64,000 nucleotides of DNA from Alphaproteobacteria bacterium (GTDB lineage: Bacteria; Pseudomonadota; Alphaproteobacteria; Reyranellales; Reyranellaceae). Where the stretch lies: contig VGCZ01000003.1 in the NCBI GenBank assembly GCA_016869975.1, forward strand, positions 1 through 64,000, given 5' to 3'. The notes under the pieces were generated by a model. The model was given only the letters and a program-made list of their open reading frames with translations. It did no database searches and was not told the DNA's origin. Made by a program: the position numbers and the translations under genes. This document shows, piece after piece, positions 1 to 64,000 of the stretch; within the stretch, counting starts at the first letter, position 1; the number at the start of each line of letters is the position of its first letter.

Positions 1-1953
1 GGCCCCGTCACGCTCAGCAGCGTCGATAACGCGTTCAACTCGTTCACCACCGCCGCCGCGATAGGCGCCGGGGTCACCGTCGTGCACAAGGGTGCTCTGA
101 CGATCAACGCCACCAACGCTGGCGCCAAGGCGGTCACGTTCACGACGAACAACGAGGGCAACATCACGGTGAGCGGCGAGATTATCGCCGCCGACCTGGT
201 GCTCTCGGCGGCGGGCACGCTGGCGGTCAACGCGGCCCTCACCGTTGCCGGCAGTAACGTGGGTCTGACGGGTGCGTCGATCACGCAGGGGGCCGCGGGT
301 GTCATCACCACCAGCGTCCTCGGTGTGTCGTCCACCGGCACCGCCGATCTGACGCAGGCGATCAGCGCTATCACCACCCTGGCCGCCAACGTCGGCAGCA
401 TCGCGTTCAAGGAAAGCAACGGATTCTCCGTCGGCACGGCCGGCGCGCTGAACGGCGTGACGGCGACCGGAACCGTCTACCTCTCGGCCGGCGGTTCGGT
501 CACGCAGACCAAGGCGATTTCCGCGTCGACGCTGGCCGTTGTCACCACGGCCGGTAACGTCGACCTGACGAGCGTCGCCAACACCGTCACCACTTTCGCC
601 GCATCATCGACAGGCTCGGTCGGCCTGCTCCAGACCGACACGCTCAGCGTCGGCTCGGCCAACGCCATCGGCACGCTCGCGGCCCTTGACGGGATTACCG
701 CCAACGGGGCGTCGATCAAGGCCGGCGGCACGGTCAGCCAGACCAAGACCATCACCGCCGGCGCCAACGGCCTGGGTGTGGTCACGACATCGGGCGACAT
801 CCAACTCGATACCGTCGGCGTTACCAACGCGACGAATTTGGTGGCGTTCAACGCCGCCGGCAGCGCCGCGTACAAGACGTCCAGCGACCTGACCGTTGGC
901 CAGGTCGCCGCCGTCGGCTCGCTCGCCGCGGTCACCGGTGCGACGGTGACCAGCACGCTGACGCTGACCACAACCGGCGCCGCCACAGCCATCGCGCAGG
1001 ACACGCCGATCACCGCGCCGACCTTGACGCTCGCCACCGGGGCGGGCGGCAAGATCACGCTGGCCAACGGCACGAATCTGATCGGCGCGGTGCAGAGTTC
1101 CGGTACCTGGGGTACCGGCGCACATGCGATCGTCGACAGCGATGGCGGCCTCAACGTCGGGCCGATCACCTCCAGTGGCGACGTCACGCTGACGACTTCG
1201 GGCGGCGGCCTCACGATCACCGGCGCGACCAATGTCGGCGCCACGACGCTGGCGCTGACAGCCAAAGGCAACAACACGATCACCGCCACGGCGGCGGCGA
1301 TCACTGCCGGGACTCTGACTCTCGAGACCGGCGCGGGCGGCAGCGCGTCCATCCAGACCGCGGCGCACGGCGTCGGCACTATCGCGACGGCCGGCGGCGG
1401 CGTCGGTACCGGTGGCATCGTCTTCAAGCAGAGCCGCGCGGTCGGCACCTCCGCCGGCCCGATCACCTCGACCGGCTCCGTCGCGATCACCGACGGCGTC
1501 GGCGCGATCAACGTCAACGGCGCGATCACCGCGACCAGCGTCACGCTGACGGCGAGCGCGAACATGATCGACGTTAACGCCCAGATCAACGTGGGTGCCG
1601 GTCAGGTCGCGCTGCTGGCGAACAATAACGTCACCCAGGCGGCCACGAACGCCGGCATCACCGCCGATGGCCTGCGTGTCGAAACCAATGTTGGCGCCGT
1701 GAGCTTGACGCCGACGGGTGTCGCGGCCGCCGACGTCAACACCGTGAACACCTTTGCCGCCCTCTCCACCGCCGGCGGCGTGACCTTCCGCAACAGCGGC
1801 ACCTTCAACGTCGGCAAGGTGGACGCCACCTCGGGCATCAACGCCGCGACGTCGGTGTCGCTGCGGGTCAACAACAACGGCGGCGCGATCACGCAGAGCG
1901 CCGGCACCGACGGCGCGATCACTGGCACCGGCCTGACGGTGCAGACCAATGAA
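1..1953 (+). repeat. Tandem 1953-bp coding repeat, unit 1 (full period)
   Basis: Base 1 aligns with base 1954, giving a period of 1953 bp (651 codons, in frame). Bases 1-1548 match 1954-3501 with no difference that I could find by eye, including at synonymous positions. The last 405 bp of this unit (1549-1953) are not repeated in the window. The preceding sequence is unseen, so there may be further units to the left. Confidence 0.9.
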
Positions 1954-4900
1954 GGCCCCGTCACGCTCAGCAGCGTCGATAACGCGTTCAACTCGTTCAC
2001 CACCGCCGCCGCGATAGGCGCCGGGGTCACCGTCGTGCACAAGGGTGCTCTGACGATCAACGCCACCAACGCTGGCGCCAAGGCGGTCACGTTCACGACG
2101 AACAACGAGGGCAACATCACGGTGAGCGGCGAGATTATCGCCGCCGACCTGGTGCTCTCGGCGGCGGGCACGCTGGCGGTCAACGCGGCCCTCACCGTTG
2201 CCGGCAGTAACGTGGGTCTGACGGGTGCGTCGATCACGCAGGGGGCCGCGGGTGTCATCACCACCAGCGTCCTCGGTGTGTCGTCCACCGGCACCGCCGA
2301 TCTGACGCAGGCGATCAGCGCTATCACCACCCTGGCCGCCAACGTCGGCAGCATCGCGTTCAAGGAAAGCAACGGATTCTCCGTCGGCACGGCCGGCGCG
2401 CTGAACGGCGTGACGGCGACCGGAACCGTCTACCTCTCGGCCGGCGGTTCGGTCACGCAGACCAAGGCGATTTCCGCGTCGACGCTGGCCGTTGTCACCA
2501 CGGCCGGTAACGTCGACCTGACGAGCGTCGCCAACACCGTCACCACTTTCGCCGCATCATCGACAGGCTCGGTCGGCCTGCTCCAGACCGACACGCTCAG
2601 CGTCGGCTCGGCCAACGCCATCGGCACGCTCGCGGCCCTTGACGGGATTACCGCCAACGGGGCGTCGATCAAGGCCGGCGGCACGGTCAGCCAGACCAAG
2701 ACCATCACCGCCGGCGCCAACGGCCTGGGTGTGGTCACGACATCGGGCGACATCCAACTCGATACCGTCGGCGTTACCAACGCGACGAATTTGGTGGCGT
2801 TCAACGCCGCCGGCAGCGCCGCGTACAAGACGTCCAGCGACCTGACCGTTGGCCAGGTCGCCGCCGTCGGCTCGCTCGCCGCGGTCACCGGTGCGACGGT
2901 GACCAGCACGCTGACGCTGACCACAACCGGCGCCGCCACAGCCATCGCGCAGGACACGCCGATCACCGCGCCGACCTTGACGCTCGCCACCGGGGCGGGC
3001 GGCAAGATCACGCTGGCCAACGGCACGAATCTGATCGGCGCGGTGCAGAGTTCCGGTACCTGGGGTACCGGCGCACATGCGATCGTCGACAGCGATGGCG
3101 GCCTCAACGTCGGGCCGATCACCTCCAGTGGCGACGTCACGCTGACGACTTCGGGCGGCGGCCTCACGATCACCGGCGCGACCAATGTCGGCGCCACGAC
3201 GCTGGCGCTGACAGCCAAAGGCAACAACACGATCACCGCCACGGCGGCGGCGATCACTGCCGGGACTCTGACTCTCGAGACCGGCGCGGGCGGCAGCGCG
3301 TCCATCCAGACCGCGGCGCACGGCGTCGGCACTATCGCGACGGCCGGCGGCGGCGTCGGTACCGGTGGCATCGTCTTCAAGCAGAGCCGCGCGGTCGGCA
3401 CCTCCGCCGGCCCGATCACCTCGACCGGCTCCGTCGCGATCACCGACGGCGTCGGCGCGATCAACGTCAACGGCGCGATCACCGCGACCAGCGTCACGCT
3501 GCACGCCGACATCATCGAGATCTCCGCCGCGATCAACGCCACCGGCACGATTACCCTGGCGCCGGTCACGGCGGGCACCGCGGTCTCTGTCGGCGGCGCG
3601 GCCGGCGCAGGCTTCGTCATCGACAACACCGAGCTGACGTTCCTGACATCGGCCTCCGCGCTGACAATCGGCAAGCAGTCGACGGGCACCACGACGGCGG
3701 GCGCGATCACGCTCGCGACCGGCGACGTCGGCGACGGTGTGGTCGCGCTGAAGACGCTCAATCTCTTCACCGCCGCCGACGTCGGCCAAACCGGTAAGTT
3801 GTCGGTCGGCGGCGGCAGCGGTACGCTGAACATAACGGCGGCGGGTACCGTTTCGCTCGTGAGCAGCGGTGTTCTGATTGGCACCCTCGGCGGTAGCACG
3901 ACGTCCGGCAGTTTTTCCGTCCTGCGCAGCAGGGTTGCCAGCACGCAGGCACTGACGGTGAACGCCATCACCACCAGCGGGGGCGATATCGCGGTCCGTA
4001 ATTTCGACGGCTCGGTGGTGGTGTCCGGGGCGCTCGCGAGCAGCGGCGGCAAGATCGCCATCGGGTCGAACAACAACGCCGGCTCGACGCTGACGATCAA
4101 CGCGCCAGTAAACGCCGGCACCGGCGGCGTGTACTTGTTTAGCGACGGTGGCACCAGCCAGGGCGGCGGCGGCGTCATCACTGCCACCGATTTCGTCGCG
4201 CGCGTTTATAGTTCAGGCGACCTGGTGCTCAGCGCCACCAACGCCGTCTCGGGCAACGTCGTGCTCGATAGCCCCGCCGGCAACGTCAGCTTTGTCAACG
4301 ACGGGGGATTCAATCTCGGCGGTCTGACGTCATCCTACACCGTGGCGGGCCTGAACTTCGCCATTACCACGCCGGGCATCACGACGAGCGCGGCCGGTAG
4401 CGCCACGCTGACCGCCGGCGGAAACGTGACGCAGTCGGCGGCGGCGAGCGACGCGCTGTCGGTCGGCACGCTGAACGTCACGCGACTGGGCGGGGCGAAT
4501 CCTGTCGTGACGCTGGATAACGCCAGCAACACGGTCACGAACGTAGGTGCGATCACGCTGGGCACCGGCTCCTTCACGCTGGTCGACGTCGGCGGCCTCA
4601 CCGTCACCGGCAATGCGACGGCCGCCAGCTACAGCCTGACGACGTCGGGCTCGATCACCCAGAACGGCGGCACGGCGATCACGGCCAGCAGCGTCGCGGC
4701 CAAGACCACGGGTGGTGGCGTCACCGGCGTCATCCTGACTTCCGCCACGAACGCGTTCGGCGCGATCAGCGGCTCAGCGGACGGCACCGCCGGCTTCAGC
4801 GCCACGACGACGACCAGCCTGACTGCCAACGCCATCACGGCGACATCCGGGATCGCCCTGACGACGACCGGCGGCACCAGCGACCTGACGGTGAACGGGC

Positions 4901-6045
4901 TGCTCACGGCGGGCGGCAACATCACCCTCGCGGCGGCCGGGTTGCTGACGATCAGCGAGGCGATCAATGCTGGAGTCGGCGGCGGCACGATCCGCCTACA
5001 GACCAGCGCTGGCGATCTGACCCAGGGCATCTACGGCACGATTACCGGCGGTTCGCTGCTGGCGATCTCGACCGGTGGCATGGTCAATCTCATCGGCGCC
5101 AACAACACGGTCAACGATATCGCCGGCCGAGCGTTCACCAGCTTCCTGTTCCAGAACAGCATCGGCTACAGTGTCAGCAACGTCTCGTTCGCCCGCGACG
5201 GCGTCGTCGCCGCGGTGACCGGTATCACGGCGAACTCCGGTGGCGGCGGCACGCCGTTCGTGGTCGACCTCGCAACCGCCTCCGGCGCGATCAACATCAA
5301 CGGCCCGGTGTTGTCGGCCAACGGCATGATCGTCTATCGCCGAACGCCGACGGGCGCGTCCGGGGCAATCAATGTCGGCGGTGGCGCCGGCAATCCGGGC
5401 AACGACATCAGCACCGCGAAGCTGGTGATTGTCGATCATACCGGCGCGTCGCCGCTGGCCCTGTATGGCGCCGCGCCGGGCGCCGGCGCGGGCGGCTTGT
5501 TCACGGTACCGACTCCGGCCACGGGCTTCAGCCCGTTGCCGGTACCCGGCAACCTGACGGGTGGCGGCTCGATCATCGGCGAACTGAACAGCTTCAACTC
5601 CACGGTCTACTTCTTCGCTACCGGCGCCAACATCCAGTCCGCCGACGGCGGCGGCTCCAGCTTCGGGCTGCTCGGCGTCTACGGCAACAGCAACACGGTC
5701 AACCTGACCACGTCGGTGCGCACGGTCGATCCCAACGTGGTGCGAGCGGTGACCGCTCCGTTTACCGAGCCACTGGTAGGCGGAGCGGTGGCCGCCTTCC
5801 ACGTGCGGCGCGACGGATTGCCGTCAGCCACCGAGCAATTCAACAGCTGTCCGATCGGCACCATCAATTGCATCATCCTTAGGGTGGTGATGGCGGCGCC
5901 GGGGACCAGCACCGACGATGTCGTCATCAGCGTCGGTGGCGCGCCGCTCGACGATGCGAGCGTCATTCTCGTCAATCAGGGCAACGAGGAGCTGATCATC
6001 GGCGACAAGGACGAGAAAGAGCGCAAGCGGAGTGAGCCACAATGA
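1..6045 (+). CDS. Giant filamentous-haemagglutinin-type adhesin, 3' part (5' end outside window)
   Basis: The frame is open from base 1, so the first GTG/ATG codons seen are internal and the true start lies to the left; 2014 residues are visible. The chain is low-complexity, rich in Gly, Ala, Thr, Val, Ser and Asn, with short strands of the GxITxxGxLTLxA kind, typical of the right-handed beta-helix of large secreted adhesins exported by two-partner secretion. A 651-residue block is tandemly repeated. Near the C-terminus (about residues 1950-1960) is a cysteine pair six residues apart (SCPIGTINC), as seen in many TpsA exoproteins, then a charged tail ending KERKRSEPQ. No C-terminal autotransporter barrel or sortase signal is visible. 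The stop overlaps the CHAT gene by ATGA, implying translational coupling. The N-terminal secretion domain and the TpsB pore are not in the window, so two-partner export is inferred from protein type. The ligand is unknown. Confidence 0.85.
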   Translation, partial: GPVTLSSVDNAFNSFTTAAAIGAGVTVVHKGALTINATNAGAKAVTFTTNNEGNITVSGEIIAADLVLSAAGTLAVNAALTVAGSNVGLTGASITQGAAGVITTSVLGVSSTGTADLTQAISAITTLAANVGSIAFKESNGFSVGTAGALNGVTATGTVYLSAGGSVTQTKAISASTLAVVTTAGNVDLTSVANTVTTFAASSTGSVGLLQTDTLSVGSANAIGTLAALDGITANGASIKAGGTVSQTKTITAGANGLGVVTTSGDIQLDTVGVTNATNLVAFNAAGSAAYKTSSDLTVGQVAAVGSLAAVTGATVTSTLTLTTTGAATAIAQDTPITAPTLTLATGAGGKITLANGTNLIGAVQSSGTWGTGAHAIVDSDGGLNVGPITSSGDVTLTTSGGGLTITGATNVGATTLALTAKGNNTITATAAAITAGTLTLETGAGGSASIQTAAHGVGTIATAGGGVGTGGIVFKQSRAVGTSAGPITSTGSVAITDGVGAINVNGAITATSVTLTASANMIDVNAQINVGAGQVALLANNNVTQAATNAGITADGLRVETNVGAVSLTPTGVAAADVNTVNTFAALSTAGGVTFRNSGTFNVGKVDATSGINAATSVSLRVNNNGGAITQSAGTDGAITGTGLTVQTNEGPVTLSSVDNAFNSFTTAAAIGAGVTVVHKGALTINATNAGAKAVTFTTNNEGNITVSGEIIAADLVLSAAGTLAVNAALTVAGSNVGLTGASITQGAAGVITTSVLGVSSTGTADLTQAISAITTLAANVGSIAFKESNGFSVGTAGALNGVTATGTVYLSAGGSVTQTKAISASTLAVVTTAGNVDLTSVANTVTTFAASSTGSVGLLQTDTLSVGSANAIGTLAALDGITANGASIKAGGTVSQTKTITAGANGLGVVTTSGDIQLDTVGVTNATNLVAFNAAGSAAYKTSSDLTVGQVAAVGSLAAVTGATVTSTLTLTTTGAATAIAQDTPITAPTLTLATGAGGKITLANGTNLIGAVQSSGTWGTGAHAIVDSDGGLNVGPITSSGDVTLTTSGGGLTITGATNVGATTLALTAKGNNTITATAAAITAGTLTLETGAGGSASIQTAAHGVGTIATAGGGVGTGGIVFKQSRAVGTSAGPITSTGSVAITDGVGAINVNGAITATSVTLHADIIEISAAINATGTITLAPVTAGTAVSVGGAAGAGFVIDNTELTFLTSASALTIGKQSTGTTTAGAITLATGDVGDGVVALKTLNLFTAADVGQTGKLSVGGGSGTLNITAAGTVSLVSSGVLIGTLGGSTTSGSFSVLRSRVASTQALTVNAITTSGGDIAVRNFDGSVVVSGALASSGGKIAIGSNNNAGSTLTINAPVNAGTGGVYLFSDGGTSQGGGGVITATDFVARVYSSGDLVLSATNAVSGNVVLDSPAGNVSFVNDGGFNLGGLTSSYTVAGLNFAITTPGITTSAAGSATLTAGGNVTQSAAASDALSVGTLNVTRLGGANPVVTLDNASNTVTNVGAITLGTGSFTLVDVGGLTVTGNATAASYSLTTSGSITQNGGTAITASSVAAKTTGGGVTGVILTSATNAFGAISGSADGTAGFSATTTTSLTANAITATSGIALTTTGGTSDLTVNGLLTAGGNITLAAAGLLTISEAINAGVGGGTIRLQTSAGDLTQGIYGTITGGSLLAISTGGMVNLIGANNTVNDIAGRAFTSFLFQNSIGYSVSNVSFARDGVVAAVTGITANSGGGGTPFVVDLATASGAININGPVLSANGMIVYRRTPTGASGAINVGGGAGNPGNDISTAKLVIVDHTGASPLALYGAAPGAGAGGLFTVPTPATGFSPLPVPGNLTGGGSIIGELNSFNSTVYFFATGANIQSADGGGSSFGLLGVYGNSNTVNLTTSVRTVDPNVVRAVTAPFTEPLVGGAVAAFHVRRDGLPSATEQFNSCPIGTINCIILRVVMAAPGTSTDDVVISVGGAPLDDASVILVNQGNEELIIGDKDEKERKRSEPQ
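1954..3501 (+). repeat. Tandem coding repeat, unit 2 (first 1548 bp, then diverges)
   Basis: This is a copy of bases 1-1548. Identity ends inside the shared stretch ..ACCAGCGTCACGCTG; the next base is A at 1549 and C at 3502, after which the beta-helix continues with unrelated sequence. Identity at the DNA level points to a recent duplication, gene conversion or an assembly effect rather than old internal protein repeats. Confidence 0.9.
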
Positions 6046-9000
6046 GATCCATGGCGCGCACGCTCATTGTTGCGCTGGCCGCGACCCCGCTTGCCGGCGG
6101 CGCGGTTGCGCAGGCGCCACAAGGTTCGCCCGCCGGCCAGAGCGCGGCCGGCGAACCTTGCGTCTACCGGCCGGCGACCTTGGACGCCGGCATGGGCGCG
6201 CAGGCGGCCTACGAGATCCTCTGCGGCAAGACCGGTGTGTTCTCCGCCACGCTGTACCAAATGGCGGGGACGACGGGCGCAGATGGCCTGCAGACGCTCG
6301 CCAGCAGCGGGCACTGGAAGGCGACGCTGGATGGCCGGGCGCGCTGCGAGGCGCCCCGGCAGTCGACCGTCAACGGTAATCCCGCGTTCGTGCTGCCCTG
6401 CATGCGCGCCGGTGGCGTTCCCTATATCGGCGTGCTGACCACCGCTGGCGGCAACACCTTCCTGGCCGATGGGATCTCGCCCGCCGCGCCGGCGATCGAG
6501 GCGACCATCGCGGCGCTGGGTGGCGGCCAGCCGGCGGCGGCTGCGCCGCGCGGCGGCGGCGCCATCACCAGCGGGCTCGACACGCGCTTCAAGGGCGGCT
6601 TCGGCTCGGGCGATATCGAGCGCTACCAGACCCTGATGCGGGTCGGCGGACGCCACAACATCGAGGAAAGTTACGCCAAGGCGGAGGAGGCTTATCGCGA
6701 GGCGCTGGTGCTGCATCAGAAGCTGTTCGGTCGCGACAATCCCGACCGGGCCGACGCGCTGATCCACTTCGCCCTGCAGATTAGCAACCAGGGCCGCTTC
6801 CGAGAGGCCGATCCGCTATTCGAGCGCGCCGAGAAGCTGGCGGTCGGCATCAAGGATCCGCTGGCGCGCGCGCGCATCTCGCACTACGTCGGCCAGCATC
6901 TCGCCAACCAGGGCAAGCACGACGAGGCGAAACGGCGCATCGATCTCGCCGAGGCCGCCTATATCGCCGCCGCGCCCGAGCTCGCGCCGCTGATGAACCA
7001 GGAGCAGGAGCGCCGCGCGGCGGCGGTCGGCTTCGGCGTGCGCGGCCAGCGCTTTGTCGATCCGCGCGCCGCCAGCTCGGCCGTGCCGGCCAATATCGGT
7101 ATTAGCCCGATCACGCTGCTCGCGGCGCAGGGTGTGTCGGAGATCCTGCGGCTGCGCGCGATCCTTGCGCTCTCCGCCGGCGACAACAATGCCAGCCGCG
7201 CCCACGCCAACAAGGCGATCGCGCTGCTCGAGGCGGTCGGTATCGACCCCGGCGGCGTGCGCTGGCGCGCCGTGCGCGTGGCCGGCCTGGGCGCTGCGCG
7301 GCAGGACAATCTCGGTGTCGCCAGCGCCGATCTCGGCGACTCCGCGCGCGGCCTCAACAAGGCGCTGCCGTCCTCGCAACCCGCCGGCAAGACGTTCCTC
7401 GAGAGCGGCAACATCCAGCTCAAGCGCGGCAATGTCCCGGGCGCGCTGGCGGAATTCCGCCGCGGCGCGGCGATCCTGCGTGAGCGCCAGAACACGGTCT
7501 CGGTCGAGACGGCGATGCCCTATCTCGACGCCGCGTGGCGGCAGTCGCAGTCGGGCACCGGCGGTATCGGCGTGTCGCTGCCCGCCGAGATGTTCGACGC
7601 GGCCCAGCTCGTCACCTCCGGCGTCACCGCCAGCTTCGTCGCCCAGGCGGCGTTGCGGCTCGGCGACGGCAACGAGCGCGTGCGCGCGTTGCAGGATCTC
7701 ACCAACCGGGTCACCGATCTTTATCAGCGCCGCGACATCGCCGCGAACCGAAACGCCGACACCGCGACGCTCGCGGCGATCGACGCGCAGATCGGCGACG
7801 CCCAGCAGCAGCGTGCTGCGGCCGAGGAGGAGGTGCGCAAGACGCTGCCGAACTACTTCCAGCTCGTGGCCGGCCAGGCCGGCTCGAAGGACGTGCTGGG
7901 CGTGCTGCGCCCGCAGGAAGGCTTCCTGCACATCGTGCTGGGCTCGACCAAGGGCTACGCCATGCTGGCGCATAGCGGGCGCGTCAACGCGTGGCCGATC
8001 GACCTCAGTCTCGCGAAGGCCGAGGAGATCGTCGGCAAGTTGCGCGGCGCCTTCACGCCCGACGCGCAGGGACAGTTGCCCAAGTACGACGTGGCGCTGG
8101 CGCACGATCTGTACAAGCGCGTGCTGGGCCCTGGCCAGGTGCACTTGAAGCCACTGAAGGCGCTGGTCATCACGACCAATGGCGCGCTGCAATCCCTGCC
8201 GTTCAATCTGATGGTCACGGCGCCGCCGCCGGCGATCGGCGAATACACCGACTACAAGAAGGTCGAGTGGTTGGCGAAGTGGTTCGCCATGTCCTATGTG
8301 CCTGCGCCGCAATCGTTGGTGTTGCTGCGCAAGCAGGCGGCGCGGTCGAAGGCGCCCAACGCCTATGTCGGCTTCGGCGGCTTCCAGCCGCTGTCGATCG
8401 GCGCGGCGGGCCAGCTCGTGGCGGCGTCGCGCGCCGCGTCGCTCACGCCCGGCCAGCGCTGTGATGCCGACGCGCGCGAGCTCGCCTCGCTGCCGGTGCT
8501 GCCGCTCGCCGAAGGCGAGGTGGCGTTGACCGCCAAGCAGCTCGGCGTCGGTCCGGCCGGTACGCGCCTGGGTCGCGCCTTCAGCAAGAGCGCGGTACTG
8601 AAAGGCCAGCTCGATCGCTACAAGATCATCCACCTCGCCGCGCATGCGCTGTTGCCGTCGGAGCTGCGCTGCCTGCAGCAGCCGGTGATCCTGACCGGGC
8701 AAGGCACAGGTCCTGAGGCGATGATCACGGCAGCCGATCTCGCGGCGATCAAGCTCGACGCCGACATGGTGGTGCTGTCGGCCTGCAACACGGCGGGCCC
8801 CGACGGCAAGAGCGCCGGCGAAGCCTTCTCGGGCTTGGCGCGCTCTTTCTTCACCGCCGGCACGCGTGGCTTGATGGCTTCGCACTGGAGCGTCGCCGAC
8901 GAATCGACGACGTTGATGATGATCAACGTGCTGGCGGCCGTCGGCAAAGGCCGCAGCGCGGCCGACGTGCTGCGCGTCGCCCAGCTCGAGATGCTGGATG

Positions 9001-9089
9001 GCGCCGGCAAGGGGCAGGATCCGGCGGAGTGGGCACACCCGTTCTTCTGGGCACCCTTTGTCTTCGCCGGCAACACGGGGGCGCCATAG
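6042..9089 (+). CDS. Secreted TPR-CHAT domain protein (caspase-like peptidase family)
   Basis: This 1015-residue protein begins with a signal peptide (residues 1 to about 24, ending near AVA-Q), so it should leave the cytoplasm. A middle region (about 200-480) has TPR-like helices, including an EAYREALVLHQKLFG unit. The C-terminal CHAT domain spans about 680-1010. CHAT peptidases use a His-Cys dyad; the candidates here are His868 in HLAAHA and Cys915 in LSACNTA, followed by the usual GEAFSGLARSFFTAGT and SHWSVAD segments. Its ATG overlaps the adhesin stop (ATGA), so the two are probably made together. Proteolytic processing or surface release of the adhesin is a reasonable guess, but no substrate is shown. 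An exported CHAT protein next to a two-partner-type adhesin is unusual beside the well-known cytoplasmic CHAT proteases. Domain assignment is strong; role is inferred. Confidence 0.88.
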   Translation: MRSMARTLIVALAATPLAGGAVAQAPQGSPAGQSAAGEPCVYRPATLDAGMGAQAAYEILCGKTGVFSATLYQMAGTTGADGLQTLASSGHWKATLDGRARCEAPRQSTVNGNPAFVLPCMRAGGVPYIGVLTTAGGNTFLADGISPAAPAIEATIAALGGGQPAAAAPRGGGAITSGLDTRFKGGFGSGDIERYQTLMRVGGRHNIEESYAKAEEAYREALVLHQKLFGRDNPDRADALIHFALQISNQGRFREADPLFERAEKLAVGIKDPLARARISHYVGQHLANQGKHDEAKRRIDLAEAAYIAAAPELAPLMNQEQERRAAAVGFGVRGQRFVDPRAASSAVPANIGISPITLLAAQGVSEILRLRAILALSAGDNNASRAHANKAIALLEAVGIDPGGVRWRAVRVAGLGAARQDNLGVASADLGDSARGLNKALPSSQPAGKTFLESGNIQLKRGNVPGALAEFRRGAAILRERQNTVSVETAMPYLDAAWRQSQSGTGGIGVSLPAEMFDAAQLVTSGVTASFVAQAALRLGDGNERVRALQDLTNRVTDLYQRRDIAANRNADTATLAAIDAQIGDAQQQRAAAEEEVRKTLPNYFQLVAGQAGSKDVLGVLRPQEGFLHIVLGSTKGYAMLAHSGRVNAWPIDLSLAKAEEIVGKLRGAFTPDAQGQLPKYDVALAHDLYKRVLGPGQVHLKPLKALVITTNGALQSLPFNLMVTAPPPAIGEYTDYKKVEWLAKWFAMSYVPAPQSLVLLRKQAARSKAPNAYVGFGGFQPLSIGAAGQLVAASRAASLTPGQRCDADARELASLPVLPLAEGEVALTAKQLGVGPAGTRLGRAFSKSAVLKGQLDRYKIIHLAAHALLPSELRCLQQPVILTGQGTGPEAMITAADLAAIKLDADMVVLSACNTAGPDGKSAGEAFSGLARSFFTAGTRGLMASHWSVADESTTLMMINVLAAVGKGRSAADVLRVAQLEMLDGAGKGQDPAEWAHPFFWAPFVFAGNTGAP

Positions 9090-9133
9090 TCCTGAGCATG
9101 ATGCTGTTGCCGTGCGAAATGTAGATGAATATT

Positions 9134-9158
9134 CTGAGCGAATACTCAGTTTCTTGTT
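9134..9158 (+). terminator. Weak hairpin with T-rich tail after the CHAT gene
   Basis: CTGAG (9134-9138) pairs with CTCAG (9145-9149) over a six-base loop and is followed by TTTCTTGTT. The stem is only five base pairs, so this is a weak intrinsic-terminator candidate separating the adhesin/CHAT operon from the OmpA/T6SS operon. The AT-rich stretch 9110-9185 may also hold the promoter for the next gene, but no clear -35/-10 pair stands out. Confidence 0.25.
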
Positions 9159-9230
9159 GCTAGTCGGTTGGTATTGCTGTTAATGTTTGATGAGTGGTCC
9201 AGGGCTTACGTCCCCGGCAGGGAGGCACAT

Positions 9231-9929
9231 ATGCTTCGACGTCTTCATTTCGCAGGCGCTGTCGCCGCGACCGTCATGATGGGCGGGGCGTCGATCGCCC
9301 TGCAGGCCAACGCACAAGTGGTCGATGGCACGACCGGTAGGGTCGGGCGCTGCGACATGTTCAAGGCGCTCGGCCGTGCGCTGCCGCCCGAGTGCGGCGG
9401 CACCGGCCCGTCGACCGGCGGCGCTACCCGCGGCCGTGTGGTGATCGGTGCGCCCGACAGCGGCGCGGCCAAGCCTGCCGCTGCGCCGGCGGCCGCACCC
9501 GCCGCGGCGCCCGCGGCGGCTCCGGCTGGCGCGCCGACGACGACAGCCGCGCCGGCGGCGCCCGCCACGACCGCAGCCCCGGCGCCCGCGCCGCGTGGCC
9601 TGGGTCTGCAGGTGCCGTTCGCGCTCGACTCCGATCAGCTGACAGCGGATGCCAAGAAGGTCGTCGATCAGCTCGCCGAGGTCTTCAAGTACAACCCGAA
9701 TGATCGCTACGTTATCGAGGGGCACACCGATGCCGCGGGCGGGGTCGATTACAACCGCTCACTCTCGGAGCGCCGGGCGCAGGCGGTGATCGAGTATCTC
9801 GCCACCGCGCATGGCTTGCCGCGCGATCGCTTCGTGGCCCGCGGCGCCGGCAGCGCACAGCTGCTGCTTCCGGCCGATCCGCTCAACGGCCGCAATCGGC
9901 GCGTTCAGGTTCTGCCGACGGGTTCGTAA
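9231..9929 (+). CDS. OmpA-family peptidoglycan-binding protein, copy 1
   Basis: Predicted 232-residue exported protein. The start at 9231 is chosen because GGGAGG lies just upstream and because it places a clean signal peptide (about residues 1-28, ending QANAQ) at the N-terminus; a longer upstream frame lacks this. Next come a short two-cysteine motif (GRCDMFKALGRALPPECGG), a long Ala/Pro linker and a C-terminal OmpA domain (about 130-232) with the peptidoglycan-binding pattern IEGHTDAAGG...LSERRAQAV...NRRVQV. There is no N-terminal beta-barrel. It is probably periplasmic, holding peptidoglycan. It is the first of two paralogues placed directly before tssA, which suggests a role in anchoring the T6SS or the envelope around it. 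Confidence 0.85.
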   Translation: MLRRLHFAGAVAATVMMGGASIALQANAQVVDGTTGRVGRCDMFKALGRALPPECGGTGPSTGGATRGRVVIGAPDSGAAKPAAAPAAAPAAAPAAAPAGAPTTTAAPAAPATTAAPAPAPRGLGLQVPFALDSDQLTADAKKVVDQLAEVFKYNPNDRYVIEGHTDAAGGVDYNRSLSERRAQAVIEYLATAHGLPRDRFVARGAGSAQLLLPADPLNGRNRRVQVLPTGS

Positions 9930-9992
9930 GGCTCGTCGTCGGCGCGCGTCGGCCGTGGCTGGCGCGCGCGGTGAACTTTCGGGGGGTTCGTC

Positions 9993-10670
9993 ATGACAGG
10001 GGTGGATGCGAGACGGCTCGCCCTGGCGGTGGCGCTTTTCGCGCTGTCGGGTCTGGCCGAGTCGCAGCAGGCCCAGGCGCAGCAGCGCATGGACCGATGC
10101 CAGATGCATATCGCCATCGGCCGTAACATCCCGGCCGAATGCGGCGGCACGGCCGGACCGGGCGGCACGACGACACGCGGACGCGTGGTGATCGGCACGC
10201 CGGACTCCGGCGCCGCCAAGCCGCCGGCTGGCGGCCAGCCCGGCGCCGCGGCGCCGGCGGGCGCCGCTCCGACCGGCGCGGCGCCGCCGACGGCGACCCC
10301 CGTCGATCGCGCGCCGCCGACGCGCGGGGCGCCGTACTCGCTGTCGCTACCTATTCTTTTCGAATTCGATTCGGATCGGTTGACGCCGTCGGCCAGCAAG
10401 TTGCTCGACGATCTAGCCGACGTGCTCAAGCGCAACGCGAGCGATCGCTTCGTCATCGAGGGCCATACCGACGCGGTCGGCGCCGACGAGTACAACAAGG
10501 AGCTGTCGGAGCGGCGCGCGCGGGCGGTTGTCGACTATCTCGCGACACGGCACTCTATCGATCGCGCTCGCCTCGAAAGCGTCGGCCTCGGTCGCTCGAA
10601 GCTGGTCGTACCCAATCAGCCGGCCGATCCGCGCAATCGCCGGGTGCAGATTCTCAACGTCGGAACCTGA
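9993..10670 (+). CDS. OmpA-family peptidoglycan-binding protein, copy 2
   Basis: This 225-residue paralogue of the preceding gene has the same layout: signal peptide (about residues 1-29), a two-cysteine segment DRCQMHIAIGRNIPAECGG, the shared stretch TRGRVVIGTPDSGAAKP, an Ala/Pro linker and an OmpA domain with IEGHTDAVGADEYNKELSERRA and a terminal NRRVQILNVGT. A G-rich ribosome site (GGGGGG) precedes the ATG. The stop is only 9 bases before tssA, so it should be co-transcribed with the T6SS sheath genes. T6SS loci often supply peptidoglycan binding through an OmpA domain fused to TssL or through TagL; since neither is present here, these two proteins may do that work. That last point is inference. 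Confidence 0.85.
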   Translation: MTGVDARRLALAVALFALSGLAESQQAQAQQRMDRCQMHIAIGRNIPAECGGTAGPGGTTTRGRVVIGTPDSGAAKPPAGGQPGAAAPAGAAPTGAAPPTATPVDRAPPTRGAPYSLSLPILFEFDSDRLTPSASKLLDDLADVLKRNASDRFVIEGHTDAVGADEYNKELSERRARAVVDYLATRHSIDRARLESVGLGRSKLVVPNQPADPRNRRVQILNVGT

Positions 10671-10679
10671 GGCAGGCGC

Positions 10680-11828
10680 ATGGCGGAAGCAGCGGCGCAG
10701 GGCGCACAGGCACAGCAGGTACAGTTCGTCATCGAGGTGCCGGCGCTGCTCGCTCCCGTAGCGGGGGACAAGCCGACGGGCGCCAATCCGCGCGATGATG
10801 ACTCGGCGACGTCGCCCTACTACGACGTGCGCAATGTGCGCGGCGTGGCCAACGCCGCGGAGAAAGACTGGCTCAACCTGGAGCTCTCGGCCGCCCCGGG
10901 CGCTGACGAGGCGCGCGATCGGGCCATGCAGGCCTGGGGTCAGGTCCAGGAAAAATGTGAAACGATCCTGCGTGAGAAATCCAAGGATCTGGAGATTCTC
11001 GAGTGGCTGATCGAGTCGCTCATCAGGATCGAGGATTTCGCCGGGCTGCACGCCGGTCTCGTGCTGGCCGCGGATATGCTCGAGAAGTACTGGGACGACG
11101 TCAACTACAGCGTCGACCCCGACGACCCCACTGCCAAAGGCTTCAACTTCGACCGGCTGAACAAGACGCTGGTCGCGCCGATCATGCGTACGCCCGTGAC
11201 TCCACCGGCGGGCGACAAGGGGCCGCTGCCGCTTGCCATGTTGCAGCGGATGCAGAAGGACAAGGCGGGACTGGGCGAGGCGGAAGCCGCGGCGCGCGCC
11301 GGCGGTCGGCCGTTCTATCAGCCGCTCGGCGTGCATATCCGTGGCTCGATCGCGAGCTGGCAGCGCATCAACAAGTTTCTGAACTCGAAAATGGGCGACG
11401 ACGCGCCCATGCTCGGCCCGCTGTCGGAGTTGCTCGTCGACCTCGAAAAGATGGTCAAGCTGGTGGCGGGTTCCCTGGTCGACCCGCCGGTCGCAGCCGG
11501 CCCGGCCGCCGCCGAAGGCGATGCTGCCGCGGCCGCCGATGGCGCGCCGGGCGGCGCCCAGGCCAATTTCGCGCGGCCCGGCACCTTCGCCACGCGCGAG
11601 CAGGCTCTCGACATGCTGGCGGCGGTGGCGAAGTATTTTCGTGAGTACGAGCCGCAATCGCCGGTCTCGTACGCCCTTGATGCGACCATCGACCGCGCGC
11701 GCATGTCCTTGCCCGACCTGCTCGCTGAACTCTTGCCGGACGTCGACGCTCGCCGCAAGATGCTGCAGATCGCGGGCATCAGGCCGCCGGAACCGCCGCC
11801 GGCAGCTGACGCGAAAGCCAAGAAATGA
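10680..11828 (+). CDS. tssA: T6SS protein TssA (ImpA)
   Basis: This 382-residue protein has an ImpA N-terminal domain (about residues 20-150), with the SPYYDVRNVRG and DWLNLELSAAPG stretches followed by a helical region containing KDLEILEWLIESLIR. TssA acts with the baseplate and at the tip of the growing sheath and guides tube and sheath polymerisation. The C-terminal part (about 290-370) has ATREQALDMLAAVAKYFREYEPQSP-like sequence, the common ImpA-related end with Pro-Ser/Tyr-ala. It lies at the head of the imp-type gene order A-B-C-D-E-F-G-H. It is 80 bases from tssB, the largest gap in this operon after ompA copy 2. Confidence 0.92.
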   Translation: MAEAAAQGAQAQQVQFVIEVPALLAPVAGDKPTGANPRDDDSATSPYYDVRNVRGVANAAEKDWLNLELSAAPGADEARDRAMQAWGQVQEKCETILREKSKDLEILEWLIESLIRIEDFAGLHAGLVLAADMLEKYWDDVNYSVDPDDPTAKGFNFDRLNKTLVAPIMRTPVTPPAGDKGPLPLAMLQRMQKDKAGLGEAEAAARAGGRPFYQPLGVHIRGSIASWQRINKFLNSKMGDDAPMLGPLSELLVDLEKMVKLVAGSLVDPPVAAGPAAAEGDAAAAADGAPGGAQANFARPGTFATREQALDMLAAVAKYFREYEPQSPVSYALDATIDRARMSLPDLLAELLPDVDARRKMLQIAGIRPPEPPPAADAKAKK

Positions 11829-11879
11829 CGGTATAGTCGCGTCGCCTGTCCTCGCGTCGCGGCTTGGAAATGTGCTAGG

Positions 11880-11891
11880 GTTCCACGGAAC
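11880..11891 (+). promoter_or_regulatory. Short palindrome upstream of tssB
   Basis: GTTCC-AC-GGAAC is a perfect five-base inverted repeat 17 bases before the tssB start, in the only sizeable gap (80 bases) between tssA and tssB. It could be an operator or a small hairpin setting tssB/tssC expression, since sheath proteins are needed in large amounts. A chance palindrome this short is quite possible. Confidence 0.2.
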
Positions 11892-11908
11892 ACGGGAGAG
11901 GTGCGATC

Positions 11909-12421
11909 ATGGCTGAATCGGTACAGAAAAAGCTTGATCGGGTGCGTAAGCCGCGCGTGCACATCAAGTACGAGGTCGAGACCGAAGGCGCGATGGTGGT
12001 CAAGGAACTGCCGTTCGTCGTCGGCGTGACGGGCGATTTTTCGGGCGATCCGACGGCGAAGCTGCCGGAACTGCGCGACCGCAAGTTCGTTCAGATCGAT
12101 CGCGACAACTTCAACAAGATCATGTCGACGATGGCGCCGGGCGCCAACATGCGCGTCGCCAACAAGCTGCAGGACGACGGCTCCGAGATGGCCGTCAACC
12201 TGAAGTTCAACTCGATGGACGATTTCGAGCCGAACCGGATCGTCAGCCAGGTCGAGCCGCTCAAGCGCCTCAAGGAGACGCGCGACAAGCTGCGCGATCT
12301 GCTGGCCAAGGCCGACCGCTCTGAGAACCTCGAGCAGATGCTCGAGAAGATCCTGGCCGACGAGGAGGCGGTGAAGAAGCTGCACTCCGAGATCGAAGCC
12401 CGTAACAAGAAGGAGGGCTGA
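11909..12421 (+). CDS. tssB: T6SS contractile sheath small subunit TssB (ImpB/VipA)
   Basis: This 170-residue protein has the family's standard length and core: a basic N-terminus ([20 protein letters not shown]), the [14 protein letters not shown] segment, and [19 protein letters not shown] followed by helices. TssB pairs with TssC to build the cytoplasmic sheath whose contraction fires the Hcp tube. The ribosome site GGGAGAGG lies about 8 bases upstream of the ATG. It ends 2 bases before tssC, so the two are co-translated as expected for partners needed in equal amounts. Confidence 0.96.
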
Positions 12422-12423
12422 GC

Positions 12424-13905
12424 ATGGCCGCCGAGACCTCGACCCAGGCGCAAGCCGGCGCCACCGCGACCGAGGAGGGCTTCTCCCTGCTCGATCAGGC
12501 GATCGGCGCGACCAAGCAGACCGACGCCAACGAGGCCCAGGACCTGCTGAAGGCCCTCACCGAGCAGGCGATGGCCGGCACGGTGAAGTTCAGCCGCAAC
12601 CTGGCGCAGACGATCACCAAGGCCATCGAGATGATCGATGGCAAGATCTCCCGGCAGCTCGCCGAGATCATGCATCACGAGAAGTTTCTCAAGATCGAGG
12701 GCTCGTGGCGCGGTCTCAATTATCTCGTGATGAACAGCGAGACCGGCGAGAACCTGAAGATCCGCGTTCTCAATATCACCAAGCGGCAGCTGCTGAACGA
12801 CTTCGCCAAGGCGACCGAGTTCGACCAGAGCATGCTGTTCAAGAAGATCTACGAGAACGAGTTCGGCACGCCGGGCGGCGAGCCCTATGGCTGCATGGTC
12901 GGTGACTACGAGTTCTCCAACCATCCCGACGACATCGAGCTGCTGCGCGGCCTCTCCGGCGTCGCCGCGGCCTCGTTCGCGCCGTTCATCTCGGCGGCGA
13001 GCGCCAAGATGTTCGACGTGGGCGACTTCCGCGACCTCAAGGAGGTCCGCGACCTGAAGAAGGGCTTCGAGGGCGGCAAGTACATCGGCTGGCGCGGCCT
13101 GCGCGAGAGCGAGGACTCGCGCTTCCTGTGCCTGACCATGCCGCGCGCGCTCGCCCGCGTGCCCTACGGCAAGGACACCAAGCCGATCGAGGAGTTCGAC
13201 TACGAGGAGGGCGAGCCCGGCCGCGCGCTGTCGCACGACCACTATTGCTGGATGAACTCCGCCTTTGTCTATGCCCAGCGCCTGACCAACGCCTTCTCGC
13301 AGTACGGCTTCTGCACGGCCATCCGCGGTGCCGAGGGCGGCGGCAAGGTCGAGGGCCTGCCGAGCCACGTGTTCGAGAGCGACGACGGCGACTTCGACCA
13401 GAAGTGCCCGACCGAGTTCGCGATCACCGACCGGCGCGAGAAGGAGCTGGCGGATCTCGGCTTCATGCCGCTGTCGCACTACAAGAACACGGACTACGCG
13501 GTGTTCTTCGGCGCGCAGACGGTGCACAAGCCGCAGAAGTACGACCGCCCCGAGGCGACCGAGAACGCCGCGATCTCGGCGCGTCTGCCGTACATCATGG
13601 CTTCGTCGCGCTTCGCCCACTATCTGAAGATCATGGGCCGCGACAAGGTCGGCTCCTTCATGGAGCGTGGCGACGTCGAGAAGTGGCTGAACCGCTGGAT
13701 CAGCAACTACGTCAACTCCAACCCCGACGCCGGCCAGGAGACCAAGGCCAAGTACCCGCTGCGCGAGGCCCGCGTGACGGTGGTCGAGGTCCCGGGCTCA
13801 CCGGGCTCCTACTCGGCCGTGGCGCATCTGCGTCCGTGGCTGCAGATGGAAGAGCTGACCGCGTCGCTGCGAATGGTCGCGCGCATTCCGGCGCAGGCCA
13901 AGTGA
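12424..13905 (+). CDS. tssC: T6SS contractile sheath large subunit TssC (ImpC/VipB)
   Basis: This 493-residue protein is full length and clearly TssC. It has the KFLKIEGSWRGLNYLV region, KKIYENEFGTPGGEPYGCM, a DYEFSNHPDDIELLRGLS segment, FLCLTMPRALARVPYG and the conserved C-terminal part SSRFAHYLKIMGRDKVGSF. It forms the sheath with TssB in the cytoplasm and is recycled by ClpV. The next gene is a second, divergent TssC-family member; this copy is the closer one to the canonical sheath protein and directly follows tssB. Confidence 0.96.
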   Translation: MAAETSTQAQAGATATEEGFSLLDQAIGATKQTDANEAQDLLKALTEQAMAGTVKFSRNLAQTITKAIEMIDGKISRQLAEIMHHEKFLKIEGSWRGLNYLVMNSETGENLKIRVLNITKRQLLNDFAKATEFDQSMLFKKIYENEFGTPGGEPYGCMVGDYEFSNHPDDIELLRGLSGVAAASFAPFISAASAKMFDVGDFRDLKEVRDLKKGFEGGKYIGWRGLRESEDSRFLCLTMPRALARVPYGKDTKPIEEFDYEEGEPGRALSHDHYCWMNSAFVYAQRLTNAFSQYGFCTAIRGAEGGGKVEGLPSHVFESDDGDFDQKCPTEFAITDRREKELADLGFMPLSHYKNTDYAVFFGAQTVHKPQKYDRPEATENAAISARLPYIMASSRFAHYLKIMGRDKVGSFMERGDVEKWLNRWISNYVNSNPDAGQETKAKYPLREARVTVVEVPGSPGSYSAVAHLRPWLQMEELTASLRMVARIPAQAK

Positions 13906-13915
13906 CGGAGCGGGC

Positions 13916-15457
13916 GTGGCCGCGCCCGACGAGGTCCCGCCCTCCGCGGATACCGGATCAACCGGTATTTCGTTAGCGGAACTCGGCTTCGATCTCCCGG
14001 TGCCGGCTGCCGATCTAGCCGACGCCGCGGCACCGCAAGCGCACGAGAAGGCGCCTCCGTCGCCGGCCGAAGAGCCGGTGCCGGAGGCGCCAGCCGTTTC
14101 GCCGCTCACACGAGCCGAGCTCGATAAGCGCAACGCGTGGACTCGCCGCGCGATCGACAGGCTGATCGCGGCGATCGATCGCATGCTGTCAGCGCAGGTC
14201 GACGAGATTCTGCACCACCCCAAGACGCAGCGCCTCGAGGCGTCGTGGCGTGGCGTGATGTGGCTGCTGCGCGTCGCCGACGGCTCGAAGTGGATCCGCA
14301 TCAAGCTCTTGAACATGACCTGGATGGAGCTGACGCGCGACATCGACCGCGCGCTGGAGTTCGACCAGAGCCAGATCTTCGACAAGGTCTACACCCAGGA
14401 ATTCGACACGCCCGGCGGTATTCCCTACGGTCTGATCATCGCCGACTACGAGCCGACCAAGCACCCGCGCGACATCGCGACCCTGCGCGGCCTGGCCAGC
14501 GCGGTGGGCGCCGCGCACACGCCGACCGTGCTGGGCTGCTCGCCGGCGGTGTTCGGCGTCGACGGCTTCCGCGAACTGGTTTCGACCATCGACCTCACGG
14601 CGCTGTTCCAGCGCGGCGAGTTCACCGCGTGGCGTGGCTTCTGCTCGTCGACCGAGGACGCGCGCTATCTTGGTTTCGCTCTGCCGCGCGTGCTGATGCG
14701 CAAGCCCTACCGCAACGACGGCAATCGCGCCGACGGCTTCGTCTACAGCGAGACGACCCATCTGCGCAGCGGCCGCGGCTGGCTGTGGGGCTCGGCCGCC
14801 TACGCCTTCGGCGCCGTCGTGGTGCGCTCCTTCGCGACCTATGGCTGGTTCGCCGATATCCGCGGCGCCGGCCGCGACATGACCGGCGGCGGGCTGGTCG
14901 ACGACATGCCGACTCCATGGTTCACCACCGACCGGCCCGGGGTGGGCATCCGCGTGCCGGTGGAGATCCAGCTCACCGAGCGACAGGAGAAGGAACTCTC
15001 CGATGTCGGCTTCATACCGCTGGTGCCGGCGCGGCTCACCGCCTTCGCCGCCTTCCACTCCAACCAGTCGTCCTGGGTGCCGCCGCGCTACGACAAGGCG
15101 GCGGCGCGGATGAACGCCAAGCTGTCCTCTATGTTGCAGCAGATTCTCTGCGTGTCGCGCTTCGCGCACTACATCAAGGTGATGGCGCGCGACGAGGTCG
15201 GCAGCTTCCGCACCGCCGACGAATGCCGCGACAAGCTGATGAAGTGGCTGCAGACATACACGCAGAGCAACGACGACGCCCCGCTCGAGACCAAGGCCAG
15301 GTACCCGTTGCGCGACGCCGACATCGAGGTCACGGAACTGGTAGGAAAGCCCGGCAGCTTCGCCGTCGTGGCGCGGCTGCAGCCGCAGTTTCAGCTCGAC
15401 GAAATCGGCGCGAATTTCAATCTCGTCAGCACCGTGCGCACGCAGGATGCGGCGTGA
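13916..15457 (+). CDS. Second TssC-family sheath protein (ImpD / TssC40-like)
   Basis: This 513-residue paralogue of the preceding gene starts at a GTG with GGAG seven bases upstream. It has an extra acidic, proline-rich N-terminus of about 55 residues, then the same landmarks in altered form: RLEASWRGVMWLLRVADG, DKVYTQEFDTPGGIPYGL, DYEPTKHPRDIATLRGLA, LPRVLMRKPYRNDG, VSRFAHYIKVMARDEVGSF. Tandem TssC-type genes occur in the Rhizobium imp cluster (impC, impD) and in Agrobacterium (tssC41, tssC40), which supports an alphaproteobacterial origin. It may be a specialised sheath subunit, for example a cap or base ring, or a regulator of sheath assembly; the sequence alone does not decide. Confidence 0.9.
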   Translation: MAAPDEVPPSADTGSTGISLAELGFDLPVPAADLADAAAPQAHEKAPPSPAEEPVPEAPAVSPLTRAELDKRNAWTRRAIDRLIAAIDRMLSAQVDEILHHPKTQRLEASWRGVMWLLRVADGSKWIRIKLLNMTWMELTRDIDRALEFDQSQIFDKVYTQEFDTPGGIPYGLIIADYEPTKHPRDIATLRGLASAVGAAHTPTVLGCSPAVFGVDGFRELVSTIDLTALFQRGEFTAWRGFCSSTEDARYLGFALPRVLMRKPYRNDGNRADGFVYSETTHLRSGRGWLWGSAAYAFGAVVVRSFATYGWFADIRGAGRDMTGGGLVDDMPTPWFTTDRPGVGIRVPVEIQLTERQEKELSDVGFIPLVPARLTAFAAFHSNQSSWVPPRYDKAAARMNAKLSSMLQQILCVSRFAHYIKVMARDEVGSFRTADECRDKLMKWLQTYTQSNDDAPLETKARYPLRDADIEVTELVGKPGSFAVVARLQPQFQLDEIGANFNLVSTVRTQDAA

Positions 15458-15490
15458 TCGGCTGACCGACCGACATTCCAGGGGGACCGT

Positions 15491-16303
15491 ATGGCGAGCG
15501 ACGCAAGAGCATTATTCCGCGACGGCAATCTCGACGGTGCGATCGAGGCCGCCACTAACACGGTGCGCGACAATCCAAACGACGCCGAGGCCCGCGCGCT
15601 GCTCGCCGACTTCCAGTGTTTCGCCGGCGCCTTCGACAAGGCTGACCGGCAGCTCGACATCATCGGCACGCAGAACACCAAGCTGGCCGTCGCCGTCGCC
15701 CAGACGCGCCAGGTGATTCGCGGCGCTATGGCGCGCCAGGAAGTCTTCGAGAAGGGCCGCGCGCCCGACGTCGTGACCGAGCCCGACGCCTTCGTCGCCG
15801 CCAGCCTGCAGGCGCTGCTGGCGCTGCGCGAGGGCGACAACAAGCGGGCCGGCGAGATCCTCGCCGAGGCCGAGGAAGCGCGCATCAAGGTGGCCGGCAA
15901 GCGCGATGGCGACAAGCCGTTCGACGATTTCCGCGACGCCGACGATCTCAGCGCCGGAATCCTCGAGGTCATCTCGGTCACCGGCAAGTACTTCTGGGTG
16001 CCGACGCACAAGGTCGTGTCGATCCGCTTCGAGAAGTCGGCGCGGCCGCGCGATCTGTTGTGGCGGCCGGCCGCGGTCGAGGTGCGTGACGGTCCCGAGG
16101 GCGTAGTCTATATTCCCGCCACCTACCCGACGATTCCGGCCGGCCCGAACGCCACGGCGCTGCGGCTGGGCCGCGCCACCGATTGGCAGGGCGGCGAGGG
16201 CGAGGTCGTGCGCGGTGTCGGTCTGCGCTTGTTCGTCGTCGGCGAGGACGGCGTCGGCATCGACGAGCTGTCGGAGATCGACTTCGAGACCGCGAGCGCC
16301 TGA
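15491..16303 (+). CDS. tagJ: T6SS accessory protein TagJ (ImpE)
   Basis: This 270-residue protein starts with TPR-like helices (residues 1-110: ARALFRDGNLDGAIEAA...NPNDAEARALLADFQCFAG), then the ImpE-type C-terminal domain with the characteristic VPTHKVVSIRFEKSARPRD and LWRPAAVEV stretches and a WQGG/GRATDW motif. TagJ binds TssB and influences ClpV-driven sheath handling. A GGGGGA ribosome site precedes the ATG, 33 bases after the second tssC stop. Its place between the tssC pair and tssE is exactly that of impE. Confidence 0.92.
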   Translation: MASDARALFRDGNLDGAIEAATNTVRDNPNDAEARALLADFQCFAGAFDKADRQLDIIGTQNTKLAVAVAQTRQVIRGAMARQEVFEKGRAPDVVTEPDAFVAASLQALLALREGDNKRAGEILAEAEEARIKVAGKRDGDKPFDDFRDADDLSAGILEVISVTGKYFWVPTHKVVSIRFEKSARPRDLLWRPAAVEVRDGPEGVVYIPATYPTIPAGPNATALRLGRATDWQGGEGEVVRGVGLRLFVVGEDGVGIDELSEIDFETASA

Positions 16304-16323
16304 CGAGTACCGATCACGTGTCC

Positions 16324-16812
16324 ATGAACGACAAGAACACCCCGCGCGCGCTGCTTTCGGTGCTGGATCGGCTGATCGATCTGGATCCGGAGAGCCAGAC
16401 GGAATTGCCGCCGACGCCGACCGAGGCGCTGGACCGGCTACGCGAGGGCGTGCGCCGCGACGTCGAGGCGCTGCTGAACACGCGTGAGCGTTGCCGCGGC
16501 TGGCCCGACGTGTTCGGCGAGCTCGATGAGTCGGTCGTCGGCTACGGCATTCCCGACTTCTCGATCACGTCGATTCAGGGCGGCAACTGGCGAGTCCTCG
16601 TGTGTCGGCAGATCGAAGCGGCGATCCGCCGATTTGAATCCAGGTTGTCGATGGTGCGGGTGACCCTGCCGGAGAAGGGCGATCGCATGGATCGCTCGGC
16701 GCGTTTCCGCATTGACGCCCTGCTGTCGGCCGACCCGGCGCCCGAGCCGGTCAGCTTCGACACCGTGCTCGAGCCGACGACGCGTCGGGTCAACGTGTCG
16801 ACCGGACGCTGA
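16324..16812 (+). CDS. tssE: T6SS baseplate protein TssE (gp25-like, ImpF)
   Basis: This protein of about 162 residues belongs to the phage gp25-like lysozyme-fold family. The conserved block is at residues 37-80: DRLREGVRRDVEALLNTRER followed by SVVGYGIPDFS. TssE is a baseplate wedge protein that helps start sheath assembly; the family has lost lysozyme activity in most members. The ATG at 16324 gives a normal-length product, but a GTG at 16318 two codons earlier, with GACGAG nearer the usual spacing, is an equally good start. It ends 7 bases before the tssF start. Confidence 0.93.
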   Translation: MNDKNTPRALLSVLDRLIDLDPESQTELPPTPTEALDRLREGVRRDVEALLNTRERCRGWPDVFGELDESVVGYGIPDFSITSIQGGNWRVLVCRQIEAAIRRFESRLSMVRVTLPEKGDRMDRSARFRIDALLSADPAPEPVSFDTVLEPTTRRVNVSTGR

Positions 16813-16819
16813 GGACGCC

Positions 16820-18634
16820 GTGGACGACGTCCTTCCCCTCTATAATCGCGAGCTGGAGTTCATCCGCCGCCAAGCGGATCGGTTCGCCGACGCGCATCCC
16901 AAGGTCGCCGGACGGCTGCGTATCGGTCCGGAGATGGCCGACGACCCGCATGTCGAGCGGTTGATCGAGGCGGTCGCGCTGCTCAACGCGCGCGTGCGGC
17001 TGAAGCTTGAGGACGAGTTTCCCGAGCTGACCGAGGCGGTCCTCAACGCGCTCTATCCGCACTATCTCGCGCCCGTGCCGCCGATGGGCATCGCGCGCCT
17101 GGAGGCGTCGAGCGCGCTTAGCGAGCCCTACGAGATCGCGCGCGGCACCGAGCTGGATACCGGCGCGATCGATGGCGAGCGCTGCCGCCTGCGCACGACC
17201 CAGGCGCTGACCCTGTGGCCGTTCGAGGTCACCCAGGTCGGCCTGCAGGGCCGGCCGTTCCGTGCGCCGGTCAATCCGCGCGCCCAGGGCGCGCTCTCCG
17301 TTCTGCACATCCGGCTCTCGACCCTCAGCGACAGCGCGACGTTCGGCGATCTGCAGCCCGATCCGATCCGCTTCTATCTCGGTGGCGCCGGCTCCCGCGC
17401 CTTGCCGCTCTACGAGCTGTTGCGTAACCGGTTGCTGGGTATCGCGGTCTGCGAGCAGCCGGACGAGCCGAACACGACCTTCCTGCCGCCTTCGGCGCTG
17501 ACGCCGGTCGGCTTCTCGCGCGACGAGTCGATCCTGCCCTATCCGTCGCGTTCCTTCGTCGGCTACCGGCTGCTTACCGAGTATTTCGCGCTGCCGCAGA
17601 AGTTCCTGTTCTTCGAGATCAATGGCGTGTCGGGCCGCATGCTCGCCGGCGCTGGCCGCGAGCTCAGCATCTATCTTTACCTCGCCGATACCGACGCCGA
17701 GCTCGAGCGTGGCGTGACCACGAGCGACATCACGACCGGCTGCGTGCCCGTTGTGAACCTTTTCCCGCTGCGCGCCGAGCCGATCCGGCTCGACGGCACG
17801 GCCTTCGAGCATCGAATCGTGCCCGACGCGCGTCGGCCCGACGCGCTCGAGGTCTACATGGTCGAGAAGGTGAGCGCGAGCGACGTGGACGGCAACGAGT
17901 ATCCCTTCGAGCCGTTCTTCGGATTGCGCCACGACGCCGCCGGCGAGGTGCGATTCTGGCAGGTGTCACGGCGCCAGGCCGCCAGCGCGCGCGACAGGGG
18001 CAACGAGCTCTTCATCTCACTGCTCGACCGCGAGGCCGACGCTGGCGCGCCGGCCAACTGGACGCTGTCGGTCGACACGCTGTGCTTCAATCGCGACCTG
18101 CTGGCGCGCATTCCCTCGGTCGGCGGCCAGCTGCCGCTCGACCTGGTGTCGCCGTCGCCGGCGGTACGCCGCGCCTATATGGCGAGCCCCTTCAGCCCGA
18201 CGCGGCGTCCGCCGCTGGGCAATGGCCGCATGTGGCGCCTGCTGTCACACCTCTCGCTCAACCATCTGTCGATGGCCGGCGGCGAGGATGGCGGTGACGC
18301 GTTGCGCGAGATTCTCAGGCTCTATGACTGGGGGCAGGGGCTCGATACCCGCCGGCTGATCGACGGTGTGCGCTCCGTCACCAGCAAGCGTGGCCTGGCG
18401 CGCATCGTGCTGGGCCGTTCGACCGCGATCACCCAGGGCCTCGATGTCGAGGTCCTGCTCGACCCGCAGAACTATCCGCCGGGCAGCGCCTACCTGATGG
18501 CTTCGGTGCTCGAGCACTTCTTCGGCCTCTATGTCGCCGTCAACACCTTCACCCGGCTGACCGCGCGTCTGTCGGGGCGCACCGGAGTTCTTGCCGCATG
18601 GCCTCCCCGGACGGGCGAGAAGACCCTCCTCTGA
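16820..18634 (+). CDS. tssF: T6SS baseplate protein TssF (ImpG/VasA)
   Basis: Predicted 604 residues from a GTG start preceded by GAGGA. It begins with the family hallmark DDVLPLYNRELEFIRR, then DRFADAHPKVAGRLRIG and EFPELTEAVLNALYPHYLAPVPPM. A longer upstream reading in the same frame would run through tssE and lacks TssF character, so this start is preferred. TssF and TssG form the wedge of the baseplate with TssE and TssK. The 3' end overlaps tssG by 37 bases. Confidence 0.95.
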   Translation: MDDVLPLYNRELEFIRRQADRFADAHPKVAGRLRIGPEMADDPHVERLIEAVALLNARVRLKLEDEFPELTEAVLNALYPHYLAPVPPMGIARLEASSALSEPYEIARGTELDTGAIDGERCRLRTTQALTLWPFEVTQVGLQGRPFRAPVNPRAQGALSVLHIRLSTLSDSATFGDLQPDPIRFYLGGAGSRALPLYELLRNRLLGIAVCEQPDEPNTTFLPPSALTPVGFSRDESILPYPSRSFVGYRLLTEYFALPQKFLFFEINGVSGRMLAGAGRELSIYLYLADTDAELERGVTTSDITTGCVPVVNLFPLRAEPIRLDGTAFEHRIVPDARRPDALEVYMVEKVSASDVDGNEYPFEPFFGLRHDAAGEVRFWQVSRRQAASARDRGNELFISLLDREADAGAPANWTLSVDTLCFNRDLLARIPSVGGQLPLDLVSPSPAVRRAYMASPFSPTRRPPLGNGRMWRLLSHLSLNHLSMAGGEDGGDALREILRLYDWGQGLDTRRLIDGVRSVTSKRGLARIVLGRSTAITQGLDVEVLLDPQNYPPGSAYLMASVLEHFFGLYVAVNTFTRLTARLSGRTGVLAAWPPRTGEKTLL

Positions 18635-19677
18635 TCGAGCGCCTGCGCGAGGAGCCGGAGGCGTTCGACACGCTGCAGGCCATCCTCACGCTGGAGCGCC
18701 ACGCCGCGCGCCAGGGCGGACGCGTCGGTGGCAGCGCGCCGGTTGGCGGCGAGGCGCTGCCTCGGGACGAGGTGCTGCATTTCGTCAGCGAGACGGCGAT
18801 GGCCTTCCCGGTCTCGACGCTGACGCAGGTGCGCGAGACGCCTGGCGGGCCGCCGAAGGTGGAGATCACCTTCATGGGCCTGCACGGCCCATCGGGCGTG
18901 CTGCCGCAGGCCTATAGCGACAAGGTGCTCGAGCGGCAGCGCGAGAAGGACACGTCGCTCGCCGATTTCCTCGATCTCTTCACCCATCGCTCGGCCAGCT
19001 TCTTCATCCGCGCGTGGAAGAAGTATCGGCTCGCGGCGCAGGTCAACTCGACCTATGACGAGTTGGGTCCCACGGCGCTGCCGTCCGATCTCGGCATCGC
19101 CGGCTTCGTTGACGCGATCCTGGGCTTCAGTACCGGCGGGCTGAAGGGCAGGCTGGCGCCGCGCCACACGGCGCTGCGCTTCTACGCCGGCGCCTATGCC
19201 GGCAATCCGCGCTCGGCCGTCGTACTCGAGGCGATCCTCAGCGACTATTTCGGCGAGAGGATCACCGTTGACACCTTCGTGCCGCACTGGGAGAGGCTGC
19301 CGGCCAGCGAGCAGACGCAGATGACACCGACCGGCTTTTGTCGGTTGGGCGACGAGGCGGTGGTCGGTGCGCGCGTGATGCGCCCGGAAGCCAAGTTCCG
19401 CATCAAGCTGGGGCCGCTTGACTACAAGACGCTGCGCTCGTTCCTGCCGGATCAGACAAGGTTGCGCGAGCTGGTGCACCTGGCGCGGCTGTTCGTCGGC
19501 GAGGCGATGTTCTTCGACATCCAGCTGATCCTGCGTCGCGACGAGGTTCCGCCGATGCAGCTTGGCGATTGGGGTGGCGGCGATGGCGCGCGGTTGGGCT
19601 GGAACACCTGGCTCACGTCGGTGACGCCGCCGACCAACCCCGACGACACTATCTTGTCTTGCGACACCGTTCCCTGA
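18598..19677 (+). CDS. tssG: T6SS baseplate protein TssG (ImpH/VasB)
   Basis: This 359-residue protein is typical of the family: an N-terminal PPLIERLREEPEAFDTLQAI segment, EVLHFVSETAMAFP, the LHGPSGVLPQAYSDKVLERQREKD core with HRSASFFIRAWKKYR, and a C-terminal half with DFLPDQTRLRELVHLARLF-like sequence. It pairs with TssF in the baseplate wedge. The start codon lies inside the end of tssF. It is the last gene of the plus-strand T6SS operon; the PAAR gene on the other strand ends 7 bases beyond its stop. tssK, tssL and tssM, which follow impH/impI in Rhizobium, do not follow here. Confidence 0.95.
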   Translation: MASPDGREDPPLIERLREEPEAFDTLQAILTLERHAARQGGRVGGSAPVGGEALPRDEVLHFVSETAMAFPVSTLTQVRETPGGPPKVEITFMGLHGPSGVLPQAYSDKVLERQREKDTSLADFLDLFTHRSASFFIRAWKKYRLAAQVNSTYDELGPTALPSDLGIAGFVDAILGFSTGGLKGRLAPRHTALRFYAGAYAGNPRSAVVLEAILSDYFGERITVDTFVPHWERLPASEQTQMTPTGFCRLGDEAVVGARVMRPEAKFRIKLGPLDYKTLRSFLPDQTRLRELVHLARLFVGEAMFFDIQLILRRDEVPPMQLGDWGGGDGARLGWNTWLTSVTPPTNPDDTILSCDTVP

Positions 19678-19684
19678 GGCGGCG

Positions 19685-19975
19685 TTATCCGCCGATCAGC
19701 ACCGTCGGGAAGCCGGTAATGATAACGCCGCCATGCGCGGTGTTGTCGCCAATGCGCGCAGCCGGCAGGTTCATCACCAACACGGTCACGGACCCCTTGA
19801 CGATCACATCGGGTGGGCCGACGCAAACCGCCATGTCGGAGACGCGCGCCTGCGGCATCATGCCGGTGATCACCGTAATCGCGCAGGGCGGGATGATCGG
19901 GCCGCCCACGTGCGGTACGGCGACGGTGACCATGGGACAGACATGCATGTCTGTCACTCTAGCTGCGGGCATCAT
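19685..19975 (-). CDS. T6SS PAAR-domain spike tip protein
   Basis: This 96-residue protein consists of a single PAAR domain, starting MPAARVTDMHVCP and containing a second, related stretch MPQARVSDMAVC and then LPAARIGDNTAHGG. PAAR proteins cap the VgrG trimer with a sharp metal-bound tip and may carry effectors. There is no N- or C-terminal extension, so any cargo must be separate. It is the last gene of the minus-strand vgrG-unknown-FHA-PAAR set, 49 bases after the FHA stop, and runs convergently toward tssG. Confidence 0.92.
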   Translation of the reverse strand: MMPAARVTDMHVCPMVTVAVPHVGGPIIPPCAITVITGMMPQARVSDMAVCVGPPDVIVKGSVTVLVMNLPAARIGDNTAHGGVIITGFPTVLIGG

Positions 19976-20024
19976 GTGAGTATTTAATCACTTTTCTCGT
20001 CAATGGTAAAGGCCGGCGACGCCG

Positions 20025-22157
20025 TCAACGCGATCCGCCCTTCTTGCTGTTCTCCCGCTCGTAGGCCTCGGCGAAGATCTGGCCGATGCGACCGGCCAGG
20101 GTGTTGCCGATATCCTGCTTCACCTCGCCATAGGCCTTGGCGAAGTGCTCCCAGTAGACGGCTTCCTTGCGGCGGCCGAAGACGCCGCCGCCTTCATTGC
20201 CAGCGGCGGCGGCGATCGCCTCGGGCGACAGCCGCGCCAGGACGGCGTCGAGCACGGCGCGGAAGGCGGCGAGCAGCGCCAGCTGATGCGCTTCGAGGTC
20301 CTTGCCGGCGTCCCATACGGCGGCCTGGCCGGACTGGAAGCCGGGGCGTACCGAGCCCAGCATCACCAGCAGCATCTCCGACTCGTCGGCGGAGAATTTC
20401 AGCGGGTTGTTCTCGCGCGCGGCGACCACGGTCTGGCTGATGCGGAATTCGCCCTTCAGCAGGCGGCGCGCCTCGAGCAACCGCGCCAAGGTCGAGACGA
20501 TGGCGCGCGTCGAGGCGCCCAAGGTCCTGAGCGCGGTCGCCGGGTCGGTGTTTGCCGGCAGGTTCTCGATACCCGCGCCGTCGAGGAAGGCGCGCAGCAG
20601 ATCGTCACCGGCCAGCGCAGGCGCCGGGCTCGGCGGCTGTGCCGGTGTCGCCCGACGCGGCGGCGCGGGTGGTGCCATTGGCGGTGGCGCCGGTGCCGGC
20701 GCGGCGACGGGCGCCGGCTTCGCTGGTGTCGGCGTGGCCGGCGTACCAGTGGGGGGGAACGCCACCTTCGACACGGAGATACGGCCCGAGGGCTGCCGGT
20801 CCGACGGGCCATCGAACGGGTCATCTGTCGGGATCGGCGGCGCGGGTCCCGCGTCCGCCGACATGGGCGGGCCGGCGTTGGCGTCGCCGAACAGGTTGTC
20901 GCCCACGGGCGGCGGCTGCACATCCACCCAATCGTCGGCCGCCGGAGCGGCTGGCGCCATCGGCGGTGGCGCGGGCGCGCGCTGCTGTGGCGGCAGCGGC
21001 CGCGGCGGTGGAGCGGGCGTCGGTGGCGCCGCCGGCCGCGGCGTCGGCGCCTGCGGGCGCGGACGAGCGGCCGCGGGTTGCGGCGCCATCGATCCCCGCA
21101 CCGGCCCAGGTGGCTGGCCGAAGGCGCGGTCCAGTCCGGGATCGGGCGCGACAGGCTGCGACGATCCGGTTTTCGGTGCGAGGCCAGCCAAAGCCGCTTC
21201 GATCGGGTCGAGCTCGGCGGGCGGCGCGCTCAGTCCACCCGACGGCACCGCATCCCAATCGGTCGGCAGCGCCTGCTGCGGCCCGGGCCCCGTGGGATTC
21301 GGCAAGGCGACCGGCTGCAACGCGAAGGGTGATTGCGGCATCGGCACGTGCCGATCATCCGGTGACGGTGGCGCCTGATCGAAGGGGTCGGGGAGCGCGG
21401 CGAGCGGATCCGGCGCATTGGTGAACGCCGAGCGCTGCGGCGGTGGCGCAGGCGCCGCGAAGGAATCGGGATTGCCCGACGGCGGCGTGCCCCAATTGTC
21501 GGGCCCCGGCCCACCGAAGGGAGAGCCGGCCGGCGATGGCGGCGCGCCGAATGGCTCGGCTGGCGGGACGCCCAAGCCGCGCTGCTCGGGCGCGTTGAAC
21601 GGGTCGGCCATGGCGCCGCCCGACGACAGCGGCGTGCGGTTGTCGCCAAGCTCGCCGAACAGGTCGTTGCTCGGCGGCAATTCCGGCGGGCGCTCCTCGG
21701 CCAGCGGATCAAGCGGGGAGGGGCCGCGCGGCGCGGCGCGCGGCGCGCCGAAATCCGGGCGTGCGAGGTCGCCGAGGTCAAACGAATCACCGCCGATGGT
21801 CGCGGGCCCAGCGGCCGGCCGGCCGAAATCCTCCTGGCCGCCCTCCATCTCCACGGCGATCTCATAGCCGCCGATGCGAAGCGAATCGCCCGCGCCGAGC
21901 GGCCAGGCGTTGCCGTTGCCGACGTTCTGCCCGTTGACGAAGGTGCCGTTGGCCGACTTGTCGACGATCTGCCAACCGCCCGACGCGCCCTCGATCACCG
22001 CGTGCTCACGCGATACGCCGGCCGACGCGTCGGGCAGCACCCACGAGTTTCCATCACGACGACCGATCGTCGCGCGGCCGCCGGCGAGCGTCAGCGGCGG
22101 CGGCGCGCGCTCGGTCGGCGGCGCCGATACGACGCGAAGGGTCAGGGACGCGGCCAT
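20025..22157 (-). CDS. T6SS-associated FHA-domain protein (TagH/ImpI type)
   Basis: This 710-residue protein has an N-terminal forkhead-associated domain (about residues 5-105) with the phosphothreonine-binding landmarks GRR at 32-34, SREHA at 49-53 and NGTFVNG at 70-76. A very long Pro/Ala/Gly-rich disordered middle follows (about 110-520), then a folded C-terminal domain (about 525-710) of the kind found in T6SS FHA proteins, with DDLLRAFLDGAGI and YWEHFAKAYGEVKQDIGN. In systems with a PpkA kinase and PppA phosphatase, Fha drives assembly after threonine phosphorylation. Neither enzyme is in this window, so control by phosphorylation is inferred from the domain only. Confidence 0.9.
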   Translation of the reverse strand: MAASLTLRVVSAPPTERAPPPLTLAGGRATIGRRDGNSWVLPDASAGVSREHAVIEGASGGWQIVDKSANGTFVNGQNVGNGNAWPLGAGDSLRIGGYEIAVEMEGGQEDFGRPAAGPATIGGDSFDLGDLARPDFGAPRAAPRGPSPLDPLAEERPPELPPSNDLFGELGDNRTPLSSGGAMADPFNAPEQRGLGVPPAEPFGAPPSPAGSPFGGPGPDNWGTPPSGNPDSFAAPAPPPQRSAFTNAPDPLAALPDPFDQAPPSPDDRHVPMPQSPFALQPVALPNPTGPGPQQALPTDWDAVPSGGLSAPPAELDPIEAALAGLAPKTGSSQPVAPDPGLDRAFGQPPGPVRGSMAPQPAAARPRPQAPTPRPAAPPTPAPPPRPLPPQQRAPAPPPMAPAAPAADDWVDVQPPPVGDNLFGDANAGPPMSADAGPAPPIPTDDPFDGPSDRQPSGRISVSKVAFPPTGTPATPTPAKPAPVAAPAPAPPPMAPPAPPRRATPAQPPSPAPALAGDDLLRAFLDGAGIENLPANTDPATALRTLGASTRAIVSTLARLLEARRLLKGEFRISQTVVAARENNPLKFSADESEMLLVMLGSVRPGFQSGQAAVWDAGKDLEAHQLALLAAFRAVLDAVLARLSPEAIAAAAGNEGGGVFGRRKEAVYWEHFAKAYGEVKQDIGNTLAGRIGQIFAEAYERENSKKGGSR

Positions 22158-22261
22158 TCGTCGGCTCTCCGGCAGAGGCAGTCTTGGCCGCCCATATATA
22201 TCAGCGCGCCTCGCGGCCCGTCACATGAAGCTGACGCGCCGGGCCGTCGCGGCGAGCCGAC

Positions 22262-22861
22262 TCATTTGGGCCGGCCGTTGCCGCCCTGGGCGATGTCGAT
22301 GCCCTGGGTGAGAAACGCCCGATGCTTGGCTTCCATGTCCTCGGGCGATTTCGGATTGGTTACGGCGGCCAGGACGACCGCCCCCCAGATGGCGCGGCCG
22401 AGCGCGTTGGGCGGCGGCGGCACCGCGGGAAGGTTCGGCGGCGCGATCGAGCCGCCGCTCCAGAACGAGCCCATCGCCGCCCAGGAGGCCGGTGTCTGAA
22501 AGCCGGTGGCCATCGCGCGGTCGTAGGCGGTGCGGCGATTGTCCTCGTCGGGCTTGAACACCCAGGCCTCGGCCGCGCTCAACGCGTCGGTATCGGGCGG
22601 CTGGACGGGGTTGCCAGCGTCGACATAGGCGCGCGCCGCGAGACACGCCCACCAAACGGCCTCGCGTGGGCGCAACGAATGCGCCAGGAACCGCACCGCG
22701 TCCTGCAGCAGGCCCGCATCGATCAACGAGCCGACAAAGCCCTCCGGGCTCGCGGCCGCTGGTACCAGGGCCTGCGCCTCCGGGCCAAGTTCCCCTGACT
22801 GCGCCACCGCGGGGATTTCCGCGTTCGCTAACTTCGTGAACGGCTGCACTTCTCCGGCCAT
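22262..22861 (-). CDS. Unknown protein encoded between vgrG and the FHA gene
   Basis: I do not recognise this 199-residue protein with confidence; it may fall in the DUF6931 family, which I recall being found in T6SS neighbourhoods. It has no signal peptide or membrane segment. A mostly helical middle holds LRPREAVWWACLAARAY and EAWVFKPDEDNRRTAYDRAM, then a Gly/Pro-rich stretch (WSGGSIAPPNLPAVPPPP) and a short hydrophobic helix (AIWGAVVLAAVT). A strong TAGGAGG ribosome site sits about 5 bases before the ATG. It follows vgrG by 34 bases in the same direction and precedes the FHA gene, so it should be made with the spike. A chaperone, adaptor or structural helper for VgrG cargo is possible; nothing in the sequence proves it. 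Confidence 0.7.
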   Translation of the reverse strand: MAGEVQPFTKLANAEIPAVAQSGELGPEAQALVPAAASPEGFVGSLIDAGLLQDAVRFLAHSLRPREAVWWACLAARAYVDAGNPVQPPDTDALSAAEAWVFKPDEDNRRTAYDRAMATGFQTPASWAAMGSFWSGGSIAPPNLPAVPPPPNALGRAIWGAVVLAAVTNPKSPEDMEAKHRAFLTQGIDIAQGGNGRPK

Positions 22862-22895
22862 TCCGCCTCCTACCCGACTCCGCTCGCCGCCCGCT

Positions 22896-24878
22896 TCAGT
22901 TGATCAGCGTTATACCACCCTTGAGGATCAGCATCGCGGTGCCTTTGATCTGGGTCATGACCGACTTTACGTCTACCAACGCGGTCCCATCGATCTTGAC
23001 CATGATGCCCTTGATGGTCACGCCAGTCTGGTCCAGCTTGACTGAAGACGAGCCGACCTTGAGCTCGATGCTCTGCATCGCCTCGACGTCCTGCTTGCCC
23101 AGGGCGATGGCGAGCTTGTCGTTACCCATGCTGATCTTGGTGTCGCGATTGCCCATCGAGATGGTTTCTTTGAGATTACCCATGCTGAGCTCATAGGTAT
23201 CGTTGCCCTTGGTAATCTTCGTGTCGCGATTCTGAATGATCGTCTCGGCCTGATTGTTGTCGACCTTCAGGGTCTGGTTGTTCTTGATGTGACGGGTCTG
23301 GTCGTGGTCGATGGTGATGTTCTCGTCATGCTCGACCTCTACCACGTGGTCCTTCTGGGCGTGCATGTAGATGACTTCGGAGGATTTCTTGTCCTCGAAG
23401 CGGAAGATGTTGGTGTCGGCCTTGGCGCCGTTCTTCGTGCTGCGCGTTTCGATGCCGCTCTGCGTCTTGTTCGCCGGCAACTCCCACGGCGGCATATTGG
23501 CGCCGTTGTAGACGCAGCCGGTGACAAGCGGCAGGTCGGGGTCGCCGTTGAGGAACTCGACCACCACCTCCATGCCGATGCGTGGCGTGAACACCGTGCC
23601 CCACTGCGGGCCGGCCCAGGACTGCGCCACGCGGATCCAGCACGAGCTCTTCTCATTCTTCTCGCCCAGCCGGTCCCAGTGGAACTGCACGTGGATGCGG
23701 CCGAATTCGTCGACGTCGATCTCCTCGCCCGAGGGGCCGACGACGAGGGCGGTCTGCGGCCCGGCGATGATCGGCCGGGGCGTGGTGCGCGCGGGCCGCA
23801 GGATGGTCTCCTTCGGCGCGATGACGAAGCTGTTGCCATAGGAGGACGCGCCACCCTCGCCGGCGGCATGACCGGCGCCGGACGCGGCGTGGCGCACGCG
23901 CGCCACCACCCACTGCTTGCCGTCCTCGGCCTTGAAGCGCGCGCCGTTCAACGTGAAATAGCCACCGGCCTCGAAGAAACGCACGGCGCCGTGGCCCTCG
24001 GCCAGCTTGAAGTTCGCCTCCAGCGCCTCGATGCGGCGCTTGGCGATGCGGTCGCCCTTGCCGTCGGCGTTGCCCTTGTCGATGTAGTTGCCGGGAAAGT
24101 CGTAGATTTCGAACTGGCCGGTCTTTCCTGTCTTCTTGACGCTGTTGGTCGAGACCAGCAGGTCCTTTGAGGGCGCCTTGAAGTCGTAGTCCTCGTTGGC
24201 CCACTTGGTCGGCAGAAAGCGGTACTCAAGGTCGAAGGCGTTGATCACGTTGGTGGCGGTGCCCTCGGCGTCCATCTCGACGGTCGCCATCTCGATGCCG
24301 AAGTAGACGCCGGCGTCCTCGCCGACATGCAGCTCGTTGGCGCCGTCCTGGTGGCGGAGGAACCACACCCAGCCTTCTTCCTCGATCAGGCGCTGGATGA
24401 AGGCCCAGTCGCTCTCGAGGTATTGCACGCAGTATTCCCAGGTGCGTCCAGTCGGCAGTTTCGTCGCCGCCTTGGCGCCGGCCTTCGACAGTACGTCCTC
24501 GATGATCGCCTTTGTGGTCTTCTGCTGGTATATGCGACAATCGACGCGATGGGTGAGGAACCAGTACTCCGGCACGAGCTCGATGTGATAGACGTAATAG
24601 ATCAGACCATCGCCCCAGTGATCGATGGCGCCGCTCGAGCTCAGGCGGCTGACAACGCCGTGGTAATGGCGCCAGGCGTCGCCCGAGGAGACGCTGAAGG
24701 TGATCTCCTTGCCGAGAAGGTCGGTCGGCTGGATGTTTTCCTTGAGCGAAATCACGTCGAGCCGGAAAGAGAAGAAGCCGTTGATGGCCTCCTCGCCGGA
24801 AAAGCCGGTCAGGATCATCTGATCCTTGCCCAGCGGCGTCTTGAGCCGCAGCCATCGTTTTGTGTCAGAGATAGCCAT
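22896..24878 (-). CDS. vgrG: T6SS spike protein VgrG
   Basis: 660 residues are predicted from the ATG at 24878, preceded by AGGAG about 8 bases upstream; a start 9 codons earlier has no such site. The N-terminal half is gp27-like (RLKTPLGKDQMILTGFSGEE... to about residue 370), then the gp5 OB-fold with EIDVDEFGRIHVQFHWDR and SCWIRVAQSWAGPQWGT, and a C-terminal gp5-like needle with repeats such as NRDTKITKGNDTYEL and NRDTKISMGNDKL. It ends in KGGITLIN with no added enzyme domain, so this is a structural, non-evolved VgrG that would carry effectors through PAAR or adaptors. It heads the minus-strand vgrG-unknown-FHA-PAAR unit. Confidence 0.96.
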   Translation of the reverse strand: MAISDTKRWLRLKTPLGKDQMILTGFSGEEAINGFFSFRLDVISLKENIQPTDLLGKEITFSVSSGDAWRHYHGVVSRLSSSGAIDHWGDGLIYYVYHIELVPEYWFLTHRVDCRIYQQKTTKAIIEDVLSKAGAKAATKLPTGRTWEYCVQYLESDWAFIQRLIEEEGWVWFLRHQDGANELHVGEDAGVYFGIEMATVEMDAEGTATNVINAFDLEYRFLPTKWANEDYDFKAPSKDLLVSTNSVKKTGKTGQFEIYDFPGNYIDKGNADGKGDRIAKRRIEALEANFKLAEGHGAVRFFEAGGYFTLNGARFKAEDGKQWVVARVRHAASGAGHAAGEGGASSYGNSFVIAPKETILRPARTTPRPIIAGPQTALVVGPSGEEIDVDEFGRIHVQFHWDRLGEKNEKSSCWIRVAQSWAGPQWGTVFTPRIGMEVVVEFLNGDPDLPLVTGCVYNGANMPPWELPANKTQSGIETRSTKNGAKADTNIFRFEDKKSSEVIYMHAQKDHVVEVEHDENITIDHDQTRHIKNNQTLKVDNNQAETIIQNRDTKITKGNDTYELSMGNLKETISMGNRDTKISMGNDKLAIALGKQDVEAMQSIELKVGSSSVKLDQTGVTIKGIMVKIDGTALVDVKSVMTQIKGTAMLILKGGITLIN

Positions 24879-24952
24879 GGCCGCGCTCCTGATGGCCGCG
24901 AACATATCGCGCAGCCAGTCTATGGCAAAGTGTCCGACAGGCTGGTGCCAAG

Positions 24953-24989
24953 GTCAAGAAAAAAGCGATCATTCGCTCACTTTTTTGAC
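24953..24989 (+). promoter_or_regulatory. Imperfect inverted repeat in the divergent vgrG / exported-protein promoter region
   Basis: GTCAAGAAAAAAGCGA (24953-24968) and TCGCTCACTTTTTTGAC (24973-24989) form a nearly complementary pair around TCAT; the inner AGCGA-TCAT-TCGCT hairpin is perfect. It is AT-rich compared with its surroundings and lies between the divergent starts at 24878 and 25024. It could be an operator shared by both genes or a leader hairpin of the plus-strand transcript. Confidence 0.35.
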
Positions 24990-25023
24990 TGATAACTGCG
25001 CCTCGATTGAAAGGTCCAAGCAT

Positions 25024-25767
25024 ATGCGTCCGATCTTGAGCGCCTGTCTGCTCGTTGTTGTGTGCGCGGCTGGTCTCGATCATGCCATAGCTCAGCAACC
25101 AACGCCGCCGGCTCCCGCTCCGACGCCAGCACCAGCGCCGCCGCCGCCGCCCAAGCCGGCCGCGCCACCGGTGACCAAGGCGCCTGCAGCGACACCCGCC
25201 GCGGAGCCTGCCGGCATCGAAGGCTTCCGTTCCGCCAAGTTTGGTCAGACCGAAGCCCAGGTTCGTGCCGCGATCAAGGAGGACTTCAAGCTCGCCGACA
25301 CCGCGATCAAGGCCGCCACCCATCCGCTGGAGCAGACGCGCAGCCTCTCGATCGCCGTGCGCGACCTGGTGGCCAATAGCGGCGAGGCGCAGGTCGCGTA
25401 TGTTTTCGGCTTCCGTTCCAAGACGCTGATCCAGATTAACATCCTGTGGAACGCACCCGATTCGGCCAGCGCCGAGATCGTCATCGGCGCCGGCAACGCG
25501 CTGCGCGATTACTTCGTCGGCCAGACCACCCGCTTCGTAAAGGAGCAGGTGAAGGCCAATGTGCAGCTACCCGATGGCCGCATCCTGTTGTTTCAGGGCG
25601 CCGACGACAAGGGCCGCGCCATCGAACTGGTGATGGTGGTCGCCGCCCGTCCGCCGGTGCAGGGCCAACCCGCCGATCCGCGGCCCGGCTCGGCCCAACT
25701 GCGCCTGCTCTACGTGCTGGCGCCGGGCAACTCCGACATCCAGCGCATCGGGCCCGGCCAATTCTGA
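25024..25767 (+). CDS. Exported proline-rich protein of unknown function inside the T6SS locus
   Basis: Predicted 247 residues from the ATG at 25024; the longer frame upstream runs antisense through the vgrG start and has no export signal. Residues 1 to about 22 are a signal peptide (RPILSACLLVVVCAAG...AIAQQ). A Pro/Ala linker (about 24-62) is followed by a folded domain of about 180 residues beginning GIEGFRSAKFGQTEAQVRAAI, a pattern reminiscent of small periplasmic 'FRSAxFGMtexqV' proteins. I do not recognise a catalytic motif. It is the only plus-strand gene between vgrG and the hcp genes. With its export signal it is more likely a periplasmic accessory or an immunity-like protein than an injected effector, but both ideas are guesses. 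Confidence 0.7.
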   Translation: MRPILSACLLVVVCAAGLDHAIAQQPTPPAPAPTPAPAPPPPPKPAAPPVTKAPAATPAAEPAGIEGFRSAKFGQTEAQVRAAIKEDFKLADTAIKAATHPLEQTRSLSIAVRDLVANSGEAQVAYVFGFRSKTLIQINILWNAPDSASAEIVIGAGNALRDYFVGQTTRFVKEQVKANVQLPDGRILLFQGADDKGRAIELVMVVAARPPVQGQPADPRPGSAQLRLLYVLAPGNSDIQRIGPGQF

Positions 25768-25771
25768 GGCC

Positions 25772-26260
25772 TCAATCCTTCGAGAGGTCGAAGGACGCGA
25801 CGAACGGCTTGGATGTCTTGGTGCCGACTTTCTCCATCTCCTGATAGGTGCATTCGATCTTGGTGAAATTGAACGACAGAATCTCAACTGTGCGCTCGTC
25901 CGACCTGCTCGACGTGGCGAATGAGCTGATCAGCGCGTTCTCCAGCTTCATCTTCTGAAACACTGTCTGTGATTTTTCTGAAATGCTGCCCGTCGACACC
26001 CAGTGGAATTCCACCGTCTTGCCGTCGCTCGTCCCGGCCTTGAGATGTTCTTGCCAGAGATGGCCGCTCGAGCCGTCCCCCTGCTTGGTGACCACGACCT
26101 CGGCCATCGACAGCGCGGCCTTGGCACGTTTCGAGACCTCGCCCGTGGTCGAGATCGGGCGGTTGGAGCTCCATTGCACCGAGTCAATGGTGATCCAGCC
26201 CTCGTACCCCGCCGCTGTGGTGCTTCCGCTGATTCCATTGACATTCATGTAGATCGGCAT
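25772..26260 (-). CDS. hcp: T6SS tube protein Hcp, copy 1 (divergent)
   Basis: This 162-residue protein of the Hcp family starts MPIYMNVNGISG and has the usual WITIDSVQW strand, the AEVVVTKQGDGSSGHLW segment and a C-terminal FNFTKIECTYQEM strand. Hcp hexamers stack into the secreted tube and can carry small effectors inside. It is clearly less like copies 2 and 3 than they are like each other: it lacks the VGRGI/GGRGI and SSGGDRPSESVS sequences and carries SRSDERTVEI instead. It is last in the clpV-hcp-hcp-hcp unit and ends 4 bases from the convergent exported-protein gene. Confidence 0.93.
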   Translation of the reverse strand: MPIYMNVNGISGSTTAAGYEGWITIDSVQWSSNRPISTTGEVSKRAKAALSMAEVVVTKQGDGSSGHLWQEHLKAGTSDGKTVEFHWVSTGSISEKSQTVFQKMKLENALISSFATSSRSDERTVEILSFNFTKIECTYQEMEKVGTKTSKPFVASFDLSKD

Positions 26261-26303
26261 TGTCAGTCACTCCCGATATGCGTCGCCGTCCCGACAGCAG
26301 AAC

Positions 26304-26327
26304 GGCGCGGCGTTCGCACGCCGCGCC
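26304..26327 (-). promoter_or_regulatory. Strong stem-loop between hcp copies 1 and 2
   Basis: GGCGCGGCG (26304-26312) and CGCCGCGCC (26319-26327) are perfectly complementary around a six-base loop. No T-run follows on the minus strand, so it is not a plain intrinsic terminator. In an operon of abundant tube proteins it may stabilise or delimit the upstream hcp mRNA, or attenuate copy 1. Confidence 0.5.
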
Positions 26328-26357
26328 GATCGCATCACTAGTGCTCGGCTGCGGCGA

Positions 26358-26846
26358 TCAGGTCGCCTTGGCCAGCGCCAGATCGTAGGTGACCGCGGAG
26401 CCGCCGGTCGCGTCCGTGCCTGCCTGGTCCTGTTCCAAGTACTTGGTCTCGATCTTGGTGAAGTTCAGCGAGACCGACTCCGAGGGACGATCACCGCCCG
26501 ACGAGAACGACATGCCGCTGATCAGCGTGTTCGTCAGCTTGACGAACATATAGGTGTTGTCGGCGCCGCCGCTGGTCGACGTGAAGTCGATCGTGACATC
26601 CTTGCCGCTGGTGTTCTTGACGAGCTCCTGCCAGAGAGGGCCGGACGCCGCGTCCAACATCTTCGTCACGACGATCTCGCTCACGCTGCAGGTCGAGGCC
26701 TCGCGGTTATGGGAGCTGCCGACCGGCGTGCTGATGCCGCGGCCGACGCCGAACTGGCAGGACTGCAGCGTGATCCAGTCGGGGTGCGATTCCGCCGTCG
26801 AGTCGCCCTTGATGCCACCGCCGTCGTATTCCATGTAGATAGCCAT
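26358..26846 (-). CDS. hcp: T6SS tube protein Hcp, copy 2
   Basis: 162 residues are predicted from the ATG at 26846, chosen because GGAG lies 6 bases upstream and because the protein then starts MAIYMEYDGGG like its neighbours; an ATG 8 codons earlier gives a non-homologous tail. It has WITLQSCQFGVGRGISTPVG, SEIVVTKMLDAASGPLWQEL, SSGGDRPSESVSLNFTKIE and a C-terminal AVTYDLALAKAT. It is close to copy 3, pointing to a local duplication. Confidence 0.95.
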   Translation of the reverse strand: MAIYMEYDGGGIKGDSTAESHPDWITLQSCQFGVGRGISTPVGSSHNREASTCSVSEIVVTKMLDAASGPLWQELVKNTSGKDVTIDFTSTSGGADNTYMFVKLTNTLISGMSFSSGGDRPSESVSLNFTKIETKYLEQDQAGTDATGGSAVTYDLALAKAT

Positions 26847-26911
26847 TTTAGTCTCCGTGTTGGGCCGCATGGGGCCCGTTTGAGTGGTCCTATACCTGTG
26901 CCTTGGCGCGC

Positions 26912-27394
26912 TTAGGTGGCGACGGCCGTGGCGAGGTCGTAGGTAACGGCGAACGGGTCGCTGGCTTCGGTGCCCTCATGCGCCTGGTTGTGGAAGGTCG
27001 ACTCGATCTTGGTGAAGTTCATCGACACCGACTCGCTCGGGCGGTCGCCGCCAGAGCTCATCGAGAAGGCGCTGACCAGCGTGTTCGTCAGCAACAGCTC
27101 CATGATGGTGTTGACGCCCTCGTTGCTGGTCGTCGTGAGGTGGATGGTGACATCCTCACCTTCCGTCCCGACATAGGACCGCTTCAGCAACTCGGGGGAA
27201 GCCCCATCCTGCGCCTTGGTGATCACGACCTCGCTGACGCTGACCATCGAGGCTTCGCGGTTCTTGGCCGAACCGGTCGGCGTGCCGATGCCGCGACCGC
27301 CACCCCACTGGATGGAGTCGCACGTGATCCACTGCTCGTGGGACTGAGCCGTGGTGTCGCCTTCGATAGGTCCGTACTTCATGTAGATCGCCAT
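26912..27394 (-). CDS. hcp: T6SS tube protein Hcp, copy 3
   Basis: This 160-residue protein is a close relative of copy 2: MAIYMKYGPIEGDTTAQSH, CDSIQWGGGRGIGTPTG, SEVVITKAQDGASPELLKR, SSGGDRPSESVSMNFTKIE and the ending FAVTYDLATAVAT. A strong GGAGG ribosome site stands about 7 bases before the ATG. It is first of the three hcp genes after clpV, 122 bases from the clpV stop, so it may have its own promoter. Three different Hcp proteins in one locus could build mixed tubes or serve different cargo. Confidence 0.95.
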   Translation of the reverse strand: MAIYMKYGPIEGDTTAQSHEQWITCDSIQWGGGRGIGTPTGSAKNREASMVSVSEVVITKAQDGASPELLKRSYVGTEGEDVTIHLTTTSNEGVNTIMELLLTNTLVSAFSMSSGGDRPSESVSMNFTKIESTFHNQAHEGTEASDPFAVTYDLATAVAT

Positions 27395-27516
27395 TTTTGT
27401 CCTCCTTCTGGACCGATGCCCGGTCCGATTGATCCTGTCGTTCGGGCGATCTGACCGTTTCGCCCCTGGGCAGTCACTCGCCGCCGCCCCCGACGCCCAT
27501 CACCCGTACTGAGTGA

Positions 27517-30153
27517 TTACTCAATCTTGTACTCGAACTTCCCGTCCTTGTCTACCCCCACATGCACCTTGTTGATAACTTGGCCATCGGCGAGGGCGGA
27601 CAGGAAGTGGCCGGAGAGTTCCGGCAGCATGGTTCGCTGGATGATCTGCTCGATGTTGCGGGCACCGGACTCGACCTCGGTGCAGCGCGCGGCGATGGCG
27701 TCGACCATCGCGTCGTCGTAAACCATTGTCGCCTTGTAGTTTTCCGCCACCCGCTTGACCACGCGACCGAGCTGCAGGCGGACGATCTTCTTGATCGTCG
27801 AATCGTCCAGCGGATAGTACGGCACCACCGTGATGCGGCCGATGAAGGCTGGCTTGAAGGTCTTCAGCAGCTCCGGATGCAGCGAACTGGCGAGCGCCTC
27901 GGGATTCGGCCTTGTGTCCGGATCGGCGCAGAGCTTGGCGATCAGGTCGGTGCCGGCGTTCGACGTGAGGATGATCACGGTGTTCTTGAAGTCGATGTCG
28001 CGGCCTTCGCCGTCGCGCAGCATGCCCTTGTCGAACACCTGGTAGAACACGTCCTGGACGCCCGGATGGGCCTTCTCGACCTCGTCGAGCAGCACCACCG
28101 AATAGGGGTGGCGCCGCACCGCCTCGGTCAGCACGCCGCCCTCGCCGTAGCCGACATAGCCCGGCGGCGAGCCGACGAGCATCGAGACTTTGTGCTCCTC
28201 CTTGAACTCCGACATGTTGATGATCGTCAGCGCCTGGTCGCCGCCATACATCTCCTCGGCGAGCGTCAGCGCGGTCTCGGTCTTGCCGGTGCCCGATGTG
28301 CCGGCGAGCATGAAGACGCCCAGCGGCTTGCGCGGGTCCTGCATGCGCGCGCGCGCCGTGCGCATGCCCTTGGCGATGATCTCCAGCGCGTGATCCTGGC
28401 CGATGACGCGCTCGGCCATCTTGTCCTTGAGGTTCAGCACGGTGCGGATCTGATCGCCCAGCATGCGGCCGACGGGGATGCCGGTCCAGTCGCCGACGAT
28501 GGCGGCCGCAGCCTGCGCGTCGACCAGCGGCAGCACCAGCGGCGTCTCGCCCTGCAGCTTCTTCAGCGCCTCCCACTTCTCGTCCAGCGCGGCCTTCTTG
28601 GCCGGGCGGTCGGCCTCGTTGGCCTCGCCCTCGAGCTCGGCGCGCAGCTTGGTGACCTCGTCGACGAGGACTTTCTCCTGCTTCCAGCGCTCTTCCATCT
28701 CGGTCAGCTCGACCTTGAGCTTGGCGAGTAGCTCTTCGCCCTCGGCGATCTCCTCGGCGTGGTCGGTGCCCGCCTGCTGCTCGCGCTTCTGGATGTTGAT
28801 CAGGTTGTCGAGCAGGCCGATGCGGCGGCGCAGGTCCTCGACCGCCGGAGGCGTCGAGGCGAGACCCATGGCGACACGCGCGCAGGCCGTGTCGAGAACG
28901 CTGATCGCCTTGTCGGGCAATTGCCGGCCGGCGATGTAGCGGTTGCTCAGCCGCACCGCCTCCTGCACCGCCTCGTCGAGCACGCGCACCTGATGGTGCT
29001 TTTCCATCACGTTGGCGATGCCGCGCAGCATGTCGATGCCCGACTTCTCGTCCGGCTCCTCGACCTTGACCACCTGGAAGCGGCGGGTGAGCGCCGGGTC
29101 GCGCTCGAAGTACTTCTTGTACTCGGCCCAGGTCGTGGCCGCGATGGTGCGCAACTCGCCGCGCGCCAGCGCCGGCTTCAGCAGGTTGGCCGCGTCGCCC
29201 TGACCGGCCGCGCCGCCGGCGCCGATCATCATGTGGGCTTCGTCGATGAACATGATAATCGGCTGCGGCGAGGCCTTGACGTCCTGCAGCACGCTGTTCA
29301 GCCGGTTCTCGAACTCGCCCTTCATGCCGGCGCCGGCCTGCAGCAGGCCGAGGTCGAGCACGCGGATGGCGCAGTTCTTCAGCTTCTCCGGCACGTCGCC
29401 TTCGGCGATCTTCAGCGCCAGGCCGTCGACCACCGACGTCTTGCCGACGCCGGCCTCGCCGGTGAGGATCGGGTTGTTCTGCCGGCGGCGCAGCAGGATG
29501 TCGATGCACTGCCGGATCTCGTTGTCGCGGCCGAGCACCGGATCGAGCTTGCCGCTCTTGGCGCGCGCCGTCAGGTCGGTAGTGTAGAGATCGAGCGCGC
29601 CGGTCTTGGCGCCCGCGGGCCGGTGGGCGCCGGCGCCGCCGGCGGACTGCACGTCCTGCGCCACCTCGGCCGCCTTGGCTTCGGACGAGCCGTCGGTCGC
29701 GGCGTCGAAATCGCGCGACAGCGCCTCGACGGGAATCTTCGCGAACTGGCTCGACGCGTTGCGCGCGGCGATCGCCATGGTCTCGTCGCTCAGCATCGCC
29801 ACCAGGATGTGGCCCGAGCGCACCTGCGGCGAGGATTTGTTGACCGAGGCGAAGAGGTAGGCCTCGCTGGCCAGCTTGACGATCTGCGGCGCCAGCGCCG
29901 GCGGGCGGCCGTTGCCGGTCTTGAAGCGATCGATGGCGCGATTGAGGTCGGCGCTGAGCCGGCCGACATCGGCCTCGTACTTGCCCAGTATCTTGGCGAT
30001 GTCGTTGTCGGGCACGTCGAGGATCTTCAGGAGCCAATGCTCGATCTCGACGTTGTAGTTGGTCCGGGACATCGTCAAACCGGCGGCCGCTTCGAGCGCT
30101 TTGCGGCAGGGATCATTGAGCTTGGTGACAAGCGACTTGAGATCAACGGCCAT
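27517..30153 (-). CDS. clpV: T6SS sheath-disassembly AAA+ ATPase ClpV (TssH)
   Basis: 878 residues are predicted from the ATG at 30153, which follows GGGGAAG and gives the standard N-terminus MAVDLKSLVTKLNDPCRKAL; an in-frame start 15 codons earlier has no family support. The order is a ClpN domain (1-150), first AAA module with Walker A GEAGVGKT at 232-239, a ClpB-type coiled-coil middle (about 430-540), second AAA module with Walker A GTSGTGKT near 615 and SMLVGSPPGYVGYGEGG, and a C-terminal ClpB D2 small domain. ClpV extracts TssC from contracted sheaths. It is transcribed away from the amidase gene and leads the hcp genes. Confidence 0.95.
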   Translation of the reverse strand: MAVDLKSLVTKLNDPCRKALEAAAGLTMSRTNYNVEIEHWLLKILDVPDNDIAKILGKYEADVGRLSADLNRAIDRFKTGNGRPPALAPQIVKLASEAYLFASVNKSSPQVRSGHILVAMLSDETMAIAARNASSQFAKIPVEALSRDFDAATDGSSEAKAAEVAQDVQSAGGAGAHRPAGAKTGALDLYTTDLTARAKSGKLDPVLGRDNEIRQCIDILLRRRQNNPILTGEAGVGKTSVVDGLALKIAEGDVPEKLKNCAIRVLDLGLLQAGAGMKGEFENRLNSVLQDVKASPQPIIMFIDEAHMMIGAGGAAGQGDAANLLKPALARGELRTIAATTWAEYKKYFERDPALTRRFQVVKVEEPDEKSGIDMLRGIANVMEKHHQVRVLDEAVQEAVRLSNRYIAGRQLPDKAISVLDTACARVAMGLASTPPAVEDLRRRIGLLDNLINIQKREQQAGTDHAEEIAEGEELLAKLKVELTEMEERWKQEKVLVDEVTKLRAELEGEANEADRPAKKAALDEKWEALKKLQGETPLVLPLVDAQAAAAIVGDWTGIPVGRMLGDQIRTVLNLKDKMAERVIGQDHALEIIAKGMRTARARMQDPRKPLGVFMLAGTSGTGKTETALTLAEEMYGGDQALTIINMSEFKEEHKVSMLVGSPPGYVGYGEGGVLTEAVRRHPYSVVLLDEVEKAHPGVQDVFYQVFDKGMLRDGEGRDIDFKNTVIILTSNAGTDLIAKLCADPDTRPNPEALASSLHPELLKTFKPAFIGRITVVPYYPLDDSTIKKIVRLQLGRVVKRVAENYKATMVYDDAMVDAIAARCTEVESGARNIEQIIQRTMLPELSGHFLSALADGQVINKVHVGVDKDGKFEYKIE

Positions 30154-30329
30154 AGGTCTTCCCCGGGCGCGAGGCGCACTGGCGACTACATAGGGCATCG
30201 ACGTTGCGATGCTGTAACAGTCCAGCGCGCTGACCCCTCTCCCGGATGCGGCGTGGCGGACTATGACGAAGAATGAACAGAAACGACCTCGGAGTCGAGG
30301 GGGTGTTCAATCCGAAATGCCGGTTGGCC

Positions 30330-30368
30330 GGCCCGACGATCGACCGATTGATCCACCCGTGTCGGGCC
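30330..30368 (+). repeat. Inverted repeat in the amidase leader
   Basis: GGCCCGAC (30330-30337) pairs with GTCGGGCC (30361-30368) over a 23-base spacer, in the 251-base gap between the divergent clpV and amidase starts. It could be a leader stem or a protein site. Nothing else in the gap is recognisable as a promoter. Confidence 0.25.
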
Positions 30369-30404
30369 TGCGATGCTGATAGCCGACAGAGTAGGGGAGC
30401 CATC

Positions 30405-31670
30405 ATGACCGATACGCCCTTCTGCCCGACAGTCAGCGCGGCGCTTGTGGGCTTGCGGAACGGCGGCCTGACGCCCCAAAGCCTGCTGGATCGTTGCTTC
30501 GCGCGTGTTCACGCGCGGGAAGAGGCGGTGGGCGCCTGGCAGACGATCGACGAGGCGGCGACGAGGCGCATCGCTGGCCTGAACCTGGTTGGACCCCTGG
30601 CCGGCCTGCCGGTGGGCGTGAAGGACATCATCGACACGGCCGACCTGCCGACCGGCTACGGCTCGAAGGCTTTCGTCGGCCATCACGCGGGCGCCGACGC
30701 CGCCTGCGTCGCCGCGCTGCGCTATGCCGGCGCCGTCGTCCTGGGCAAGACCGTGAGCACCGAGTTCGCCTCGATGCATCCCGGCAAGACGCGCAATCCG
30801 CATAATCTGAAGCACACGCCGGGCGGCTCATCGAGCGGGTCGGCGGCGGCGGTGGCCGATGGCATGGTGCCGGTGGCGCTGGGCACGCAGACCGCCGGCT
30901 CGGTGATCCGCCCGGGCTCGTTCTGCGGCGTGGTCGCCTACAAGGGCTCCTATGGCTGGACGGACACAACGGGCATCCATCCGCTGGCGCCTTCCTTCGA
31001 CACGCTGGGCTTCTACACCCGCGCCGTCGCCGATATCGCGCCGGTTCGCGCGGCGCTCGCGGAGGGTGCGAGGGATCGTGTCACGGCGCGCAAGCCGATG
31101 ATCGGCCTGTGCCGCACGCCGCAATGGGACCAGGCGGGCGCGGGCACGAAGCGCGTGGTGGAAAACGCGTTCGAGAAGCTGCGCGCCGCCGGCGCCACTA
31201 CCTTCGAGGTGGTCTGTCCGCCGTCGTGGAACGACCTCATCGAGACCCACCGCCGCTTCATGCTGCGCGAGATGCCGGCGATCTTCGAGAAGATCATCGC
31301 CCAGCGCGGCGAGAAGATCAGCGACGGCTTCAAGGAACAGGTCAGGGAAGGCGCCTCGATCTCGGCCGCCGAGGCCGCCCGGCATGCGCAGGCGATCGCC
31401 GATCGGCGCGGCGACTTCGCGCGCATGATCGGGCGTGGCGAGATCTGGCTGACGCCGGCGGCACCCGACGAGGCGCCCGAGGGCATCGAACGCACCGGCG
31501 ATCCGCTGTTCAACCGCCTGTGGACCCTGCTCGGCGGACCGCTGATGTCGCTGCCCGCCGGCACGGGCGCCAAAGGCCTGCCGATCGGCGTGCAGCTGGT
31601 CGGCGCGCCGGGCGCAGACGACGATCTGATCGACGCGGCTGCCTGGGTCGAGGCGGCGCTGGCCAAATGA
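30405..31670 (+). CDS. Amidase-signature family hydrolase
   Basis: 421 residues are predicted from the ATG at 30405, which has GGGGAG upstream; the upstream extension of 44 codons is leader sequence. It has the amidase-signature Ser-cisSer-Lys catalytic layout: Lys73 in GVKDIID, the Ser-rich loop GGSSSGS at 140-146, and Ser166 in the GTQTAGSVIRPG motif (a variant of GTDTGGS). This enzyme would cut an amide bond in the cytoplasm; the substrate is not predictable. It is followed by the IclR regulator and an ABC importer, so it may work on the imported compound or its breakdown product. Confidence 0.88.
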   Translation: MTDTPFCPTVSAALVGLRNGGLTPQSLLDRCFARVHAREEAVGAWQTIDEAATRRIAGLNLVGPLAGLPVGVKDIIDTADLPTGYGSKAFVGHHAGADAACVAALRYAGAVVLGKTVSTEFASMHPGKTRNPHNLKHTPGGSSSGSAAAVADGMVPVALGTQTAGSVIRPGSFCGVVAYKGSYGWTDTTGIHPLAPSFDTLGFYTRAVADIAPVRAALAEGARDRVTARKPMIGLCRTPQWDQAGAGTKRVVENAFEKLRAAGATTFEVVCPPSWNDLIETHRRFMLREMPAIFEKIIAQRGEKISDGFKEQVREGASISAAEAARHAQAIADRRGDFARMIGRGEIWLTPAAPDEAPEGIERTGDPLFNRLWTLLGGPLMSLPAGTGAKGLPIGVQLVGAPGADDDLIDAAAWVEAALAK

Positions 31671-31714
31671 GAAGGTTTGAGAAGGGTAATTCGGTGGCTG
31701 GCGCGGCACTCGCA

Positions 31715-31744
31715 TTGACTCCGGCGCGGACCGACCCCTAACCT
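31715..31744 (+). promoter_or_regulatory. Possible promoter of the IclR/ABC operon
   Basis: TTGACT (31715-31720), 18 bases, then TAACCT (31739-31744) is a weak sigma-70-like pair. It matters because the perfect palindrome starting ten bases downstream would cover the transcription start, a good layout for repression. Confidence 0.3.
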
Positions 31745-31753
31745 GATCGAAAT

Positions 31754-31770
31754 ATGGAACGCGGTTCCAT
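31754..31770 (+). promoter_or_regulatory. Candidate IclR-type operator (perfect 7-3-7 palindrome)
   Basis: ATGGAAC-GCG-GTTCCAT is a perfect inverted repeat, 16 bases before the iclR-family start codon and just downstream of a possible promoter. IclR-family regulators usually bind short palindromes of the TGGAAnnnnnTTCCA kind in front of their own gene. Autoregulation plus control of the following transporter is the simplest reading. Confidence 0.6.
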
Positions 31771-31786
31771 TTTTCGGGACTAACCG

Positions 31787-32560
31787 ATGGGCGCGCTGTC
31801 GAATGCGGTGGCCATCCTGCGCTGGGCGCGGGGACGGGAACCCGACTTCGGCGTGAGCGAAGTGGCGTTGGGGCTCGCCATGCCCAAGAGCACCGCGTCG
31901 CGGTTGCTCAAGGACATGGCGGTGCAGGGCCTGCTCGAGCGCGACGCCGCCACGCAGCGTTACCGCGTCGGTATGTTGCTGCTCGAACTCGGCCGCCAGT
32001 ATCGCGCCGGTCAGCCGCTGGTCGAGGCGGCCGACGCGGCGCTGATCGAGCTGACGCGCCGGACCGGCTTTGCCACCGGTATCAGCCTGCTCGACGGTGT
32101 CGAGATCGTCGTGCTGCGCTCCAGGCCCGGCACGCATCCGCTGCAGGTCGTCACGCCGCCGGGCGCACGCAGCCCGGCCTGGGCCAACTCTACCGGCCGC
32201 AACCTGCTGGCGCGCCTGCCCGACGCCGAGATCGCGCGGCGCTTCTCGCCCTATCCAGCGCTCGATCGTCCCAACGCGCCGGCCAATTTCGGCCAGCTGA
32301 TGGAGCGCATCGGCCGCGCCCGCGCCCGCGGCTTCGATGAATCCGACGACGAGGCGCTGCCAGGTGTCGCCGCGGTATCCGTGGCCATCGCCGATCCGAC
32401 GTCGGGCGACGCGATGTCTCTGTACGTCGCGTTCTCCGGTCTGCATGTGAACCGCCAGCGCCGCCGCGAGCTCGCCGCCATGCTGCTCGACGTCAAGCTG
32501 CGGCTGATCGACCGCTTCGGCGAGGAAACCACGGCCGAGCCGAGGCGCGCGCATGGCTAG
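31787..32560 (+). CDS. IclR-family transcriptional regulator
   Basis: This 257-residue protein has an N-terminal winged helix (about residues 1-65, with VSEVALGLAMPKSTASRLLKDM as recognition region and a QRYRVG wing) and an IclR effector-binding domain (about 80-250: GFATGISLLDGVEIVVL, RSPAWANSTGRNLLARL, RARGFDESDDEALPGVAAVSV). These regulators sense small organic acids or related catabolites. It overlaps the first ABC permease gene by 8 bases, so it is co-transcribed with the importer. The palindrome upstream is its likely binding site. Confidence 0.93.
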   Translation: MGALSNAVAILRWARGREPDFGVSEVALGLAMPKSTASRLLKDMAVQGLLERDAATQRYRVGMLLLELGRQYRAGQPLVEAADAALIELTRRTGFATGISLLDGVEIVVLRSRPGTHPLQVVTPPGARSPAWANSTGRNLLARLPDAEIARRFSPYPALDRPNAPANFGQLMERIGRARARGFDESDDEALPGVAAVSVAIADPTSGDAMSLYVAFSGLHVNRQRRRELAAMLLDVKLRLIDRFGEETTAEPRRAHG

Positions 32561-33464
32561 CGTCACGCTCGACGATGTCGCGCCGCCGCCGCCGGCCATG
32601 CGTCGTCGCGGTGTCTCGCCGATCGCCTGGCTCGCGGCGCCGGCTTTGCTGCTCTTCGTCGTCTTCTTCGTGCTGCCGTTCGGCGTGATGGCGCTGCTGT
32701 CTCTGCTCAGCGGCAATCCCGCCACCAACCCCAACGTGATCTGGACCACGCGCCACTACGAGCGCTTCCTCGGCGACGACCTCTATCACGATGCGCTGTG
32801 GTCGACCCTGCGCATCGGCCTGATCACGACGGTCGTCGCCCTGCTGATCGGCTACCCGCTGGCGCATTGGATGGCGCGCATGAAGTCGCGCATCGGCCAC
32901 GCCGCGCTCTTGATGGCGGTGATCGCGCCGATGCTCACCGGCATCGTCGTGCGTACCTTCGCCTGGATGACGATCCTGCAGGACAAGGGCGTGATCAACA
33001 CCACGCTGATCGGCATGGGCCTGATCGAGAAGCCGCTGCCGCTGATGTACAACGAGTTCGGCACCATCGTGGCCCTGGTGCACATCTACGTGCCGTTCAT
33101 GGTGCTGACCTTGACCGGCGTGATCGGCCGCATCGACGAACGGCTGGAGCAGGCGGCGCGCAATCTCGGCGCGACGCGGATGCGCGCCTTTGTCGAAATC
33201 ACCCTGCCGCTCAGCCTGCCCGGCATCCTCGCCGGCTCGCTGCTGGTCTTCGCGCTGTCGATCAGTGCCTATGTCACGCCCTTCCTGATGGGCGGCACGA
33301 ACGTGCTGACCCTGCCGATGATGATCTACCAGCAGGTCAGCTCGTCCTTCAATATCGGTTTCGCTGGCGCGCTGGGCGTCGTGCTGCTGGCGGTCTCGCT
33401 GGTGATCATCGTCGCCTACAACCGCGTGCTCGCCCGCCTCTCCGGCGACGAGGGGCTGACATGA
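32553..33464 (+). CDS. ABC transporter permease 1 (PotB/spermidine-putrescine type)
   Basis: This 303-residue inner-membrane protein has about six membrane helices, the first at about residues 27-52, and the binding-protein-dependent permease (EAA) loop EQAARNLGATRMRAFVEIT. It is of the polyamine/iron/2-aminoethylphosphonate type, where two different permeases work with one ATPase. The ATG lies inside the end of the IclR gene and its stop overlaps the next permease by ATGA. Confidence 0.93.
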   Translation: MASVTLDDVAPPPPAMRRRGVSPIAWLAAPALLLFVVFFVLPFGVMALLSLLSGNPATNPNVIWTTRHYERFLGDDLYHDALWSTLRIGLITTVVALLIGYPLAHWMARMKSRIGHAALLMAVIAPMLTGIVVRTFAWMTILQDKGVINTTLIGMGLIEKPLPLMYNEFGTIVALVHIYVPFMVLTLTGVIGRIDERLEQAARNLGATRMRAFVEITLPLSLPGILAGSLLVFALSISAYVTPFLMGGTNVLTLPMMIYQQVSSSFNIGFAGALGVVLLAVSLVIIVAYNRVLARLSGDEGLT

Positions 33465-34279
33465 GCGCGCCGCGAACGAACACCAGGCGCTTCGACGCCG
33501 GCCGGGCGGCGTACCTCACGCTCAACGGTGTCATTCTCGCCTTCCTGCTGGCGCCGCTGGCGATCGTCACGGTCTTCGCGCTCAATCCCACGCCCTATAT
33601 CTCCTTCCCGCCGGTCGGCGTCACCACGCGGTGGTTCGAGAAGTTCTTCGCCACCGAGGACTTCATGCGCTCGCTGTGGCTCAGCCTGCGCGTGGCGGCG
33701 ATGGTGCTGGTCCTGTCGACGACCTTGGGCGCGATGTGCGCGCTGGCGCTGGCACGCGGCCGCCTGCCTGGCGCGCGGGTGCTGACCGCCTTTTTCATGT
33801 CGCCCTTGATGCTGCCGGCGATCCTCACCGGCCTGGCTCTGTTCCAGGTGCTGCTGCTCTCCGGCGTCGGCCGCCCGGTCTGGGGCCTGGTGCTCGGCCA
33901 CACGCTGGTCGCTGTGCCCTATGTGCTGCGCACGACCTTGGCGGTGCTGGCCAATTTCGACACCAAGGTCGAGGAGGCCGCCGCCAGCCTGGGCGCCTCG
34001 CCGACGCGCGTCTTCTTCGAGGTGACCCTGCCGCTGATCCGCCCGGGCGTGATCGCCGGCGGCATCTTCGCCTTCATCGTCTCCTTCGACCAGTTCCCGA
34101 TCTCGCTGTTCCTGGTGCTGCCAAAGGGCGAGACCTTGCCGGTCGTGCTGTTCAACTACATGAAGTTCGACCTCGACGGCGCGATCGCCGCGGCGTCGAT
34201 GGTCTCAATTCTGATGGCGTTGAGTGTCGTGCTCCTGCTGGAGCGTGTGATCGGTCTGAAAGCCTACGTGAAGCTCTGA
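33461..34279 (+). CDS. ABC transporter permease 2 (PotC type)
   Basis: 272 residues are predicted from the ATG that overlaps the stop of permease 1 (ATGA); the much longer open frame upstream is out-of-frame reading of permease 1. It has about six membrane helices and the EAA loop EEAAASLGASPTRVFFEVTL. It completes the heterodimeric channel with the previous gene. The substrate-binding protein follows 22 bases later. Confidence 0.93.
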   Translation: MSAPRTNTRRFDAGRAAYLTLNGVILAFLLAPLAIVTVFALNPTPYISFPPVGVTTRWFEKFFATEDFMRSLWLSLRVAAMVLVLSTTLGAMCALALARGRLPGARVLTAFFMSPLMLPAILTGLALFQVLLLSGVGRPVWGLVLGHTLVAVPYVLRTTLAVLANFDTKVEEAAASLGASPTRVFFEVTLPLIRPGVIAGGIFAFIVSFDQFPISLFLVLPKGETLPVVLFNYMKFDLDGAIAAASMVSILMALSVVLLLERVIGLKAYVKL

Positions 34280-34301
34280 TCTCGAACGGAGGAGGTTGCC
34301 A

Positions 34302-35348
34302 ATGTCTCGTCTATCCCGTCGCACCGCGTTGAAAGCCGTCGCCGCGTCGACCGTCGCCACCCTGGCGGCGCCCTCGATCCTGCATGCCCAGGTCAAGACC
34401 CTCAAGATCACCACCTGGGGCGGCAAGTGGGGCGAGATCATGAAGGGCACGGTGCTGCCGGCCTTCGAGAAGGAATTCAAGTGCACGGTCTCCGCCGACC
34501 AGGCCTTCCCGTTCCTGCCCAAGCTCTTGGCCAGCGCCAAGAACGATCCGATCTACGACGTGCTGCACACCAACTCGAACGAGCAGTGGAACGCGGTCGG
34601 GCAGGGGCTCGTGGTGGACAAGATCACGTCCAAGGAAGTACCCAATGTTGCCGACGTCTATCCGTACGCGGTGAGCGAGAAGATCGTCGGCGTGTCGATC
34701 TTCACGTCGGCCATCGGCCTGGGCTACCGCACCGACAAGGGTTTGACCCCGCCCAAGTCCTGGAAGGATCTCGCCGACCGGAAGCTCGATGGCGCGCGCG
34801 GCGGCTACATCATCCCGGTCAACAGCCTGGGCCAGGCGCATTTGATGATGCTGGGCCAAGTATACGGCAAAGGCATGCAGGACCTCGATGCCGCCTACAA
34901 GGCGCTCGAGCAGCTCAAGCCGATCAAGATGGTCGACTTCACCGGCCAGATGGAAAAGATGATGCTGAGCGGCGAGGTCAGCATGGGCGTGATCCACGAC
35001 AGCGGCATCTATCGCTACGATGGCCAGAACCAGCCGGTCGACTTCGCCATCCCGAGCGAGGGTGTCCTGGCGCTGGAGCAGGTGCTGAACGTCACGCCGG
35101 GCAGCAAGGTCAAGGAACTGGCCTTCGCCTATATCGACTTCATGCTGCGGCCCGACATCCAGAAGCAGCTTGCCGAAGGCGTCTGGTACTCGCCGTCGAA
35201 CAAGAAGGTGAAGCTCGATCCCAAGTACGACGCCAAGCTGTTCAACACCGAGGCCAAGGTGGCGCAGCTCATCCAGCCCGACTGGAAGTGGTACAACGCG
35301 CGCAAGGACGACATCGACGCCCGCGTCGCGCGTCTGCTGCGAGGCTGA
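34302..35348 (+). CDS. ABC transporter substrate-binding protein (PotD-like, probable Tat export)
   Basis: 348 residues are predicted from the ATG that has GGAGGAGG upstream; a TTG two codons earlier is less well placed. The N-terminus SRLSRRTALKAVAASTVATL has a twin-arginine type signal (SRRTALK), so folded export by Tat is likely. The mature part resembles PotD/iron-type solute-binding proteins (LKITTWGGKWGEIMKG at the start, DFMLRPDIQKQLAEGVWYSPSN near the end). It captures the substrate in the periplasm for the two permeases and the ATPase. The ligand cannot be told from sequence; the nearby genes suggest an amide-, hydantoin- or amine-containing compound. Confidence 0.92.
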   Translation: MSRLSRRTALKAVAASTVATLAAPSILHAQVKTLKITTWGGKWGEIMKGTVLPAFEKEFKCTVSADQAFPFLPKLLASAKNDPIYDVLHTNSNEQWNAVGQGLVVDKITSKEVPNVADVYPYAVSEKIVGVSIFTSAIGLGYRTDKGLTPPKSWKDLADRKLDGARGGYIIPVNSLGQAHLMMLGQVYGKGMQDLDAAYKALEQLKPIKMVDFTGQMEKMMLSGEVSMGVIHDSGIYRYDGQNQPVDFAIPSEGVLALEQVLNVTPGSKVKELAFAYIDFMLRPDIQKQLAEGVWYSPSNKKVKLDPKYDAKLFNTEAKVAQLIQPDWKWYNARKDDIDARVARLLRG

Positions 35349-35365
35349 TGATGGCTCGCACTTCT

Positions 35366-35491
35366 ACCTTCCCCCGGAGGGGGAAGGTGGCGCGCGCGGC
35401 GCGACGGATGGGGGATGCTGCAACGCACGCGGTGTTCGTCTTCGACATCCCCCATCCGCCCTTCGGGCACCTTCCCCCTCCGGGGGAAGGT
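35366..35491. repeat. Family A intergenic inverted-repeat element, copy 1
   Basis: The two arms start and end with TACCTTCCCCCGGAGG and its complement and share GGATGGGGGATG toward the centre; the inner parts differ (GCGCGCGCGG versus CCCGAAGGGC). It fills the 159-base gap between the binding-protein gene and the ATPase gene of the same transporter, so it would be transcribed as a long hairpin. Related elements lie at 50972-51020 and 53556-53702. Confidence 0.8.
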
Positions 35492-35507
35492 AAGACGACG
35501 GCGCGCC

Positions 35508-36560
35508 ATGCGTGACTCCGCCTCGATCCGCATCGACGGCGTGACCAAGACCTTCGACGGCCGGGTCATGGCCGTCGACGATGTCACGCTCGACATCCAG
35601 GCCGGCGAGTTCTTCTCGCTGCTGGGGCCGTCGGGCTGCGGCAAGACTACGACCCTGCGCCTGATCGCCGGCTTCGAGACCGCCGACGCCGGCCGCATCG
35701 TCGTCGGCGGCCGCGACATCACCGACCTGCCGGCGCACAAGCGCGACATGGGCATGGTCTTCCAGTCCTACGCGCTCTTCCCGCACCGCACCGTGGCCGA
35801 GAACGTCGCCTTCGGCCTGCGCATGCGCGCTCTGCCCAAGGCGGAGATCGCCGATCGCGTCGCGGCGGCGCTCAAGCAGGTGGCGCTCGACGGCTATGAA
35901 GCGCGCCGGCCCTCGCAACTCTCGGGTGGCCAGCAGCAGCGCGTGGCGCTGGCGCGCGCCGTCGTCATCCGCCCGGCGGTGCTGCTGTGCGACGAGCCGC
36001 TGGGCGCGCTCGATCGCAAGCTGCGCCAATCGATGCAGTTCGAGCTCAAGCAATTGCAGAAGGAGCTCGGTGTCACCCTGGTCTTCGTCACGCACGACCA
36101 GGAGGAGGCGCTGGCGATGTCCGACCGCATCGCCGTGATGAACGCCGGCAAGGTCGAGCAGGTCGGCGCGCCCCAGGAGATCTACGATCGTCCGCGCACG
36201 CGCTTCGTCGCCGACTTCATCGGCGAGATCAACATGTTCGAGGGCGCCTGGAGCGGCGGGCGTTTCGTCATGGGCCACGGCCGCGCCTTGCCGGCGGCGG
36301 GCGTCGGCGGACGTACGGGTTCGGGCGTGATCGCCGTGCGGCCGGAGAAGACGCGTCTCGTCGGCGAGGTCGACGGCGCCCTGGGCGGCCGCATCGAGAG
36401 CGCGAACTTTCTCGGCGGCCATGTTCTCTATCGCGTCGTTACCGACGAGGGCCGCGCCGTGCTGGCCAAAGAACAGAATGTCGGCGACAGCGGCCGCAAG
36501 ATCGGCGACCGCGTCGGCGTCGCCTGGATGCCGTCCGACGCAGTGAGCTTGGAGGCGTGA
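35508..36560 (+). CDS. ABC transporter ATP-binding protein (PotA type)
   Basis: 350 residues are predicted from the ATG at 35508; an earlier in-frame GTG would run through the family A repeat. It has Walker A GPSGCGKT at 40-47, signature [14 protein letters not shown], Walker [13 protein letters not shown], the switch histidine in [11 protein letters not shown], and a C-terminal TOBE region (about 270-345). It powers the importer formed by the preceding genes. The nearest purine-rich site, GGGGAAGG, belongs to the repeat and is about 18 bases away, so translation may be weak or start by another route. Confidence 0.93.
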
Positions 36561-36571
36561 GGATGAACGCC

Positions 36572-36679
36572 GATGTCGTCCTGAGCGTAGCGAAGGACCT
36601 CGCGGTATCGCGGTCATGCGCTGGCGATGTGACCGAACGTACCACCGCGAGGTCCTTCGCTGCGCTTAGGACGACGATC
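36572..36679. repeat. Family B intergenic inverted-repeat element
   Basis: The left arm (GTCGTCCTGAGCGTAGCGAA.. with GGACCTCGCGGT) and right arm (ACCGCGAGGTCCTTCGCTGC..) are complementary over about 34 bases with few mismatches around a 37-base centre. It occupies most of the 142-base gap between the ATPase and AroM genes. Such GTCCTGAGCGxAGCGAAGGA palindromes are scattered through many alphaproteobacterial genomes. It splits the cassette into transporter and enzyme halves and may terminate or stabilise the transcript. Confidence 0.8.
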
Positions 36680-36702
36680 TCAGTGCGAGGAGGCTCGAAG
36701 TC

Positions 36703-37374
36703 ATGACCCGAACCCTCGGCATCGCCGTCATCGGCCAGGCGCCGCGCGACGACATCGTGGCGCTGTTCGCGGCCCAGGCGCCCGCTGGCACGAAGGTGAT
36801 CCTGCGCGGATGCCTCGACGGCATGAGCGACGCGCAGATCGCCGCTATCGCGCCGAAGGACGGCGGCGACACGCTCTACACGCGGCTACCGGGCGATCGC
36901 GATGTGAAAATCTCGAAGCAGGCCGTCGTCACGCGTGCGCCCGCGACGCTGGCGAAGCTGCGCGAGGACGGCGCCGACGCCCTGGTGTTCAACTGCACCG
37001 GCGCCTTCCCGTCGATGCCAGGTGATGCCGGCGTACTGTTTCCCTCGCGCGTGCTGGCCGGGCTCAGTGCCGGGCTGCTGCCGACCGGACGGCTGGGTCT
37101 GCTGGTACCGCTGCCTGAGCAGGCGACGAAGCTCACCGAGAAGTGGCGACGGCCCGGTATCGAGGTGGTCGCCGAGGCGCTGACACCCAGTGCTGGCGAC
37201 GCCGAGGTGGAAGCGGCCGCTGCGCGATTGAGAGCGCAGGCGCCCGATCTGATCGCCATGGACTGCATGAGCTACACGCCTGCCACCAAGGATATCGTCA
37301 AGCGCGTCGCCGGTGTGCCGACCCTGCTGGGCGTCACCGCCACGGCGCGCGTGCTACGCGAGTTGCTGGAGTAG
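36703..37374 (+). CDS. AroM family protein (Asp/Glu/hydantoin-racemase-like)
   Basis: This 223-residue protein has the AroM start LGIAVIGQAPRDDI and no membrane segment. The function of AroM is not established. The protein has two cysteines in positions like those of two-cysteine racemases: Cys98 in FNCTG and Cys188 in MDCMSYTP. That layout recalls the Asp/Glu/hydantoin racemase fold and would fit a racemase in a hydantoin pathway, though this is inference. GAGGAGG precedes the ATG, and it ends 2 bases before the first DUF917 gene, so it is tightly coupled to the enzymes. Confidence 0.88.
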   Translation: MTRTLGIAVIGQAPRDDIVALFAAQAPAGTKVILRGCLDGMSDAQIAAIAPKDGGDTLYTRLPGDRDVKISKQAVVTRAPATLAKLREDGADALVFNCTGAFPSMPGDAGVLFPSRVLAGLSAGLLPTGRLGLLVPLPEQATKLTEKWRRPGIEVVAEALTPSAGDAEVEAAAARLRAQAPDLIAMDCMSYTPATKDIVKRVAGVPTLLGVTATARVLRELLE

Positions 37375-37376
37375 AG

Positions 37377-38456
37377 ATGGACCGCGAGATCACGCTCGAC
37401 GATATCGAATCGCTCGCCGTCGGCGCCTGGGTGCTGGGCACCGGTGGCGGCGGCAGCCCCTATCTCGGCCTGCTCAACATGCGCCGCCTCTACCGCGAGG
37501 ATGGGTTGCGCGTGTCGCTGATGAGCCCCGATGAGCTCGCCGACGACGACATGGTCGCGGCGGTGTCGAACATGGGCGCGCCGCTGGTCGGACAGGAGCG
37601 GCTGACCGACAGCCGCACCATCGCGCGCGCCGTGGCGCTGATGGAGGAGCACACCGGCAAGCGTTTTCGCGCGATCATGTCGCTGGAGATTGGCGGCGGG
37701 AACTCGATCCAGCCCCTGATGGCGGCGGCGCATCTCGGCCGGCCCGTGGTCGACGCCGACATGATGGGCCGCGCCTATCCCGAGGCGCAGATGACCTCGG
37801 TCGCGGTCGGCGACCTGACGCCCTGTCCGCTATCTACCGTCGATGTGCGTGGCCTGGAGTCGATCGTCGACAAGGTGCCGACCTGGAAGTGGATGGAGCG
37901 CGTCAGCCGCAAGATCTGCGTCGAATACGGCTCGATCGCCTCGACCTGCAAAGCGCCGCGCACCGGCGCTGAGGTCAAGCAATGGGGCATCAAGTACACC
38001 ACCACCAAGGCCATCAAGATCGGCCATGCGGTACGGGAGGCGCAGCGTCTGCATCAGGATCCGATCGCGGCGATCCTCTCCGTCGAGCCCGGCAAGGTGC
38101 TCTATCGCGGCAAGGTCAAGGACGTCGAGCGGCGCACCACCGAGGGCTTCCTGCGCGGACGCACGAAGTTCGACGGCATGGACGAGTACCGTGGCGTGTC
38201 GATGGAGATCGCCTTCCAGAACGAATGGATCGTGGCTTGGCGCGACAACCAGCCGATCGCCATGTCGCCCGACCTGATCTGCGTGCTCGACAGCGTGTCG
38301 GGCGAGGCGGTGGGCACCGAGACCATCCGCTATGGCCAGCGCGTCACCGTGATCGCGCTGCCGCCGCCCGAGGTTTTTCTGTCGCCCAAGGGCCTGCTGC
38401 ATGTCGGCCCGCGCGCCTTCGGCTACGACATCGAGTTCCGGAGCGTCTTCGCGTGA
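37377..38456 (+). CDS. DUF917 / S-methyl-thiohydantoin desulfurase-like protein, copy 1
   Basis: 359 residues are predicted from the ATG two bases after the aroM-type stop; GGAG overlaps that stop. It belongs to the DUF917 family, now named after S-methyl-thiohydantoin desulfurase: it begins ITLDDIESLAVGAWVLGTGGGGSPYLGLL and has MEIGG/LEIGGGNS, DADMMGRAYPEAQMTS and a C-terminal ICVLDSVSGEAVGTETIRYGQ segment. Family members act on five-membered (thio)hydantoin rings or related compounds. It is followed by a close paralogue that overlaps by GTGA; the two may form a heteromer or handle two ring forms. Confidence 0.9.
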   Translation: MDREITLDDIESLAVGAWVLGTGGGGSPYLGLLNMRRLYREDGLRVSLMSPDELADDDMVAAVSNMGAPLVGQERLTDSRTIARAVALMEEHTGKRFRAIMSLEIGGGNSIQPLMAAAHLGRPVVDADMMGRAYPEAQMTSVAVGDLTPCPLSTVDVRGLESIVDKVPTWKWMERVSRKICVEYGSIASTCKAPRTGAEVKQWGIKYTTTKAIKIGHAVREAQRLHQDPIAAILSVEPGKVLYRGKVKDVERRTTEGFLRGRTKFDGMDEYRGVSMEIAFQNEWIVAWRDNQPIAMSPDLICVLDSVSGEAVGTETIRYGQRVTVIALPPPEVFLSPKGLLHVGPRAFGYDIEFRSVFA

Positions 38457-39535
38457 GCCTGCGCGACATCACGCTCGACGACATCGAGTCGCTGGCGGTC
38501 GGCGCCTGGGTGCTGGGCACCGGCGGCGGCGGCAATCCCTACCTGCCGTTGCTCAACATGCGCGCGCTGTACCGCGAGGGCTATCGCTGCCAGCTGATGT
38601 CGTCGGAGGATCTCGATGACGACGACTGGGTCGGCACGGTGGCCAACATGGGCGCGCCGTTGGTGGGGCAGGAACGGCTGACCGACAGCCTTACCTTGGC
38701 GCGTGCGGTCACGGCGATGGAGAAGCATATCGGTCAGCGCTTCCGCGCCCTGATGAGCATGGAAATCGGCGGCGCCAACGGCGTGCGGCCATTCATGGCC
38801 GCGGCGCATCACAAGCTGCCGGTGGTCGACAGCGACACCATGGGCCGCGCTTATCCCGAGGCGCAGATGACCTCGGTCGCTGTGGGCGGGCTGACGCCGT
38901 ACCCGCTGACCGCCGTCGACGTGCGCGGTTTTGAGAGCATCGTGCACAAGGTGCCGACATGGAAGTGGACCGAGCGCGTCGGTCGCAAGATCTGCGTCGA
39001 GTACGGCTCGGTCGCCGCGACGTGCCAACCGCCGCGCACCGGCGCAGAGGTGAAGAGGTGGGGCATCCACGGCACGACGACCAAGGCCATCGCCATCGGC
39101 GCAGCGGTGCGTGAAGCGCAGCGCACGCACGACGACCCGATCGCCGCGATCCTGAAGGTTGAACCCGGCAAGCTGCTCTACAAGGGCAAGGTGATCGACG
39201 TCGCGCGGCGCACCACCGAGGGCTTCCTGCGCGGCGTGGTGCGCTTCGACGGGCTCGATGATTGGCGCGGCTCGGCGATGACCATCAACTTCCAGAACGA
39301 GTGGATCGTGGCTTGGCACGACGACAAGCCGGTCGCGATGACGCCCGACCTGATCTGCGTGCTCGACTCGGTGTCGGGCGAGGCGGTGGGCAGCGAGACG
39401 ATCCGCTATGGCCAGCGCGTCACGGTCATCGCGTTACCGCCGCCGGCGGTCTTTCTTTCGGAAAGAGGCTTGCAGCACGTCGGCCCACGCGCCTTCGGCT
39501 ATGACCTCGATTTCAGGAGCGTGTTTTCACCATGA
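38453..39535 (+). CDS. DUF917 / S-methyl-thiohydantoin desulfurase-like protein, copy 2
   Basis: 360 residues are predicted from a GTG that overlaps the previous stop (GTGA), with GGAG upstream. It is collinear with copy 1 from residue 5 on (DITLDDIESLAVGAWVLGTGG) and clearly similar along its whole length, including DSDTMGRAYPEAQMTSVAVG, ICVEYGSVAATC and LDSVSGEAVGSETIRYGQRV. Its stop overlaps the hydantoinase start by ATGA. Retention of both copies in such tight coupling argues that both are needed. Confidence 0.9.
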   Translation: MSLRDITLDDIESLAVGAWVLGTGGGGNPYLPLLNMRALYREGYRCQLMSSEDLDDDDWVGTVANMGAPLVGQERLTDSLTLARAVTAMEKHIGQRFRALMSMEIGGANGVRPFMAAAHHKLPVVDSDTMGRAYPEAQMTSVAVGGLTPYPLTAVDVRGFESIVHKVPTWKWTERVGRKICVEYGSVAATCQPPRTGAEVKRWGIHGTTTKAIAIGAAVREAQRTHDDPIAAILKVEPGKLLYKGKVIDVARRTTEGFLRGVVRFDGLDDWRGSAMTINFQNEWIVAWHDDKPVAMTPDLICVLDSVSGEAVGSETIRYGQRVTVIALPPPAVFLSERGLQHVGPRAFGYDLDFRSVFSP

Positions 39536-41070
39536 GACGCATCGGTATCGATGTCGGCGGCACCAATACAGACGCAGTGCTGATCGAGGACGGCAAGGTC
39601 ACGGGCGCGGTCAAGGCGCCGACCAGCGAGGACGTCACTACGGGCATCCTCGATTCGCTGAAGGCGCTCGCGGCCACCGGCGTGCTGAAAGGCAAGCGCA
39701 TCGATGGTGTGATGATCGGCACGACGCATTTCATCAACGCCGTGGTGCAGCGCCGCCACCTCACCAAGGTGGGCGCGCTGCGCCTGGGGATGCCAGCCTC
39801 GGCCTCGCTGCCGCCGTTCTGCGACTGGCCCGAGGATCTCGCGGAGATCGTGCGCGGCGGCGTGTGGATGGTCGAGGGCGGTCACGAATTCGACGGCCGT
39901 CCCTTCATGCCGCTCGACGAGGCGGCGATCACGGCGGCGGCACGGGAGATGAAGGCGAAGGGCCTGAGGTCGGTGGCGATCTCCGCGATCTTCTCGCCGC
40001 TCGATCCCTCGCACGAGAAGCGCGCGGCGGAGATCGTCGCTGGCGAGGTGCCTGGCGCGTCTATCACCTGCTCCTCCGATCTCGGCCGCATCGGCCTGCT
40101 TGAGCGCGAGAACGCCGGGCTGCTCAACGCCGGCCTCGCCGACCTCGCGCGCGACACTATCGCCGCCTTCGAGCAGGCGATTCGCGACAGCGGCATCGCC
40201 GCGCCGCTCTACATCACGCAGAACGACGGTACCGTGGTCGAGGCGACGCAGGCCAGGCGCCTGCCGGTTTACAGCTTCGCGTCGGGGGCGACCAACTCGA
40301 TGCGCGGCGGCGCCTATCTCTCGGGCCTGCTGGACGCGATGGTGATCGATGTCGGCGGCACCACGACCGATGTCGGCCAGCTGCGCCATGGCTTCCCGCG
40401 CGAGGCCAACTCGGTTGTGAAGGTCGGCGGCGTGCGCACCTTGTTCCGCATGCCCGACCTGATGTCGATCGGCCTGGGCGGCGGCAGCCATGTCTCGCTC
40501 GATCCGCTGAAGGTCGGCCCGCTGTCGGTCGGCTACAGGCTGCTGCGCGAGGGCATCGCCTTCGGCGGCAAGCAACTCACCACGACCGATATCGCCGTCG
40601 CCGCCGGCCGTCTCGCCCTGGGCGACAGGGCGAAGGTCACCCACCTCGACGCCGCGACCTGCGCGCGCGTCTTCGGCGAGGCGCAGCGCATGGTCGAGGA
40701 GACCGTCGATCGCATGAAGACCGAAGCCGGCGACGTGCCGCTGATCGCGGTCGGCGGCGGCGCCTTCCTGGTGCCGGACAAGCTCGAGGGCGTGTCCGAG
40801 GTCATCCGCGTGACGCATGGCGATTGCGCCAACGCCGTGGGCGCGGCGATCGCCCAGGTTTCCGGCGAGTGCGACCAGATCTTCCGCGACATGGCCCGCG
40901 TCGACGCCATCGCGCGCGCCAACGAGCTGGCGGCGGACCGTGCGGTTTCGGCCGGCGCCGACCGCGCCACGCTCTCGACCATCGAGACCGAGGACATGCC
41001 GCTGGCTTATCTTCCGGGCAACGCGTTGCGCGTGCGCGTGCGCGTGGTCGGCGATGTGGCGGCGACCTAG
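39532..41070 (+). CDS. Hydantoinase/oxoprolinase family protein (HyuA type, stand-alone)
   Basis: This 512-residue protein of the ASKHA-fold hydantoinase A/5-oxoprolinase family has the N-terminal GIDVGGTNTDAVLI, the central VIDVGGTTTDVGQL near 275-290, SIGLGGGSHVSLDP, and AVGGGAFLVPD near 400. Relatives open cyclic amides in an ATP-dependent way, usually with a separate HyuB subunit. No HyuB gene is next to it; the tandem DUF917 proteins take that place and may be its partners. It starts in the ATGA overlap with the second DUF917 gene and is the last gene of the cassette; its stop overlaps the convergent hemerythrin stop by four bases. Confidence 0.92.
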   Translation: MRRIGIDVGGTNTDAVLIEDGKVTGAVKAPTSEDVTTGILDSLKALAATGVLKGKRIDGVMIGTTHFINAVVQRRHLTKVGALRLGMPASASLPPFCDWPEDLAEIVRGGVWMVEGGHEFDGRPFMPLDEAAITAAAREMKAKGLRSVAISAIFSPLDPSHEKRAAEIVAGEVPGASITCSSDLGRIGLLERENAGLLNAGLADLARDTIAAFEQAIRDSGIAAPLYITQNDGTVVEATQARRLPVYSFASGATNSMRGGAYLSGLLDAMVIDVGGTTTDVGQLRHGFPREANSVVKVGGVRTLFRMPDLMSIGLGGGSHVSLDPLKVGPLSVGYRLLREGIAFGGKQLTTTDIAVAAGRLALGDRAKVTHLDAATCARVFGEAQRMVEETVDRMKTEAGDVPLIAVGGGAFLVPDKLEGVSEVIRVTHGDCANAVGAAIAQVSGECDQIFRDMARVDAIARANELAADRAVSAGADRATLSTIETEDMPLAYLPGNALRVRVRVVGDVAAT

Positions 41071-41660
41071 GATCGTGCTGGCGTCGCCGGTCCGGCCAGT
41101 CCGTAGGGCTCCGGCGTCATCGCGACGATGCGCGAAAACAGCGTGTCGAAGGACGACTTGGTGTCGACACCGCTTAGCGGATCGTCGTTGGTTTCGAACG
41201 CGGCGTTGATCTCGACCCAGTCGGGCGGCGTCAGCGCGCGTTCGGCCAGTGGCAGGACGGCGTCTTCCTCGACGCGCATATGGCGCCAATGAAAGTCCGC
41301 ATAGTCCCTGGCCAGATCGGCGAAGTCCCTGGTGTTCACGCGGCCGGCTTCGAGATGGTCCAGCACCTCGCGCAGCCGCGCGATCTTGCCGGCGCCTTCG
41401 ACGTGCTCGGCGCTTAGCGCATCGAGCGTCGCCCTGGCTTCCGGCGCGCGCAGCCGCAGGAGCCGGTAGAGATACGCGTCCTCCTTGGGATGGTGCAGGC
41501 GTTCGGGAAACCGTTCGATGTAGTCGACCATCGCCCATAGCAGCTTGAAGTCCGGCCGCGTGCCGTTGACGGCGTGCTCGTCCGTCACATGCCGCAGGGC
41601 GTGGAGGACGGCGGACAGCGAACGATGTTCGTCGCGGATGACGTGAAGTGCCCGATGCAT
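41067..41660 (-). CDS. Hemerythrin-domain protein
   Basis: 197 residues are predicted from the ATG two bases after the hemN stop. It is an HHE/hemerythrin-type four-helix protein with metal-ligand pattern: DEHRSLSAVLHAL near the start, RLHHPKEDAYLY at about 54-66, LSAEHVEGAGKI and DFHWRHMRVEEDAVLP. It would bind oxygen, nitric oxide or a di-iron centre. It is probably co-transcribed with hemN and so shares control by the FNR/FixK-type box upstream. A role in oxygen handling or stress protection under low oxygen is inferred. Confidence 0.88.
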   Translation of the reverse strand: MHRALHVIRDEHRSLSAVLHALRHVTDEHAVNGTRPDFKLLWAMVDYIERFPERLHHPKEDAYLYRLLRLRAPEARATLDALSAEHVEGAGKIARLREVLDHLEAGRVNTRDFADLARDYADFHWRHMRVEEDAVLPLAERALTPPDWVEINAAFETNDDPLSGVDTKSSFDTLFSRIVAMTPEPYGLAGPATPARS

Positions 41661-41662
41661 GG

Positions 41663-43009
41663 TTACACCGCGCTGGAGTGGCGCGCTCCGGATGTCGGCA
41701 GGTAGTGGTCGAAGGCGGCGCAGATCAGCCGCGTGGCGATGCGGCCAGCGGGGGGAATACGCACGACGTCGCCGTCGATCTCGACGACACCTTGCTCGAC
41801 ATAGGGCCGCAGCCGCTCGAGATCGTCGTCGAAGAGGGTCGCCGGCGCCCCGTGGCGGCGCGCGACGGCGTCGAGATCGACGATGAAGTCGCACATCAGT
41901 CGCTCGATCACGTCGGCCGCCAGCCTGTCGTCGTCGTTCAGCGCGCAACCACGCGCCGTGGCGTAGGCGCCTTGATTGATCGCCTCGGCGTATTGCTTCA
42001 TGCCGGCGGCGTTCTGGGTGAAGCCCCCGGGCAACTGGCTGATCGCGCTGGCGCCGAGCCCCACCTGCGGTACGGCCGCGACATCGGTGTAGCCCTGGAA
42101 GGTGCGCCGCAGCCGGCCCTCGCGGGCGGCGATCGCCAAGGGATCGTCCGGCAACGCGTAGTGATCGATACCGACGGCGACGTAGCCTGCGGCGGCGAGG
42201 TCGCGCGCGGTCAGCCGGGCCATGGCCTGCCGCGTCGCCATGTCCGGCAGCGTCGCCGCATCGATCGCGCGCTGGCGACGGGCCATCCACGGCACGTGCG
42301 CGTAGCCGAACACCGCGATGCGCGAGGGAGCCAGCGCCACCGTCCGCTCCAGCGTGGCGGTCAGCATGTCGAGTGTCTGCAGCGGCAGGCCGTAGACGAG
42401 GTCGATATTGATGCGCGCGATGCCGACGTGGCGCAGCGCGTCCATTGCGCGCGCGGTGGTCTCCACCGGCTGCCAGCGATTGATCGCGCGTTGCACGGCG
42501 GGCGAGAAGTCCTGCACGCCGAGGCTGGCGCGATTGACCCCGATGGCGCCCAGCGTCGCCGCCCGCGCCGGCGTCAGATAGCGCGGATCGGTTTCGATCG
42601 AAATCTCGGTATCGCGGTCGATCGTGAAATGCGCGGCGATTCGCTCGACGAGGCGCTCCAGCCCATCGCCGCCAAGCTCGGTCGGGGTGCCACCCCCAAG
42701 TTGCAACGCGGCGAGCCGCCGGCCCACGCCGACATCGCGCGCCACCATCCTCAGCTCGCGCGCCAGCCGTTCGCCATAGGCCTCGATCTGCTCGGGGCCG
42801 CGCGTCACTGCGGTGTGGCAGGCGCAATACCAGCAAAGCGCGCGGCAGTATGGGACGTGCAGGTAGAGCGAGATGTCGCCGTCGGGCAGCGCGGTCAGCC
42901 AGGCGCGATGAGCCTTGCCGTCGATATCGGTGCCAAACTGCGCAGCGGTGGGGTAGCTGGTGTAACGTGGTACGCTGCGCTCGAGGCCCAGCAGCGTGGC
43001 TTCATCCAT
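41663..43009 (-). CDS. hemN: Oxygen-independent coproporphyrinogen III oxidase
   Basis: This 448-residue radical-SAM enzyme of haem synthesis converts coproporphyrinogen III to protoporphyrinogen IX without oxygen. The cluster ligands are Cys55, Cys59 and Cys62 in YCRALCWYCAC, preceded by YLHVPYC. RYTSYPTAAQF at 15-25 and LQLGGGTPTELG are typical of true HemN rather than HemW. It has an FNR-type palindrome 73 bases upstream of the start and a hemerythrin gene 2 bases downstream. Confidence 0.93.
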   Translation of the reverse strand: MDEATLLGLERSVPRYTSYPTAAQFGTDIDGKAHRAWLTALPDGDISLYLHVPYCRALCWYCACHTAVTRGPEQIEAYGERLARELRMVARDVGVGRRLAALQLGGGTPTELGGDGLERLVERIAAHFTIDRDTEISIETDPRYLTPARAATLGAIGVNRASLGVQDFSPAVQRAINRWQPVETTARAMDALRHVGIARINIDLVYGLPLQTLDMLTATLERTVALAPSRIAVFGYAHVPWMARRQRAIDAATLPDMATRQAMARLTARDLAAAGYVAVGIDHYALPDDPLAIAAREGRLRRTFQGYTDVAAVPQVGLGASAISQLPGGFTQNAAGMKQYAEAINQGAYATARGCALNDDDRLAADVIERLMCDFIVDLDAVARRHGAPATLFDDDLERLRPYVEQGVVEIDGDVVRIPPAGRIATRLICAAFDHYLPTSGARHSSAV

Positions 43010-43081
43010 GGACCACTCCCGCGCCCGACAGAACGGCGCGGGCGTGCGGGAAACACCCTAGATGACGAGGCGGGCCTCGCT

Positions 43082-43095
43082 TTGACCCAGGTCAA
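43082..43095 (-). promoter_or_regulatory. FNR/FixK-type anaerobic box upstream of hemN
   Basis: TTGACCCAGGTCAA fits TTGA-N6-TCAA, the binding pattern of FNR, FnrN and FixK regulators, with TTGAC/GTCAA half sites. It lies in the 107-base gap before hemN, 73 bases from the start codon, where activators of this class normally sit. hemN genes are well-known targets of these regulators. Confidence 0.7.
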
Positions 43096-43116
43096 GCGGC
43101 CCGGCCGAGGGGCCGA

Positions 43117-43998
43117 TCAGGCCGCCAGCGCCATCGGCCGCACCAGCTCCAGCCCGTCGGCGGCGGTGGCGGAGATCGTCGTGCGCACCATGTAGCGGCC
43201 GATATCCTCGGGCCATGGGCGGCCGCGATGCATGGTGGCGCGGTTGTCCCACATCACCACGTCGCCGGCGCGCCAGCTATGCTCCCAGCTGCGGCCCGGC
43301 GCGGTCGCCAATTCCTCGAGCTCGTCGATCAGCGCACGGCCCTCGGACTCCATGCCCTCGATGGCGTAGATGTGCGAGGCGATGTAGAGCGACTCGGTGT
43401 TGTTCGCCGGGTTGCGCCACACCAGCCGCCAGCGCACTGGCGGCAGCGATCGGCGCTCCTCGTCGTTCATCAGGGTGGGCGAGATCCTGTCGCGCGAGGT
43501 GGCGAAGCTGTGCAGCGCCACCATCCGGCGCAGCTGGGCGCGGCGGCTCTCGGGCAGGCGCTCGAAGGCGCGACGCGTGCTGACGAACTCCGTCTCGCCA
43601 CCTGATGGCGGGATGATGCGGCCCGACAGGACCGAGGTCAGCGCCGGGATCGCCTTGAACGAGCTGTCGGTGTGCCAGAACTGATTGGCCTTGTTGGTCA
43701 GCCACAGGCGATGGCTGGTCGGCACGATCTTGCCAGTCTCGGGGTCGATGTTGCGCAGGTGGACGTAGAAGGTGCCCGAGCCGATGGCGTTGACCTTGGT
43801 CGGCTCCGGCGGCCCGAATTTCGCGGAGAAGGCGAGCTGGTCCTCGTCCGTGAGCTCCTGGCCGCGGAACAGCAGCACCGAGTGCTCCTCGAAGGCCGCG
43901 CGCACCTGGCGATAGACGCTATCGTCGCGCGCCACGTCCTGGATGGTCACACCGCGCACCTCGACGCCGAAATCAGGGCCGAGCTTCACCAGCTGCAT
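43117..43998 (-). CDS. TauD/TfdA-family Fe(II)/2-oxoglutarate dioxygenase
   Basis: This 293-residue protein has the facial triad His109-x-Asp111 (FWHTDSSF) and His257 (ATMHRG), with a 2-oxoglutarate-binding arginine about 11-15 residues later (Arg268 or Arg272). LFRGQELTDEDQLAFSAKFG and SGGETEFVSTRRAF are also typical. Family members hydroxylate taurine, 2,4-D and similar acids; the pattern is closer to TfdA-type than to taurine enzymes, but the substrate is not decided. GGGAGG precedes the ATG. It lies upstream of hemN in the same direction but the 107-base gap with its own regulatory box suggests separate control. Confidence 0.9.
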   Translation of the reverse strand: MQLVKLGPDFGVEVRGVTIQDVARDDSVYRQVRAAFEEHSVLLFRGQELTDEDQLAFSAKFGPPEPTKVNAIGSGTFYVHLRNIDPETGKIVPTSHRLWLTNKANQFWHTDSSFKAIPALTSVLSGRIIPPSGGETEFVSTRRAFERLPESRRAQLRRMVALHSFATSRDRISPTLMNDEERRSLPPVRWRLVWRNPANNTESLYIASHIYAIEGMESEGRALIDELEELATAPGRSWEHSWRAGDVVMWDNRATMHRGRPWPEDIGRYMVRTTISATAADGLELVRPMALAA

Positions 43999-44074
43999 GG
44001 TTTCCTCCCGAGGCTCGAACGGTCCGCTTGTCCCGGCACTATAGCGCCGCCAGCGCCCGCGCTACAGTGGGGCG

Positions 44075-45259
44075 ATGCGCCGCGCGTTGGTTCCTCTGAT
44101 CGCCACCTTCCTCGTGCAGACCCTGTGCTCGGCGGCGGTGCTGGCGCTGGCGACCATGATGCCCAAGGTGGGGCCCGATGTCGGCGTGCCAAGCTGGGTG
44201 ATCGGCGCCTTCACCGCGATCATCTACGCCGTCGCGGCAAGCTCGTCGTTCTTCAGCGCCCAGCCGCTGGCGCGCTTCGGCGGCGTGCGGCTCTGCCAGG
44301 CGGCGCTGCTCTCGGGCGCGCTCGGCCTGCTGGTGATGACCTTGGCGACGCCGCTGGCGCTGATCGTGGGCGTGTTCCTGGTCGGCGGTTCCAACGGTCC
44401 GCTCAACGCCGCGTCGGCGGCGATCCTGGTGCACCGCGTACCGCCGAACTGGTACAGCGCCGCCTTCACGCTGAAGCAGACCGGCGTGCCGTTCGGCTTC
44501 GCGCTGTCGGGCGCCATCGTGCCGCCTTTGGCGACCTGGCTGGGTTGGCAAGGCGCGGCCTGGAGCCTCGCCGCCGTGCTGACGTTGGCGATCGTCACGC
44601 TGCAGCTGCTTTCACGCGAGCTCGAGGGCGACACGCCGCCGATCGCGCGGGCGGCGCTGCTCGAGCCGATGCGCGTGATCTTCGCCGACCGCCGTCTGCG
44701 CGCGTTGGCGCTCGCCTCGCTGCTGTATGTCGTGGCGCAGCACACCGTCACCTTCGTGCTGGTCACCTACCTCGTCGAGGCCTGCGGTCTGTCGATGGTG
44801 GTCGCCGGCCAGATCCTGGCGGTTTCGCAGTTCGGCGCCGCCGCGTTGCGCCTCGTTCTCGGCAGCTTCGCCGATCGTCTGCGCGAACGGCTCAGCCTGC
44901 TGGGCGGTATCGGCGTGCTGACCGCGTGCGGTTGTGCGGCTGTCGCGCTGGCGCGGCCGGACTGGCCGTTACTCGCCATCGCCGCCGCGGCGGTGATCTG
45001 CGGCACGACGGCGGCGAGCTGGAATGGGCTCTCGGTCGGCGAGTTCGTGCGCTGGTCGCCGCCGGGCCAGGCCGGCGCGATCAACGCCGCCAGCACCGCC
45101 ATCGTCTTCAGCGGCGGTGTCGTCGGCCCCGGCCTGTTCAGCGCCGTGGTCGGCGCCAGCGGCTCCTACCTCGCTGGCTTCGCCCTGATCGTCGTCGCCG
45201 TCGGCGCCGGTGGTCTATGGCTGCTGATCGAGGGACGCCGGCTGCGACGGGAGGCCTGA
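44075..45259 (+). CDS. Major facilitator superfamily transporter
   Basis: This 394-residue protein has about twelve membrane helices, starting ALVPLIATFLVQTLCSAAVL. Signature-like loops include PQPLARFGGVRL after helix 2 and an NxxSxxI-type region (GGSNGPLNAASAAIL). It is diverged from the dioxygenase gene by 76 bases and followed one base later by a glutathione transferase gene, so transporter and GST are probably co-expressed. The substrate cannot be told. Confidence 0.88.
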   Translation: MRRALVPLIATFLVQTLCSAAVLALATMMPKVGPDVGVPSWVIGAFTAIIYAVAASSSFFSAQPLARFGGVRLCQAALLSGALGLLVMTLATPLALIVGVFLVGGSNGPLNAASAAILVHRVPPNWYSAAFTLKQTGVPFGFALSGAIVPPLATWLGWQGAAWSLAAVLTLAIVTLQLLSRELEGDTPPIARAALLEPMRVIFADRRLRALALASLLYVVAQHTVTFVLVTYLVEACGLSMVVAGQILAVSQFGAAALRLVLGSFADRLRERLSLLGGIGVLTACGCAAVALARPDWPLLAIAAAAVICGTTAASWNGLSVGEFVRWSPPGQAGAINAASTAIVFSGGVVGPGLFSAVVGASGSYLAGFALIVVAVGAGGLWLLIEGRRLRREA

Positions 45260-45260
45260 C

Positions 45261-45875
45261 ATGATCCTCATCGGCGTCAACCGCTCCCCCTACACGCGCC
45301 GCGTCGCGATCACCTTGCGGGCTTACGGTGTGGTCTACGAACAGCGCGACCTCAACGGCTTCGGCCATCGCGAAGACGTGCGCGCCGCCAACCCGTTGGG
45401 CCGTATCCCGGCGCTGGTGCTCGACAGCGGCGAGACGCTGATCGACAGCGCCGCCATCGTCGATCACCTCGACGAGACTTGCGGCGGCGATCGACCATTG
45501 ACCCCGCGCCTCGGCGCCGATCGCCGCGCCGTACTGAAGATCGCGGCGATGATGATGGGTGCCTGCGACAAGGGCCTGCAGGCCGCGTATCATCGCAACC
45601 ACACGCCGAAGGAGAAGTGGCACCAGCCCTGGATCGACGACTGCATGGCGCAGATGACGAGCGCGCTGGCGGCGGTCGAGGCGATGGCGCGGCCGGACGA
45701 GCCCTACCTGTCCCTTGGCCGCCTGACCCAAGCCGACATTACCGCCTTCGTCGCCGAACGCCTCGGGCGCGGCCTGGGTATCGATACGGACACGCGGATG
45801 CCCGGGCTTCGTGCGCTGACGCGCCGCTTGCTGGAGCAACCCGCCTTCAGCTCGACCGAGCCGCCACCAGCATGA
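45261..45875 (+). CDS. Glutathione S-transferase family protein
   Basis: This 204-residue protein has an N-terminal thioredoxin-like domain (1-80: NRSPYTRRVAITLRAYG, NPLGRIPALVLDSGETLIDS) and a helical C-terminal domain with GRLTQADITAFV. The Ser-Pro-Tyr pair at 9-11 is where zeta/beta-type enzymes carry the active Ser or Cys. Its start follows the MFS stop by one base. Its last 29 bases overlap the convergent methyltransferase gene. Confidence 0.88.
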   Translation: MILIGVNRSPYTRRVAITLRAYGVVYEQRDLNGFGHREDVRAANPLGRIPALVLDSGETLIDSAAIVDHLDETCGGDRPLTPRLGADRRAVLKIAAMMMGACDKGLQAAYHRNHTPKEKWHQPWIDDCMAQMTSALAAVEAMARPDEPYLSLGRLTQADITAFVAERLGRGLGIDTDTRMPGLRALTRRLLEQPAFSSTEPPPA

Positions 45876-46578
45876 AGGGCGGCCGGTCGCGTTCGACCGC
45901 CCATTCGGGGTGCTGCGCGATCTGCGCGTCGGTCGGGCCCCATTCCTCGAGATGCGTCAGCGTGAAGCCGGCGCCCAGCAGCAGGCGAACATAGGTTCCG
46001 ATCGTGCGGTGGCGCTTGATCACGCCCGTGGCCAGCCAGTCCGTCTTGCGCTCGCCTTCGTCGAGATAGCGGTCGAGCGGCCAGACGCGGCGGCCATCGA
46101 CGGCGGTGACGAAGCCCGGCGCCGAGGGCGCAGTGTAGAGCGGATGCTCGACCGAGAAGACGAAGGGCGCGCCCGGCGTCAGCGCGCGACGGATCACCGG
46201 GAACGTGTGCTCGAGATTGGCGACGTAGTGGAAGGCGAGCGAGCTATAGGCGAGATCGAAAGCCGCCGCAGGCACGTCGAGCATTTCCAAGTCGCCGCGC
46301 GCGTAGGTGATGGCCGGGTCGTTGGTCATCTCGGCGGCGCGCGCCAGCATCTTCGCCGACACGTCGATGGCGAGGACCGAGGCGGCGCCTTCCCGCCGCG
46401 CCCAGCGGGCGAACCAGCCGAAGCCGCAGCCGAGGTCGAGCACGCGCCGGCCCGTCATCGCCGGCAGCAGCGCGCGCATTGCGGGCCACTCGGCTGCGCC
46501 GTCGAGGCCCTGGACCGAGCGCGGCAGGCGGCTGTAGCCGGCGAAGAAATCCTCCTGGTCGTAGATGTTGCGGGTCAT
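45847..46578 (-). CDS. Class I SAM-dependent methyltransferase
   Basis: This 243-residue protein has motif I VLDLGCGFGWFARWA (about 46-60), an acidic loop (IDVSAKML), the GDLEML motif and a YSSLAFHYV post-motif segment, the standard small-molecule methyltransferase set. N-terminal YDQEDFFAGYSRLPRS is common in UbiE/COQ5-like small proteins. Substrate unknown. It overlaps the GST gene tail to tail and follows the EEP-family gene by 4 bases in the same direction. Confidence 0.88.
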   Translation of the reverse strand: MTRNIYDQEDFFAGYSRLPRSVQGLDGAAEWPAMRALLPAMTGRRVLDLGCGFGWFARWARREGAASVLAIDVSAKMLARAAEMTNDPAITYARGDLEMLDVPAAAFDLAYSSLAFHYVANLEHTFPVIRRALTPGAPFVFSVEHPLYTAPSAPGFVTAVDGRRVWPLDRYLDEGERKTDWLATGVIKRHRTIGTYVRLLLGAGFTLTHLEEWGPTDAQIAQHPEWAVERDRPPFMLVAARSS

Positions 46579-46582
46579 CGCC

Positions 46583-47362
46583 TCAGCGCCACTGGAACGT
46601 CGCGCGGATCGCCAGATGGTCGGAAGGCTGCTCCAGCGAGGGCAGCGGGGTTGTCGCGTCGATCGTCGGCAGCGCGTGGGGTTCGCCGCTCAGTGGGCCG
46701 CGATAGAGCAGATAGTCGATACGCTTGGCGAGATCGTTGGCGTTGCTGGTGAAGTCGTCCGGCCGCGCGGCGTAGGCGTCGGCGAAGCCCGCCGACCAGA
46801 AGGTGTCGAGCGTAAGCGTCGCCGCCGTCGCGTTGAAATCGCCACAGGCGATCCAGGCGTCGCAAGGCGGCAGCGCGCCGACAAGCTCGCGCGCCTGGCG
46901 CAGGCCGATGCGCTGTTCGGCTGGCGTTGTCGGCGCCTGCCATTTGAGATGGGTGTTGGCGACGCCCAGGCTGCGCGCGCCGTGCCGCAGCTCCAGCAGC
47001 AGGGCAATATTGCCCGACGCCGGCTGATCCGCCGTTCCGTCGTCATAGACCAGTCGGTGGACATCGCCCAGCGTGAACTGGCTGCGATCGAAGAACGTCG
47101 CGCAGCCGTCGAGACGGCTACCGCTCTTCTTCAGATAGACGCCGCCATAGCCCGCCTTCGCCAGACGACGCTCGAGCAGGGTGAAAGTGTCTTCCTCGAT
47201 CTCCTGCAAGCACAGGATGTGCGCCGACAGTTTCTCGATCGCGTCCGCCAGCGCGCCCATCCGCCATTCCGGTCGCAGGTGCTCGATTGCGGCGTGCGGG
47301 AAAAAACGCGGCTCGATATAGGCGTTCGCCAGGATGTTGTAGGAGCAGGCGACGAAGGACAT
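46583..47362 (-). CDS. Endonuclease/exonuclease/phosphatase-family protein (CCR4-like)
   Basis: 259 residues are predicted from an ATG that shares a base with the amidase stop. It has the EEP landmarks: SYNILANAY near the start, LCLQEIEEDTF (metal-binding Glu), NTHLKWQ (catalytic His region), CGDFNATA (Asp-Asn) and a terminal PSDHLAI (His). The SYNILA start and WRMGALADAI stretch resemble CCR4/nocturnin-type members, which cleave phosphodiester or phosphomonoester bonds in RNA or nucleotides. A longer frame upstream is out-of-frame reading of the amidase. Confidence 0.88.
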   Translation of the reverse strand: MSFVACSYNILANAYIEPRFFPHAAIEHLRPEWRMGALADAIEKLSAHILCLQEIEEDTFTLLERRLAKAGYGGVYLKKSGSRLDGCATFFDRSQFTLGDVHRLVYDDGTADQPASGNIALLLELRHGARSLGVANTHLKWQAPTTPAEQRIGLRQARELVGALPPCDAWIACGDFNATAATLTLDTFWSAGFADAYAARPDDFTSNANDLAKRIDYLLYRGPLSGEPHALPTIDATTPLPSLEQPSDHLAIRATFQWR

Positions 47363-48732
47363 CAGTGCGCCAACGCGAGCTCGGCGCGCGCCGCCATCTT
47401 CAGGAGCGGCCGGTCGTGCAGGCGCGGCGCCACGATCTGCAGCCCCACCGGCAGCCCGTCGCGGCCCCTGCCGCAGGGGATCGAGATGCCCGGCACCAGC
47501 GCGAGGTTGAACAGCGGCGTGAACACCGCATGGCCACGCGGCCCGGCCGGCTTGTTCTCGATCACCGGGGGATAGACCGTCTCGACCGGCCACGACACGC
47601 AGGCCGTGGTCGGCGTCAGCAGGTAGTCGTAGCGTGTGAAGAACTCGGCCACCGCGCGCGCCGCGGCGTCGGCGAAGCGGTAGGCCGCGACGACATCGGT
47701 GCCCGCAGTCTTTCGGCCGCGCTCGATCAGGCCCGCGATGTTGTCGCCGAACAGCCCGGGCTCGGCCGCGTGCCGCTCGCCGTAGAGCAGGGCGCTCGCC
47801 GCCGCGTTGACTGCCGCGAAGGCGAGCTCGCCGGTTCCGGCAGGCCACGAGACATCGGCGTTCGTGATGCTCCAGCCGGCGCCGCGTAGCGTCTCGACCG
47901 CGGCGTCGACCGCGTCGCGCACATCGGCGTCGACCGCGACGTCGAGGCCCAGGCGCGGGCTGTAGGCGATGCGCGGCGCGGCCGGCGGTGCCACGTCGTA
48001 GGTCGGCACCGAATGCGGATCGCGCGGATCGGCGCCGGCCATCACCTCGAACATCAGGGCGGCGTCGGCCACCGTGCGGCCCATCGGTGCCGTCACGCCG
48101 TAAAGCGGGCCGTAGGAACCGCCGAAGCCGAAGGGCGAGGGGATCGCGCCGGCCGAGGTCTTCAGGCCCACCACGCCGCAGTGCGAGGCCGGCCGCCGCC
48201 CCGAGCCGCCGCCGTCAGTGCCCAGCGCGATCGGCGAGAAGCCGGCGGCCAGACCGGCCGCCGCGCCGCCGGACGAACCGCCTGGCGTCAGCGCCGGATT
48301 CATCGGATGGCGAGTCGGGCCGTAGACCTTGTTCTCGGTGTGGCCCTTGGCGGCCATTTCAGGGGTGTTGGTCATGCCCAGGAACACGCCACCCGCCGCC
48401 TTCAGCCGCTCGACCGCCACCGCGTCGCGCGGCGCGATGAAGTCCTTGTAGAGCAGCGAGCCGTTGGTAACGCGCCGGCCGGCGACCCAGGTCGTGTCCT
48501 TTACTGTGTAGGGCACGCCCAGCAACGGCCCGTCGAAGCCGGACTTGCGCTGCGCGTCAATGCGGTCGGCGTCGCGCCGGGCTTCGGCGGGATCGAAATC
48601 GACGATGGCGGTGAGGCCAGGATTCTTCGCTTGTACGCGCGCGATGGCGGCCTCCGCAACGTCGCCGGCCTTGGCCTTGCCGGCCCGGATCGCGGCGGCG
48701 ATCTCGGCGGCGGGACGATCGAGCAGATCCAT
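47362..48732 (-). CDS. Amidase-signature family hydrolase, second locus
   Basis: This 456-residue protein carries the full catalytic set: Lys79 in YTVKDTT, the loop TPGGSSGGAAAG at 149-160 with the cis-Ser, and Ser177 in GTDGGGSGRRPA. It looks closer to the indole-acetamide/glutamyl-amidase-like group than the first amidase in this window. It overlaps the EEP gene by one base and heads a three-gene minus-strand unit (amidase, EEP protein, methyltransferase). Confidence 0.9.
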   Translation of the reverse strand: MDLLDRPAAEIAAAIRAGKAKAGDVAEAAIARVQAKNPGLTAIVDFDPAEARRDADRIDAQRKSGFDGPLLGVPYTVKDTTWVAGRRVTNGSLLYKDFIAPRDAVAVERLKAAGGVFLGMTNTPEMAAKGHTENKVYGPTRHPMNPALTPGGSSGGAAAGLAAGFSPIALGTDGGGSGRRPASHCGVVGLKTSAGAIPSPFGFGGSYGPLYGVTAPMGRTVADAALMFEVMAGADPRDPHSVPTYDVAPPAAPRIAYSPRLGLDVAVDADVRDAVDAAVETLRGAGWSITNADVSWPAGTGELAFAAVNAAASALLYGERHAAEPGLFGDNIAGLIERGRKTAGTDVVAAYRFADAAARAVAEFFTRYDYLLTPTTACVSWPVETVYPPVIENKPAGPRGHAVFTPLFNLALVPGISIPCGRGRDGLPVGLQIVAPRLHDRPLLKMAARAELALAH

Positions 48733-48785
48733 CGGCGTTGTCCTTGGGCTTGGCGACTAGGCTGCGGTATCATGGCCACAAAACA

Positions 48786-49427
48786 ATGCCCCTCGAAACC
48801 GATCTCTACGCGCCGGTGAAGGCGCTGCTCGAAGGCCAGGGCTACGACGTCAAGGGCGAAGTCCGTGGCTGCGACGTCGTAGGCGTACGCGGCGCGGAGC
48901 CGCCGGTGATCGTCGAGCTCAAGCGCAGCTTCGGGCTGGGCCTGGTGCTGCAGGGCGTCGAGCGGCTGGGCATGACCGACTCGGTCTATATCGCCGTCGG
49001 CGCGTGGCCCAAGCGCATGCGCGAGGTGAAGAAGCTCTGCCGGCGGCTCGGGCTCGGGCTGATGATCGTGTCGGGCGCGCGGGTCGAGATCCTGCTCGAT
49101 CCCGCGCCCTACGCGCCGCGCAAGAACGCGCGCAAGGCCGGCCGGCTGCTGGGCGAGCACGCGCGGCGCGTCGGCGATCCGACCAAAGGCGGCTCGACGC
49201 GCGTGCCCATCATGACCGCCTACCGCCAGCAGGCGCTGCGCTGCGCCGAGCTCCTGGCACGCGACGGGCCGATGAAGGCCGCGGCATTGAAGGCGTCGGC
49301 CGAGGTGCCGAACGCCGGCAAGATCCTGCTCGACGACGTCTACGGCTGGTTCGAGCGGGTCGAGCGCGGCGTCTATGCGCTGACGCCGGCAGGGCGGGAA
49401 GGGCTGGTGAAGTTCGGCCGGGGCTGA
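48786..49427 (+). CDS. DUF2161 protein with PD-(D/E)xK nuclease-like fold
   Basis: 213 residues are predicted from the ATG at 48786, the start of MPLETDLYAPVKALLEGQGY; an earlier in-frame codon gives no homologous sequence. It is a DUF2161-type protein: the N-terminal domain has Asp30 in GCDVVGVRG and Glu44-x-Lys46 in VIVELK, the D...ExK active-site pattern of the nuclease superfamily. A C-terminal wing-like region (ELLARDGPMKAAALKAS...GWFERVERGVYALT) may bind DNA. Its job is unknown; repair or restriction-like roles have been proposed for such folds. Confidence 0.85.
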   Translation: MPLETDLYAPVKALLEGQGYDVKGEVRGCDVVGVRGAEPPVIVELKRSFGLGLVLQGVERLGMTDSVYIAVGAWPKRMREVKKLCRRLGLGLMIVSGARVEILLDPAPYAPRKNARKAGRLLGEHARRVGDPTKGGSTRVPIMTAYRQQALRCAELLARDGPMKAAALKASAEVPNAGKILLDDVYGWFERVERGVYALTPAGREGLVKFGRG

Positions 49428-49469
49428 TGTAGGCTTGCCGGGCGATCAGGCCGTCAAGGGAGCCCCGCC

Positions 49470-50270
49470 ATGGACATGCCGATCACCGAGTTGCCGCTCA
49501 CCGGAATCGACGTCTACGCCATGCCGCGCGAGCAGGGCGAGTGGGTGCTGCGCCGCCAGCTCGCCGCCGCCTATCGCCTGGTCGATCATTTCGGCTGGAC
49601 CGAGCTGATCTACGGCCATCTCACCGCGCGCGTGCCGGGCGAGGCGCCGCATTTCCTGATCAACCCGTTCGGCCTGAACTACGACGAGGTCACGGCCTCG
49701 AACCTGGTGAAGATCGACCTCGACGGCACCATCGTCGAGCCCTCGCCGCATCCGGTGAACTACGCCGGCTTCGTCATCCACTCGGCCGTCCACATGGCGC
49801 ACGCATCGCGCCATCGCGTGGTGATGCATACGCACACCCGCGCCGGCATGGCCGTGTGCGCGCTGAAGGACGGGCTGAAGCCGATCTCGATGGTGTCGAC
49901 CGCGTTTCACGGCAAGCTCTCGCATCACGATTACGAGGGTCCCAGCCTTGACCTCGACGAACGCGGCCGGCTGCTCAAGAACCTCGGCGACAACCAGGCG
50001 ATGATGCTGCGCAACCATGGCCTGCTGGTCACCGGCCGGTCGGTCCCCGAGGCCTTCCTGCGCCTCTATCGCCTGGAACGCGCTTGCCAGATCCAGATCG
50101 ACGCCGCGGCCGCCGGCGCGCTCAATGTCATGGGCGACAACCTCGCCGCCAAGTCGGGCGCCGACATGGACGCCTTCTCCGAGCGCGAGAGCTCGCAGGG
50201 TATCGGCGATCTCGAGTTCGCCGCGTTGATCCGCAAGCTCGACAAGACCGATCCGGGCTGGCGGCACTAG
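49470..50270 (+). CDS. Class II aldolase/adducin-family protein
   Basis: This 266-residue protein has zinc-site landmarks MHTHTRAG (about 111-118) and RNHGLLVTG (about 187), and an N-terminal SARVPGE/LTARVPGEAPHFLINPFGLNYDEV segment. Family enzymes cleave or decarboxylate sugar phosphates and related aldols; many members with GWTELIYGHLTARVP are of uncertain substrate. The ATG follows the DUF2161 gene by 42 bases with a GGGAG-type site upstream. Confidence 0.9.
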   Translation: MDMPITELPLTGIDVYAMPREQGEWVLRRQLAAAYRLVDHFGWTELIYGHLTARVPGEAPHFLINPFGLNYDEVTASNLVKIDLDGTIVEPSPHPVNYAGFVIHSAVHMAHASRHRVVMHTHTRAGMAVCALKDGLKPISMVSTAFHGKLSHHDYEGPSLDLDERGRLLKNLGDNQAMMLRNHGLLVTGRSVPEAFLRLYRLERACQIQIDAAAAGALNVMGDNLAAKSGADMDAFSERESSQGIGDLEFAALIRKLDKTDPGWRH

Positions 50271-50358
50271 TTCAGGCGGGAGCGCCGCCGCTCCTGCCCC
50301 GCTTCTTCATCGCTACGCGTTGCGTTGAGCACGGCGTTGGCTAGCGAAGGAGGGAACT

Positions 50359-50571
50359 ATGGCGGACAGCGTCTACAAGGTGATCGAGGTCATCGGCACC
50401 AGCACCGAGTCGTGGGAGAAGGCGGCGAATGTCGCCGTCAGCCGCGCCAGCAAGACCCTGCGCGACCTGCGCGTCGCCGAGGTCGTCGAACTCGACATGG
50501 CGATCGACAAGGGCAAGGTCTCAGCCTACCGCGCCAAGGTGAAGCTGTCGTTCAAGTTCGAAGGCGGCTGA
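50359..50571 (+). CDS. Dodecin, flavin-binding protein
   Basis: This 70-residue protein is a standard-length dodecin: VYKVIEVIGTSTESWEKAA, then helix, then LRVAEVVELDMAIDKGKV and YRAKVKLSFKFEGG. Dodecins form twelve-subunit cages that store or buffer FMN, riboflavin or CoA-like ligands in the cytoplasm. GGAGGG lies 5-8 bases before the ATG. Its last 20 bases overlap the convergent aconitase X small-subunit gene. Confidence 0.92.
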   Translation: MADSVYKVIEVIGTSTESWEKAANVAVSRASKTLRDLRVAEVVELDMAIDKGKVSAYRAKVKLSFKFEGG

Positions 50572-50962
50572 GCTGACCTTCGGCGTCGATGCCGATCTCG
50601 GCGCCGTCCTCGATACGATCCATCTCCCGCTGATCCAGCTCGTAGAGCGGGATCGCGGGCCAACCCATCTCGCGTGCCACGACGATGCCCAGGCCGAGGA
50701 TGGCGTCGACGCGGCCCAGCACGATGGCCGCTGGCGCGTGCCCATTGCGCAGCAGCTCGAGCATCACCGCGCTCGAGGACGACGAGCCACGCGGCTCGGC
50801 TACGAACAGCATGCGGCCGCCGATGCGCTCGCCGTGATGGGCGATCGACGGATCGGTGAGTGCGCCGGTGTCGGGATCGACGCCGCCCCAGAAGCTCAGC
50901 GCCGCGACCTTCAGCGCGCGGCCCGAGGCGGTACCGGGCAGGATGACGCGCGCGCGGATCAT
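50552..50962 (-). CDS. Aconitase X swivel-domain small subunit (DUF126)
   Basis: 136 residues are predicted from the ATG at 50962; a start farther up would translate the family A repeat. It is a DUF126 swivel domain: ARVILPGTASGRALKVAALSFWGGVDPDTG, then a GxMLFVAEPRGSSSSSAVMLELLR segment and an AAIVLGRVDAILGLGIVVA helix. It works with the large subunit encoded just upstream to form aconitase X of the two-subunit type. Bacterial family members include cis-3-hydroxy-L-proline dehydratase. No proline-pathway partner gene is adjacent, so the substrate here is open. Confidence 0.9.
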   Translation of the reverse strand: MIRARVILPGTASGRALKVAALSFWGGVDPDTGALTDPSIAHHGERIGGRMLFVAEPRGSSSSSAVMLELLRNGHAPAAIVLGRVDAILGLGIVVAREMGWPAIPLYELDQREMDRIEDGAEIGIDAEGQLSRLRT

Positions 50963-50971
50963 CGGTCGCCA

Positions 50972-51020
50972 TACCTTCCCCCGCCTCCGGGCGCGCGAGC
51001 GCGCCCTTGGGGGAGAGGTA
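50972..51020. repeat. Family A intergenic repeat, half-size copy
   Basis: TACCTTCCCCCGCCTCC at the left end and GGGGGAGAGGTA at the right flank a GC-rich palindrome GGGCGCGCGAGCGCGCCC. It fills the 76-base gap between the large and small aconitase X genes and resembles one arm of the larger elements at 35366 and 53556. Confidence 0.65.
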
Positions 51021-51038
51021 GGTGTGAGCACTGAGCTT

Positions 51039-52292
51039 CTAACGCCACAGCGACATGTCCCGCACGAGACGGCCGGCGGCGGCGGACTCGGCGACGTCGC
51101 TCAGCGAGCCGAACACCACGTCGTAGCCCGTGTTGGGCCGCGTGTAGTGCGCGAACTTGCCGGAGTTGGTGAGCAAGGTGGCGCCCGCGATGTTGGGCAG
51201 GATCGGCGCGACGACGACGCAGGTATCGGCGACGAGTGTGATGTTGGCGTCGCCAAGCGCGCCGAGTAGACCCTCGCGCTCCAGTGCGGAGAGTGTATGG
51301 CGGCCGGTGCAGGCGTAGAAGGGCAGGCGACTCCTGCGGCCCTCGAGCAGCGTCAGCAGGCGTCGCACCTCGTCGAGCGAGAGATGCGGGCTGCCGATGG
51401 CGATGGCGTCCAACTTCGCGCCCGAGGTCGTCGAGAGCCTGTCGTAGCTTTCGCGCAGCATCGCGCCGGTCAACGTGATCGTCTCCGCCGGTGGCGCGCC
51501 GCCGAACACGGTGGCGATGTCGGGCGCTTCCGGCGTGACGCCGACGACATGGAACAGGCCGATGGCGCCGCTGGAGGCGGCGGCGGCGCCCAGAGCCTTC
51601 AGGCGATCCTCCGAGGTGTCGCGCGGCAGGCCGGCGAAGGCCGCGACGCGGCCGCCGGCGACGCGGCCGAGCCAGGCGCCCAGCACGGGATAGAGCGCGT
51701 CCTCGGCCAGCAGCCTCGGGTCGAGACCTCCGCACTGTACCAGCAAGGTGGCGTGGCGGTTGGCGTCGCGATGCAGGCCGTAGTCGGGCGCGCGGGCGGC
51801 GATGGCGGCGCAGATGTCCAGGAAGTCGCCGTAGCGCTCGGTGCGCGCGCCCAGCACCGAATTGCAGAAGGCGACAGCGTTGCTTTCGCCCCAGGCGACA
51901 TGCGCGCCGGTGCGCGGCCGATGGCCGGCCTGATAGGGCGCGCAGGTCCAGGTCGGCTGGCAGCCCAGCGCGACATAGGCGTCCATCATGCGCCGCGCCA
52001 TGGCGGCCTTGCGCGTGTCGAGCTTCACCCGGCCGGCGTGCAGCAGGTCGAGCGCGCCGACATTGAGCGTGGCGGGCACGCTGGTGCGGCCGCCGCCTTC
52101 GACCAGCCGTTCGGCGAACAAGGTGCCGGAATCGCCGTGATAGAGACAGCCATCGATATGCGCGGATTCGACGGAGACGAGCCGCTCGGCGCCCATCATG
52201 CGCGCGGTTTCCGACACCACGCGCATCGCTAGCGCGGCGGCGGGGCCGTCGCGACCATCGAGTGCGGCGCGTTCATCCGAGGTCAGCTGCAT
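51039..52292 (-). CDS. Aconitase X catalytic large subunit (DUF521)
   Basis: This 417-residue protein is of the aconitase X family: N-terminal SAHIDGCLYHGDSGTLFAERL, TLNVGALDLL, CAPYQAGHRPRTGAHVAWGESNAVAFCNSVLGARTERYGD-type iron-sulfur region (Cys and Ser/Asn ligands), and a C-terminal ADTCVVVAPI...TNSGKFAHYTRPNTGYDVVFG. It is a hydratase/dehydratase that probably uses an Fe-S cluster. The small subunit gene follows after 76 bases occupied by a repeat element. It is transcribed away from the CoA-transferase gene. Confidence 0.92.
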   Translation of the reverse strand: MQLTSDERAALDGRDGPAAALAMRVVSETARMMGAERLVSVESAHIDGCLYHGDSGTLFAERLVEGGGRTSVPATLNVGALDLLHAGRVKLDTRKAAMARRMMDAYVALGCQPTWTCAPYQAGHRPRTGAHVAWGESNAVAFCNSVLGARTERYGDFLDICAAIAARAPDYGLHRDANRHATLLVQCGGLDPRLLAEDALYPVLGAWLGRVAGGRVAAFAGLPRDTSEDRLKALGAAAASSGAIGLFHVVGVTPEAPDIATVFGGAPPAETITLTGAMLRESYDRLSTTSGAKLDAIAIGSPHLSLDEVRRLLTLLEGRRSRLPFYACTGRHTLSALEREGLLGALGDANITLVADTCVVVAPILPNIAGATLLTNSGKFAHYTRPNTGYDVVFGSLSDVAESAAAGRLVRDMSLWR

Positions 52293-52419
52293 GGGCGGCA
52301 GTGTATCGAGTGGGAGAGCCGGTGTCGCGTCGGCGCTCCCATGCAGGCAAGGCGATTGTCAGGGGACGCCGCGCTCGGCATATGTGCCGGCCAAAGCGAA
52401 CAGGACAAGAGGAACGGGC

Positions 52420-53541
52420 ATGCCCGGCGCGCTCGACGGCATTCTGGTGATCTCGGTGGAGCAGGCGGTGGCCGCTCCCTATTGCGCGGCCCGGCTGGCC
52501 GATGCCGGCGCGCGGGTGATCAAGGTCGAGCGGCCGGAGGGCGATTTCGCCCGCGGCTACGACCGGCACATCAGGGGCGACAGCGCCTATTTCGTCTTCC
52601 TCAATCGCGGCAAGCAGTCGGTGACGCTCGACTTCAAGAAGCCCGAGGATCTGGCGCTGCTGCATCGCATGATCGGCAAGGCCGATGTGCTGATCCAGAA
52701 CCTCGCGCCGGGCGCGGCCAAGCGCGCCGGCTTCGGCGCCGAGGACATGCGCAAGCTCAATCCGCGCCTGATCACCGTCGACGTCTCTGGCTACGGCGAT
52801 TTCGGGCCGTACAAGGAGCGGCGCGCCTACGACCTGCTGGTGCAGGCCGAGTCGGGCCTGGCCTCGATCACCGGCTCGCATCACGCACCCGGCCGCGTTG
52901 GCATCTCGGCCACCGATATCGGCACCGGCATGTTCGCGCATGCCGCGGTGCTCGAGGCGTTGATCGCGCGTGGCCGCGACGGCAAGGGCCGGCATATCGA
53001 GGTCTCGCTGTTCTCGGCCATGGCGGAGTGGATGGCGATCCCGCTGATGTCCTGGGAGTACAACAATTACGACTGGCCGCGGCTGGGCCTGACGCACCCC
53101 TTCATTGCGCCCTATGGCGTCTATCCTACCGGCGACGATGTGCCGGTACTGATCTCGATCCAGAACGACAACGAGTGGCGCCGCCTGTGTACCGGCGTGC
53201 TCGATCGGCCTGACATGCCCGACGATCCGCGCTTCGCCACGGGCGTGGCGCGCAACGCGATCCGCGACGAGACCAACGCCATCGTCGCCGAGGTCTTCAA
53301 GCGCCACACCTGGGACAGCATCACGGCGAAGCTGGAGAAAGCGCAGATCGCCTATGCCCGCGTCAGCTCGGTGAAGGACCTCGGCGGCCATCCGCAGGTG
53401 CGCCGCACCACCATCGGCACCGACAAGGGCGACGTCTCGCTGCCGGCGCTCGCCGCCACCATCGACGGGACGGTGCGGTCGCTCGGCAAGGTCCCCGCGC
53501 TCGGCGAACACAGCGACACGATCCGCGCCGAGTTCAAGTGA
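52420..53541 (+). CDS. CaiB/BaiF-family CoA transferase
   Basis: 373 residues are predicted from the ATG that has AGAGGA upstream; longer frames run antisense through the aconitase X start. It has the family core: VISVEQAVAAPYCAARLADAGARVIKVE, GDFARGYDRHIRGDSAYF, LNRGKQSVTLD, and the catalytic aspartate Asp166 in ATDIGTG. These enzymes move CoA between carboxylic acids through an Asp-CoA anhydride. The acid substrate is unknown. Confidence 0.93.
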   Translation: MPGALDGILVISVEQAVAAPYCAARLADAGARVIKVERPEGDFARGYDRHIRGDSAYFVFLNRGKQSVTLDFKKPEDLALLHRMIGKADVLIQNLAPGAAKRAGFGAEDMRKLNPRLITVDVSGYGDFGPYKERRAYDLLVQAESGLASITGSHHAPGRVGISATDIGTGMFAHAAVLEALIARGRDGKGRHIEVSLFSAMAEWMAIPLMSWEYNNYDWPRLGLTHPFIAPYGVYPTGDDVPVLISIQNDNEWRRLCTGVLDRPDMPDDPRFATGVARNAIRDETNAIVAEVFKRHTWDSITAKLEKAQIAYARVSSVKDLGGHPQVRRTTIGTDKGDVSLPALAATIDGTVRSLGKVPALGEHSDTIRAEFK

Positions 53542-53555
53542 TTCGCATGGCTGCA

Positions 53556-53702
53556 CTACCTTCCCCCGCTCCGCGGGGGAAGGTGCCCGAAGGGCGGATG
53601 GGGGTGCCGGCATTGCGGTCAGTCACATTCATTGGGGTTGTCGCACCAACCACCCCTATCCGGCGCTTCGCGCCACCTTCCCCCGCCAGCGGAGGAAGGT
53701 AG
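53556..53702. repeat. Family A intergenic inverted-repeat element, copy 2
   Basis: The left arm CTACCTTCCCCCGCTCCG..GAAGGTGCCCGAAGGGCGGAT and the right arm, read from the other strand, CTACCTTCCTCCGCTGG..GAAGGTGGCGCGAAGCGCCGGAT are related, with a 35-base centre. Nearly the whole gap between the CoA transferase and MFS genes is this element. Its right end supplies the AGGAAGGTAGGG stretch just before the MFS start codon. Confidence 0.8.
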
Positions 53703-53709
53703 GGTCAGC

Positions 53710-54861
53710 ATGATCCCGGCTCGCCTCGCCTATTTCTTCGGCGCCTACTTTTTCGCGGGTGGCGCGGCGCTAAGCTACTGGGCGGTGTGGTTGCGCGATC
53801 GGGGCGTGGGCGACGCCGAGATTGGCACGATCTACATGGCACGCCAGTTCGTGACGGTGGCGGCGACCATCGCCGTGGGCTGGATCGCCCAACGCCTGGC
53901 CGGTACGCGCGGGCTGCTGATGGCGCTGCTGGCGGGCGCGCTCGCCATGGTCGTCGCCTACGAATTCTCTTACGGCTTCTGGCCCAATCTGATCGTCACC
54001 ATGATTTGGGGCGCGATGTGGCACCCGCTGCTGTCGCTGGGCGATGGCAATGCCGTGGCGGTGACGCGCGAGCGCGGCATCGACTATGCCCGCGTGCGCG
54101 TCTGGGGCTCGGTGACCTTCATCGGCGGCGCGCTGGCCGCCGGCGTCGCGGTCGATCGCTGGGGACCACCCTGGGTGCTCTATCTGCTGGGCATCGGCGT
54201 GGTGCTGACGATCCCCGCCGCTTTGTGGCTGCCCACGCCGGCGTCGCGCAGCGCACCCGCCGATCGCGGCAAGGTCCGCGCCGGCGAGTTGCTGCGCAAG
54301 CCGACCTTCGTGCTGTTCCTCGTCGCCTGCGGCTTCTGCCAAGCCAGCCACGCCGTGCTCTACAGCTTCGGCACCTTGTCCTGGCGCGCCGCCGGCATCG
54401 ACGACGTCGTGATCAGCCTGCTGTGGGGCGAGAGCGTGCTGATCGAGATCGGCCTGTTCATGATCGGCGGCGCGCTCACCGCGCGCTTCGGCGCCGTCGG
54501 CATGCTGGCGCTGGGCGCCGGCGGCGCGCTGGTGCGCTGGGCGGCGATGCCCTGGCTCGGCACCGACGTCGCCGCGCTGGTCGTGTTGCAGGCGCTGCAC
54601 GCGCTGACCTTCGGCGCCACGCATCTGGCGGCGATGGCCTTTCTGCGCCAGGCGATCCCGACGCACGCGATGCCGCTGGCGCAGAGCCTGTACTACGGGC
54701 TGGCGAGCGGTCTCGTCATCGCCGTGGTGTTCCAGGTCTCGGGCACGCTCTATGCTCGCTTCGGCGGCGACGCCTTCTTCGCCATGGCGGCGCTGGCGGG
54801 CATCAGCCTGCTGGCGACGATCGCGCTGGCGCGCCGCTGGAAGGGCGAGGCACTGATCTAG
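53710..54861 (+). CDS. MFS transporter of the phenylpropionate permease (PPP/HcaT) type
   Basis: 383 residues are predicted from the ATG at 53710; a longer frame would translate the repeat. It starts RLAYFFGAYFFAGGAALSYWAVWLRDRG and has about 12 membrane helices and the ARVRVWGSVTFIGGALAAG segment typical of the MFS_1-like/HcaT group. It probably imports an aromatic or related acid. The purine-rich end of the upstream repeat appears to serve as its ribosome site (AGGG five bases from ATG). Confidence 0.88.
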   Translation: MIPARLAYFFGAYFFAGGAALSYWAVWLRDRGVGDAEIGTIYMARQFVTVAATIAVGWIAQRLAGTRGLLMALLAGALAMVVAYEFSYGFWPNLIVTMIWGAMWHPLLSLGDGNAVAVTRERGIDYARVRVWGSVTFIGGALAAGVAVDRWGPPWVLYLLGIGVVLTIPAALWLPTPASRSAPADRGKVRAGELLRKPTFVLFLVACGFCQASHAVLYSFGTLSWRAAGIDDVVISLLWGESVLIEIGLFMIGGALTARFGAVGMLALGAGGALVRWAAMPWLGTDVAALVVLQALHALTFGATHLAAMAFLRQAIPTHAMPLAQSLYYGLASGLVIAVVFQVSGTLYARFGGDAFFAMAALAGISLLATIALARRWKGEALI

Positions 54862-54872
54862 GGAGGGCGAGG

Positions 54873-55232
54873 ATGTCCAAGGTCGATCACGACACGCTGG
54901 TGGCGCTGAACGACGACTATATCCACTCGGTGCAGCATGCCGACGTGAAGCGTTTCGACGAAATCCTCGCCCGTGACTTCCGCTGCTCCAATCCCGACGG
55001 CTCGTTAGTCGATCGCGCAGGCTTCCTCGCCCAGACCGCCAAGCCGGTGACGATCACTGGTCTGCGCACGGAAGACGTCGAGATCCGACTGATGGGCGAC
55101 TTCGCCATCATCCACGCGCGGACGCTCTACACCTCGGCCGAAGGCAAGCCCGGCCGCGGTCGCTACACCGATGTTTGGATCAAGCAGAGCGGGAAGTGGC
55201 TCTGCGTCTCAGCCCACGTCACGCGGAACTGA
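54873..55232 (+). CDS. NTF2-like/DUF4440 family protein
   Basis: This 119-residue protein of the SnoaL/NTF2-like fold has LVALNDDYIHSVQHADVKRFDEILARDF, then DGSLVDRAGFLAQT and a C-terminal VEIRLMGDFAIIHARTLYT...TDVWIKQSGKWLCVSAHVTRN. Such small cone-shaped proteins are isomerases, dehydratases or ligand binders; no active residues can be fixed here. GGGAGGGCGAGG precedes the ATG, 11 bases after the MFS stop, so the two are co-transcribed. Confidence 0.88.
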   Translation: MSKVDHDTLVALNDDYIHSVQHADVKRFDEILARDFRCSNPDGSLVDRAGFLAQTAKPVTITGLRTEDVEIRLMGDFAIIHARTLYTSAEGKPGRGRYTDVWIKQSGKWLCVSAHVTRN

Positions 55233-55246
55233 TCGGTATCCCGGTA

Positions 55247-55313
55247 TGTCATTCCGAGCGCAGCGAGGGATCTAGGGAAGACGCCTGGATCCCTCGCTGC
55301 GCTTGGGATGACA
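55247..55313. repeat. Family C intergenic inverted repeat, possible bidirectional terminator
   Basis: TGTCATTCCGAGCGCAGC.. (55247-55273) and its near complement ending ..GCGCTTGGGATGACA (55287-55313) form a 27-base stem with two or three mismatches. It sits in the 89-base gap between two convergent genes, where a long hairpin would separate the transcripts. This TGTCATTCCGAGCGxAGCGAGG palindrome type is widespread in alphaproteobacteria. Confidence 0.8.
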
Positions 55314-55321
55314 GCCGTGAT

Positions 55322-56473
55322 TCACCGCGACCGGCCGCGGCCGGCGATGGTCCAGATGTCGACCAGGGTCTCGCCTTTGACGATGTGATAGGCGTCGTAG
55401 AGGTTGACTGTAGGGTCGCAATGCGGCGGCACCAGCACGACGCGCGCGCCCAGCGCCGGCGCGTCCTGGCCTTCTGGCGCGATCACCGCGCAGTGCTCGT
55501 CACCCATGAAGCGTGTCGTGCTGCCCGGGGCGGCGCCGGAGAGAATCTTCGGCGGGCCAGCCTCGGTCGCCATCGATTTCAGGCCGGAATCCATCGTTGC
55601 CATGCCCGCTGTGTTGCGACTCACCACGCGGGCGTCGATCTGCAGGGATTGCTCGAAGGTCGGCCGGTTCTCGCCGCGCAGGTCGCAGATATTGTACTGG
55701 TGATCCATGAAGACGTAGCTGCCGACCTGTAGCTCGGTGAAGACGCCCAGCTCGCAATCGATCTGGTGCGTGCCGGTGCCCGAACCCGTAATGATGCCAG
55801 GCTTGAGGTTCGCCTTGGCCAGCAGGTCGAGGATCCCCTTGAGGTACTCGGTGCGCTCAATGATCTGCTTGCGGCGCTCGCTGTAGTCCTCGATGTGCTG
55901 GTGCCGGCCGCAATAGAACTGCACGCCGGCGTATTTCAGCGATGGCAGGCTCGTGATCTTCTTCGCCAGCGCCACGACACCCTCGGGCGACGCGACGCCG
56001 GTGCGATGCAGGCCGGGGTCTATATCGATGATCACCGTCAGCAGCTGCTTCGCCGCCCTGGCCGCGTTGGCCAGCGCGTCGGCGTTATCAGGGTGATCGA
56101 CGCAGACCATCAAGCCCTTGGCGCGCGCATTGAGCGCCATCAGGCGTTCGATCGCCGGCTGGGTGACGACCGGCGAGGTGATCAGCAGTCCGTCGATGCC
56201 GCCATCGGTCAAGGCCTCGGCCTCGCCCAGCTTGGCGCAGCAATTGCCCAGCGCCCCGGCGGCGATCTGCCGGCGCGAGATGTCCGGGCATTTGTGCGTC
56301 TTGGAATGCGGGCGCAGCGAGACGTTGTGCTTCCTCGCGAACGCAGCCATCGCCGCGATGTTGCGTTCCAGCATGTCGAGGTCGAGCGACAGCGACGGCG
56401 TATTGAGCAGGCCGCGCGAACCCTGCTGGCCAATCAGGTGGGCGTGCAGGCGGTGTGAGTCGGTAGGGTGCAT
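55322..56473 (-). CDS. DSD1-family PLP enzyme (D-threonine aldolase / D-serine dehydratase-like)
   Basis: This 383-residue fold-type III PLP enzyme has the Schiff-base Lys58 in RPHSKTHK, VIIDIDPGLHRTGV, GGSGTGTHQID-type glycine loop (ITGSGTGTHQIDCE) and the C-terminal metal-site region VPPHCDPTVNLYD (His351, Cys352, Asp353). D-threonine aldolases use His-x-Asp and D-serine dehydratases His-x-Cys for the metal; here His351-x-Asp353 fits the aldolase pattern. It would act on a D-hydroxy-amino acid. A family D inverted repeat lies just upstream. Confidence 0.9.
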   Translation of the reverse strand: MHPTDSHRLHAHLIGQQGSRGLLNTPSLSLDLDMLERNIAAMAAFARKHNVSLRPHSKTHKCPDISRRQIAAGALGNCCAKLGEAEALTDGGIDGLLITSPVVTQPAIERLMALNARAKGLMVCVDHPDNADALANAARAAKQLLTVIIDIDPGLHRTGVASPEGVVALAKKITSLPSLKYAGVQFYCGRHQHIEDYSERRKQIIERTEYLKGILDLLAKANLKPGIITGSGTGTHQIDCELGVFTELQVGSYVFMDHQYNICDLRGENRPTFEQSLQIDARVVSRNTAGMATMDSGLKSMATEAGPPKILSGAAPGSTTRFMGDEHCAVIAPEGQDAPALGARVVLVPPHCDPTVNLYDAYHIVKGETLVDIWTIAGRGRSR

Positions 56474-56482
56474 TGCAACTCT

Positions 56483-56558
56483 CTTCGGGCCGTGCCGCTC
56501 CAGCGGCGCTCTTCAACTTACCCTAGCACGATCGCCGCTGGAGCGGCGCGGCCCGAAG
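56483..56558. repeat. Family D inverted repeat in a divergent promoter region
   Basis: CTTCGGGCCGTGCCGCTCCA.. (56483-56508) and its complement (56533-56558) match at 25 of 26 positions around a 24-base centre. It starts nine bases upstream of the DSD1-family start codon and lies in the 176-base gap shared with the divergent flavin oxidoreductase gene, so it could affect leader folding of the former. The rest of the gap shows no clear promoter. Confidence 0.8.
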
Positions 56559-56649
56559 ATGTCTGCCACGCGAAAGCGGGAGGTTGCGGGGGTGTGGCCC
56601 GGGTGCCTATCGTTGGCAGCAGAACGAGCGTCCGATCGCGGAGGACAGC

Positions 56650-57753
56650 ATGAAATTCGGCCTGTTCTATGAAATCTCCATTCCCCGGCCGTGGACGCCC
56701 GAGCGCGAGCGCGAGGTCTACAACAACTGCCTCGAGCAGGTGAAGCTGGCCGACCAGCTGGGCTTCTCCAACGTCTGGGCGGTCGAGCATCACTTCCTCG
56801 AGGAGTACTCGCACTGCTCGGCGCCGGAGCTGTTCCTCACCGCCTGCGCCATGGTGACCAAGAACATCCGTGTCGGCCACGGCATCGTGGTGTGCGTGCC
56901 GGAGTTCAACCACCCGATCAAGATCGCCGAGAAAACCGCGACGCTCGACATCCTCTCGGGCGGTCGGCTGGAGGTCGGCACGGGCCGTTCGGCGACGTGG
57001 ACGGAGCTGGGTGGCTTCCGCGCCAACCCCGACACCACGAAGAAGAGCTGGGACGAGTTCGTGCGCTGCCTGCCCAAGATGTGGACGCAGGAGACCTTCG
57101 CCTATCAGGGCGAGTTCTGGTCGATGCCGGAGCGCACCATCCTGCCCAAGCCCTACCAGAAGCCGCACCCGCCGATGTGGGTGGCGGTGACCAGCCCGGG
57201 CACCGAGATCGACGCCGCCGATCGCGGCATGGGCAGCCTCGGCCTGTCCTTCGCCGGCTACGCCGAGCAGGAGAAGAAGATCAAGGAGTACCGCCGGCGC
57301 ATCCAGCTCTGCGAGCCGGTCGGCTCGTTCGTCAACGAGCAGGTCGCGACCACCAACTTCCTCTTCTGCCACGAGGACGAGAAGATCGGCGTCGAGACCG
57401 GCAAGCGGCTGGGCAACACCTTCAACTATCTCGCCACGCAGCTGATCTCGACCCGCGAGGTTTTCTCCTCGCCGTCCTACCAGTCGCTCGGCCTGCTGCC
57501 AGCGCTGCGCCGGGCCGCCACCGGCCCCGACGCTTCGGAGCAGCAGACCGAGGGCATGGCCTATGGCGATCCCGCCCGCATCATCCGCGCGATCAAGCAT
57601 TGGGAGTCGCTGGGCGTCGATTGCGTGAACTTCATCCTCAACGCCAACGAGACGATTCCGCAGGAGCAGGTGATGGCGAGCCTTCGCCTGTTCGGCAAGG
57701 AAGTCATGCCGGTCTTCGCCAGCAAGCCTTCCAATGTCGCGGCGGCGGAGTAG
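56650..57753 (+). CDS. LLM-class flavin-dependent oxidoreductase
   Basis: 367 residues are predicted from the ATG that has GGAGGA upstream. It is a luciferase-like TIM-barrel protein: MKFGLFYEISIPRPW, LADQLGFSNVWAVEHHFLEEYSHCSAPE, NIRVGHGIVVCVPEFNHPIKIAEKTATLDILSGGRLEVGTGRSAT-type core and a KPYQKPHPPMWVA segment. Such enzymes use reduced FMN or F420 to oxygenate or reduce small molecules. It ends 3 bases before the acetoacetate-decarboxylase-like gene, which is therefore very likely its pathway partner. Confidence 0.92.
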   Translation: MKFGLFYEISIPRPWTPEREREVYNNCLEQVKLADQLGFSNVWAVEHHFLEEYSHCSAPELFLTACAMVTKNIRVGHGIVVCVPEFNHPIKIAEKTATLDILSGGRLEVGTGRSATWTELGGFRANPDTTKKSWDEFVRCLPKMWTQETFAYQGEFWSMPERTILPKPYQKPHPPMWVAVTSPGTEIDAADRGMGSLGLSFAGYAEQEKKIKEYRRRIQLCEPVGSFVNEQVATTNFLFCHEDEKIGVETGKRLGNTFNYLATQLISTREVFSSPSYQSLGLLPALRRAATGPDASEQQTEGMAYGDPARIIRAIKHWESLGVDCVNFILNANETIPQEQVMASLRLFGKEVMPVFASKPSNVAAAE

Positions 57754-57756
57754 GCC

Positions 57757-58527
57757 ATGCCCCTCTACGGAACGCTCGACATCACGCGCGACCCCAGGCG
57801 CCTGCCCACGGTGGCCAATCTCGACACCGAGGCGTGGGCGCTGCCCAAGGCCGAGATGATGCAGCTGCTGATCGAGGTGCCGCGGACCTCGACGGAAGGC
57901 CTGCTGCCCAAGGCGATGCACCCGGCGCTGCCGTCCTACGTGATCGCCGCCTTCACGCGCTATCCCGAAAGCCCGGTGGGCGCCTTCAACCTCGCGGTGC
58001 TGCGCCTGGGCAGCCGCGCCGGCGCCCACCCGCGCGGCTTCCTGCTGGGTGCGCTGGCCAGCACCGAGGCGGCGGCGAAGGAGTTGCGCAGCCGCTGGGG
58101 CTTCCCGGTCGAGCACGGCGAGGTGAAGTTCACGCGCCGCCATGATCGTGTCATGGGCACGGCGAAGAAGGATGGCAAGACCGTGCTCGACTGCGCACTG
58201 GTCGATCCGCAGCCGGTCGCCGGCTCCGACGTGCAGTACATCAACTGGGTGACCGCGGCCAACGCGCCGCTCGACGGCCAAACCACGCCGCTGCTGATCC
58301 AGGTCGATCCCAAATACGCCTTCCACAAATCCGAGCGCGGCAAGCCGCAGGTCTCGGCTTTCGACGCTTCGGCTTGGAACGCCGGCGATATCACGCTCGC
58401 CGATCCGATCATCGGCACCTGCTGCACTGTCGATACCGACCTGCCACGAATCCGCTTCGTGATGGATCCGCTCAAGCCGGTGTTCCAGGGCACGCGGCGT
58501 ATCAGGGAGTCGCGCGCGGACGAGTAG
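57757..58527 (+). CDS. Acetoacetate-decarboxylase-like protein lacking the catalytic lysines
   Basis: This 256-residue protein is of the ADC fold family: PRTSTEGLLPKAMHPALPSYVIA (42-64), VGAFNLAVLRLGSRAGAHPRGFLLGAL, then WGFPVEHGEVKFTRR. In acetoacetate decarboxylase the WGFP motif is followed by two lysines, one forming the Schiff base. Here those positions are Val118 and Glu119, so a normal Schiff-base mechanism looks impossible. Relatives without the lysine do other chemistry, such as aldol, hydration or lyase reactions. It is coupled to the flavin oxidoreductase upstream. Confidence 0.8.
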   Translation: MPLYGTLDITRDPRRLPTVANLDTEAWALPKAEMMQLLIEVPRTSTEGLLPKAMHPALPSYVIAAFTRYPESPVGAFNLAVLRLGSRAGAHPRGFLLGALASTEAAAKELRSRWGFPVEHGEVKFTRRHDRVMGTAKKDGKTVLDCALVDPQPVAGSDVQYINWVTAANAPLDGQTTPLLIQVDPKYAFHKSERGKPQVSAFDASAWNAGDITLADPIIGTCCTVDTDLPRIRFVMDPLKPVFQGTRRIRESRADE

Positions 58528-58566
58528 CCGGCCCCGACGTGTGCGGCGCATTTCGGGGGAGGCGTT

Positions 58567-59124
58567 ATGACGCTGAATAGCGCCAAGGATATCCATCTGA
58601 TCTTCCACGCGGTGCACAAGCAGTTGCGCGTGCATGGTGGCGCTGGCGAGTTCCACTGGTCCACCGAGGCGCGCGGCGAGGGCGATTTCGCGGACCAGAA
58701 GCGCAATAACGGCAACACGCCGGTCGGGCGCTATTGGTGCGGCGAGCCGGTACCAATTCCCGCCCTCGATCGTGATGGCAAGAAGTTCGGCCCGTGGTTC
58801 ATTCCGCTGCAGCCCGAGAAGGGCGTGGCGACGGGGCGGTCGGGGCTCGGCATCCATGGCGGTGGCAGCGACCTGTCCAGTCCACGAGCCGAATTCCAGG
58901 GATGGGAGACGACGCACGGCTGCATCCGTCTGCAGAACTTCGATGTGGAGCGTTTGGCGAAGTCGCTCGCCTACACGACGCGCACGGGCGGCGCCGCGCT
59001 GCTCACCGTCGACTGGACGCTCGGACCCTGGGCTCCGGGCACGCTGGGTTACATGTCCGCCGTCCCACGGGTGACACCCAAGCAGGTCAACGCCGCATCA
59101 GGGAAGAAGACGCCGAGCCGGTGA
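58567..59124 (+). CDS. YkuD-type L,D-transpeptidase-like protein without export signal
   Basis: This 185-residue protein has the YkuD active-site pattern: His97 in LGIHGGGSD and His117-Gly-Cys119-Ile-Arg in ETTHGCIRLQNFDVERL. The ATG follows GGGGAGG. L,D-transpeptidases normally act on peptidoglycan in the periplasm, but no signal peptide or membrane segment is present (N-terminus TLNSAKDIHLIFHAVHKQ). Export by another route or a cytoplasmic role, for example in peptide processing, must be considered. The gene stands in the same direction as the two before it, 39 bases away, and is convergent with the ligase gene. Confidence 0.85.
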   Translation: MTLNSAKDIHLIFHAVHKQLRVHGGAGEFHWSTEARGEGDFADQKRNNGNTPVGRYWCGEPVPIPALDRDGKKFGPWFIPLQPEKGVATGRSGLGIHGGGSDLSSPRAEFQGWETTHGCIRLQNFDVERLAKSLAYTTRTGGAALLTVDWTLGPWAPGTLGYMSAVPRVTPKQVNAASGKKTPSR

Positions 59125-59130
59125 TCGGCG

Positions 59131-60999
59131 CTAGCCGATGACGATCACGTCCGGATCTGGTGGATTGGCGTAGAGCTTGTCGACCAACGCCTTACGCCGC
59201 GTCAGCGTCGCGCGCTGGTTGATGTAGCCCTTGTCGGTCAGCTCGTGGCCGTCGACTGATGGTGGCTCGGTTATCAAGAGCGCGCGCTTGACCTGCATCG
59301 AGGAGCCGCGCGCGTCGCGGTTCATTGCCGCGATGCCATCCTTCAGGCGCGCGATGACAGCCGGATGGCGCAGCACGTCGGCAAGCGGCTGCTTGGCCTC
59401 GCTGTCGCCCGCGAGCAGGCGGCAGGCAGCAATGTTGGGGAAGCCGAGGATGGTGACGTCGCTCTTGTCCTGGCCGGCGATCACCGCGTCCTGCAGCACC
59501 GGCGTGGCGGCGGCGATCACCGTGGTGCGCAAGGTACCGACCAGCACGAAGGTGCCGGACATCAGCTTGAAGTCCTCGACCACGCGGCCGTCGAAGATCA
59601 GGCCCTGCGACGGGTCGGCGGGGTCGACGAAGCGGCCCGCGTCACCGATCTTGTAGAAGCCCTCCTCGTCGAACATCGTCGCTGTCAGCTCGGGCTGGCG
59701 GTGATAGCCTGGCGTCACGATGATGCCGCGCAGGCGCAGCTCGTAGCGGCCGTCCTCGCCGGTGGGAATCATCTTCAGCTCGACGCCGGGGAAGGGCAGG
59801 CCGATCAACCCGACGCGCTCGCTCGCCCAATGCACGCTGGTCGCCGTCGGCGCCGTCTCGGTGCAGCCCCAGCCGGTGACGAACGGGATGCGATAGCCGG
59901 TGTGGCGCACCGACAGCGCCTGCATGCGATCGTAGAGATCGTCGGGCAGGGTGGCGCCGCCATAGGCCAGTATCTTCAGATCGCGGAAGAAGACTCGCGC
60001 CAGATCGTGGTCGCGTTCCAGCGCGGTGGCCAGCATGGCGTAGCCGGCGGGCACGTTGGCGAAGTAGGTGGTCGGCACGTCGCGCAGATTGCGCAAGGTC
60101 TCGTCGAACAGGCCGGGCACCGGCCGTCCGTCGTCGATATAGGTCGTGCCGCCATCGGCGAGGTTGGCCTGGAAGGTGGCGTTGCCGCCCATGGTGTGGT
60201 TCCACGGCAGCCAGTCGAGCATCACGCCAGGCGGCTCGTCCGGCTTGCGTACGCGCGACATCTGCCCCATGGCGATGTTGGCGCACATCATCTCCTGCGT
60301 GTTGACCACGGCCTTGGGCATGCCGGTCGAGCCTGAGGTGAACAGGAACTTGCCCACGGTCTTGCCGTCGATCATCGCCAGCGAGCGCGCGACGGCGTCC
60401 GTCGGCGTGGTCGCTTCGAGCGCGGCGTAAGGCGTCGACTGCAGGCCTGGCGGCGCGTCGTCGACATGCACCAAGGTGACGCCCTCGAGCAGGCCTGCGG
60501 CGTCAAGCGAGGCGAGCGCCTTGGCGAACATCGTGCCGTTCTGCGTGAAGATCATCGCCGGGCGGATCAGCTTGACGATGTAGGCCAGCTTGGCGTGGTC
60601 CTGGCTCATCAGCGAATAGGCCGGCGAGGCCGGCGCCAGTGGCGCGCGCGCCTGCATCGCGGCCATGGTCAGCAGGCCGAACTCGATCGAGTTGCCGCTG
60701 ATCGGCAGGATCGGCGTGTCGGGCCCGAAGCCGCGATCGAGGAGGGCTTGTGTCAGCGCGTCGACGCGCGCCTTCGCCTCGGCGTAGGTCACCGTCAGCC
60801 AGGCGCGATCCGCGCCGCGGCGTTGCGCCAGCCAGACGCGATCCGGCGCCTCGTCGGCCCATTTCGCCAGGAACGCGGGCACGTGGCGCTCGTAGGGGAT
60901 CAGCTTGTGGCGTGAGCGCAGCACCATGCTGCCATCGGCGCGCCGGTCGAGCGCGACGTCGCGGCTCAGGAACTCGATCGGCCGGAACGGCGCCTTCAT
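59131..60999 (-). CDS. Feruloyl-CoA-synthase-like AMP-dependent ligase
   Basis: 622 residues are predicted from the ATG at 60999 (MKAPFRPIEFLSRDVAL); a TTG four codons earlier has a better GGAG spacing, and a much earlier ATG at 61119 would overlap the divergent regulator start. The AMP-binding motif is LFTSGSTGMPKAV, with YGGATLPDDLYDRMQ, GWGCTETAPTAT and GRVVEDFKLMSGTFV (the adenylation/thioester hinge with its Asp and Arg regions). The ending ATLTRRKALVDKLYANPPDPDVI is as in feruloyl-CoA synthases. It activates a cinnamic- or other aromatic acid with CoA. It diverges from a MarR-type regulator, the usual control of hydroxycinnamate genes. Confidence 0.9.
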   Translation of the reverse strand: MKAPFRPIEFLSRDVALDRRADGSMVLRSRHKLIPYERHVPAFLAKWADEAPDRVWLAQRRGADRAWLTVTYAEAKARVDALTQALLDRGFGPDTPILPISGNSIEFGLLTMAAMQARAPLAPASPAYSLMSQDHAKLAYIVKLIRPAMIFTQNGTMFAKALASLDAAGLLEGVTLVHVDDAPPGLQSTPYAALEATTPTDAVARSLAMIDGKTVGKFLFTSGSTGMPKAVVNTQEMMCANIAMGQMSRVRKPDEPPGVMLDWLPWNHTMGGNATFQANLADGGTTYIDDGRPVPGLFDETLRNLRDVPTTYFANVPAGYAMLATALERDHDLARVFFRDLKILAYGGATLPDDLYDRMQALSVRHTGYRIPFVTGWGCTETAPTATSVHWASERVGLIGLPFPGVELKMIPTGEDGRYELRLRGIIVTPGYHRQPELTATMFDEEGFYKIGDAGRFVDPADPSQGLIFDGRVVEDFKLMSGTFVLVGTLRTTVIAAATPVLQDAVIAGQDKSDVTILGFPNIAACRLLAGDSEAKQPLADVLRHPAVIARLKDGIAAMNRDARGSSMQVKRALLITEPPSVDGHELTDKGYINQRATLTRRKALVDKLYANPPDPDVIVIG

Positions 61000-61091
61000 C
61001 GGGGTATCCAAGGACGTTTCTCCACCACGCGTGTTTTCTGGTTGCCGCCGGTGTAGCGGCCGCCGCGCATCCGGGCAATGATTGACAAAAG

Positions 61092-61105
61092 CAACTAACC
61101 GGTTG
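61092..61105. promoter_or_regulatory. Candidate MarR-type site between ligase and regulator genes
   Basis: CAACTAACCGGTTG has CAAC/GTTG ends in mirror order and an internal AACCGGTT palindrome, in the 118-base divergent gap next to TTGACA (61082-61087). MarR-family regulators of hydroxycinnamate genes bind such divergent gaps. The symmetry is short, so this is tentative. Confidence 0.3.
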
Positions 61106-61117
61106 ACGATCGTCGTC

Positions 61118-62047
61118 ATGAGCGAGAGCGAACTGGACCGCCGCGTGCGCGCGATGCGCCGCTTCAGCCGTTTCTACACTGCGCGCATCGGCGCCCTGCG
61201 CGAGGGCTTGAACGACGGGCCGTTCAACCTGACCGAGGGGCGCATCATGTACGAGCTGACGCACCGCGACGGGCTCACGGCCAGCGAGCTGGTGCGCGAG
61301 CTGGGCGTCGACGCTGGCTATCTCAGCCGCATCCTGGCGAAGCTCGCGCGGCAGGGCCTGGTCGAGCGCGTGCGCTCGGCCGAGGATGGACGCCGCCAGC
61401 TGCTGGCGGCGACGCGCGCCGGGCGCAAGGCCTTCGCGCCGGTCGACCGCGCCTCGCAGGCCGAGCTCCGGACGATGCTGGCCAAGGTGGCCGAGCCCGA
61501 CCAGCGCCGCTTACTCGAATCGATGGACGTCATCGAGCGCGTGCTGGGCGGCCATCGCGAGCGCGCGACCTACGTGCTGCGCCCGCATCGCATCGGCGAT
61601 ATGGGTTGGGTGGTGAGCCGCCACGGCACGCTCTACGCCGAGGAGTTCGGCTGGAACCACGAGTTCGAGGGGCTGGTGGCGGAGATCGCCAGCAAGTTCA
61701 TCCGCGACTTCGATCCGGTGCGCGAGCGTTCGGTGATCGCCGAGAAGGACGGCCGGCCGGTAGGTTGCGCCTTCGTCGTGCGCGACAGCGCCCGGGTGGC
61801 GCGGCTGCGCATGGTGCTGGTCGAGCCCGAGACCCGCGGTAGCGGGCTGGGCCGCATGATGGTGCGCGAATGCGAGCGCTTCGCGCGCGAGACGGGCTAT
61901 CGCAAGATGACTTTGTGGACACACGACGTGCTGGTCGCGGCGCGCGCGATCTACGCCTCCGAGGGCTATCGCCTGGTCGAGGAGGAGCGCTACCACAAGT
62001 TCGGCAAGGACCTGGTCGGCGAGACCTGGGAAAAGGCGCTGGCGTGA
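61118..62047 (+). CDS. MarR-family regulator fused to a GNAT acetyltransferase
   Basis: 309 residues are predicted from the ATG at 61118. Residues 1-150 are a MarR winged helix (FYTARIGALREGL, LTASELVRELGVDAGYLSRILAKLARQGLVERV); residues 155-309 are a GNAT domain with acetyl-CoA loop VLVEPETRGSGLGRMMVRECERFARETGY. Such fusions are known in proteobacteria; the acetyltransferase part may act on the regulator's ligand or on amines. It overlaps the EamA gene by GTGA and diverges from the CoA ligase gene, so it may control both. Confidence 0.9.
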   Translation: MSESELDRRVRAMRRFSRFYTARIGALREGLNDGPFNLTEGRIMYELTHRDGLTASELVRELGVDAGYLSRILAKLARQGLVERVRSAEDGRRQLLAATRAGRKAFAPVDRASQAELRTMLAKVAEPDQRRLLESMDVIERVLGGHRERATYVLRPHRIGDMGWVVSRHGTLYAEEFGWNHEFEGLVAEIASKFIRDFDPVRERSVIAEKDGRPVGCAFVVRDSARVARLRMVLVEPETRGSGLGRMMVRECERFARETGYRKMTLWTHDVLVAARAIYASEGYRLVEEERYHKFGKDLVGETWEKALA

Positions 62048-62910
62048 ACGCCGCCTTGCCGATGCTCGCCGCGGCGACCAACGGCTTGCTGATCGGCGCG
62101 GCGATGGTCGCCAGCCGCTTCGCGCTCGAGCAGATGCCGCCGGCGACGCTCGCGCTCCTGCGCTACAGCGTCGGCGCGCTCTGCCTCCTGCCGCCGCTGC
62201 TGCTGATCCGCCGCCAGCGCTTCGAGCGCCGCGATCTGTTGCCGGTGGCGCTGCTGGGCATCGCGCAGTTCGGCGTCCTGATCGCGCTGTTGAACTGGGG
62301 TCTGCGGTTCATGCCAGCGGCGCGCGCGTCCCTAATTTTCGCGACATTTCCGCTGCTCACCATGCTGCTGGCCGCCGCCTTGCGGCTGGAGCGGATGACG
62401 CTCCTCAGGACGGCGGGCGTGTCGCTGAGCTTCGCCGGCGTGGCTTTTGTGTTGGGCGACAAGGCCTTGGGTGGCGAAGCGGGATGGTGGGGCGAGGTGG
62501 CGGTGTTCGCCTCGGCGCTGACCGGCGCGGTCTGTAGTGTATTCTACAAACCATATGTGTTGAAATATCCAGCGCTACAGGTGAGCTGGTTCGCCATGGT
62601 GGCGTCGGTCGCCTTTCTCCTGCCGTTGGCGACCGGCGAAGGGTTGTTCAGCCAGGAGACGCGCTTCGACGCGGCGGCGTGGGGCGCGGTTCTGTTCGTC
62701 GGCCTGGCCAGCGCCCTGGCCTATTTCCTCTGGCTCTACGCGCTGGCGCGTATCAGCCCGACGAGGGTGACCGTGTTCGTCTCCGTCAGCCCGCCGGCCG
62801 CCGCCCTGCTCGGCTGGGCGCTGCTGGGCGAGACGCTGTCGCCGCTCTTCCTTCTCGCCGTGGCCTGCCTCGCCTTCGGCCTGTGGCTGGCGCAGCGACC
62901 TACTTCCTGA
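62044..62910 (+). CDS. EamA/DMT-family transporter
   Basis: 288 residues are predicted from the GTG that overlaps the previous stop (GTGA). It is a ten-helix drug/metabolite transporter with two EamA halves: the first at about 1-135 (IGAAMVASRFALEQMPPATLALLRYSVGALCLLPP), the second at about 150-285 (ARISPTRVTVFVSVSPPAAALLGWALLGE). It probably exports an amino acid or metabolite. Coupling to the MarR-GNAT gene suggests export of the regulator's ligand or its acetylated form. Its 3' end overlaps the convergent YbjN-like gene by 11 bases. Confidence 0.9.
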   Translation: MNAALPMLAAATNGLLIGAAMVASRFALEQMPPATLALLRYSVGALCLLPPLLLIRRQRFERRDLLPVALLGIAQFGVLIALLNWGLRFMPAARASLIFATFPLLTMLLAAALRLERMTLLRTAGVSLSFAGVAFVLGDKALGGEAGWWGEVAVFASALTGAVCSVFYKPYVLKYPALQVSWFAMVASVAFLLPLATGEGLFSQETRFDAAAWGAVLFVGLASALAYFLWLYALARISPTRVTVFVSVSPPAAALLGWALLGETLSPLFLLAVACLAFGLWLAQRPTS

Positions 62911-63394
62911 AGCCGATATAGACCATGTACTCGCGCAGCGCGAGGTTCCACCACTCCATATACGCCCGGAAGCTCACGTCGACGTCGGCGCCCTTGGGGT
63001 TGACGTTCATCTTCAGGCGATAGCGGCCCTGCCCGTCGGTCGAGGCCTGCGCCAGCCGCTTGGTCTCGTTCCACTGGTTGAGCTGCTCCAAGGTCGGCCG
63101 CGGGTTCAGATCGTGGAAGCTGGCCCAGAACTGGTAGCTGCGGCAGCGTACCGGCTGCGCCTGCTTCTGGCAGTTGTAGAAAAAAATCAGGAAATTGATG
63201 TTCTGCGTCCTGCCCTCGATCTCCGGCTCGCCATCCTTGTCCGTCTGCACCTTGGCCGTGTTGCCCATCGACTGGAGGATGCGCACGAACTCCGCCGGAT
63301 CGACGTCGCCGCTGGTCGCCGGCGTGATCTGCGCCGGGGCGATGGACGGGATGAGCGCCAGCGCGGCGGCCGCGAGCAGGGATCGAACAGACAT
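62900..63394 (-). CDS. Exported YbjN-like protein
   Basis: 164 residues are predicted from the ATG at 63394, which has AGGAG upstream and gives a signal peptide (SVRSLLAAAALALIPSIAPAQ); a longer frame lacks both. The mature part resembles the YbjN family: VDPAEFVRILQSMGNTAKVQTDKDGEPEIEG, then FLIFFYNCQ and RPTLEQLNQWNETKRLAQASTDGQG. YbjN proteins fold like chaperones but their function is poorly known. Two cysteines (NCQKQAQPVRC) could form a disulfide in the periplasm. Confidence 0.8.
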   Translation of the reverse strand: MSVRSLLAAAALALIPSIAPAQITPATSGDVDPAEFVRILQSMGNTAKVQTDKDGEPEIEGRTQNINFLIFFYNCQKQAQPVRCRSYQFWASFHDLNPRPTLEQLNQWNETKRLAQASTDGQGRYRLKMNVNPKGADVDVSFRAYMEWWNLALREYMVYIGFRK

Positions 63395-63543
63395 CACGCG
63401 TCTCCTGATGTGAGGCCGACACTGTAGTCGACGCGGTTGGTTCCGCGAAGCGGATGGTGGGCGCCCCCTGCGCGAAAATGACCGTTCATTCCACTGGCGA
63501 TTTGCGCCAGAGTCCGTGCAGCGCCGCACGAGGGGAGACCACG

Positions 63544-64000
63544 ATGGATTTCGAATACACGGACCGCACCAAGGATTTGCTGGAGCGGATGCACAAATTC
63601 ATGGACGAGGTAATCTACCCGGCCGAGCCCGTGTACGAGCAGCAGATGGAGAGCGCCAAGGACCGCTGGCAGCTCCCGGCCGTCATGGAGGAGTGCAAGG
63701 CCGAGGCGCGCAAGCGCGGCCTGTGGAACATGTTCCTGCCCAAGGATCGCGACAGCGGCGACACGCACGGCACGATGGGCCTGTCGAACCTCGAATACGC
63801 GCCGATTTGCGAGGTGCTGGGCCGCTCGAGCATCGCCTCCGAGGCGACCAACTGCTCGGCGCCCGACACCGGCAACATGGAAGTCTTCGCCCGCTACGCC
63901 TCGCCGGCGCTGCAGAAGAAGTGGCTCACCCCGCTGCTCAACGGCGAGATCCGCTCCTGCTTCGCCATGACCGAGCCGGCGGTGGCGTCGTCGGACGCCA
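63544..64000 (+). CDS. Acyl-CoA dehydrogenase family protein, 5' part (cut by window end)
   Basis: 152 residues are visible and the frame runs off the right edge. The start has GAGGGGAG upstream. It begins MDFEYTDRTKDLLERMHKFM and has YAPICEVLGRSSIASEATNCSAPDTGNMEVFARYA and LLNGEIRSCFAMTEPAVASSDA, the N-terminal helical domain and the start of the FAD-contacting MTEP segment. This is the ACAD10/11-like subgroup of acyl-CoA dehydrogenases. The catalytic base would lie beyond the window. Confidence 0.9.
   Translation, partial: MDFEYTDRTKDLLERMHKFMDEVIYPAEPVYEQQMESAKDRWQLPAVMEECKAEARKRGLWNMFLPKDRDSGDTHGTMGLSNLEYAPICEVLGRSSIASEATNCSAPDTGNMEVFARYASPALQKKWLTPLLNGEIRSCFAMTEPAVASSDA

Follow-up and report, generated by a model that had tools for sequence, protein, structure and literature searches.

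A putative envelope CHAT protease paired with a TPS adhesin in Alphaproteobacteria

Proteases of the CHAT family are known chiefly for roles inside cells, in CRISPR and in cell death. The locus described here raises the question of what a member of this family might do when it carries an export signal and is encoded directly behind a giant adhesin. We addressed this question in the window (the whole 64,000-nucleotide stretch of DNA that was analyzed) and in related genomes. The features on which the argument rests are as follows.

1..6045, + strand: giant TPS-type adhesin (TpsA), C-terminal part of 2014 aa, an open frame cut at its 5' side by the contig start
6042..9089, + strand: predicted exported TPR-CHAT protein of 1015 aa, with adhesin-coupled translation (ORF list, Pfam)
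6042..6113, + strand: Sec signal peptide of the CHAT protein, read from sequence
6123..6530, + strand: N-terminal domain of the CHAT protein, residues 28-163, PsbP/Mog1/DcrB-like fold (alignment and structure model)
6606..7871, + strand: helical/TPR region of the CHAT protein, about residues 189-610 (Pfam, structure model)
8094..9074, + strand: CHAT protease domain (Pfam, alignment)
8460-8462, + strand: Cys807, CHAT domain, paired with Cys877
8643-8645, + strand: His868, putative catalytic residue, CHAT domain
8670-8672, + strand: Cys877, CHAT domain, paired with Cys807
8784-8786, + strand: Cys915, putative catalytic residue, CHAT domain

First, we analyzed the CHAT protein. Its start codon (ATG at 6042) shares bases with the stop codon of the adhesin (TGA at 6043-6045) in the sequence ATGA, just as the sequence-only reading of this DNA had stated, and the signal peptide, TPRs and His868/Cys915 that it had described were all recovered (Pfam, sequence and an alignment of 98 proteins). 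CHAT (PF12770; residues 685-1011, E 5e-42, 144.7 bits versus a cut-off of 24) and TPR_12 (residues 205-266, E 1.8e-8) were the only Pfam families in the 1015-aa protein, and NCBIfam contained no specific family for it. Among the matches listed for the CHAT model (m67266447054c, pLDDT 78.7), the closest solved folds were Csx29/TPR-CHAT (Z 25.1) and separase (Z 20.4), both of which are known proteases. DdvA, the top Foldseek match of this model, was absent among the 50 VIA matches listed and was not retained. The model of the N-terminal domain (pLDDT 95.9) resembled PsbP, DcrB and LpqN, and firm homology to these proteins was rejected because the matches reached only Z < 8. With such TPR and PsbP/Mog1-like domains, which suit binding, the CHAT protein might serve the adhesin as a scaffold or chaperone in the periplasm, with no proteolytic role. 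However, the His/Cys pair was invariant in 98/98 aligned CHAT relatives that diverge down to 26% identity, and we regard a purely structural role as very improbable.

The CHAT protein starts with MRSMARTLIVALAATPLAGGAVAQ followed by AP, which reads as a Sec signal with an AxA site. Two further sets of cysteines were conserved: the four of the N-terminal domain (Cys 40, 61, 102 and 120) were kept in at least 91 of the 98 aligned rows, and the Cys807/Cys877 pair was present in all 98. The latter pair was missing from 15 of 17 other alphaproteobacterial CHATs, the exceptions being L054, which has a TPS-like ORF upstream, and L052, whose genome yielded no TPS domain. Among named genomes, a scan retrieved 79 CHAT loci, mainly from Reyranellaceae and Acetobacteraceae-related bacteria, and a home-made heuristic for signals and lipoboxes detected an h-region of at least 1.8 in 75 of them and a lipobox in 62, so that at most loci the protein is predicted to be an envelope lipoprotein or a cleavable-signal protein. 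Exported CHATs are common in Alphaproteobacteria, and export alone is therefore not distinctive of the 1015-aa protein; several CHATs with no adjoining TPS gene seen (within L053-L071) also start with an apparent lipobox. Based on the signal peptide or lipobox together with the conserved extra cysteines, the predicted envelope location is well supported. Thus, of the earlier proposal that an envelope CHAT peptidase processes, releases or polices the adhesin, the location is supported, and policing received no support.

Second, we examined the gene pair itself, whose lack of conservation, like a failure of the His/Cys pair, had been set in advance as grounds to refute the sequence-only reading; neither check refuted it. 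Upstream of CHAT, 73 of the 79 named loci have an adhesin ORF that reaches 300 aa or more, 71 of those with a hook (see below), and 56 of the gaps between the two genes lay within 30 bases. Culturable, non-pathogenic relatives with the module include Vineibacter terrae and Reyranella sp. CPCC 100927. A blind sample of 289 alphaproteobacterial genomes, with a pair defined as a TPS gene followed on its own strand by a CHAT gene no more than 16 kb away, gave 15 pairs in 14 genomes versus 0.145 expected, which argues against chance adjacency. In the reverse direction, an HMM of the adhesin C-terminus matched 6 of the 289 genomes (two of which had supplied sequences, or close relatives of them, to the model), and CHAT was next in 6/6. 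The pairing of CHAT with a TPS adhesin is therefore well supported. A short TPS adhesin with a CHAT-type tail and no CHAT nearby was also seen (L224:7926-9632, on contig C27 of genome G006); this genome has two TPS-CHAT pairs elsewhere.

Third, the adhesin C-terminus, which contains no Pfam domain, offers two features relevant to how the partners might work together.

5839..5871, + strand: predicted disulfide hook FNSCPIGTINC, Cys1950 and Cys1957 (sequence, relatives)
5968..6042, + strand: conserved adhesin tail LVNQGNEELI..., predicted periplasmic (alignment A2; class-wide scan with A2)

Cys1950 and Cys1957 are the only cysteines in the 2014 aa of adhesin read, and the adhesin thus has the Cys pair near the C-terminus that characterizes HMW1 and HxuA. 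In most paired adhesins (up to about 3300 aa read) the hook pair likewise comprises the only two cysteines, and the hook starts 50-121 aa before the end. Some paired adhesins (L051, L160, L167, L168, L169 and L171) had no hook, which shows that pairing does not depend on it. The terminal tail motif was first spotted in paired adhesins, and its scarcity among unpaired adhesins is a post hoc comparison. A 1953-base direct repeat was also present in the adhesin (1-3501), beginning exactly at the contig end, the two copies being identical over their first 1548 bases; it reflects either a recent duplication or a collapsed assembly, and the number of adhesin repeats is therefore uncertain in this assembly.

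HMW1 and HxuA are TpsA proteins that a C-terminal disulfide loop keeps locked in TpsB (PMC5422565), and the periplasmic tail of CdrA is cleaved by LapG (PMC5422565, PMC4694147). The LapG family (Peptidase_C93, PF06035) had no match in the present genome, with a positive Caulobacter control. Given that the partner adhesin has a predicted disulfide-hook anchor and a conserved, predicted periplasmic tail, processing or release of the adhesin by the CHAT protein appears plausible. The same pairing, hook and tail would also fit a CHAT protein that matures the adhesin rather than releasing it, either by helping secretion or by trimming the tail, which would let the hook seat in TpsB; other TpsA proteins are known to undergo proteolytic processing (PMC5422565). 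We consider this version rather unlikely, although the sequence evidence is identical for release, maturation and assembly.

Finally, we investigated the genomic context of the pair, beginning with the genes downstream of it.

9168..9929, + strand: OmpA-domain protein 1 (Pfam)
9993..10670, + strand: OmpA-domain protein 2 (Pfam)
10680..19677, + strand: tssA, tssB, tssC, second tssC, tagJ/impE, tssE, tssF, tssG (T6SS)
20025..30198, - strand: tagH (FHA), vgrG, hcp, clpV (T6SS)

The adhesin ORF runs off the start of contig C3, on which the order is TpsA C-terminus, CHAT, OmpA, OmpA, TssA, TssB, TssC, TssC-like, TagJ, TssE, TssF and TssG, followed on the other strand by TagH, VgrG, Hcp and ClpV. 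The sole TPS domain of the genome (E 1.3e-31) lies at the start of contig C41, where its reading frame exits the contig end, and the sole detected TpsB (ShlB/POTRA protein) lies beside it. Towards this open end, C41 reads TssK (named from sequence resemblance only), TssL, TssM, TagF, PppA, PpkA, TpsB and TpsA, and the sister species G001 has TssM-TagF-PppA-PpkA-TpsB-TpsA-CHAT on a single contig. No sequence overlap joining C41 to C3 was found, and we infer their join from the split genes and the order in G001. The adhesin-CHAT module thus sits within a T6SS cluster in this genome. The sequence-only reading had missed this setting, as well as the identity of the adhesin as a TPS TpsA and the frequency of exported CHATs.

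T6SS structural genes flanked 24 of the 79 CHAT loci, versus about one locus expected by chance (a hand estimate that assumes a genome of 4.5 Mb and a target of 45 kb). At 12424-15457, two tssC-like sheath genes stand in tandem; the second carries an N-terminal extension, and both occur in several related loci. No TssJ (SciN) family member was found in the genome. The annotated neighbors were TPS, OmpA and T6SS genes, with no type III-E CRISPR context (gRAMP/Cas7-11), and a defence-system reading of the CHAT protein was rejected as PADLOC gave no match.

A receptor-like kinase with one predicted TM segment, and in some cases DUF4384, directly followed CHAT in three-fifths (42/70) of the loci that retain 1 kb or more of downstream sequence, and in the window genome a PpkA-type kinase immediately precedes TpsB. 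OmpA proteins also recurred near CHAT loci, and a divergent gene of ~390 aa with no Pfam family was observed between kinase and OmpA (L110:14927-16111, also in L126). Neighbor labels were scattered on the CHAT tree, partly since contig ends hide neighbors. Such recurrent kinases and OmpA proteins could suggest a signalling protease, in which contact sensed by the adhesin would lead CHAT to cut the periplasmic part of a PpkA-type kinase or OmpA, turning on the T6SS via threonine phosphorylation. However, many TPS-CHAT pairs had no visible kinase or T6SS nearby (within the view that contig ends allow), and the near-constant partner was the adhesin; we therefore judge a signalling function to be improbable.

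Taken together, we lean slightly towards a periplasmic CHAT cysteine protease that is dedicated to the preceding hooked TPS adhesin and acts as a counterpart of LapG on CdrA. TpsB would export the adhesin, and the two-cysteine hook near the adhesin C-terminus would retain it on the surface, should the predicted disulfide form, leaving the short conserved tail in the periplasm. The TPR and N-terminal domains may then bring the CHAT protein to the tail of this candidate substrate, and cleavage at a presumed site near the hook or tail would control either release, as for CdrA, or maturation of the adhesin. As the module lies inside a T6SS cluster, the adhesin probably mediates the contact between cells for a T6SS attack. 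An alphaproteobacterial T6SS with a built-in, protease-controlled TPS adhesin, whose CHAT protein and receptor kinase read prey contact, gate firing and then free the prey, is a bolder extension that we offer as a long shot.

A search of the literature available to us found no paper on the pairing of an exported CHAT with a TPS adhesin. Our results extend the CHAT family to the cell envelope, where an obvious substrate candidate lies at hand, point to a possible LapG-independent route to control TPS adhesins, and link T6SS clusters with a giant adhesin. This link is relevant to how contact with prey is established and broken by T6SS attackers.

Several known systems share part of this arrangement. 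TasL of the Vibrio fischeri T6SS2 is also a giant surface protein in a T6SS cluster and is needed for prey contact, but it is a lipoprotein rather than a TPS protein, and the part of the report available to us describes no CHAT partner (PMC9040878). HMW1 and HxuA have the TpsA C-terminal disulfide loop (PMC5422565), which is matched here by a Cys pair with a predicted disulfide; no paired CHAT has been described for them, whereas the conserved post-hook tail is a feature of the present group. Csx29/TPR-CHAT of Craspase and separase likewise combine a TPR/helical region with a CHAT or separase protease domain. These proteins are cytoplasmic or nuclear, whereas the present CHAT is predicted to be exported and has extra conserved cysteines and an N-terminal domain. 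The CdrA/CdrB system of Pseudomonas aeruginosa offers a functional parallel, in that a periplasmic cysteine protease, LapG, cuts the tail of a TPS adhesin and thereby releases it (PMC5422565, PMC4694147), a step that we only propose here. On the other hand, LapG belongs to an unrelated family (Peptidase_C93), whereas the CHAT protein is encoded directly behind its adhesin.
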